The notes beneath the pieces are model-generated. The model was not told the origin of the DNA, made no database searches, and saw nothing but the letters and a program-made list of their open reading frames with translations. The translations under genes were made by a program, and so were the position numbers. A stretch of DNA of 35,601 nucleotides from an uncultured Myxococcales bacterium (GTDB taxonomy: Bacteria; Myxococcota; Myxococcia; Myxococcales; Myxococcaceae), in NCBI GenBank assembly GCA_903911905.1, contig CAIWFK010000346.1, forward strand, positions 1 through 35,601, read 5' to 3'. Below, in pieces: positions 1 through 35,601 of this stretch. How positions within the stretch are numbered: the stretch's first letter is position 1; every line of letters starts with the position of its first letter.

Positions 1-300
1 CGTGAGGTCGGTCGAGCAGCCTGCGTCAGCCTTCAGGCACACCACCGACTTCGACTGCCGCACCAGTTGGCCGAAGAGGCCGGCGTTCTCGTTGCCATTG
101 TCGAGCCAGTAGAGGTTCGTGTCGTCGCTGGCCAGGTCCCATACGTCCAGCAGTTCGCCGGTGATCTGCTCGGGAGGACACAGCCCGCCATCGCAGATGC
201 CCCCGTCGGGGCCCGCGTCTGGGGGCGGGGTCACGGGCATCAAGGCGCCGCAGGAGAGCATGAGGGTCGCCAGGGCCGTCAACGCTCGGGTCGGTCGCAC
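1..300 (-). CDS. Putative lipoprotein, N-terminal part (cut by window edge)
   Basis: The minus strand is open for 100 codons, from a GTG at 300 to the window edge. The product starts with a basic n-region and a short hydrophobic stretch ending in LMLSCG, a plausible though not perfect lipobox. A Pro/Asp/Gly-rich linker with Cys-containing segments (DGGICDGGLCPPEQ) follows. After it comes a segment with ASDDTNLYWLD, which resembles the blades of propeller-type surface proteins common in myxobacteria. No ATG is present, so the GTG just before the hydrophobic stretch is the best start. The gene diverges from the WGR/LRR gene with about 80 bases between them. The function is unknown and the C-terminal part lies outside the window. 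Confidence 0.6.
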   Translation of the reverse strand, partial: MRPTRALTALATLMLSCGALMPVTPPPDAGPDGGICDGGLCPPEQITGELLDVWDLASDDTNLYWLDNGNENAGLFGQLVRQSKSVVCLKADAGCSTDLT

Positions 301-380
301 GCGTTCCAGCCTACCCCGGCGCTGCGCGTGTGCGACGTGATTGCACCCATTGGTGCGCTCGGGTGTCATGACGGCACGCG

Positions 381-1754
381 ATGCGCCGCTTCGAACAGAA
401 GACGCCGGTTCACCGGTTCTGGGAAATCGAGCAGATGGGCGCCGAGCTGACCTTTCGCTCGGGCCGGGTGGGCAGCCGCGCCTTCCCCGACGAGAAGGAA
501 GAGTCGTACCGCAACGCCGCGGAAGCGAAGCGCGAGGCCGAGCGGCTGGTGAAGAGCCGGCTCGAGAACGACTGGGTCGAGATCGTCGAGACGCCCACCG
601 TCACCGACTTCGAGGCGGCGCTGGTGGCGGGCGACCAGGCGCAGTGGGCGGTGTTCGCCGATCGCTTGCAGGCCGAAGGCGACCCGCGCGGCGAGCTCAT
701 CGCCCTGCAGCATTCGTTGGGCAAGAAGCGCGACGCGAAGAAGCGAACGCTGGCCTTCGTGGCCTCGCACGAAGACACGTTCCTCGGTGCGCTGTCCGGG
801 CACGGCGAGCAGTTGGACCTGGACTGGCGCAACGGCTACCTCCACGCCGCCGGGCTCTTCTGCGACCCTCGCGAGGCCTCGGACTGGTCGGCTGGCGACG
901 ACGACGACTCGCAGGTGCCGGTCGAAGACCTGTTGCCGGTGTTGCTGGCGCACGAATCGGCGCGCTTTCTGCGGGTGCTGGCGGTGGGCTGGCCCGAGCC
1001 CGGCTCCGACTGCACCTATGAGCCCATCGTCGAATTGCTGCGCCACCAGGTCTGGCCGAAGTACCTCGACGCGTTGGTGCTGGGTGACTTCTCGGACTCG
1101 ACCGCGCTCTCGAGCGTCGCGCGCTGGGACGAGGAGGAGTGGCTCGAGGAGGCCACCGAACTCGACCTGTGGCCCGACCTGCGCTCGCTCGCGCCGCTGA
1201 CCGGCAAGGTGGCCACGCTGCGCGCGTTGTCGGTGCGCGCGAACCTGCGGCGGCTCGAGCTGCCCACGCTGACGAAGCTTCAGTCGCTCGAGCTGCACGT
1301 GCAACACGTCGAGCAGGGGCTGGTCGCCGAGCTGCTGGCGTGGAAGCTGCCCGCGCTGACCTCGCTGGTGCTCGATTTTCCCCACAGCCCTTCCATCACG
1401 CCGGCCGACTTCGCGCAGGTGCTCCATGGCCAGCGGTTTCCGAACCTGACCCGCCTGGGCTTGTGCGGGCTGGGGCCGCGTGCGCTCGACGCGGTGTCCC
1501 TGGCACCGATGCTGCCGAAGCTGAAGGTGGTCGACCTGTCGGGCAATGGCCTGGGTGACGACGAGGTGACGGGGCTCATCGCGCAGCGCGCGTCCTTCGC
1601 CCACCTGGACAAGCTGCTGCTGCGCCGCAACGTGCTGTCGAAGGAAGCCTCGCGCGAGCTCAAGCTGGCCCTGCCCAACGTCGACCTCGCCCACCAGCGC
1701 ACCCGGCGGCAGCAGGACCGTCTCGAGCAGCGCTACGACGGCGTGATGGAGTAG
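381..1754 (+). CDS. WGR domain / TIGR02996 domain / leucine-rich-repeat protein
   Basis: This is a 457-residue cytoplasmic-looking protein without a signal peptide. Residues about 10-68 fit a WGR domain (RFWEIE start, SGRVGSRAF core, A..E...LV.....W end). Residues about 76-112 fit the 'repeat-companion' domain TIGR02996 (FADRLQAEGDPRGELIALQ), which occurs mainly in Myxococcota and Planctomycetota. The C-terminal half (about 200-435) has degenerate leucine-rich repeats, with a clear VVDLSGNGLGDDEV unit near residue 384. WGR domains are thought to bind nucleic acid in PARP-like proteins, and LRRs bind protein. The role here is unknown. The ATG at 381 sits directly before the WGR domain. The next gene starts 10 bases after the stop, so they may be co-transcribed. 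Confidence 0.85.
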   Translation: MRRFEQKTPVHRFWEIEQMGAELTFRSGRVGSRAFPDEKEESYRNAAEAKREAERLVKSRLENDWVEIVETPTVTDFEAALVAGDQAQWAVFADRLQAEGDPRGELIALQHSLGKKRDAKKRTLAFVASHEDTFLGALSGHGEQLDLDWRNGYLHAAGLFCDPREASDWSAGDDDDSQVPVEDLLPVLLAHESARFLRVLAVGWPEPGSDCTYEPIVELLRHQVWPKYLDALVLGDFSDSTALSSVARWDEEEWLEEATELDLWPDLRSLAPLTGKVATLRALSVRANLRRLELPTLTKLQSLELHVQHVEQGLVAELLAWKLPALTSLVLDFPHSPSITPADFAQVLHGQRFPNLTRLGLCGLGPRALDAVSLAPMLPKLKVVDLSGNGLGDDEVTGLIAQRASFAHLDKLLLRRNVLSKEASRELKLALPNVDLAHQRTRRQQDRLEQRYDGVME

Positions 1755-1764
1755 GCTCGCTCGA

Positions 1765-2451
1765 ATGGACGTCAAGCGAACGGCTCCCCGCGCCAGCCAG
1801 CCCAACCCGCTCACCAGCTTCGAAGCGCGTCTGCGCGGCTCGCGGGTGACGGCCAACTGCCCCCACGCGGTCTTCACCACCGTGCCCGCCAACAAGCAGG
1901 CGCAGGTCACCAGCGCGCTCAAGCGCTCGCTCACCTCCGCGCTCGAGGGCCACGTCGCGCCAGGCCGGCAGGCGGCGGTCGACGAGCTGCTCACCCACCT
2001 CGGGCAGCCCGACTTCTACGACGTGATGGCGCGCCACGACCCGCAGCACGCTGGCGACTGGAAGGACATGGCGAAGGTGCAGCGCCAGTTCGCCGCCGCC
2101 GAGCCGAAGTACGACCCGAAGACCCGCGCCTACAGCGAGTCGATGCGGCTGACCTTGCACGCGGCCGTGCTGCAGCACTTCGCCGACCCCGGCACCAACA
2201 AGGGCATGGCGCTGTACGATCGCTTCATCGCCCTGCACCCGACCGCGTTCCACCAGAATGGCGGCTGGGTCGACAACCTGCAGATTCCGCTCGCTGGCGC
2301 GATGGCGGTCGCCCAGGCCACGCCGCTCGAGATGTGGCTGCACGCCGGAGGGCTCGCCGAGGGGTCGTTCATCGACGACGCGCCCACCGTGAAGGCGGCG
2401 CAACTGGTTCGAGACGCGCGCAACCAGGCGCTCTCGAGCTGGTCGAAGTAA
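1765..2451 (+). CDS. Hypothetical protein, 228 aa
   Basis: I do not recognise a family. The protein has 228 residues and no signal peptide or membrane segment. It is mostly helical in character, with several His and Trp residues and the segment FHQNGGWVDNLQIPLAGAMAVAQ in the C-terminal third. Codon use (strong G/C at third positions) matches the neighbours, which supports a real gene. It lies 10 bases after the WGR/LRR gene and 55 bases before the AsmA-like gene, on the same strand. It may be co-transcribed with either. Confidence 0.75.
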   Translation: MDVKRTAPRASQPNPLTSFEARLRGSRVTANCPHAVFTTVPANKQAQVTSALKRSLTSALEGHVAPGRQAAVDELLTHLGQPDFYDVMARHDPQHAGDWKDMAKVQRQFAAAEPKYDPKTRAYSESMRLTLHAAVLQHFADPGTNKGMALYDRFIALHPTAFHQNGGWVDNLQIPLAGAMAVAQATPLEMWLHAGGLAEGSFIDDAPTVKAAQLVRDARNQALSSWSK

Positions 2452-2506
2452 CCGTCGGCACGCTTGCCCCGCTGCGCCGTTCGCGGCTATTCCGCCCACG
2501 AGCCGC

Positions 2507-5500
2507 ATGGCGACCAGTGAGCCGAGAACAGTACCGCGGTGGCGGAAATGGGCCGGGCGAATGCTGCTCGCCACGACCGGCGTGCTGCTCCTCGGCGTGG
2601 GCGCAGTGGCCTGGGTGCTTTCGAGTCTCGATGCGCCCTGGCTCAAGCCGCGTCTCCAGCGCGAGGTGAAGGCGGCCTCGGGGCTCGACGTCGACTGGTC
2701 GCAGCTCTCGCTGACCACGGGCGGGGTGGTGCTCGAGGGGCTGGTGGTGCACTCCCCCGAAGCCTTGCGCTCGACCGCGCCGGAGTTCCTGAAGGTCGCC
2801 CACCTCGAAGCCACGTGGACCCCAGGCCGGTTGGCGAAGGGCGAACGGCCGTTCCTCGACACGCTGACCATCACCTCGGTCGAGGTGCAGGTGGTCGACG
2901 ACGTGCAGCGCGGCGCCAGCCTTTCGCTGCTCTTTCCCCCAGACCCCCACGCGCCGCCGCCAAAGCCGGGCCCCGGACTGTCGCACACCCTCTCGGCGCT
3001 CTTCGCCGGCGCGCCCTTCGTCACCACCCTGGCGGTGCTCGAGGTCAAGGGCGGCTGGCAGAAGGTCGATGGCGGCAAGGTGGTCGATCGCGCGTCGGTG
3101 TCTGGCGCCTCGCTGTCGATGTCGGGGTGGAAGGCCCAGGTGAGCGGCCAACCGCTGGCGCTCGAAGCGAAGTCGCAACATGCCGCGCTGGCGCTGCTCG
3201 TCACCGCCGACCCGACCGCGAAGGGCGTCGCGCTGCAGGTGGAGTCGAGCGTGAAGTCGCAGACCTTCGAGCCCACGCTGAAGCTCGAACACCTCGCCAC
3301 CTTCGAGGCGGCAGCCACCTTCGATGCGCCCGCGAACGTGGTGCACCTGGCGCTCACCCGTGGGCAGGTGCTCGATGATGCCGCCACCGTCGAAGGCCGG
3401 GTCGAGCTGCTCGACGACGGGGTGGTGCTGGTGCCCTCGTTGGTGGCGAAGCTGGCGCTGCCTCCCCTGGCGCGCGACGCGGCGGTCTTCGGGGTGCCGG
3501 TGCAGCTCGAGGGCGGCTCGGCCGAGCTCAACGTGAAGGACGTGCAGGCGGCGCCAACCCTCGTGCTGCGGCCTGCAGGCTCGCTGTCGCTGACCGCCGA
3601 CGCTTCCACCGTCGCCTGGCGCCCGCAGGCCGAGCTCGGGCACGCGACCATCACCGCCCGACTCTTCGATCAGAAGGGCCAGCACGCGCTCTCGTTCTCG
3701 TCGCACCTGCGCGGCGTGTCGGCCAGCGGCGCGACGCTCGACGCCGTGACGCTCGAGGGCAGTGCCACCGAAGGCGCGAAGGGGTGGAAGGGCGCTGCCG
3801 ACCTCGGCGTGACCCAGCTCGCGGTCTCGGGGGCGAAGGTCGGCTCGGTCGAGCTCACCGCGAAGGGCGAGGGGCTGAAGTACGTGGGTGGCGAGGCGCC
3901 CCTCACCGGCTCCATCGAGCTCGACACCACGCTCCGTGGGGTCACCTACGCCACGCCCTCGCTCAAGGCGGTGCTCGAGCAACTGCACCTGGCGCTCGAC
4001 ACCGAACTCGACGGGCACCCGGTCTACGCCGCCAACGTCAAGCTCGATTCGCCCCTGCACCTGACCGGTGGCGATGGCCGCCTCTGGTTCGATGGCCCGC
4101 TCGCGCTCGAGGCGAAGGTGCACAAGGTGGCGCCGGCCTCGGAGTCGGGCGTGGTGTCGGCGAAGCTGACCGCCGGCGAGCTGGCGCTCACGCTCGAGGC
4201 CAACCGCACCTCGAAGGGCGGCGCGCACGTCGACGCCACGCTGACCTCACCCACGCTCACGCCCGTCGCTCCGTTCGTGGCGCTGCCCGCTGGCTGGTCG
4301 GTCGGGTGGAAGGGCACCTCGGCCACGCTCACCACCGCGCTCGACGCCGACGGGTTGCTGACCGGGCTGCCGCACGTCACGCACCTGACCACGCTCGAAC
4401 TCAAGGGGCTCGAGGCCGACTCGCCGAAGGGCCGACTGCTCGCGCCCACGCTCGCGCTTTCACTCGACGCGAAGGGCACCACCCGCACCCACGCCGGTAC
4501 GCTCGCGCTGCGTTGCGGCCACTGCGCCATGGGCCAGGTCGAGCTGGGTGACGAGCAGCTCGCCGCCACCTTCGACGTCGACCGCGCCGCGCCCACCGTG
4601 CACGCCACCATCGACGCGACCGGGCAGGGCCCGCAGGTCAAGGGGCAGCTCTCGCTCGAGGGGCGCACGGCCGAGCACCGCCTGGCGTTGAGCGCGAACC
4701 TGAACCTCGCCCGCCTGGCGGCGCTGGCGCCGTTGGTGGCAGGCACCGGCGTCGACGTCACCTCGCTCGAAGGCCACGTCACCGCCGCTGGCAGCGTCGA
4801 CCCCGATCGCGCCGACCGCACGCTGCAGGGGTCGGCCACCGCCGAGCTCGCCGGGCTCTCGTGGGAACAGGGCGAGCGCTCGGTGGACCTCGCGTCGCTC
4901 TCGCTGACCGCGAAGGTGGACACCACCGAGCAGGGGTTGCACCTGCAGGCCACCGCGAAGTCGAACCAGGTCGAGGTCGCGCTGTCCGAGAAGACCGCGA
5001 CGTTGAACCAGGTGACCCTCACCGTCGAGGGCCAACTGCAGCACGAGTCGCGCGAGGCGAGCGGCAAGGTGGGCCTCAGCATCGGTCAGGTCGAGCAGGA
5101 CTTCGCGCCCGATTACCCGGTGGGTGGGCTGCGCCTGGCGGCGTCGGGCACGCGCGACGAGACCGGGCTCATCACCCTGGCGCGCTCGACGCTGACCAAC
5201 GAGGCCGCCGGCACCGCGCTGTGGCTCGAGGGCGCGGTGGCTCCCGACCCCACGCATGCCAAGGCGTCGCTGCAGGTGCAGTTGACCCAGGACCTGGCGC
5301 GGGCCTGGCGCGACCCGAAGAAGTTCGAGGGCAAGGGGAGCGCGGTGCTCAAGCTGGGCGTCCACTCGGGCGACCTGCACGCCTTCAACCTGTCCGGCAG
5401 CCTCCTGCTCTCGGGGGCCGACCTCAAGGCGGGCACCACCATCGCGCAGGGCGTACAGGGCGAACTGCCCTTCTCGGTCGACGTGGTGTCCGACGACCAG

Positions 5501-6142
5501 GGCGTGCACCTGGTGCGCTCGGCCCGGGTGAACCCGTACGCGCTGCTGCGCTTCCAGGACCAGCACCCGCTCCTCAAGGACCAGAGCTTCCTGACCATGA
5601 AGTCGCTGACCACGCCCATGGTCACCGTGGCGCCGTTCGCGGCCAACGTGCAGTTGGCGCAGAGCGTGCTGTACGTCAGCCAGCTCGAGGCGGGCGTGCT
5701 CCAGGGCTCGGTCACCGGCGAGCTGGTGGTCGACATGAACGAGCAGAACCCCAAGGTGCGGGCCAACGTGCGCGCCACCGGCATCACGTCGGAAGAAGGT
5801 GACGTGTTCAGCGGCAACGCGGCGCTCGCGCTCTCGCTCAAGGAACACAGCATCGACGGGCGTGCCGAGGTGTTGCAGTTGAGCGGGCGGCAGTTGCAGC
5901 GCCTGCTCGACCTGCAGGACCCGCATCACACCTCGGCGTCGAGCAACCGCATTCGCGCGGTGCTGGCCATCGGTTACCCCGACCGCCTGCACATCGTGTT
6001 CAACCACGGCTTCGCCAACATGCGCGTCACCTTCGGAGGCGCGGCCAGCCTGGTGCAGTTGGACGAGCTGCGCGGCATTCCCGTGGAGTCGCTGGTCGAC
6101 CGCTACGTGTTCTCGAAGGACGACGAGGGAGATGGCTCATGA
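2507..6142 (+). CDS. AsmA/YdbH-like intermembrane transport protein
   Basis: The product has 1211 residues with one N-terminal membrane helix (about 19-40) after a basic segment. It is followed by the usual AsmA-family opening, DAPWLKPRLQREVKAASGLDVDWSQL. The rest is long and rich in beta-strand with low-complexity Leu/Ala/Thr character, as in AsmA, TamB and YdbH repeat-groove proteins. The C-terminus has NHGFANMRVTFGG and then DELRGIPVESLVDRYV, close to the C-terminal pattern of YdbH-type (PF11739-like) members. Family members bridge inner and outer membranes and move phospholipids. That activity is inferred here. Its stop overlaps the start of a DUF1318 lipoprotein gene by 4 bases (ATGA), which mirrors the enterobacterial ydbH-ynbE-ydbL arrangement. 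Confidence 0.85.
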   Translation: MATSEPRTVPRWRKWAGRMLLATTGVLLLGVGAVAWVLSSLDAPWLKPRLQREVKAASGLDVDWSQLSLTTGGVVLEGLVVHSPEALRSTAPEFLKVAHLEATWTPGRLAKGERPFLDTLTITSVEVQVVDDVQRGASLSLLFPPDPHAPPPKPGPGLSHTLSALFAGAPFVTTLAVLEVKGGWQKVDGGKVVDRASVSGASLSMSGWKAQVSGQPLALEAKSQHAALALLVTADPTAKGVALQVESSVKSQTFEPTLKLEHLATFEAAATFDAPANVVHLALTRGQVLDDAATVEGRVELLDDGVVLVPSLVAKLALPPLARDAAVFGVPVQLEGGSAELNVKDVQAAPTLVLRPAGSLSLTADASTVAWRPQAELGHATITARLFDQKGQHALSFSSHLRGVSASGATLDAVTLEGSATEGAKGWKGAADLGVTQLAVSGAKVGSVELTAKGEGLKYVGGEAPLTGSIELDTTLRGVTYATPSLKAVLEQLHLALDTELDGHPVYAANVKLDSPLHLTGGDGRLWFDGPLALEAKVHKVAPASESGVVSAKLTAGELALTLEANRTSKGGAHVDATLTSPTLTPVAPFVALPAGWSVGWKGTSATLTTALDADGLLTGLPHVTHLTTLELKGLEADSPKGRLLAPTLALSLDAKGTTRTHAGTLALRCGHCAMGQVELGDEQLAATFDVDRAAPTVHATIDATGQGPQVKGQLSLEGRTAEHRLALSANLNLARLAALAPLVAGTGVDVTSLEGHVTAAGSVDPDRADRTLQGSATAELAGLSWEQGERSVDLASLSLTAKVDTTEQGLHLQATAKSNQVEVALSEKTATLNQVTLTVEGQLQHESREASGKVGLSIGQVEQDFAPDYPVGGLRLAASGTRDETGLITLARSTLTNEAAGTALWLEGAVAPDPTHAKASLQVQLTQDLARAWRDPKKFEGKGSAVLKLGVHSGDLHAFNLSGSLLLSGADLKAGTTIAQGVQGELPFSVDVVSDDQGVHLVRSARVNPYALLRFQDQHPLLKDQSFLTMKSLTTPMVTVAPFAANVQLAQSVLYVSQLEAGVLQGSVTGELVVDMNEQNPKVRANVRATGITSEEGDVFSGNAALALSLKEHSIDGRAEVLQLSGRQLQRLLDLQDPHHTSASSNRIRAVLAIGYPDRLHIVFNHGFANMRVTFGGAASLVQLDELRGIPVESLVDRYVFSKDDEGDGS

Positions 6143-6675
6143 ATCGCGTTCTGCTCGCCGCGCTGCTGGCCTCGGGTTCCAGTTGCCTGAAGATGTCGGA
6201 AATCGTGGTCACCGACCGCGTCACCGCGCTCGAAGAACAGGCGGGCGGCAGCTTCGAAGAACTCGAGCTCAAGCTCACCCGCGCCGGCATCGCGCCGCGC
6301 CCGCTGCCGCTGACCAACGAGGAATTGGACGCGTTGGGGCTCAAGGCGCCCGACACGCTCGAAGACCCTGATTCGACCAGAATGGACCGGCTGGACCGGC
6401 TGCTGCGCCAGCGCTGCGTGGGCGAAGGGAAGGACGGGCTGCTGGTCGAGACCACCAGGGACTGTCGCGGCGCCGTCGACCACGACGCGCTGGCCCGCAT
6501 GGTCGAGAGCACCAACCGCGCCCGCGGGCAGTTGTGGGAATGGCTCAAGAAGGAGCGCCCGAAGGCCACGCTCGACGAAGTTCGCCAGTCGTGGGTCACC
6601 ACCCATCGGCAGGGCGTGGTGTGTGGGGGCTGGGTGCAGAAGGCCGACGGCACGTGGGAGCCGCGCTCGTGCTGA
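6139..6675 (+). CDS. DUF1318 (YdbL-like) lipoprotein
   Basis: This is a 178-residue protein with a short hydrophobic N-terminus and Cys16 as a probable lipidation site (GSSC, a non-canonical -3 residue). TDRVTALEEQAGGSFEELE (about 25-43) matches the N-terminal motif of DUF1318 lipoproteins. The C-terminal segment, with its 'VN..R...' -like stretch (VESTNRARGQLWEWL) and a final 'G.WV.K.DG.W' pattern, matches YdbL. In E. coli, YdbL works with the AsmA-like YdbH and the lipoprotein YnbE in lipid transport to the outer membrane. Here the DUF1318 domain seems to carry its own lipid anchor, which may replace YnbE. It is coupled by ATGA overlap to the AsmA-like gene and overlaps the next gene by 7 bases. 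The family call rests on motifs seen by eye. Confidence 0.75.
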   Translation: MNRVLLAALLASGSSCLKMSEIVVTDRVTALEEQAGGSFEELELKLTRAGIAPRPLPLTNEELDALGLKAPDTLEDPDSTRMDRLDRLLRQRCVGEGKDGLLVETTRDCRGAVDHDALARMVESTNRARGQLWEWLKKERPKATLDEVRQSWVTTHRQGVVCGGWVQKADGTWEPRSC

Positions 6676-9600
6676 AGCGGCTGCTGCTGGCGCTGGTGGT
6701 GACCCTGGCGCTCGTCGCCTCGGCAGGGGAAGAGCGCGCCGAGGGCATCGCCGCGCCCAACCGCCTGACCGTGGGCCTGGCGGACCAGTTGCTGGGCCAA
6801 CTGACGCCCGACGCGGGGCAGCTCTATTACCTGTCGACCCTGCACACCTCGAGCGAGGTCGCCTTCGAGGAACCGCCCGGTGGTCGGCCCCGCGTGCTGT
6901 TCGACGAGAACGCCGACGTGACCTGGCCGCGCGTCAGCCCCGACGGCAAGCACCTGGCGTACGTGTCGCTGGGCGACCACGCCACGGGGCAGTTGTGCGT
7001 GCGCACGCTGCCGAAGGGCGAGCCGCGGGTGTGCCTCGAGACGCCGGTCGGCGCGCTGCAGGCGGAATGGATGAATGCCACCACCCTGGGCCTGGTGGTG
7101 CGCGACACGATTCAGGGTGACCTGCGCTCGCTGAAGGTCACGCTCGGCTCCAGCCTCACCGCCACGCCGCTGCCCTGGCGAAACCTGGTGAGCCCGGCCT
7201 TCTCGCCCGACGGGCGTTGGCTCATCTACGTACCGGTCTCGCGCTATTCCGAACAGGTGGGCCCGGGCTTCGCGGCCAGCGCCAGCGCACACCTCGAGGC
7301 GGTGCGGCTCGACCGACCTGGCGCCGCTCCAGTCGCCCTCACCATCGATGCCCCGGGCGTCACCGCGCAGCCCATGTTCTCGCACGACGGCAGGTGGCTG
7401 TACTTCACCCAGTTCGTGCACGACTCCGACGGCGACGGCCAGGTCGATGCGCTCGACCACGGCGTCATCTTCCGCGTGGCCTTCGACGGCACGAAGGACG
7501 ACGCGGTCGCCAGGCTGGCCACCACCACGCCCGAGCAGTTGTCCGACGGCACGTGGAACTGCCAGTACCCCGCGCCCTCGGCGTCGATGCTGGTCGCCAG
7601 TTGCTCGCAGAAGGACAACGTCGACGTCTACGAGCTGCCGATGGACGGCGTGGTGCCGCGCGGGTGGAAGCCCGATCGCCTGAAGGCCGAGGTCGAACTC
7701 GCGCCCGCGCAAGAGCAGCAACTGCTGCTCTTCCACCGGGTGCTCGAGAGCGAGCCGTCACTCTCGTCGCGCCATCGGGCCATGGTTCGCATGGTGCGGC
7801 TGCACCTGGAACTCGAGGACTTCGGCGCCGCGCGCTTCTACGCGAAGCGGGTGGGTGAGCTGGAAGACCCCGAGACCGCCGGCGTGTCGCGGCCGTTGCA
7901 GGCGCTGGTGGCGCTGCGCGAGGGCAAGGTCTTCCGCGCCAAGGGGCGGGTGGTGACGGGGTGGGGCGATCTGTTGGGCGCGACCCGCGCGCTGCTGACG
8001 CCGGGCGAGCACGACTCGTCGGCCGCGCGCGCCCTCTCGAAGGTCGTCGAGAGCGAGGCCTGGCAGTTGGCGGGTGACTTCGGCGCCAGCCGGGCCTCGC
8101 TGCAGGCCGCGGTCATCGACCAGAAGACGCCTCGCGCGGTGCTCGAGCTGTACGCCGACCGCGCCGACGCGCTCTTCCGCACGCTCGACGACGAGCCGGC
8201 GTTGCAGGCCGCGTTGCGCACCCTGCTCGCGGCCTCGCGCAAACCCGAGGTGCAGCTCGAGTACGCGCGGGCCTGGGCGCACAGCCTGATTCGCGGCAAG
8301 CCCTGGGCCGAGAAGGAAGCGCTGGTGGCGCGGGAACTGGAGCAATCGTCCGAAGGCTCGGAGGCCCGGTTCGCCCTCGAGCTGCAGCGCGCGTTGATGA
8401 TCATTCGCGGGCCCGAGGCGCCCGGCGCGCTTGAGGCGTTGCGCGCGCTGACCAGGGCGCAGACCCGGCCCGATCGCAAGAAGGCGATTCTGCTCGAGTC
8501 GACCGAACGCGCGTCCGACCTGGGCGCGATGGACCTGCTCGAGGCGCTGGTGCGCGACGCCATCGTCGACTTCCCGCTCTCGAGCAGCGACCGCCTGCGC
8601 GTCGAGCAGCAGTTCGCGGCCGTGGTGCTGGGGCGTGCGTATTCGCACCGCGCGAAGGGCGAGTACGACGCGGCGCTCGAAGACTTCGAGTCGGTGGCCC
8701 GGGAAACGCGATCGCTCGAGGCGCTGGTGGGCGCGCTCGACCTGCACCTGAAGGCCGGCATGAAGCCCGCCGCGTTGGTGGCGAAGATGGCCGGCGACCA
8801 GGCGATGGCTTCCGAGCTGCGCGCGTACGGGCAGGCCTGGGTGCTGCTGCGCTCGTTGCCCGACCTCGGCGCGGCCGAGCAGAAGAAGGTGCGCGAGCAG
8901 TGCTTCGCCCTGCTCAAGTCGGAATGGCGCGAGCTGCGTGGTCACCGCCTGGGGCAGGCGCTGTCGGGCGCGCTGCGCCACGAGGACTACCTGGCCGAAT
9001 GGCACTTGGACCAGGCCGAGCACGCCAACGCGAACTACCTGACGGCGCTGCGCATCACCCGCGGCACGCCCCGGCAGACGGCGATGGTGCTGGGGCAGGC
9101 GGGGCTGCTGCAGTTGGAAGTGGGGAACTATCGCCTGGCGCTGGCGCAGTTGGACGAGCGCGAGAAGTTTCCCTTCATCGACAATGGCTCGGGCCTGGCG
9201 GTGCAGTTGGGCCGGGCGCGCGCGTTGCTGCACGTGGGCCGAATGCCCGAGGCCGTAGAGACGGTCGAGGAAGGGCTGGCCATGACCACCAAGTCGCCCA
9301 AGCTGGCGCAGTGGCACGTGCTGGCGCTCGACCGCGCGGCGCTCATCAACCTGGCGGCCGACAAGTACGAGCGGGCGCTGGCGCTGTACGACGAGGCCAT
9401 TCCCTCGCTGCAGGGCCGCAACCTGCTGGTCGCGCGGTTGGCGCGGGCCGCGGCGGCGCTGGGAGCGAAGGCGCCCGAGCGCGCGCTGGCCGACCTCGAC
9501 GCGTTCGACCAGGGGTTCGCGAAGGCCGAGCTGCGGTTGCCGCACCAGACGGTCGAGCGGTCGACGCGCTCGTACCAGCTCATCTCGGCGGGTCTGCGGG

Positions 9601-10052
9601 CCAACGCGCAGCAGGCCCTGGGGCACACCGCCGAAGCGGCGACGGCGCTCGAGCACGCTCACGGGTTGCTGGCGGCGACGTTCAAGGAAGACGACCGCGA
9701 CGACGAGCTCAAGGCCCTGGCGTTGACCGAGGCCCGGCTCGGAGAGCTCAGTCAGCGCTCGTGGGCCGAGACCGCGGTCGCGCATGCCGACCAGTTCGCC
9801 GCTCGCACTGGCACGGCGCTGTCGGAAGAGCAGGTCGACACGGTGTGGCTGCAGGCGACGCTGTACCAGCGGCACGGGGAAAAGCTGCCGCCTGCCCTGG
9901 CCGAGCGCATGCGCCGACTGCTCGACGCGATGACGGTCTCGGCCGACCGCCTGTGGCGGGTGCACATGCGGTGGTTCGAGGTGGCGTTGGCGCTCGATGC
10001 GTTGCCGGTGGAACCGAAGGTCAGGTCGGCGGCGGCCGAGTCGGCGCAGTAG
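6669..10052 (+). CDS. Secreted TolB-like beta-propeller / TPR protein
   Basis: I place the start at the GTG at 6669, although the frame is open further upstream. That codon gives a clean signal peptide (MLKRLLLALVVTLALVASAGEE) and overlaps the preceding stop by 7 bases. The product has 1127 residues. Residues about 50-340 contain PD40/TolB-type blades: VSPDGKHLAYVS near 89, FSPDGRWLIYV near 178, FSHDGRWLYF near 237. One blade is followed by an Asp-rich, possibly Ca-binding DSDGDGQVD loop. The rest is all-helical and rich in TPR-like units (for example AYSHRAKGEYDAALEDFESV and ALINLAADKYERALALYDEA). It is probably a periplasmic or surface scaffold working with the two upstream envelope genes. 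No enzyme motif is visible. Confidence 0.8.
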   Translation: MLKRLLLALVVTLALVASAGEERAEGIAAPNRLTVGLADQLLGQLTPDAGQLYYLSTLHTSSEVAFEEPPGGRPRVLFDENADVTWPRVSPDGKHLAYVSLGDHATGQLCVRTLPKGEPRVCLETPVGALQAEWMNATTLGLVVRDTIQGDLRSLKVTLGSSLTATPLPWRNLVSPAFSPDGRWLIYVPVSRYSEQVGPGFAASASAHLEAVRLDRPGAAPVALTIDAPGVTAQPMFSHDGRWLYFTQFVHDSDGDGQVDALDHGVIFRVAFDGTKDDAVARLATTTPEQLSDGTWNCQYPAPSASMLVASCSQKDNVDVYELPMDGVVPRGWKPDRLKAEVELAPAQEQQLLLFHRVLESEPSLSSRHRAMVRMVRLHLELEDFGAARFYAKRVGELEDPETAGVSRPLQALVALREGKVFRAKGRVVTGWGDLLGATRALLTPGEHDSSAARALSKVVESEAWQLAGDFGASRASLQAAVIDQKTPRAVLELYADRADALFRTLDDEPALQAALRTLLAASRKPEVQLEYARAWAHSLIRGKPWAEKEALVARELEQSSEGSEARFALELQRALMIIRGPEAPGALEALRALTRAQTRPDRKKAILLESTERASDLGAMDLLEALVRDAIVDFPLSSSDRLRVEQQFAAVVLGRAYSHRAKGEYDAALEDFESVARETRSLEALVGALDLHLKAGMKPAALVAKMAGDQAMASELRAYGQAWVLLRSLPDLGAAEQKKVREQCFALLKSEWRELRGHRLGQALSGALRHEDYLAEWHLDQAEHANANYLTALRITRGTPRQTAMVLGQAGLLQLEVGNYRLALAQLDEREKFPFIDNGSGLAVQLGRARALLHVGRMPEAVETVEEGLAMTTKSPKLAQWHVLALDRAALINLAADKYERALALYDEAIPSLQGRNLLVARLARAAAALGAKAPERALADLDAFDQGFAKAELRLPHQTVERSTRSYQLISAGLRANAQQALGHTAEAATALEHAHGLLAATFKEDDRDDELKALALTEARLGELSQRSWAETAVAHADQFAARTGTALSEEQVDTVWLQATLYQRHGEKLPPALAERMRRLLDAMTVSADRLWRVHMRWFEVALALDALPVEPKVRSAAAESAQ

Positions 10053-10084
10053 GGCCGGGCGTGGCGTGCGTTGGTGCCGGCGTA

Positions 10085-10098
10085 TATACTTTTCGTAT
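10085..10098 (+). promoter_or_regulatory. vapBC promoter/operator candidate
   Basis: An A/T-rich island in very GC-rich DNA carries TATACT (10085-10090, one mismatch from the -10 consensus). It overlaps the inverted repeat ATAC-N5-GTAT (10086-10098). The vapB ATG at 10100 is only 10 bases downstream of the -10, so the mRNA would be leaderless or nearly so. No convincing -35 box is seen. VapB/AbrB-type antitoxins usually bind palindromes over their own promoter, so this is the likely autoregulatory site. Confidence 0.45.
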
Positions 10099-10099
10099 C

Positions 10100-10321
10100 A
10101 TGACCGTCGCCCGCATCTTCAAGCATGGAAACAGTCAGGCCGTTCGGTTGCCCAAGGAGTTTCGGCTCGAGGGCACTGAGGTCGAGATCTCGAGGGTTGG
10201 TCGGGTCGTCATTCTTCGCCCAACGAAGCTCAGCTACGCAGACGCACTCGCTGCGGTGGCCCGGTTCAAGGGCACGATGCGCCGTGATCAGGACGAGGAC
10301 CAGGACCGCGACTTCCGATGA
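10100..10321 (+). CDS. vapB: VapB-type antitoxin (AbrB/SpoVT fold)
   Basis: The 73-residue product begins MTVARIFKHGNSQAVRLPKEF, the classic swapped-hairpin AbrB/MazE DNA-binding domain of VapB antitoxins (KHGNSQAVRLPK motif). The domain spans residues 1-45 (VEISRVGRVVILRP is its second strand pair). The acidic C-terminal tail (DQDEDQDRDF) should wrap the VapC toxin and neutralise it. The ATG at 10100 is preferred because the domain begins there. The frame stays open far upstream only as the antisense-like shadow of the TPR gene. vapC follows 10 bases later. Confidence 0.93.
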   Translation: MTVARIFKHGNSQAVRLPKEFRLEGTEVEISRVGRVVILRPTKLSYADALAAVARFKGTMRRDQDEDQDRDFR

Positions 10322-10340
10322 TCTGGTTCCGATGATCTGG
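10313..10340 (+). repeat. Exact 14-bp tandem duplication at the vapB-vapC junction
   Basis: TTCCGATGATCTGG occurs twice back to back (10313-10326 and 10327-10340). The first copy holds the vapB stop (TGA 10319-10321) overlapping an ATG at 10318. The second holds the vapC ATG at 10332. Reading from the first ATG gives only MIWFR before a TGA (10333-10335) that overlaps the vapC start. Removing one copy would restore a simple ATGA overlap of vapB and vapC. Confidence 0.9.
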
Positions 10341-10742
10341 CTGCTCGACACCAACACCCTCATCTATTTCATCAATCGGTCCGTAGGGTTCGAGCGAATC
10401 GCTCGTCGAATTTCGGGTCGGTCTCCCGGTGAGGTGCGCATGTCGGCAATCACCCTGGCAGAGCTGGAATACGGCGCCGAGAAGAGTCGCCATCGAGAGC
10501 AGAACCGGTCGGCGCTCGAAGACGTGACGGCGTTGATCCAGGTCGACCCCTTCCCACAATCGGCAGCCCGTCACTTTGCGGAACTCAAGGCCGCTCTCGA
10601 CGCGAAGGGCCGTCCGACCAAACCGTACGATCTGTTGATTGGCGCCCACTCGCGCGCCATCGATGCGACCCTCGTCACCAAGGACACCGACGACTTCAGG
10701 CACATGCCCGGGTTGCGACTGGCCAATTGGCTCAAGCCCTGA
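10332..10742 (+). CDS. vapC: VapC-type PIN-domain ribonuclease toxin
   Basis: This 136-residue PIN-domain protein has the expected acidic residues for metal binding: Asp6 (WLLDTN), Glu44 (TLAELEYG), Asp100 (KPYDLLIGA) and Asp118 (TKDTDDF). The order and spacing match the FitB/VapC group (tRNA- or rRNA-cleaving endoribonucleases). The length is normal for the family. The start at 10332 gives MIWLLDTNTLIYF, the usual VapC N-terminus. It is translationally linked to vapB across the 14-base duplication. The gene converges on the next minus-strand gene with 4 bases between the stops. Confidence 0.93.
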   Translation: MIWLLDTNTLIYFINRSVGFERIARRISGRSPGEVRMSAITLAELEYGAEKSRHREQNRSALEDVTALIQVDPFPQSAARHFAELKAALDAKGRPTKPYDLLIGAHSRAIDATLVTKDTDDFRHMPGLRLANWLKP

Positions 10743-10746
10743 TGCG

Positions 10747-11415
10747 TCAGCTGCGGGCGTTGAGGCCTTCGAGGTACGAGCCCGGCGTCGGCGTGACCTG
10801 CTCGCCGTCGACGAAGACGTGAGCCTTCCCGGGTGGCACCACCACCACCACGGTGCCGACGGGGAGCGCGAGAAATTGCACGGTGAAGGGGCGAATGGCC
10901 GAGAGCGCGAGCAGGGGCAGGGCCGAGCGCTCGCCGTGATCGTGTTTGGCGGGGCAACTGACCATCCACCCGCTCAGCTGGGGCACCTCGGCGGGCACCT
11001 CGACCCGGCTGAGCACCAGGGCCTCGGCGTTCTGAACGCAGGCCGCGACCAGGCAGTCGCCATTCCGCGGAGGGAAGGTCACCGGCTGGCCGACGCTCTC
11101 GCAGATCCACCGTTGAAAGGTGACTTCGCGCACCGTGCGGTCGACCGACTCGACCCACTGCTCGGTCGGTGCGGGTACCGGCTCTTCCACGCCGAAGGTG
11201 CCGTCGGGACGGTCGATGAGCCGCAGATCGTGACCGCCGAGGCCAATGGTGTGACCAGCCTCGAAGACCTCGCCGCCAGCGACCGCGCTCTCGAAGTACT
11301 CGAGCAGCAGCCGCTCTGCGTTGGGAATGCGTGGCCGCTGGAACTGAATGGTGAACTCGCGGTGGCCCTTGTGGCGACTGCAGCCGGTGGTGGTGAAGGT
11401 GGAGGTCGCAGCCAT
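10747..11415 (-). CDS. Hypothetical protein, 222 aa
   Basis: This is a cytoplasmic-looking protein of 222 residues without a signal peptide or membrane helix. Conspicuous patches are GHTIGLGGHDLRLIDRPDGTFG (about 55-75), CPAKHDHGERSALP (about 155-168) and PGKAHVFVDGEQVTPTPGSYL near the end. I cannot assign it securely. A resemblance to DUF2185/Imm33-like immunity proteins is possible but weak. It is divergent from the membrane-protein gene at 11532, with 116 bases between them that should hold both promoters. The start gives MAATSTFTTTG, and no better internal start is obvious. Confidence 0.7.
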   Translation of the reverse strand: MAATSTFTTTGCSRHKGHREFTIQFQRPRIPNAERLLLEYFESAVAGGEVFEAGHTIGLGGHDLRLIDRPDGTFGVEEPVPAPTEQWVESVDRTVREVTFQRWICESVGQPVTFPPRNGDCLVAACVQNAEALVLSRVEVPAEVPQLSGWMVSCPAKHDHGERSALPLLALSAIRPFTVQFLALPVGTVVVVVPPGKAHVFVDGEQVTPTPGSYLEGLNARS

Positions 11416-11531
11416 GACGCGTACTCACCTCAGCGCGGGCGCAGGTGCAAGGTTCGACCGCTCGCCGTTCTTCCTGGACCGCTGAGCCCCGTGGCGCGCA
11501 CGACCGAGGAGTGGCTGGCGATCATCGTGGC

Positions 11532-13031
11532 ATGCTCCTCGATACCCAGACTGTTGGTCGCACCTCGCTCTCGCTGTCCACCGTGCGTGGGGTGTCGTTG
11601 GCGGTGCTCGCGGTGGTGGTCGGTGCGTGTTTCACCTGGCCCGGGGTGACCCTGGTGCGCGACCTGGCGGACCCGGCGATGGCGGGCCCCGGCATTCCCC
11701 GGCACGCGGTGTCGCTGCATCGCGACCTGACCGAGCGTTTCACGGTGTGGGCGCGCGAGCGGTCGACTTCGCGACGAGCTGCCGCCGCCTCGCTGCACGA
11801 CGTCCCCTCGACCGAGTGGCCGATGTTCTCGGCGGTCTTCTACCTGCTGGGCACGGTGGAGCTCGAGCGGGCCGCGCGCGCTGGGCTCATTCCCGAGAGC
11901 GAGGCGCCGATGCGCTACGCGGGGCCGGCCGTGGAAGCGGCGCGCGCGCTCATCACCGACCCGGTCGAGCACAGTTGGGTGCGCACGCACTGGGGGCCCA
12001 ACTACCTCCACACGCAGAACGTCTTCTTCCGCGCGCTGCTCATCTCGGGGCTCACCTCGCACGCCGAGCTGACCCACGACGGCTTGTCGCTGCCGCTGCT
12101 GCGAGACCAGGTCGAGACGCTGGCGGCCGAGCTCGACGCGTCGCCCTTCGGCATTCTCGATGACTACCCGGGCGAGTGTTACCCCATCGACGTGTTGACG
12201 ACGGTGGGCCTCATTCGCCGCGCCGACCGCGTGCTGGGCACGGACCACTCGGCCTTCGTCGCGAGGGAGCTGCGGGCGTTCACCGGCGCGCGGGCCGACC
12301 AGTTCGGGTTGCCGCGCTTCCGGGTCTCGCTGCCGTCGGGAAGGGAGGAGCAGCCGTCACGCGGCATCGGCACCTCATGGAGCCTGGTCTTCGCGCCCGA
12401 GCTGTGGCCCGAGCAGGGCGCGCGGTGGTACACGACGTACGAAGCGCATTTCTGGCAGGACCACGGGTGGGCGGCGGGCTTTCGCGAGTACGCGCCTGGC
12501 ACCGAGCCGGAGTGGGGCTTCGAGATCGACGCGGGGCCGGTGTTCGAGGGCTTCGGCACGGCGGCGAGCGCGTTCGGCATCGCTGCGGCCAGGCGAAATG
12601 GGCGCTTCGACCACGCGTACACCCTGAGCGCCGAGCTGGCGGCCTCGAGCTGGCCTTTGCCCGGAGGCACGCTGCTGTTGCCGCGCACCATCTCGCACGC
12701 CGCCGACGCGCCGTACCTGGGCGAGTCGGCGATTCTGTACTTCCTCACCGTGCAGCCGATTGAGGGAATGCCGGTGGTGCCGGGTGGGCGAATTCCCGGG
12801 TCGGTGTGGTTCGCCCTGGTCGTGTTCCTGGGCCCGGCGTTCCTGGTCCTGGCGTTGGCGTGGCGGGAACGTCGGGTCGAGACGAACCGGGCTGCTCCCG
12901 CTGCGCTGCTGTGCGCGATGGGCCTGTTGTGCCCGGGGGCAGGCGTGCTGGCCCTTGCAGGCCATGGTGTCGCCGCAGCGTGCACTGCGGTGCTCGCGCT
13001 GCTCCTGCCGTTCCGTGCCAGTTCGCCGTGA
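11532..13031 (+). CDS. Membrane-anchored hypothetical protein, alpha/alpha-barrel-like
   Basis: The chosen ATG at 11532 gives a 499-residue product with an N-terminal membrane helix (VSLAVLAVVVGACFTW). It has a large central domain and at the C-terminus two hydrophobic helices (WFALVVFLGPAFLVLALAW and a Leu/Ala-rich last segment). The frame is open upstream, but those codons do not look like protein. The central part is helix-rich with Trp, His and acidic clusters (HWGPNYLHTQNVFFRAL, YPGECYPIDVL, EWGFEIDAGPVFEGFG), as in (alpha/alpha)6-barrel enzymes such as linalool dehydratase-isomerase relatives. That link is tentative and the function is unknown. It converges on the next gene with 4 bases between the stops. 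Confidence 0.7.
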   Translation: MLLDTQTVGRTSLSLSTVRGVSLAVLAVVVGACFTWPGVTLVRDLADPAMAGPGIPRHAVSLHRDLTERFTVWARERSTSRRAAAASLHDVPSTEWPMFSAVFYLLGTVELERAARAGLIPESEAPMRYAGPAVEAARALITDPVEHSWVRTHWGPNYLHTQNVFFRALLISGLTSHAELTHDGLSLPLLRDQVETLAAELDASPFGILDDYPGECYPIDVLTTVGLIRRADRVLGTDHSAFVARELRAFTGARADQFGLPRFRVSLPSGREEQPSRGIGTSWSLVFAPELWPEQGARWYTTYEAHFWQDHGWAAGFREYAPGTEPEWGFEIDAGPVFEGFGTAASAFGIAAARRNGRFDHAYTLSAELAASSWPLPGGTLLLPRTISHAADAPYLGESAILYFLTVQPIEGMPVVPGGRIPGSVWFALVVFLGPAFLVLALAWRERRVETNRAAPAALLCAMGLLCPGAGVLALAGHGVAAACTAVLALLLPFRASSP

Positions 13032-13035
13032 CTCC

Positions 13036-13761
13036 TCAGCGGTACGCAAGCGCGTCGACCGCGTATTCCACGTGCCCGTCGAAGTCGGCCCAACGCCCGC
13101 CGTCGTCGACCAGCATCGGCACCCGCCCGTCATACGAGATGGGCTTCTGGTCGGCGCTGAAGGTGATGATGCTGGGCTTGACGAAGAGCGCGACGAACGG
13201 GCTCGAGGCCTTGAACTGCACCCGCACCTCGCCGTTGGCGCCATCGGCGAGTCGTTCGAACTCGAAGCCGATGGTCTCACGTCGGCTCGGCACCGCCAGG
13301 CGAACGGGCACCACCTGGTGCGCGGCCAGCGCTTTCCACTGCGAGAGCACGAAGCCGTACACGGTGGGGCCCACCAGCACCGGCAGCGACACGGTTTCCT
13401 TCGCGGTTCGCTCCGAATCGGCAGTGCGCGAGCGGAACGTGACCTCGCGGCCGTGCACCTCGACGGTGTCCACCTCGCCCAACTGGAACTGGTATTCGGT
13501 GAAGCGGGTGAGCGACCAGTCGGCGCCATGCTCCGCCACGTCGATGGTGGCCGTGCCGTGCTCGTCGCGCGACAAGCAGCTCGACTGCAGCCCGGTTCCG
13601 GTCGTCTTCACCCGGCGCTCGTAGGTGAAGCGCGTGGAGCGACTTCCGGACAGCGGGTAGACGTGGGCAAAATAGACGCGCTCGCCGTAGGCGGCGGGGT
13701 CCATCGCGGGCGTGACCGGCAGGGGTGAGGCCGCAAGCAGCGTCGCGAGGAGCGTGAACAT
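13036..13761 (-). CDS. Secreted hypothetical protein (DUF3108/DUF6134-like?)
   Basis: The frame opens at 13791, but the ATG at 13761 gives a good signal peptide (MFTLLATLLAASPLPVTPA). I therefore prefer 13761, giving 241 residues. The mature part is predicted beta-rich, with paired strands such as RFTYERRVKTTGTGLQSS and DTVEVHGREVTFRSR. This recalls periplasmic beta-barrel families such as DUF3108/DUF6134, but only loosely. No catalytic motif is evident. It diverges from the transglutaminase-like gene, with about 158 bases between the start codons. Confidence 0.65.
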   Translation of the reverse strand: MFTLLATLLAASPLPVTPAMDPAAYGERVYFAHVYPLSGSRSTRFTYERRVKTTGTGLQSSCLSRDEHGTATIDVAEHGADWSLTRFTEYQFQLGEVDTVEVHGREVTFRSRTADSERTAKETVSLPVLVGPTVYGFVLSQWKALAAHQVVPVRLAVPSRRETIGFEFERLADGANGEVRVQFKASSPFVALFVKPSIITFSADQKPISYDGRVPMLVDDGGRWADFDGHVEYAVDALAYR

Positions 13762-13919
13762 GACCTCGGCGCAGAGCAAGCCGTACGCCACGCCCGTCAG
13801 GTCGAGGTGCCCATCGTCGAATCAACCGGTTGCCCGGGCGCCCTGACACGCCGACACACCCTCGCGACACACCTCACGGCGAGATTGCGCGGCTGGCCGC
13901 CCCCGGGTGTAGTGCGAGC

Positions 13920-15899
13920 ATGAGCACTCGTGTCTCCGCCCGTCCCCACGTGTTGGCGAGCCTGCCCGTTCCCCCGTCGACCAGAGCCCAGGCTGCGACG
14001 GCCACGCCCACGGGCCCCAACCTCTTCTCGACGCCCGCGCCGCGAAAAGGGCCTTCGCTGACCGGTCACACCGCGTCGGTGCACGTGGCGACCAACCCGT
14101 CGCGCACGCCTGCCGAGAAGGCCGGTCGTCGCATCTCGGACCAGGTGATGAACGTGCTGGGCAGCTACGGCCGCCCGTTCCTGCTCGACACCGACGGCCT
14201 GCGCGCGCACGTGACCCGGGTCGCCACCGCGTTCATGAAGGAAGCCGACGGCGCCACCAGGCCCGGCTCGGCGTACGCGCAGCTGCTCTCGAAGTTCCCC
14301 GGCGCGACCGTGTCGCTGGTCGGCACCGCGTCGCTCGGGGCGAACGATCAGGTCTATTACCTGGTGAAGTCGCGTGACGGGCAGGTGCACAAGTTCGAGA
14401 ACCAGTCGGGTGGGCTGGTCGAGACGCCCAGGGCCTCGGGCGAAATCTTCATGGCCGCCGACCTGGCGCCCGGCAAGCAGATCGCCGTGCGCGTGCCCGA
14501 CGTGCGTTTCCTGATGGACCCCACGCTCGCGCCGGAAATCGGGGTTGGCCGCACCGTCGACGTGGTGATGGACACGCCCATCGACGCGCAGAAGCGCAAC
14601 GCCACCGACACCCTCGTCGACCAGGGCGACGGCGTGAAGAAGGAGGTGCTGCCCGGCACCGCCAAGGGCGAAGACGGCTCGCCGCTGGGCCTCGCGCTCA
14701 GCTCGCAGCGCAACGAGAAGGGCGTCATTCTCAAGTACAACGGCGACAAGACGTACGACGTCGAGGTCACCGCGCCCGACGGCACGAAGCAGACCGTCAA
14801 GCGCACCGAAGCGCAACTGAGCGCCGAGAACGCGCCCGGCAACTTCGACCTGCACGGCTCGACCTTCTACGACGTCAGCATCGACGTCGACACCGACCCC
14901 TCGCTCCAGAAGTTCCTCGACCAGGCGAAGGCCATTGCCCAGAAGGACATTCCGGCCGACGGCTCGCCCGAGCAGAAGGCCGCCGCGCAGAAGCAGGCGC
15001 TGGTGGACCTGACCATTCTCTGCAACCAGACGCTCAGTTACCCCGACGAGTCGCCCACCACCACCGACGAGCACAGCAAGAAGGCGATGGCGCTGATGAA
15101 CGCCGCCTCGAACTGGCAGCCGATGAAGCTGGGCGACCTCATCGACGCGGGTCGAGGGGTGTGCCGCCACCAGGCGATTCTGATGCAGTTGGCGTGTCAG
15201 GAAGCGGGCATCACCAGCCGCCCCGTCACCGCTGCCGCGAACGATCGCCAGGGCAACCTGCGCGGGTACCACGCGTTCCTCGAGACCACGCTCGACGACG
15301 GCACGCAGTACCTGACCGACCCCACCTGGTTCGACGCTGGGCCGAAGAACGTCGCCGGCTACAACTTCGGGCCCACCGTCAACGGCCAGCAGCAGGTCGG
15401 CACCGCGCTGTGGGACACGCTGTACACCAACGTGCTGCGCCAGGAATTGCCGACCTGGACCGCGAACACGCCCTCGCTCGACGCCAGCCAGGTGAAGTTC
15501 CGCGAGAACGACGACCCGGTCATCGACGCGCAGGGCAAGGTGACGGCGTCGACCACGGTCACGCCGCCCGCTCCATCGCCCACGGGCACCATTCGACCCG
15601 CGGCCGACGTGCTCGCCGACGTCAGCCAGGCGCTCACCGGGCAGCCGTGGTCGCAGTACAAGAATTCGGTCGCGGGCTACACGCCTGATCAGCTCAAGGG
15701 CTACGGCGATTATTACGTGCAGCAGAACAACGCGGCATACGCGGCGTACTTCTATTCGGTCGCACTCGACGCGGGCGCTACCGGACCGCTGGCCAAGCAG
15801 TGCTGGCAGGCGCTGGGCAATGAGCTGGGGCTCATCGCGCCCGACCGGACGGACCTGGCGGCGCTGGCGAGTGACGCGAAGGCCCTGGGCGCGCAGTAG
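13920..15899 (+). CDS. Transglutaminase-like protein
   Basis: This 659-residue protein has a Cys-His-Asp triad in the right order and spacing for the transglutaminase/EDR1-like fold: Cys415 in GRGVCRHQAILMQ, His451 in GYHAFLE, Asp467 in YLTDPTWFD. About 400 residues precede the catalytic domain. They include a beta-rich part (300-330) and a Lys/Gln-rich helical stretch. The last 100 residues are Tyr-rich helices. There is no signal peptide; a Pro/Ala/Thr-rich tail starts the protein. The ATG at 13920 is chosen because codons upstream lack protein character. Substrates are unknown. It may be a peptidase or a cross-linking enzyme rather than a true transglutaminase. Confidence 0.8.
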   Translation: MSTRVSARPHVLASLPVPPSTRAQAATATPTGPNLFSTPAPRKGPSLTGHTASVHVATNPSRTPAEKAGRRISDQVMNVLGSYGRPFLLDTDGLRAHVTRVATAFMKEADGATRPGSAYAQLLSKFPGATVSLVGTASLGANDQVYYLVKSRDGQVHKFENQSGGLVETPRASGEIFMAADLAPGKQIAVRVPDVRFLMDPTLAPEIGVGRTVDVVMDTPIDAQKRNATDTLVDQGDGVKKEVLPGTAKGEDGSPLGLALSSQRNEKGVILKYNGDKTYDVEVTAPDGTKQTVKRTEAQLSAENAPGNFDLHGSTFYDVSIDVDTDPSLQKFLDQAKAIAQKDIPADGSPEQKAAAQKQALVDLTILCNQTLSYPDESPTTTDEHSKKAMALMNAASNWQPMKLGDLIDAGRGVCRHQAILMQLACQEAGITSRPVTAAANDRQGNLRGYHAFLETTLDDGTQYLTDPTWFDAGPKNVAGYNFGPTVNGQQQVGTALWDTLYTNVLRQELPTWTANTPSLDASQVKFRENDDPVIDAQGKVTASTTVTPPAPSPTGTIRPAADVLADVSQALTGQPWSQYKNSVAGYTPDQLKGYGDYYVQQNNAAYAAYFYSVALDAGATGPLAKQCWQALGNELGLIAPDRTDLAALASDAKALGAQ

Positions 15900-15971
15900 G
15901 AAGAACGACCGCCTCGAGGTCGGGGCTGGTTGCGAGAGCCCCCAAAAACTGCGCGCCCGAGGGGACCGACC

Positions 15972-17693
15972 TCACCGCTGACCCGCAGGCGCACCCTCAT
16001 TCCGCGGGTCCGACGCCGCGGTGTGCAGCCCGGTCTTCGGGTCGACCATCACCGCCTCCACGTCGCCCCACGCAGGCTGCCGCTTGAACACGTGCCCCAT
16101 CGCCTCGAGCGCGCGCACCGTCGCCGGGTCCATCACCGCCGAATCGATCCACACCTCGTCGGGCATCCACTGGTGGTGCAGGCGCCCCGAGCCGACGGCG
16201 CGGGTCACGTTCAATTCGCCATCGAGCACGTACGACATCGTCTGCAGCACGGTGACGGGAATGGTCGAGCCACCCGGAGCGCCGACCGCGAGCATCACCT
16301 CTCCCGGCCGCTCCTTCTGGAAGACGAGCGTGGGCGACATCGACGAGAGCGGAATCTTCCCGCCCGCGACGGCATTGGGCTCGCCCCCGATGACGCCGAA
16401 GACGTTGGGTGACCCGGGCTTCGCGGCGAAGTCGTCCATCTCGTCGTTGAGCAGCACGCCCGTGCCCTTCGCCACCACGCAACTGCCGAAGTAGTAGTTG
16501 ATGGTCGTGGTGAGCGCGACCGCGTTGCCCTGCGCGTCGATGACCGAGATGTGGGTCGTGTTGCGCGGGCCGCCAGGAGGCCCGGCGTCGGGGACGGGCT
16601 GCGCCAGCTCAGGCGGCATCAGCGCAAGCGAGCGCGTGGCGTGCTTCACGTCGATGCTCGCGGCCAGCTGCGCCACGTGTTCCTTCGAGGTCAGCATCGC
16701 CACCGGCACGTCGACCTGCCCGGGGTCGCCGAGGTACTTCGCGCGATCGATGTAGACGCGACGCAGCGCCTCGATGAAGCCGTGCAGCGCGTCGACCTCC
16801 TTCGACGCCGGGCCCTTCACTCCCAGCGCCTCGATGATGCCCAGCGTCTGAATCAACGCGATGCCACCGGCCGAGGGAGGCGGCATCGCCAGGAACCGAT
16901 AGCCCCGGTAGTGCCCTTCGAGCGGCTCGCGCCAGCGCGTCTTGAAGTCGGCCAGGTCTTCGGTCGTCATCAACCCGCCTGCGCGCTGCACCGACTCGAC
17001 GACGGCCTTCGCCATCGTGCCCGAATAGAACGGCGCGTCGCCCTTCGCGGCGAGCGTGGTCAGCGTGGCCGCCAGGTCCTTCTGCACGATGAGCGCACCG
17101 AGCTCGGGCACGCCCCAGGTGCCATCGGGCAGCTTGGTGAGGAAGATGCGACGCGCGTCCTCGTCGCTCGACAGGCACTCCAGTCGCTTGGTCGCGAAGT
17201 CGCGGTACTTCGGAGTCACCGCGAAGCCGGTGGTTGCCGCATTGATGGCCGGTGCCAGCACCTTCGCGCGCGGGAGCTTGCCGTACTTCGCGTGCAATTC
17301 GAGGTAGCCCTTCACCGCGCCGGGCACCGCGATGGCGAGGCCGCCGTCGGTCGACTTCTTCTGGTCGAACACGCCATCGACCAGGAACATGGCGCGGGTG
17401 GCCTTGCGCGGTGAGACCTCACGGAAGTCGAACGAGCGCTCGGTCGGCGTCGCCCCAGTCAGGTGAATCATGGCCATGCCGCCACCGCCGAGGCCCGAAT
17501 GGTACGGGCCAACCACGGCCATGGTGAACGCGGCAGCGACTGCGGCGTCGACGGCGTTGCCGCCCTGGTCGAGCATGTCCTTCGCGGCGGCGCTGGCCAG
17601 GGGGTGTGCGGCGGCGGCTGCGCCTCCGAGGAAGGGGCGATCGCCGAGCGCGACCGCAGAGACCAGAAGGAGCAGGGGCGTGAGGCGCGTCAT
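15972..17693 (-). CDS. ggt: Gamma-glutamyltranspeptidase
   Basis: This is a 573-residue Ntn-hydrolase precursor with a short signal peptide (MTRLTPLLLLVSAVALG), so it is periplasmic or secreted. It cleaves the gamma-glutamyl bond of glutathione and transfers or hydrolyses the glutamyl group. Family hallmarks are present: GGNAVDAAVAAAF near the N-terminus, SGLGGGGMAMI, the autoprocessing site before Thr379 (NTTHISVID), NDEMDDFAAKPG, PLSSMSPT and GAPGGSTIPVTVLQ. Thr379 should become the nucleophile at the start of the small subunit. The length matches E. coli Ggt. The start lies only 23 bases from the start of the divergent metallopeptidase gene. Confidence 0.95.
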   Translation of the reverse strand: MTRLTPLLLLVSAVALGDRPFLGGAAAAAHPLASAAAKDMLDQGGNAVDAAVAAAFTMAVVGPYHSGLGGGGMAMIHLTGATPTERSFDFREVSPRKATRAMFLVDGVFDQKKSTDGGLAIAVPGAVKGYLELHAKYGKLPRAKVLAPAINAATTGFAVTPKYRDFATKRLECLSSDEDARRIFLTKLPDGTWGVPELGALIVQKDLAATLTTLAAKGDAPFYSGTMAKAVVESVQRAGGLMTTEDLADFKTRWREPLEGHYRGYRFLAMPPPSAGGIALIQTLGIIEALGVKGPASKEVDALHGFIEALRRVYIDRAKYLGDPGQVDVPVAMLTSKEHVAQLAASIDVKHATRSLALMPPELAQPVPDAGPPGGPRNTTHISVIDAQGNAVALTTTINYYFGSCVVAKGTGVLLNDEMDDFAAKPGSPNVFGVIGGEPNAVAGGKIPLSSMSPTLVFQKERPGEVMLAVGAPGGSTIPVTVLQTMSYVLDGELNVTRAVGSGRLHHQWMPDEVWIDSAVMDPATVRALEAMGHVFKRQPAWGDVEAVMVDPKTGLHTAASDPRNEGAPAGQR

Positions 17694-17716
17694 GCGACGC
17701 TGATAACGTGAGTTCC

Positions 17717-18427
17717 ATGCGCCCTGCCACCTGGTTGCGTCGATCGAGGCCGCTCATCCCCCTGCTGGCGGTGCTGGCCATCGTGGCCTTCGAACGCCAG
17801 GCCCTGGCCTGCCGGCTGGTCGCGTGGTCGGGCTTCGAGCAGGTGGCTCCGCGCGTGTGGGTCGACCCCGAGCTGCCAGCCGCCCAGCGCACGGAGGCCC
17901 TGCGGCTGGTGACGCGCGCCCAGAAGACCATCGGCGAGTTCTATGGGGCATACCGCGCACGCCCGACCATCATCATCGGGTCGAACCTGCATCGCCTGTC
18001 GTGGTTCGGCGCGAACGCCTACGCCTCGACGCACTACGCGCCCTGGGGCGCGGCGGTGGTCATCGGCCCCGAAGGCCAAAACGAAGACGTGGTGACGCAC
18101 GAGCTGGCGCACCCCGAGCTCTTCACCCGGGTCGGCTGGTGGCAGAACCTGACCCAGGTGCCCACCTGGTTCGACGAAGGGCTGGCGATGCAGTTCGACC
18201 ACCGTGACACCTACGACGAGCACGCGTGGACCGTGCTCCGCGATGCTGGCGGGCTGGTGCCGCTCGAGAGCATGAGCGACAGCTCCCATTTCTTCGACGA
18301 GCACGCGGTGGCGCACTACACGCAAGCCCGGCACGAGGTCGCCCAGCGGCTGGAGCGGACGGGGCGTGAGGGCGTGCTGAAGCTGGTCGACGAGCTGGCG
18401 CACGGCGCGCCGTTTCACGACCTCTAG
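17717..18427 (+). CDS. Secreted HExxH zinc metallopeptidase
   Basis: The product has 236 residues. Its N-terminal hydrophobic stretch (LIPLLAVLAIVAFERQALAC) suggests a signal peptide or lipoprotein signal. HELAH at 128-132 is the zinc-binding motif. WFDEGLAMQF supplies Glu154 as the likely third ligand. This is the gluzincin arrangement of 'peptidase MA'-like proteins. The spacing from HExxH to the glutamate is about 22 residues, in the normal range. A GTG three codons earlier is an alternative start, but ATG 17717 is preferred. The gene ends 4 bases before the stop of the convergent tesB. The substrate is unknown. Confidence 0.85.
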   Translation: MRPATWLRRSRPLIPLLAVLAIVAFERQALACRLVAWSGFEQVAPRVWVDPELPAAQRTEALRLVTRAQKTIGEFYGAYRARPTIIIGSNLHRLSWFGANAYASTHYAPWGAAVVIGPEGQNEDVVTHELAHPELFTRVGWWQNLTQVPTWFDEGLAMQFDHRDTYDEHAWTVLRDAGGLVPLESMSDSSHFFDEHAVAHYTQARHEVAQRLERTGREGVLKLVDELAHGAPFHDL

Positions 18428-18431
18428 ACCG

Positions 18432-19289
18432 TCACGGTCGCTGACGAATCAACCCCTCTTGCGCGGTGCTGGCGACCAGCACGCCCTCGCGGGTGAAGAT
18501 GCGGCCCCGCACCAGGCCTCGCGCGCCGCTCGCCGACGGGCTGTCCATCACGTGCAACAGCCACTGGTCGATGCGCAGCGGTCGGTGAAACCACATCACG
18601 TGGTCCAGGCTGGCGACCTGCATCTTCGGCGTCAGCCAGGTCGCTCCGTGGGGGAGCAGCGCAGTGGTGACGAACGAATAGTCCGACGCGTAGGCCAGCA
18701 GGTACGCGTGCAGCGACGGCACGTCGGGCAGGGTGCCGCGCGCCTTGAGCCACACCATGCGGTTCGCGCTGCGCTTGCCGGGGCTGAAGAGATCGTCGTG
18801 CTCGCAGGGCCGCAGCTCGATGGGCCGCTCGGCGGTCGCCAGCGCGTGCAGCTTCGGCGGCAGCTGGGCCAGCCGTTCGGTCAGGCGGGCTTCCTCGCTC
18901 TGGAGGGTGTCCGGGTCAGGCGCGACCGGCATCTCGTCCTGGTGCGAGAAGCCCGGCTCTTCCTGCTGGAACGACGCCGCCAGGTTGAAGATGGGCTCAC
19001 CGTTCTGCACGGCCACCACGCGCCGGGTCGTGAAGCTGCCGCCGTCGCGAATGCGGTCGACCGTGTACAGAATCGGCCGGGAGGGGTCGCCGGGCCTGAG
19101 GAAATACGCATGCATCGAGTGCACGTGGCGCTCGCTGGGCACGGTCTGCACTGCCGCCGACAGCGCCTGCCCCAGCACCTGCCCGCCGAAGACCCGACCC
19201 CAGCCCAGGTCCTGGCTCTGCCCGCGAAAGAGGTTCTCTTCGAGCTTCTCGAGACCCAACAGCGACACCAACTGGCTCAACCGGTCCAT
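18432..19289 (-). CDS. tesB: Acyl-CoA thioesterase II
   Basis: The product is a double-hotdog acyl-CoA thioesterase of 285 residues, the usual TesB length. The ATG at 19289 gives MDRLSQLVSLLGLEKLEENLFRG, the normal N-terminus. The upstream extension of the frame is not protein-like. Family motifs are clear: GRVFGGQVLGQAL, VHSMHAYFLRPGD, SFTTRRVVAVQ, LLAYASDYSF (catalytic Asp), SLDHVMWFHRP and AQEGLIR (catalytic Gln). It hydrolyses medium- and long-chain acyl-CoA in the cytoplasm. It diverges from the PilZ gene, with 113 bases between them for the promoters. Confidence 0.95.
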   Translation of the reverse strand: MDRLSQLVSLLGLEKLEENLFRGQSQDLGWGRVFGGQVLGQALSAAVQTVPSERHVHSMHAYFLRPGDPSRPILYTVDRIRDGGSFTTRRVVAVQNGEPIFNLAASFQQEEPGFSHQDEMPVAPDPDTLQSEEARLTERLAQLPPKLHALATAERPIELRPCEHDDLFSPGKRSANRMVWLKARGTLPDVPSLHAYLLAYASDYSFVTTALLPHGATWLTPKMQVASLDHVMWFHRPLRIDQWLLHVMDSPSASGARGLVRGRIFTREGVLVASTAQEGLIRQRP

Positions 19290-19402
19290 GACACCTGCCA
19301 GTAACACGGCCCGACGCACTGCGACACGAGACGTGGTTCGCCGCCCACGCGCAGAGTGTGCGAGAGTGAAAGCAAGCCAGCGCGACTGCTGGTCTTCGAC
19401 CC

Positions 19403-19774
19403 ATGGCACATTCACTGCTTCACCACACGGGCATGGTCGAACACGAAGACTTCATTCGGGCACCACTCGCGGGGCCAGTGCGGTTCTGGGTCAGTGAGCG
19501 TCAGTCGGTGGCGGTCGCGCGCGAGATTTCCGCGGGCGGCATTTCCCTCGAGACCGACGAATTGGTTCACAGCGGCGCGCGCGTGACGCTGCAGTTGAAC
19601 GTGCCGGGCGGTCAGACGCTGACGGTGCTGGGCGAAGTGGTGCGCACCGTGCGTGGAGGCGTGCTCAACGCTGCGACCATGGGCGTGCGCTTCGTCGACC
19701 TGGTGCCCGACCACCAGCGGTCGATCATCACCTACGTGATGCGCCAGGTGCTGCAGGCCGCGCCGGCGCCGTGA
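19403..19774 (+). CDS. PilZ-domain protein, single domain
   Basis: This is a 123-residue single-domain protein like the TIGR02266-type PilZ proteins frequent in myxobacteria. It has VAREISAGGISLET (the D/N-x-S-x-x-G element, here as ISAGG) and VTLQLNVPGGQTLTVLGEVVRTV for the barrel. ATMGVRFVDLVPDHQRSIITYV is the usual end. The N-terminal RxxxR c-di-GMP contact is reduced to one Arg (IRAPLAGPV), so ligand binding is doubtful. M11 (19433) is an alternative start. The 3' end overlaps the 3' end of the AlkB-like gene by 47 bases, tail to tail. Confidence 0.85.
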   Translation: MAHSLLHHTGMVEHEDFIRAPLAGPVRFWVSERQSVAVAREISAGGISLETDELVHSGARVTLQLNVPGGQTLTVLGEVVRTVRGGVLNAATMGVRFVDLVPDHQRSIITYVMRQVLQAAPAP

Positions 19775-20612
19775 GCGCGTTGGCGAAGAAGGGCGAGCTG
19801 AGCGCCAGCGTGCGCACGTAACCCTCGACGTCCTTGCGAGCGACTTCCGAGAGTGACGCGAAGGGCACCACGTGCTCGTCGGGCACGTAGCGGAAGGTGA
19901 AGTTCACCCGCCGCGTCTCGAAGTCGGCCACCTTGATGTCGAAGCGGTGGCCGCCCTTCGTGTCGACGCGCTGCACCCGGTGAAAGGTGCGACGCTTCCA
20001 TTGCTCGCCACCGAAGATCTGCAGGCTGCGATCGTCGAGCCACTGCTGCGCCACCACGCCATCGCGCTCGCCTGGCTTGCGGCTGGTGACGAACTGAATG
20101 AGCGCACGTTCGCCGAGCGAAATGGAGCCCACCGGCCCCGGCTCGAAGTCCTTGTGCTCGCCCACCCGCGCCACGTCGACGCGTTTGCCGCCCTCGAGCT
20201 GCGTGCCGTAGAAGTTGATGAGGCAGGTGTTCAGGTGCCACTTCTCGGGGAAGTCGGGGTCGCCCTGGAACATGCGGCGGGCGCGCTGCTCGATGACTGA
20301 CACCAGCTTCTGCAGCACTGGCGGGAAGGGCTCGGCCTGCACGGCGCGGTCGTACAGGCCGTTCGGCGGGCGGTAGTAGTCGAGGCAGGCGAACTGCCAG
20401 TTGCCCAGCCAGTACACCGGGCGCAGCAGCCGGCGCTGGGTCTCGCCCTCGGGCAGGGGCCGGACCAGAGAGAAGCGCTGCTCCCACAGGGGCTGCAGGG
20501 TCGACAGCCACGCGACGATGGTCTGGCGGTCGGTGCCCGACAGAAAGCCCGCGTCGTAGTGCAGCCCGTCGGGGCGTGAAGGCTTGGTTCGCAGGGGCCA
20601 CCGGGAAGGCAT
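19728..20612 (-). CDS. AlkB-like 2OG-Fe(II) dioxygenase
   Basis: The chosen ATG at 20612 gives 294 residues. The frame is open upstream, but that stretch covers the OhrR boxes and is antisense to ohrR. The Fe(II) ligands appear as H-x-D in GEHKDFEPG, with a distal His (RTFHRVQRV). The 2-oxoglutarate-binding Arg follows in RRVNFTFRYV. This is the AlkB arrangement (HxD...H...R...R with 'R.n.TfR'). AlkB proteins demethylate alkylated bases, and some relatives modify proteins or lipids. The opening part (about 1-100) has YWLGNWQFACLDYYRPPNG, as in uncharacterised AlkB-like proteins. It shares its promoter region with ohrR. Confidence 0.85.
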   Translation of the reverse strand: MPSRWPLRTKPSRPDGLHYDAGFLSGTDRQTIVAWLSTLQPLWEQRFSLVRPLPEGETQRRLLRPVYWLGNWQFACLDYYRPPNGLYDRAVQAEPFPPVLQKLVSVIEQRARRMFQGDPDFPEKWHLNTCLINFYGTQLEGGKRVDVARVGEHKDFEPGPVGSISLGERALIQFVTSRKPGERDGVVAQQWLDDRSLQIFGGEQWKRRTFHRVQRVDTKGGHRFDIKVADFETRRVNFTFRYVPDEHVVPFASLSEVARKDVEGYVRTLALSSPFFANALTAPARPAAPGASRR

Positions 20613-20658
20613 GGGCACGTCATTGCACGGGGTTCGAGGCCCCGCGACTGATTGCGTA

Positions 20659-20684
20659 CAATTCAATTGCGTACAATTTAATTG
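20659..20684 (+). promoter_or_regulatory. Two OhrR operator boxes (divergent promoter region)
   Basis: Two near-identical palindromes lie 15 bases apart: CAATTCAATTG (20659-20669) and CAATTTAATTG (20674-20684). Each is preceded by GTA, giving GTACAATT-N-AATTGC twice in a row. This matches the TACAATT-AATTGTA type sites of OhrR repressors. They sit between the divergent AlkB-like gene (start 20612) and ohrR (start 20703). TACAAT at 20657-20662 and 20672-20677 could also serve as -10 elements. OhrR bound here should block both promoters until oxidised by organic hydroperoxide. Confidence 0.75.
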
Positions 20685-20702
20685 CCCGATACCTCCTGGT
20701 CC

Positions 20703-21158
20703 ATGACCGACGTGCTCAAGCTCGACGCCCAGTTGTGCTTCTCGCTCTACGCGGCGTCGCGGGCGATGACGGCGGCCTACGGCCCGTTGCTGGCGCCCCT
20801 GGGGCTGACCTACCCCCAGTACCTGGTGATGCTGGTGCTGTGGGAAGCCGACGACGTGTCGGTGAAGTTCGTGGGCGAGCGGCTCGAGCTCGACTCGGGC
20901 ACCTTGACCCCCCTGCTCAAGAAGCTGGAAGGGCAGGGGCTGGTGCTGCGCACGCGTGATGCAGGTGATGCTCGCGTGGTGCGGGTGACGCTCACCACCG
21001 CCGGCCGGGCGCTCAAGAAGAAGGCCCAGGGCGTGCCGCCTCAACTGCTGTGTCAAACAGGTCTCGATCTCCCCGGTCTCGCCAGGCTGCGAAAAGCAGT
21101 CACGACCCTCACCCGAACGGTGCGCGAGGCGAACGCGCGCCGTGATCACGAAAGCTGA
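20703..21158 (+). CDS. ohrR: OhrR, organic hydroperoxide-sensing MarR repressor
   Basis: This 151-residue winged-helix MarR protein has the OhrR sensor Cys12 in LDAQLCFSLYAASRA, and Tyr residues (AAYGPLL, LTYPQYLVMLVLWE) that contact the peroxidised cysteine. The wing and recognition helix are SGTLTPLLKKLEGQGLVLRTRDAGDAR. A second Cys at 117 (PPQLLCQTG) makes it the 2-Cys (Xanthomonas-like) type, in which a disulfide forms on oxidation. The ATG at 20703 is chosen over one 21 bases upstream because the upstream codons run into the operator. The ohr gene follows 5 bases later, so the two form one autoregulated operon. Confidence 0.93.
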   Translation: MTDVLKLDAQLCFSLYAASRAMTAAYGPLLAPLGLTYPQYLVMLVLWEADDVSVKFVGERLELDSGTLTPLLKKLEGQGLVLRTRDAGDARVVRVTLTTAGRALKKKAQGVPPQLLCQTGLDLPGLARLRKAVTTLTRTVREANARRDHES

Positions 21159-21163
21159 CCACC

Positions 21164-21592
21164 ATGTCCTCCATCACTCCGCTGTACACCGCCCACGCCA
21201 CCTCGAAGGGGGGCCGCAACGGCTCCGTGAAGTCGGACGACGGTGTCATCGACCTCGCCATCACCATGCCCAAGGGCCTGGGCGGCGATGGCGCGCGCGG
21301 CACCAACCCCGAGCAGTTGTTCGCCTCGGGCTATTCGGCGTGCTTCGGCAGCGCGCTGGGGCTGGTCGCGCGCATGCAGGGCGTGAACCCCGGGCCGTTC
21401 ACCATCACCGCCGATGTGAGCATCGGCAAGGACCCTGCGGGCCCCGGCTACAAGCTGGCGGTCGGGCTGGTCGGCACCTTCCCCGAGCTGGAGAAGAGCA
21501 AGGCCGAGGCGCTGATGACCGCGGCGCACCAGGTGTGCCCGTACTCGAACGCCACGCGCGGCAACGTCGAGGTGACGCTGTCGGTGGCGTGA
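21164..21592 (+). CDS. ohr: Organic hydroperoxide resistance protein Ohr
   Basis: This 142-residue OsmC/Ohr-fold peroxidase reduces organic hydroperoxides (fatty-acid peroxides, peroxynitrite) using lipoyl thiols. The two catalytic cysteines are Cys60 (SGYSACFGSAL) and Cys125 (HQVCPYSNATRGN). The supporting Arg18 (GGRNG) and Glu50 (NPEQLF) are in place. The length and the N-terminus (LYTAHATSKGGRNG) are typical. It lies 5 bases after ohrR and should be induced when OhrR leaves the twin boxes. Confidence 0.96.
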   Translation: MSSITPLYTAHATSKGGRNGSVKSDDGVIDLAITMPKGLGGDGARGTNPEQLFASGYSACFGSALGLVARMQGVNPGPFTITADVSIGKDPAGPGYKLAVGLVGTFPELEKSKAEALMTAAHQVCPYSNATRGNVEVTLSVA

Positions 21593-21603
21593 GGTGCGTG
21601 ACC

Positions 21604-21633
21604 GCGTGTCAAACTGCTAGAGTCTGCGTGTCA
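21604..21633 (+). promoter_or_regulatory. Promoter/operator candidate of second toxin-antitoxin operon
   Basis: GCGTGTCA is repeated directly at 21604-21611 and 21626-21633, 22 bases apart. A -10-like TAGAGT (21618-21623) lies between. Ribbon-helix-helix antitoxins often bind short direct repeats over their own promoter. The antitoxin ATG (21633) overlaps the last base of the second repeat, so the message would have almost no leader. This is inferred from pattern only. Confidence 0.35.
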
Positions 21634-21875
21634 TGAGTCGACTCAATTTGACACTCCCCGAAGTGACGATGAAGGCGCTCAGCCGACACGCCGGCGGCCG
21701 GCCGACCGCCCGTGTGGCCCGCGAGCTGATCGAAGCCGGGTTGGCGCGCGAGGCGAGAGCGACTCGGTTGAAGCGCCTGGCGCGGGACTACGCCGCGAGT
21801 CGGGCTGACGCGCTCGAGGTGTTGGCCGACTTCGAACCGCTCGCTGGCGAGGTGCTGGGTGATGAGGCCGACTGA
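21633..21875 (+). CDS. RHH-type antitoxin for MazF-like toxin
   Basis: This 80-residue protein opens with a short beta-strand, LNLTLPEVTMKALSRHA, followed by RPTARVARELIEAGLARE. This is the ribbon-helix-helix pattern of CopG/MetJ-type antitoxins. The C-terminal part (SRADALEVLADFEPLAGEVLGDEAD) is acidic and should bind the toxin. The toxin ATG at 21862 lies inside the 3' end of this gene (14-base overlap), as is usual for toxin-antitoxin pairs. Confidence 0.8.
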   Translation: MSRLNLTLPEVTMKALSRHAGGRPTARVARELIEAGLAREARATRLKRLARDYAASRADALEVLADFEPLAGEVLGDEAD

Positions 21876-22233
21876 GCGGCTCGAGCTGAGGCGCGGCGAT
21901 GTGGTCTGGGTCAACTGCGAGCCCTCGGTGGGAGCCGAACCAAAGAAGCTTCGCAGCTGCGTGGTGGTCTCGAACGACGTCGCCAACCGCTTTGGGCAGG
22001 TCGTCACGGTGGTGCCGACCCAACGCTTCACCCCCGAGCGGAATGGGAGAGCGTTCATGGTCGACTTGCGGACGCCCCACTCGAACCTGAAGGCTGCGCG
22101 AATCGCCAATGCGTCGATGGTCACGACGTGGGACCGGGCCCGGCTCGTCAAGCGCGAGGGCCAGGTGACGAAGGCGACGCTCGCGCGCATCGACGAAGCG
22201 CTGAGGCTGCACCTGGGCCTCGACGAACTCTGA
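21862..22233 (+). CDS. MazF/PemK-family endoribonuclease toxin
   Basis: This 123-residue protein of the MazF/PemK fold has RRGDVVWVNCEP (first strand and loop), GAEPKKLRSCVVVSND, VVTVVPTQ and AASMVTTWDRARL-like segments (here ARIANASMVTTWDRARLV). MazF toxins cut single-stranded mRNA at short sequences. The usual K.RP in the second motif is K-L-R-S here, a small deviation. A GTG one codon upstream (21859) could also start it. It overlaps the antitoxin by 14 bases. Confidence 0.88.
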   Translation: MRPTERLELRRGDVVWVNCEPSVGAEPKKLRSCVVVSNDVANRFGQVVTVVPTQRFTPERNGRAFMVDLRTPHSNLKAARIANASMVTTWDRARLVKREGQVTKATLARIDEALRLHLGLDEL

Positions 22234-22330
22234 GGGTGGAGCGTGGCTTGCAGCAACTCGCAAGCATGCGCTCCCTGTGTCCCTCGTGCCGCATCAGGTT
22301 GATGGCTCGCCCACGTCACGGTGGTCGTTC

Positions 22331-22558
22331 GTGAGCACCCTCACCGCGAAGCAGCGCGCGGCGCTCCCCTCGAAGGACTTCGCATTGCCTGGGCGCAAAT
22401 ACCCCGTCGAAGACCCTCGCCACGCGGCCAACGCGAAGGCCCGGGCGACCCAGCAGTTCAAGGAAGGCAAGCTCAGCGCGGCTGACCGGGCAACCGTCGA
22501 CCGACGCGCCGACGCCGTGCTGAAGGCAGGGACGACCCGGAAGCGCCGGGGCCCGTGA
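22331..22558 (+). CDS. Small basic protein, DUF6582-like
   Basis: From the GTG at 22331 the product has 75 residues: TAKQRAALPSKDFALPGRKYPVEDPRHAANAKARATQ in its first half and a Lys/Arg-rich end. The 'LP...FA.PG.RKYP..D..HA.NA..R' pattern is that of short DUF6582-like proteins, often phage-encoded or actinobacterial, of unknown function. An ATG at 22277 in the same frame is an alternative start, but its extra 18 codons do not fit the family. The gene stands alone between the toxin gene and glmU. Confidence 0.6.
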   Translation: MSTLTAKQRAALPSKDFALPGRKYPVEDPRHAANAKARATQQFKEGKLSAADRATVDRRADAVLKAGTTRKRRGP

Positions 22559-22628
22559 AACTTGCTCGCCCACCTGTTTCGTCGAGGGAGATTGACCCCA
22601 TGCCCACCCCTCTGACAAACGCCATGCC

Positions 22629-24041
22629 ATGACCACGCAGGCCATCGCCGCCGTCGTTCTGTGTGCAGGCAAGGGCACCCGAATGAAGTCCGACCGGGCC
22701 AAGGTGCTCCACCCGCTGCTCGGGCGGCCGCTGGCGTACTACCCCGTCTCGCGTGCGCTCTCCCTGGGCGCCCAGTCGGTGGTGGCGGTGGTCGGTCACC
22801 AGGGCGCCGAGGTCACCAGGTCCCTCACCTCCCTCTTTCCGCAGGAACCCTTGAGCTTCGCCACCCAGGCCCAGCAGCGCGGCACCGGTGACGCGGTGGC
22901 GGCGGCCCGTGGAGCGCTGACCGGCTTTCAGGGCGCGGTGTTGATTCTGTACGGCGACGTGCCGCTGCTGACCTCCGAGACCCTGAAGCGCCTGCTCGAC
23001 GCCTTCCATGCCTCGAAGGGCGTGCTGGCGATGATCACCTGCCGCCAGTCCAACCCCACCGGGTACGGGCGCATTCTTCGTGGGCCCGCGGGCCAGGTGA
23101 CTGGCGTGGTGGAGGAGAAGGACGCCACCGCCCAGCAGAAGGCGCTCACCGAGATCAACGCGGGAATCTACGTCGCCGACGCCCGGTTCCTCTGGGGTGC
23201 GCTCGAGAAGCTCACGCCCCAGAACGCGCAGGGCGAGCTGTACCTCACGGACATCGTGGCCCAGGCGGCTGGGGTCGGCGCGGTGGCCACCATCGACGTC
23301 GACGCGACCGAGACCGCCGGCGTGAACGATCGCGCCGAGCTCGCCGAGCGCGCCGAGGTGCTGCGCGCGCGCATCAACCTGGCGCACCTGCGCTCGGGCG
23401 TGACCCTGCTTCACCCCGCCTCGACCTTCATCGACGAGGGCGTGGAGATCGGCCCCGAGACCACGCTCGGCCCCAACGTCTCACTCCATGGCGCCACCAA
23501 CATCGGTGCGGGGGTGACCATTGGCCAGGGCTCGGTGCTCACCAACTCCACTGTCGGCGACGGCAGCGACGTGAAGCCGTACTCGGTGCTGGACGAAGCG
23601 GTGGTCGGCCCCCGCTGCCACGTGGGCCCCTTCGCGCGGCTGCGCCCCGGCACCCGGCTGGACGAGGGCGTGCACGTCGGCAACTTCGTCGAGACCAAGA
23701 AGGCCCACCTGCGCCACGGCACCAAGGCCAGCCACCTGACCTACCTGGGCGACGCGGAAATCGGCAGCAACTGCAACATCGGCGCGGGTACCATCACCTG
23801 CAACTACGACGGGGTGAACAAGCACCTCACCACGCTCGGCAACGACGTGTTCATCGGGTCCGACTCGCAGTTGGTGGCGCCGGTCACCGTCGGCGACGGC
23901 GCCTTCGTGGCGGCCGGCTCGACCATCACCGAAGACGTGCCGGCCCAGGCGCTGGCCATGTCGCGCGCGCCGCAGGTGGTGAAGGAAGGCTGGGCCGAGC
24001 GTCGCCGCAAGGTGCTCGCGGGGTTGAAGAAGGACACGTGA
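22629..24041 (+). CDS. glmU: GlmU, N-acetylglucosamine-1-phosphate uridyltransferase / GlcN-1-P acetyltransferase
   Basis: This 470-residue bifunctional enzyme carries out the last two steps to UDP-GlcNAc for peptidoglycan and LPS. The N-terminal uridyltransferase has [24 protein letters not shown]. Other uridyltransferase signatures are [19 protein letters not shown] and [10 protein letters not shown]. The C-terminal left-handed beta-helix (about 250-460) has hexapeptide repeats, catalytic His369 in [12 protein letters not shown], and [13 protein letters not shown]. The length is normal. The ATG at 22629 is preferred over one 5 bases upstream in another frame. glmS follows 54 bases later. 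Confidence 0.97.
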
Positions 24042-24095
24042 AGATTTGGGTCTGGCCGGGTCACTGAGGTTGCAGGTCTTTTCGGGAGCGTCACC

Positions 24096-25930
<1,835 letters not shown>

Positions 25931-25931
<1 letters not shown>

Positions 25932-26626
25932 TGCCGCACGAGATTTCCGACCGGAGCGCGAAGGCCCTGCGCGCGCTCTTTCCCAACACCCCGGGCCGCG
26001 CCGACGCCGAAACCTGGTTGGTCGACCAACTGGTCGACGCCGAGCTGCACCGCCGCGGCACGCGCGACCCGTCGGGCGCCTTCCACGCGCTGGCGCTCAA
26101 CCAGGGCTCGCTGCTCAAGGAAGAGTTCGACCTCTCGACCCACGGTCACCACGACGGGTGGACGCTGGGCGCGCTGGTGGTCGACCCGCTCGAGTTCATG
26201 GTCTGCAGCATGAAGCACGGCTTCGCGGTGGGCGACGAGGTGGTGCGCGCGCTGGTGAAGCAGCTCGAGCGTTCGTTCCCGAAGGCCAAGGTGGTGCGCA
26301 CCCACACCGACGGGTTCGCGGTGCTGCTGGGGCCGACCGCCGAGCAGCGCGTCTCGTGGGACCTGGTGGCGCCACTGGGCGCCCAGTTGGTCGAGGCCGT
26401 GAGCGCGGTGCTGCCGAAGAGTGGCGATGAGCCCGGGTGGACGCCCCGCTTCACGCTCGGCGCGCTCGAGCTGACCGTGGTCGACCCGCCGAACTGGCAG
26501 CTGCTGGGCCCGCTGGTGTGGGCCGAGTGCGAGCGCGCGCACCTGGTGTTCCGCCGCACCCAGACCCGCGAGGTGCTGCGGCGCCGGGTCGAGCTGCATG
26601 GGCGGCTGCCGGCCTTCGACGAGTGA
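25931..26626 (+). CDS. Degenerate GGDEF-fold protein
   Basis: Its ATG overlaps the glmS stop by one base (TGATG), so the two are co-translated. The product has 231 residues. VVDPLEFMVCSMKHGFAVGDEVVRALVKQLERSF...KVVRTHTDGFAVLL matches the GGDEF pattern 'D...F...N...GH..GD..L..........R.GGDEF..ll'. The active-site GGDEF has become HTDGF and the Mg/base-binding residues are altered, so diguanylate cyclase activity is unlikely. It may be an inactive regulatory or protein-binding domain. No signal peptide or membrane segment is present. A metabolic link with GlmS is inferred from gene order only. Confidence 0.7.
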
Positions 26627-26636
26627 GGTTGGAGCG

Positions 26637-27149
26637 TCAGCGCGACATGCGCTGCAAGCGGCCGTGCAGGGTGCTGGCCACCAGGTAGACGAAGTGGCTC
26701 TCGCCGAAGGTCAGCTCGTCGAGGTCGCGCAGGGTCCACCGGTCCTTCATCTTCAGGCCGTTGATGAAGGTGCCGTTGACGCTGCCCAGCTCGCTCAAGA
26801 CCGCCTCTTCGCCGTCCCACACCACCGAGGCGTGGTGCTTCGAGACCGAGGTGTCGTGCACCACCAGGTCGCAGTCGGGTGAGCGGCCGATGGTCAACTG
26901 CATCGAGCCGTCGGGCAGCGGAGGCGGCAGGGTGGCCACGATGAGGTCGCCGAAGTCGACCGATGACGGCGCGCCGCGCAGGCGCATCGCGGGCTGCACC
27001 CGGGTTTCGGTCTGCAGGTTGTGACGAGCCTCGTCCTCGCGGCTGCCCGGAGGCGGTCGCTGCACGAGCGCGAACGGCCCCATCTGGGCGGCGAAGGTGT
27101 CGTCGTCGATTTGCCGGACCAGGTCGGCCAGCTCGCGCATCGTGAACAT
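26637..27149 (-). CDS. FHA-domain protein
   Basis: This is a 170-residue protein with one C-terminal forkhead-associated domain (about 80-160): LTIGRSPDCDLVVHDTSVSKHHASV, then GSVNGTFINGLKM. All core residues for phosphothreonine binding (GR-S, S-x-x-H, N-G) are present. The N-terminal half is a short acidic/basic linker (ELADLVRQIDDDTFAAQMGPFALVQRPPPG) that resembles N-termini of myxobacterial FHA proteins. It probably reads Ser/Thr-kinase signals. The stop is 10 bases from the stop of the GGDEF-like gene on the other strand. Confidence 0.9.
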   Translation of the reverse strand: MFTMRELADLVRQIDDDTFAAQMGPFALVQRPPPGSREDEARHNLQTETRVQPAMRLRGAPSSVDFGDLIVATLPPPLPDGSMQLTIGRSPDCDLVVHDTSVSKHHASVVWDGEEAVLSELGSVNGTFINGLKMKDRWTLRDLDELTFGESHFVYLVASTLHGRLQRMSR

Positions 27150-27161
27150 CTCGGCCGCAGT

Positions 27162-28958
<1,797 letters not shown>

Positions 28959-28983
28959 TGGCTCCAGCTTCCCTTGCTTCAGA

Positions 28984-29009
28984 GCCTCCGGAAATCCCGG
29001 GCCGGTTCA
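28984..29009 (-). repeat. IS3 terminal inverted repeat (intact end)
   Basis: Read on the minus strand this end begins TGAACCGGCCCGGGATTTCC and continues GGAGGC. This is the usual outer end of IS3-family members in high-GC proteobacteria and myxobacteria. It lies 26 bases upstream of the OrfA start. The partner repeat is absent. The bases just outside (29010 onward, CTT) could be half of a target duplication, but the other copy is lost. Confidence 0.8.
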
Positions 29010-29010
29010 C

Positions 29011-30309
29011 TTCCGGCACGGCGTCCTCGGCGCACTCACGCAGGCGCAGCTCGAGCGCGGCCAACTGCGCGCGGCGCTGGCCGGCCTGTCGACGCAGCGC
29101 TTCCGGCCGCCGAAGTCGAAGACGACGCGCAGCTACTCGGTGGCCACCCTCGAGCGCTGGTACTACGCCTTCCGGGCGAAGCGCCTCGACGGCCTCAAGC
29201 CCGCGCCGCGCAGCGACAAAGGCCGCGCGCAGGAACTCACACCCGAGCAACGGCAACTCCTGTGCGACATTCGCCGTGAATTCCCGTCGGCCTCCGCGTC
29301 GCTCATCCTGCGCGCGCTGGTGGCCGCCGGCCGCTTCAACGGCGCGGCCGTCTCGGCCACCACGGTGCGCCGCCTCTTCGTCGACGAGGGGCTCGACCGG
29401 CTGTCGCTACGCGCCGGCGACGGCGGGAAGACGCGGCTGCGGTGGCAGGCCGCGCGGCCGGGTGCACTGTGGCACGGCGACGTGTGCCACGGGCCGGCCC
29501 TCGTCATCGACGGGAAGACGCGGCCCTTGCGCATCCACGCCTTGATGGACGACGCCTCGCGGTACGTGGTGGCCCTCGAGGCGCACCACACCGAGCGCGA
29601 GGTGGACATGCTGGGCGTCTTCGTCCGCGCGCTGCGCCGGCATGGACCGCCAGACGCCCTCTACCTCGACAACGGCGCCACCTACCGCGGCGAGACGCTC
29701 GCCACCGCCTGCGCTCGGCTCGGCGTCTCGCTGCTCCACGCCCGGCCGTACGATGCGCCAGCCCGAGGGAAGATGGAGCGCTTCTGGCGCACGCTGCGCG
29801 AAGGGCTGCTCGACTTCAGCGGCGGCCTCACCTCGCTCCACGACATCAACGTGCGGCTGCTCGCCTTCCTCGACGTCCACTACCACCAGGCGCCGCACGC
29901 CGACCTCTACGGCCGAGCGCCGAAATCCGTCTTCGACGCCACGCCGCCGCGGGTGGACGCCCTCGAAGAGAGTGGCCTCAGGGCGGCGCTCACCACCCGC
30001 GTCAGGCGCCGAGTGCGGCGCGACAGCACCGTGTCCATCGGCGGCAAGGACTACGAGGTGGACGGCGCCCACCTCGCGGGCCGACTCGTCATGCTGTGCC
30101 GTTGCCTCGTCGACTTGAGCGAGATGCCCTGGGTGGAATTCGAGACTCGCCGCGTGGAGGTGCGGCCCGTCGACGCGGTGAAGAATTCCCGTCGGCCCCG
30201 ACGCCGTCACACCGCCGAGGCCGCGCCTCTACATCCGGCCTTCAATCCACCTCAGGCGCTCCTCGACAAGGCTCTCGGTCGCCGCGGCGCGAAGGGCGGT
30301 GACGCATGA
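29011..30309 (+). pseudogene. TniA/Mu-type DDE transposase, 5' end removed by IS3
   Basis: This is 432 codons of an integrase-core transposase. Its first codons at 29011 (FRHGVLGALTQAQLERG) directly follow the IS3 end. The HTH_23-like domain (SVATLERWYYAFRAKRLDGL) and a second HTH (SASLILRALVAAGRFNGAAVSATTVRRLF) precede the rve domain. Its catalytic residues are the Asp in WHGDVCHGP, the Asp in LYLDNGATYRG and the Glu in ARGKMERFW. The C-terminal part is a beta-barrel (IGGKDYEVDGAHLAGRLV). About 15 start codons seem lost. The downstream ATPase is coupled (ATGATG overlap), as in Tn5053/Tn7-like and Mu-like systems. An N-terminal deletion makes function doubtful. Confidence 0.8.
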
Positions 30310-31130
30310 TGCCCGCCTACGTCAGCCACTTCGGCCTGAAGCAGGCACCCTTCACGAAAGAGGTCGCCGACGCCGACCTGTGGCTGCCCGCCTCGAAGAC
30401 GGCCCTCGTCGATGACCTGGTGGAGGCCGTATCCGAGAGAAGCAGCGTCGTCCTCGTCGGCGAGCCCGGCGTCGGGAAGACGTGCGTGCTGCGCGCCTTG
30501 CGCCACCGGCTGCCCCAGGCGGGCTTCCGACTGACGTACTGCCACAACGCCACCCTCGGCCGTCGCGACTTCTACCGGCAGCTCTGCCTGGCCCTCGGCC
30601 TGACACCCAACGCCACGGCCGCGTCCGTCTTCTTCTCCGTCTCGGCGCACGTCGAGGAGCTCGGCCGCGAGCGCGTGCACCCCGTCTTCCTCCTCGACGA
30701 GGCCCACCTGCTGCACCAGGACACGCTCGACCACCTGCACATCCTGCTGAACTACAGCTGGGACTCGAAGGCGCTCTTGTCACTCATCCTCGTCGGTCTG
30801 CCCGAGCTGGACGACAGGCTCGCGGCCCGCAGGAACCGAAGCCTCTTCTCGCGACTCGGCCGGCGGCTGCACATCTCCCAGCTGACGCCCGAGGACACCA
30901 CCGAGTACCTGCGGCTGCGCCTCGAGCGCGCTGGGTGCGAGCGCGAAGTGTTTCCCTCGGACTCCATCGCCATGCTGCACGAGGCCGCCACCGGCGCGCT
31001 GCGCGACATCGACAGGCTCGCGACCGCGGCCCTCCGAGAGGCCGCGCGGAAGAAGAAGAAGCTCGTCGAGCGCGACGTCATCGCCCGCGTCCTCGACGCC
31101 GAGGCCACTCGGCCCGGTGACGAGACGTGA
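30306..31130 (+). CDS. ExeA/TniB-like AAA ATPase of the transposition module
   Basis: This is a 274-residue AAA+ ATPase of the ExeA/TniB group. Its N-terminus (YVSHFGLKQAPFTKEV) is the ExeA-like opening. Walker A is GEPGVGKT (52-59) and Walker B is PVFLLDEAHLL. The sensor and arginine elements follow (NRSLFSRLGRRLHISQLTPEDTTEYLRLRLERAG). These ATPases select target DNA and stimulate the partner transposase (MuB, TniB, IstB, TnsC). The ATG at 30306 overlaps the transposase stop; a second ATG at 30309 is possible. It is intact. A GTGA overlap links it to the third small gene. Confidence 0.9.
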   Translation: MMPAYVSHFGLKQAPFTKEVADADLWLPASKTALVDDLVEAVSERSSVVLVGEPGVGKTCVLRALRHRLPQAGFRLTYCHNATLGRRDFYRQLCLALGLTPNATAASVFFSVSAHVEELGRERVHPVFLLDEAHLLHQDTLDHLHILLNYSWDSKALLSLILVGLPELDDRLAARRNRSLFSRLGRRLHISQLTPEDTTEYLRLRLERAGCEREVFPSDSIAMLHEAATGALRDIDRLATAALREAARKKKKLVERDVIARVLDAEATRPGDET

Positions 31131-31396
31131 GCCCCGACGTCCTCAGCGAGTCACCCGAACTCGCGTGTGTCGACATCCTCGAGCACTCCGTCAGGGTCGC
31201 CCGAGCCGCGCTCATCGCCGCGAACCCCGAGCTCCAGGAAGGCGACTTCATCAGCTCGGTGCTCGACAGCCGCAGTCTGCAGGCCTGCGCGGCGGACGCC
31301 GTCGTCACACACCTCGACGCGCTCGACACCGCGCTCGGTCGCTACCGTGACCTCGCGCTCAACCCACCCCGAACGCCGACCCCGGACGACGTCTGA
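31127..31396 (+). CDS. Small third protein of the transposition module
   Basis: I do not recognise the family. The GTG start at 31127 overlaps the ATPase stop by 4 bases (GTGA). The product has 89 residues and is acidic and helical (SPELACVDILEHSVRVARAALIAANPELQEGDFISS...ACAADAVVTHLDALDTALGRYRDL). It ends in a Pro/Thr/Asp-rich tail (PPRTPTPDDV). Its position after the transposase and ATPase, with tight coupling, suggests an accessory subunit, perhaps an ATPase or transposase modulator. Confidence 0.65.
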   Translation: MSPDVLSESPELACVDILEHSVRVARAALIAANPELQEGDFISSVLDSRSLQACAADAVVTHLDALDTALGRYRDLALNPPRTPTPDDV

Positions 31397-31405
31397 ACGT
31401 CGCGC

Positions 31406-31446
31406 CCATCATCGGGGTGGTCGTCGACCACCGCCCTCGATGATGG
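31406..31446 (+). terminator. Long imperfect hairpin after the transposition genes
   Basis: CCATCATCG (31406-31414) pairs with CGATGATGG (31438-31446), and GGTGGTCG (31416-31423) pairs with CGACCACC (31425-31432), separated by a small bulge (GCCCT). This gives 17 base pairs with a one-base loop. It starts 10 bases after the third gene's stop. No T-run follows, so a factor-independent terminator is uncertain. It could be an element-end structure instead. Confidence 0.4.
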
Positions 31447-31635
31447 CCATCACTCAGGCCGCTCGCGGATCCATCAGCAAACGCGCTTCGCAACATTGAC
31501 GAGCACGCAGCGCGGGGGCCGCGTCATTGCCGAAGAGATGCGCACGAAGGGACAAAGCTGGTTCGAGCAACGTTGGGGGGACGAGCTCAGACACAGGTTT
31601 GTGCCCGGCGTTATTCAGCAAGCCTCAAAGTTGGC

Positions 31636-32226
31636 CTACTTCGGAAGCCGGCTACACATCATGCGCACCGCGATGCGCATCTTCTCCCGGTACGCTTCGG
31701 AAGTGGCGACCTGCTGCTTCACTCCGACGGACGTCGCGAACAGATTTTCGCCGAGGTCCTTTGCCGAGAGCCCCTGAGCCTTCCATGCCTCAGCGATGCC
31801 AGAGCTGCGGATCAGGCGCACGACGTCGTTCACCAGCTCGCGGTCGAGCTCGCGGATGCTCTCGCCGAGGAGCGCGACGGCCGTCTCCATCAGCTCGCTC
31901 ATGTACTCCGAGCCCACCTGACCCACCAACGAGCCGTGGGTTGCTTCGAACGCCCCCAGGATTCGCTCCTCTGCGCTTTGCTCTTCTTTCGCGAGGGCCG
32001 CCTTGCGCGCGCGTCGCATCGACTCGGCCTGCGCGATGACAGCCGCCTTGAAGAGTTCCTCCTTCGTTCGATGGTGCAGGTAAAGGCCTTGGCGCGAGAG
32101 ACCGGCAGCACGTGCAAGGTCATCCATCGACGTCTTCTTGAAGCCGTAGCGAAGGAAGACGCGCATCGCGGCCCCCAGGATTGCCGCGCGCCGCGCCCCA
32201 CCAGCTTCGGTCGAATCGGTGCTCAT
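31636..32226 (-). CDS. TetR-family transcriptional regulator
   Basis: This is a 196-residue TetR repressor. The N-terminal HTH is ARRAAILGAAMRVFLRYGFKKTSMDDLARAAGLSRQGLYLHHRTKEELFKA (about 12-63). The rest is the all-helical ligand-binding domain with no recognised ligand. It diverges from the SDR/propeller/SDR operon, with 271 bases between them, and is likely its repressor. A 13-bp perfect palindrome covers its start codon, an obvious autoregulation site. Confidence 0.92.
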   Translation of the reverse strand: MSTDSTEAGGARRAAILGAAMRVFLRYGFKKTSMDDLARAAGLSRQGLYLHHRTKEELFKAAVIAQAESMRRARKAALAKEEQSAEERILGAFEATHGSLVGQVGSEYMSELMETAVALLGESIRELDRELVNDVVRLIRSSGIAEAWKAQGLSAKDLGENLFATSVGVKQQVATSEAYREKMRIAVRMMCSRLPK

Positions 32227-32253
32227 CGTTCGACCTCTTCGAGGTCGAACGAT
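32225..32253 (+). promoter_or_regulatory. 13-bp perfect palindrome at tetR start
   Basis: ATCGTTCGACCTC (32225-32237), then TTC, then GAGGTCGAACGAT (32241-32253). The arms are perfect. Its outermost bases overlap the tetR start codon (ATG 32226-32224). It is a candidate TetR operator, but it could also form a hairpin in the tetR mRNA leader. Confidence 0.6.
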
Positions 32254-32379
32254 TCGAACTCCGCGAAGGTCACACGCCCTTCCTCCTGTTCGGGAACGCC
32301 ATCGAAGGCCGTGTCGTGCATCGCGTGCTCCAGCTACCAGTGGTCTGCTCTTTCAGAGTTGGCACTTGAAAACCACGTT

Positions 32380-32391
32380 GTCAACGTTGAC
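32380..32391 (+). promoter_or_regulatory. GTCAACGTTGAC palindrome in tetR/SDR intergenic region
   Basis: This is a 12-base perfect palindrome. Its halves (GTCAA / TTGAC) recur in the larger inverted repeat 70 bases downstream. It is a candidate regulator-binding site. The sequence differs from the palindrome at the tetR start. Confidence 0.45.
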
Positions 32392-32461
32392 CACCAACCC
32401 GCTCGAAGTCGAGCAGTCCCCGGTACGCGTTGCGCTCGAACCCGCCAAGAGTAAGACGGAG

Positions 32462-32487
32462 TTGACAATTAATGCCGATATTGTCAA
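32462..32487 (+). promoter_or_regulatory. TTGACAAT-N10-ATTGTCAA operator overlapping -35 of SDR operon
   Basis: The two 8-base arms (32462-32469 and 32480-32487) are perfect inverted repeats. The left arm contains a consensus -35 (TTGACA). The right arm overlaps the -10 region at about 17 bases spacing. The first SDR ATG is at 32498. Binding of a dimeric regulator here would shut the promoter. The A/T-rich context stands out from the GC-rich window. Confidence 0.6.
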
Positions 32488-32497
32488 TTACGTCCAC

Positions 32498-33358
32498 ATG
32501 GACGAAAACAACAGGCGAGGACGCCCGAACAAGACGGTGCTCGTTACAGGGGCGTCTTCTGGCATCGGCAAGGCGTCCGTCGAGGCGTTGCTTGGGTGCG
32601 GTTACACGGTCTTTGCGGGCGCGCGGCGGGTGGACCGCATGGACTCCCTCGCCAAGGCAGGAGCGCACTTGGTGGCACTCGATGTGACCGATGATGCTTC
32701 GATGAAGGCTGCGGTCGACGCCGTCCTGCGCGAGGCCGGTCGGATTGACGTGCTGCTCAACAACGCTGGATACGGCGCGTATGGCTCACTGGAGGAGGTG
32801 CCGCTGGATGAGGGACGACGCCAGTTCGACGTCAACCTCTTTGGGCTTGCCCGGCTGACGCAACTGGTGCTCCCGGCGATGCGCGAACAGGGCGCCGGTC
32901 GCATCGTCAACGTGTCGTCGAGCGGCGGTCAGTTCGCGGGGCCGTTTGGGACCTGGTACCACGCATCGAAATTCGCCGTCGAGGGCCTCAGCGACGCGCT
33001 GCGAATGGAGCTCCACCCCTTCGGCATCGATGTGGTCGTGATTCAGCCCGGTGCCATCGTCACCGAGGGGAGCGCGATTATTCGCGGCGGGCTGATGAAG
33101 TACTCCGGCGACGGTCCGTATCGGGTCGGGGCGCGCGCGCTCGACAAGATGTTGGCCTCGTCGGACAAAGGCTCACTTCCATCTCCTCCAGCCGTCGTCG
33201 CCAAGACGATCGTGAGGGCAGTCCAGGCTCGCAAGCCAAGGACGCGCTACGCGACCGGCGGTGGTGCGGGTCTGCTGCTCTTCCTGCGCCGCCTTCTCAC
33301 CGACCGTGCGTTCGACGCGGTGATGCGGATGTTCTTGATGCAAGGAGCGAACTCATGA
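32498..33358 (+). CDS. Short-chain dehydrogenase/reductase (first of two)
   Basis: This is a 286-residue classical SDR. It has TGASSGIGKAS (cofactor loop), LDVTDDASM (Asp binding), NNAGYGAYG, NVSSSGGQ (catalytic Ser region) and YHASKFAVEG (Tyr-x-x-x-Lys). Arg residues after the second strand (GARRVDRM) suggest NADP preference. The ATG at 32498 is preferred, because earlier codons cover the operator. The substrate is unknown. It overlaps the propeller gene by 4 bases (ATGA) and is a close paralogue of the second SDR. Confidence 0.92.
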   Translation: MDENNRRGRPNKTVLVTGASSGIGKASVEALLGCGYTVFAGARRVDRMDSLAKAGAHLVALDVTDDASMKAAVDAVLREAGRIDVLLNNAGYGAYGSLEEVPLDEGRRQFDVNLFGLARLTQLVLPAMREQGAGRIVNVSSSGGQFAGPFGTWYHASKFAVEGLSDALRMELHPFGIDVVVIQPGAIVTEGSAIIRGGLMKYSGDGPYRVGARALDKMLASSDKGSLPSPPAVVAKTIVRAVQARKPRTRYATGGGAGLLLFLRRLLTDRAFDAVMRMFLMQGANS

Positions 33359-34503
33359 GCCGCCAGCGAATTCTCCGTGTCCTCGGTGGTACGTTCATCG
33401 CGCTGCTCTCGACCATCGTGATGGGGCTGGTGATGCTCAAGCTCTTCTACGGCCGCGGCACGCCGTACCCCGACGTGAGCGGCGTTCCGCTCGTCGCTGA
33501 GCCAGAGGTCGTCGCCGCCGCGACCCTGGAATTCCCCCCCGGGAACGTCGCCGTCTCGCGCACTGGGCGGGTCTTCTTCAACCTGCACCCAATCGCGCAT
33601 CTGTACCGCTTCACCGATGTCTTCATGTTCGAGCTGGTTGACGGGAAGCCGAAGCCCTACCCCGACGCCGCATCGCAGGCGGACCTTGGCTTCGTGTTCG
33701 GAATGACGGTGGACGGCCAAAATCGATTGTGGCTGACAGCACCAGCGGTTCTCGACCGGGAACGGACGCGGCTCATCGCGTACGACCTGACCTCGAACAC
33801 GAAGCTCTTCGACCATGAGCTCGACCCCGGCGTCGCGCGATTCGGCCAGGACCTGCGCGTCACGCCGGACGGCAAGACGGTCCTGATCGCGAACGCGGGC
33901 GCATTCCGGTTCACCGACGCCTCCCTGGTCATCGTCGACATCGCGACCTGGAAGGCGCGCTCTGTTCTCTCTGGAGACCCAGCTACGCAGGCTCACGACT
34001 GGCTCATGACCGTCGGCAACGCCCCCTACCGGGTCGCCTACGGCCTCTTGAACTTCCAGGGGGGCCTCGACGGCATCTCGATTAGCCCTGACGGACACTG
34101 GGTCTTCCTCGCCCCTATGAGCAACGACCTGTTGTATCGGGTACCGCTGGCGGACGTGCTCGATGCCTCAATCTCTGCGGCGAACCTCTCCGCGCGTGTC
34201 GAGCGCGTGGGCAAGAAGCCGCTGAGCGACGGCATCGAGGCGGCCCCCGACGGAAGCGTCCTCGTCACCGACGTCGAGCACGGTGGCATCGCGCGCGTCG
34301 ATGCGCACGGCGGCCTTCAAACGCTGGTGAAGCTCGGCGGGGTCTCGTGGGCCGATGGTGTCGCCGTCGGGCCTGACGGCATGGCGTACTTCACCGACAG
34401 CGCGATCCCCGTGTACATCGATCCCTTCGTACGGCCTCCGGCGCTCGACCGACTTGCAGCAGGCCGCCCGTACCACCTCTATCGCTTCCGCTTGCCCCAG
34501 TGA
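33355..34503 (+). CDS. Major royal jelly protein/SMP-30-like beta-propeller
   Basis: This is a 382-residue protein with an N-terminal membrane anchor or signal (ALLSTIVMGLVMLKLFY) and a propeller. Blades include FPPGNVAVSRTGRVFFNLHP, FVFGMTVDGQNRLWLT, VTPDGKTVLIAN, GGLDGISISPDGHWVFLAPMSNDLLYRVP and GIEAAPDGSVLVTDVEHGGIARVD. This matches bacterial members of the royal-jelly/Yellow family, related to SMP-30 lactonases. It is probably periplasmic. Lactonase or tautomerase activity is inferred. It sits between two cytoplasmic SDRs in an ATGA-coupled operon. Confidence 0.88.
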   Translation: MSRQRILRVLGGTFIALLSTIVMGLVMLKLFYGRGTPYPDVSGVPLVAEPEVVAAATLEFPPGNVAVSRTGRVFFNLHPIAHLYRFTDVFMFELVDGKPKPYPDAASQADLGFVFGMTVDGQNRLWLTAPAVLDRERTRLIAYDLTSNTKLFDHELDPGVARFGQDLRVTPDGKTVLIANAGAFRFTDASLVIVDIATWKARSVLSGDPATQAHDWLMTVGNAPYRVAYGLLNFQGGLDGISISPDGHWVFLAPMSNDLLYRVPLADVLDASISAANLSARVERVGKKPLSDGIEAAPDGSVLVTDVEHGGIARVDAHGGLQTLVKLGGVSWADGVAVGPDGMAYFTDSAIPVYIDPFVRPPALDRLAAGRPYHLYRFRLPQ

Positions 34504-34558
34504 CAGCGCACAGCTCGCGCCAAACGGGCGCGCCAATGAAGTCTCCAACGGAGTGAAC

Positions 34559-35398
34559 ATGACTGCGTCCGAAAAACGAGTGGTGCTGATTACTGGTGCG
34601 TCGTCAGGGATGGGAAAGGAGACCGCCATCGCACTCGCGCGCAAGGGGCATGTCGTCTACGGCGCTGCCCGACGCGTCTCGATGATGGGGGACCTGCTCG
34701 CGGCGGGTGGCTACGCAGTCGAACTCGACGTCACGAACGAGACGCAGGTGCGAAGCGTAACCGCTCGCGTTCTCCAGGAGGCTGGCAGGATCGACGTCCT
34801 CATCAACAATGCGGGATACGCCGTCTACGGCGCCGTGGAGGACACCAGTCTCGACGACGCGCGCCGGCAGTTCGAGGTGAACCTCTTCGGCGCTGCGGCC
34901 CTGACAAGGGCGGTGCTCCCGGCCATGCGCGCGCAACGAAGCGGTCGAATCATCAACATCACGTCAATGGGCGGGAAACTCCACTCACCACTCGGCGCCT
35001 GGTACCACGCATCGAAGCACGCGCTCGAGGGCTGGTCCGACTGCCTGCGCGTTGAGACGGCGATGTTCGGAATCGACGTCGTCATCGTCGAGCCAGGTAT
35101 CGTCGCGACGGAGTTTGGAAGTGTTCTCGAACAGCCGATGCTCGCGCGCTCAGGACCTGGTGCCTACGGCGCGATGACCAGGTCCGTCGCTGAAGCGACG
35201 CGCGCGTCATACGACAAGGGTGGTGCGTCCCCCGCGTCGGTCGTCGCAAACACCATCTCGAAGGCGATTTCCGCCAGGAGGCCGAAGACACGCTACGTCG
35301 TCGGTAAGTACGCACGGCCGCTCCTCTTCATGCGGCGCTGGCTCAGCGATCGGCTTTTCGACGCGATCATCATGAGCCAGGTGAAGCGGCTTACCTGA
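34559..35398 (+). CDS. Short-chain dehydrogenase/reductase (second of two)
   Basis: This is a 279-residue classical SDR with TGASSGMGKET, LDVTNETQV, NNAGYAVYG, NITSMGGK and YHASKHALEG. It starts at 34559, with a GGAG ribosome site 6 bases before the ATG. It lies 55 bases after the propeller gene and is very similar to the first SDR in every core motif, so the pair probably arose by duplication. Both have the GAARR/GARR segment that suggests NADP. The substrate is unknown. Confidence 0.93.
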   Translation: MTASEKRVVLITGASSGMGKETAIALARKGHVVYGAARRVSMMGDLLAAGGYAVELDVTNETQVRSVTARVLQEAGRIDVLINNAGYAVYGAVEDTSLDDARRQFEVNLFGAAALTRAVLPAMRAQRSGRIINITSMGGKLHSPLGAWYHASKHALEGWSDCLRVETAMFGIDVVIVEPGIVATEFGSVLEQPMLARSGPGAYGAMTRSVAEATRASYDKGGASPASVVANTISKAISARRPKTRYVVGKYARPLLFMRRWLSDRLFDAIIMSQVKRLT

Positions 35399-35407
35399 AG
35401 GCCGCGG

Positions 35408-35460
35408 TCGGACGGTTGCACTTCATCAGAACGCACCGCCGAGAACGCGCGACCGTCCGA
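35408..35460 (+). terminator. Inverted repeat after the SDR operon
   Basis: TCGGACGGT (35408-35416) pairs perfectly with ACCGTCCGA (35452-35460) across a 35-base loop. It begins 10 bases after the last SDR stop. It is weak as a terminator because there is no T-run and the loop is long. It may be a remnant of a mobile element end. Confidence 0.25.
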
Positions 35461-35487
35461 GTCACGGGCGGGCCGAACGGCGTCTAA

Positions 35488-35601
35488 CAGGGTGTTGAAA
35501 AACTCGCCCTGGACGATCGACGAGGCGCCGGCCGCGTGATCTTGTCGGCGCATGCGCGGGCCGAAGAAGACGCAGCAGTCGATGCTGAGCTTGAGAACGC
35601 C
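35488..35601. mobile_element. Possible insertion-sequence end (cut by window edge)
   Basis: The sequence CAGGGTGTTGAAAAACTCGCC at 35488 is typical of the outer end of several transposase-bearing IS elements (the reverse reads GAGTTTTTCAACACCCTG). On the minus strand a protein-like frame precedes it (LKLSIDCCVFFGPRMRRQDHAAGASSIVQGEFFNTLL). It could be the tail of an IS whose body lies outside the window. Family not determined. Confidence 0.35.

Follow-up and report, generated by a model that had tools for sequence, protein, structure and literature searches.

Six-bladed β-propellers of the MRJP, Yellow and dopachrome conversion enzyme type (PF03022; 5yyl, 7asd, 9w1k and 3q6k), together with the bacterial structure 2qe8, are structurally the closest described proteins to the propeller considered here. 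The MRJP/Yellow proteins are secreted, and sand-fly proteins related to Yellow have been reported to bind bioamines (PMC5094789). The bacterial relatives of these proteins carry no annotation beyond 'L-dopachrome tautomerase-related' or 'major royal jelly family'; the literature searched held no role assigned to them, nothing relevant on their operons, and no enzymatic or binding data for any member of the present propeller subfamily. The SMP-30/gluconolactonase family (SGL, PF08450) has the same fold class and is structurally more distant from our propeller than Yellow/MRJP. A further described group is comprised of the NF004826/PRK06182 'oxidoreductase' short-chain dehydrogenases/reductases (SDRs), whose gene has an AraC-type regulator directly after it in most annotated plasmid records examined.

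We analysed a window of 35,601 nucleotides from an uncultured Myxococcales bacterium, in which two such SDR genes are accompanied instead by a TetR gene and a membrane-anchored propeller. No pathway of this layout was found in the literature searched, in line with a previous sequence-only reading, which knew of none. The explanation that we favour, with moderate confidence, is an acquired, TetR-repressed unit whose SDRs and periplasmic propeller would act on a small compound that resembles a carbonyl, quinone or lactone.

Gene layout, candidate operators and mobile flanks

The cassette consists of a TetR gene on the minus strand, followed by SDR1, the propeller and SDR2 on the plus strand. This four-gene set, first proposed from the letters of the DNA, is confirmed in its place by the open reading frames, Pfam, the family profile and the structure model. 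The features of the cassette and its flanks are as follows.

27688..28958, minus strand: left neighbour, IS3-type orfA/orfB (HTH_Tnp_1 4.6e-14, rve 3.1e-24, HTH_21)
29146..31130, plus strand: second left mobile element, DDE (rve) transposase domains and an AAA_22 ATPase (HTH_32, rve, AAA_22)
31636..32226, minus strand: TetR-family regulator, 196 aa, divergent from the cassette (Pfam TetR_N 7.8e-15)
32227..32251, no strand: inverted repeat CGTTCGACCTC-TTC-GAGGTCGAACG, arm 11, gap 3, candidate operator directly upstream of the TetR start
32380..32391, no strand: perfect 12-bp palindrome GTCAACGTTGAC (repeat analysis and sequence), short by itself
32462..32487, no strand: inverted repeat TTGACAAT-N10-ATTGTCAA, arm 8, gap 10, candidate operator over the presumed SDR1 promoter
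32498..33358, plus strand: SDR1, classical SDR, 286 aa (NF004826/PRK06182 378.9 bits; Pfam adh_short)
33355..34503, plus strand: membrane-anchored six-bladed β-propeller, 382 aa (AlphaFold, Foldseek and profile matches)
34559..35398, plus strand: SDR2, classical SDR, 279 aa (NF004826/PRK06182 397.8 bits)
35488..35601, plus strand: left end of an insertion sequence (CAGGGTGTTGAAAAACTC...), running off the contig (genome repeats)

The gene layout and the proposed inducibility of the cassette are both well supported. Specifically, the reading frames of SDR1 and the propeller share 4 nt, and SDR2 follows the propeller at a spacing of 55 nt with a GGAG site of its own in the upstream sequence. The regulator carries the TetR_N HTH domain, and no NCBIfam equivalog exceeded its cut-off. 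In the 271-bp gap between TetR and SDR1, the arm-11 repeat was matched by 1 of 1000 dinucleotide shuffles, and the occurrence of two disjoint repeats with arms of at least 8 (32227-32251 and 32462-32487) by 0 of 500 shuffles. Additionally, the 12-bp palindrome and the repeat at 32462..32487 have the half-site TTGTCAA in common, and the latter stops 10 bp short of the SDR1 ATG. The sigma-70 promoter scan detected no promoter, so 32462-32490 is only a presumed promoter position. The ATG at 32498 has no Shine-Dalgarno sequence, so a leaderless start of SDR1 is possible; a start at TTG 32462 was set aside, as it would abut GGAG without spacing. The inducible control suggested earlier is supported by the divergent TetR, the significant palindromes and a like arrangement at unrelated loci.

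Both SDRs match Pfam adh_short (5.7e-50 and 1.6e-47), exceed the curated NF004826 cut-off of 305 bits, and retain the classical motifs TGxxxGxG, NNAG and YxxxK, which read TGASSGIG, NNAG and YHASK in SDR1. The two had been described as paralogues flanking the propeller; they are indeed homologous, with 51% identity, but they are not sister genes, and a local tandem duplication was ruled out by the AU test (p-AU 0.0017). An earlier SDR tree that included long outgroups agreed with this.

The proposal that the cassette is acquired cargo is strengthened by its lower GC and by mobile elements on both sides. On the left, HTH_32 and rve lie in an open reading frame at 27097-30309, followed by the AAA_22 ATPase at 30306-31130 (7.6e-25). 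On the right, the contig ends inside a repeated element that starts at about 35488 and was absent from the sequence-only reading; the stretch at 35488..35601 has three further copies in the genome at 99-100%, four in all, each of the three following CTAA or CTAG. A search for large inverted repeats as transposon ends around the cassette gave imperfect matches only.

Fold and family of the anchored propeller

The AlphaFold model of the propeller (mean pLDDT 92.9) consists of a helix at 3–32 and a propeller domain at 53–379. This agrees with the membrane-anchored, extracytoplasmic protein predicted earlier, in which the domain would face the periplasm. In Foldseek, 2qe8, 3q6k, 9w1k and 7asd rank ahead of the lactonases 2p4o, 3dr2 and 7ris, which appear as lower-ranked matches. 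A 15-member family profile against the PDB retrieved 2qe8 (1.7e-69), MRJP1 (1.6e-11) and dopachrome conversion enzyme (2.1e-9), and the proteins matched by the model comprise 2qe8, LJM11 of a sand fly, the dopachrome conversion enzyme of Aedes, and MRJP1. The window protein matches Pfam MRJP at 17.2 bits (E 0.0035) and SGL at 21.5 bits (E 2e-4), under the gathering thresholds of 19.8 and 26.3, respectively; it differs from the secreted MRJP/Yellow proteins both in its membrane anchor and in its sub-threshold PF03022 match. At E <=0.05, PF03022 matches 17 of the 18 subfamily members and SGL all 18, the PF03022 E values of relatives reach 1.7e-23, and the anchor segment is present in 18/18. Model and sequence comparisons place the propeller in the Yellow/royal-jelly/SMP-30 assemblage.

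These family relations bear on a lactone or aldose pathway, in which the anchored propeller would be a periplasmic lactonase and the SDRs would act on the matching hydroxy/keto compound. The gluconolactonase match throughout the subfamily and the lactonases in the lower Foldseek ranks fit this explanation, as does the neighbourhood of the Myxococcus orthologues, which is GH15 - glucose dehydrogenase - propeller instead of SDRs and TetR. We nevertheless consider it unlikely: the closest structures are 2qe8 and Yellow/DCE/MRJP rather than lactonases, and sugar genes are absent both from the window cassette and from the acidobacterial and Jannaschia units described below.

TetR, reductase and propeller units in other genomes

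A gene-neighbourhood search had been suggested for the cassette. The genome collections searched gave a mixed outcome for the earlier reading: the full set of four genes was met in this genome alone, but a combination of TetR, reductase and anchored propeller does recur, in Acidobacteriota and Rhodobacterales. A single-protein scan of the collections with the propeller returned no relatives, and the profile scan returned 80 loci. Most subfamily members have no SDR or TetR inside 1.5 kb, and none of the fetched in-phylum loci gave an SDR or TetR match with 1.5 kb flanks. TetR-like genes had a background frequency of 4/367 genes.

In an acidobacterial MAG (L088), propeller (7899-9101), SDR (9098-9970) and TetR (9967-10635) overlap by 4 nt at each junction, and the SDR is above the NF004826 cut-off with 51% identity to SDR1. 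This unit shares with the window cassette the propeller and SDR subfamilies, a TetR and 4-nt overlaps, but it lies on one strand with a single SDR, whereas the window has a divergent TetR and two SDRs. Jannaschia aquimarina (L069) and the Rhodobacterales genome G1412 (L227) are like the window in having a divergent TetR, a reductase followed by an anchored propeller, and a palindrome in the gap; beside the Jannaschia copy lies an IS3-like element. They differ from it in their extended SDR (Epimerase/3Beta_HSD; 72% identical between the two, against classical SDRs in the window), in the lack of a second SDR and in their operator. At another alphaproteobacterial locus (L180), a TetR gene faces the propeller directly. 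The TetRs of L069, L227 and L180 are 42-53% identical, and the palindrome TGAACG-N14-CGTTCA is found in all three gaps. The Jannaschia propeller is only about 34-36% identical to the other two, so the propeller lineage appears to change while a propeller is kept; since one alphaproteobacterial TetR/operator type serves such divergent propellers, there seems to be a functional link among reductase, propeller and TetR.

At a further alphaproteobacterial locus (L184), a divergent TetR adjoins a propeller that falls in the same clade as the window's, and genome G086 has TetR facing an SDR (58% to SDR1) and an MBL-fold hydrolase, with a palindrome of 12-bp arm. Soluble MRJP homologues of sphingomonads and Rhizobium have SDR, OYE-type flavin oxidoreductase, VOC, DJ-1-like, ABM/quinol monooxygenase and formaldehyde dehydrogenase genes nearby; this carbonyl/quinone context belongs to a separate soluble branch, not to the anchored one of the window. 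The window TetR is only 27-38% identical, in local matches, to the TetRs of the compared loci, and its palindromes differ from theirs.

This record also speaks to a chance gathering of unrelated genes between mobile elements, with co-transcription limited to SDR1 and the propeller. Such an origin would suit SDRs of different branches, a set met once, insertion elements on both flanks and propellers that lack these partners in most genomes. It is improbable in our judgement, given the 4-nt overlap, the significance of the palindromes and the separate TetR-SDR-propeller units in Acidobacteriota and Rhodobacterales.

Proposed function of the cassette

A signal- or steroid-like catabolic module, in which TetR senses a hydroxylated secondary metabolite, the SDRs oxidise this compound one after the other and the propeller serves to bind or present it, could draw on SDRs of distinct lineage serving two positions, on the 3Beta_HSD match of the Jannaschia SDR besides Epimerase and on the bioamine binding reported for Yellow-related sand-fly proteins (PMC5094789), yet it is very unlikely, as no uptake, CoA-ligase or ring-cleavage genes were seen nearby.

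We return to the acquired, inducible unit, for which the SDR1/propeller overlap, the palindromes beyond chance, the recurrence in other phyla, the carbonyl/quinone context and the anchor segment argue. TetR would repress the divergent SDR1-propeller-SDR2 operon, and probably also itself, from the intergenic palindromes, until a small inducer binds TetR and releases the operon. SDR1 and SDR2 would act as cytoplasmic NADP(H)-type carbonyl/alcohol oxidoreductases, while the propeller, held by its N-terminal helix with the six-bladed domain in the periplasm, may serve as a tautomerase, lactonase or binder by analogy with its Yellow/MRJP/SMP-30 relatives. Their joint role would most likely be the detoxification or opening of a small, reactive molecule with carbonyl-, quinone- or lactone-like character. 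The chemistry suggested in the earlier reading, with a hydroxyl or keto compound oxidised or reduced in the cytoplasm and hydrolysis or isomerisation on the outside, is conjectural. The single occurrence of the exact set in the genomes searched, the majority of subfamily members without SDR or TetR, the GH15 and glucose dehydrogenase neighbours of the Myxococcus relatives, the origin of the carbonyl/quinone context in the soluble branch, and a TetR and palindromes unlike the others' are points against this explanation.

More broadly, and only tentatively, the locus may represent an undescribed, repeatedly assembled regulon class, in which a TetR and an NAD(P)H carbonyl reductase accompany an anchored Yellow/MRJP-type propeller acting as periplasmic tautomerase or lactonase. 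The pairing of reductase and propeller takes several forms and so suggests a common substrate class. With a regulator and candidate operator beside it, the role of the propeller becomes testable, and the inducer of TetR would name the compound class. If true, this regulon class would be the first functional setting for those anchored bacterial proteins that are related to the Yellow and royal-jelly proteins of insects.

Organization and surroundings of the cassette

The sequence-only reading described a cassette of a TetR gene, two short-chain dehydrogenase/reductase genes (SDR1 and SDR2) and, between these, a gene for a membrane-anchored propeller of the royal-jelly (MRJP)/SMP-30 type. All four genes are real and lie where it placed them, and the window is one complete contig of a 7.6-Mb source genome in 907 contigs.

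Features of the cassette and its surroundings
27688–28958, IS3 pair, left of the cassette
about 29146–31130, DDE transposase and AAA ATPase, left of the cassette
31636–32226, minus strand, TetR gene
32227–32251, inverted repeat CGTTCGACCTC-TTC-GAGGTCGAACG, 11-bp arm
32380–32391, GTCAACGTTGAC, sharing the half-site TTGTCAA with the repeat at 32462–32487
32462–32487, inverted repeat TTGACAAT-N10-ATTGTCAA, 8-bp arms
32498–33358, plus strand, SDR1 gene
33355–34503, plus strand, propeller gene
34559–35398, plus strand, SDR2 gene
about 35488–35601, repeated element, an insertion sequence with the end CAGGGTGTTGAAAAACTC, inside which the contig ends

The SDR1 and propeller genes overlap by 4 nt. A strong AAGGAG ribosome site precedes the propeller gene and GGAG precedes SDR2, while no evident site was found in the upstream sequence inspected ahead of the SDR1 ATG. 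Within the 271-bp gap between TetR and SDR1, the repeats are candidate TetR operators: the 11-bp arm length was reached in 1 of 1000 shuffles, and two disjoint repeats with arms of the 8-bp size in none of 500 shuffles of the gap. A simple scan of this control region revealed no sigma-70 site.

The suggestion that the cassette adjoins mobile elements and may be acquired cargo is supported by the IS3 pair, the DDE/AAA genes and the element at 35488, as well as by base composition. The latter element occurs at three further genome sites at 99–100% (four copies in total), each further copy preceded by CTAA or CTAG, which we read as its target; its reading frame begins with residues (MRGPKKTQQSMLSL) that presumably resemble IS1182-type transposases. 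The GC content of the cassette is 63–66%, compared with 67–72% in the remaining window, and its GC3 is 0.78–0.84, compared with a mean of 0.88 (s.d. 0.05) for window genes below 27 kb; this modest shift is consistent with acquisition.

Elsewhere, the window carries a PemK/MazF-like toxin gene (21859–22233; Pfam 1.7e-21), flanked by an OsmC gene and by GlmU/GlmS-like genes, and a 1211-aa open reading frame (2507–6142) with a hydrophobic N-terminal segment and without a Pfam match.

The two reductases and the anchored propeller

Both SDRs retain all SDR motifs and belong to the NF004826/PRK06182 'oxidoreductase' family (378.9 and 397.8 bits; curated cut-off 305). The paralogy claimed for them stands as homology at 51% identity and fails as local duplication. 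In the SDR phylogeny, a check proposed with that claim, SDR2 clusters with homologues from Rhizobium, Paraburkholderia, Acinetobacter and others (support 97/96), and SDR1, less firmly, with those from Streptomyces and Cupriavidus (88/82 and 88/87). A joint SDR1+SDR2 group is rejected by the AU test (p-AU 0.0017); the two genes did not arise by local duplication and were either brought together or separated long ago. In most annotated plasmid records examined, an AraC-type gene follows the NF004826 SDR.

The propeller matches the Pfam families SGL and MRJP at sub-threshold level only, and a PDB search with its family profile recovered 2qe8, MRJP1 and dopachrome conversion enzyme (DCE). The predicted structure (pLDDT 92.9) consists of a helix (residues 3–32) followed by the propeller domain, and 2qe8, sand-fly LJM11, Aedes DCE and a royal-jelly filament protein ranked high against it in Foldseek. 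As the hydrophobic N-terminal segment is kept in all 18 aligned relatives, in many of them preceded by basic residues, we infer that the propeller domain is located in the periplasm.

Recurrence of the putative regulated unit

Of the 1,990 whole genomes searched, most were screened for the propeller and some with an SDR alone; contigs of one collection covering 84,980 species were also screened for the propeller, by conserved patterns and hence incompletely. Members of the anchored subfamily are rare and patchily distributed: strict limits left 3 of 388 Rhodobacterales and 2 of 247 acidobacterial-set genomes. Grouping the fetched loci at 75% identity gave 32 clusters. The window propeller falls in a fully supported nine-member clade, five of whose members have a divergent TetR or LysR gene at the loci inspected; two loci with a divergent LysR gene (L066 and L067) encode propellers among the closest to the window's (about 48%).

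The unit recurs in several forms. In an acidobacterial MAG (L088), propeller, NF004826 SDR (310.7 bits; 51% identity to SDR1) and TetR genes are consecutive, each overlapping by 4 nt. In Jannaschia aquimarina (L069) and Rhodobacterales genome G1412 (L227), a divergent TetR gene precedes an extended SDR gene, whose products are 72% identical between the two genomes, and then the propeller gene, and in alphaproteobacterial genomes G292 (L180) and G443 (L184) the propeller itself is directly divergent from TetR. Genome G086, which belongs to the same taxonomic order as the window, has TetR divergent from an SDR (58% identity to SDR1) and an MBL-fold hydrolase where the cassette has the propeller. 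Additionally, ACCG-TGGTC-CCTAATA is common to the propeller promoter region of L088 (7871–7901, TTGACTAGCGACCGCTGGTCACCTAATATG) and the SDR promoter region of G086 (L215 6914–6955, TTGACAGAGAACCGATGGTCTCCTAATAAG), as if one TetR type might serve both loci.

TetR heads a divergent unit in 3 of the 32 clusters, with the window and L227 left out, against a background of about 1.1% TetR-like genes (4/367); the binomial estimate (p about 0.005–0.007) is rough, given the small background set and the incomplete independence of the clusters. The TetRs of L069, L227 and L180 are 42–53% identical, and all three TetR gaps contain TGAACG-N14-CGTTCA. The L069 propeller shares only 34–36% identity with those of L227 and L180, which are 64–66% identical to each other. 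Regulator and operator have retained a propeller across a change of propeller lineage, the most telling indication that the regulated function includes it.

Likely function

There is good support for the layout of a TetR-repressed unit in which a cytoplasmic carbonyl/alcohol oxidoreductase is joined by a periplasmic propeller. The reductase type varies, being a classical SDR in the window and L088 and an extended SDR in Rhodobacterales, and soluble propeller cousins have an SDR gene immediately up- or downstream, in neighbourhoods that contain OYE, VOC, DJ-1-like, ABM and formaldehyde dehydrogenase genes. This recruitment of varied reductases, together with the neighbourhoods of the cousins, points to carbonyl or quinone chemistry as the probable substrate class. 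On sphingomonad plasmids (L149 3530–11449; L150 97–7991), LysR, DJ-1-like, VOC, OYE-type oxidoreductase, MRJP propeller, SDR, ABM and formaldehyde dehydrogenase genes form one block, whose propeller–SDR pair occurs at about 24 additional loci.

Alternatively, the anchored propeller may be a periplasmic lactonase, with the SDRs acting on the matching hydroxy/keto compound. Natural lactonases ranked below 2qe8, LJM11, DCE and the filament protein in Foldseek; a sugar lactone as substrate keeps weight, because Myxococcus orthologues of the propeller adjoin GH15 and glucose dehydrogenase genes. In the Myxococcus group (L058–L065), anchored propeller, GH15/trehalase-like enzyme and zinc glucose dehydrogenase form a conserved block.

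In the freely accessible literature searched, we found neither a described pathway with this layout, in line with the sequence-only reading, nor the combination as a regulated unit or its recurrence in several forms. Every cassette gene belongs to a known family, and we rate the cassette as belonging to a known type, the TetR-controlled catabolic or detoxification operon.
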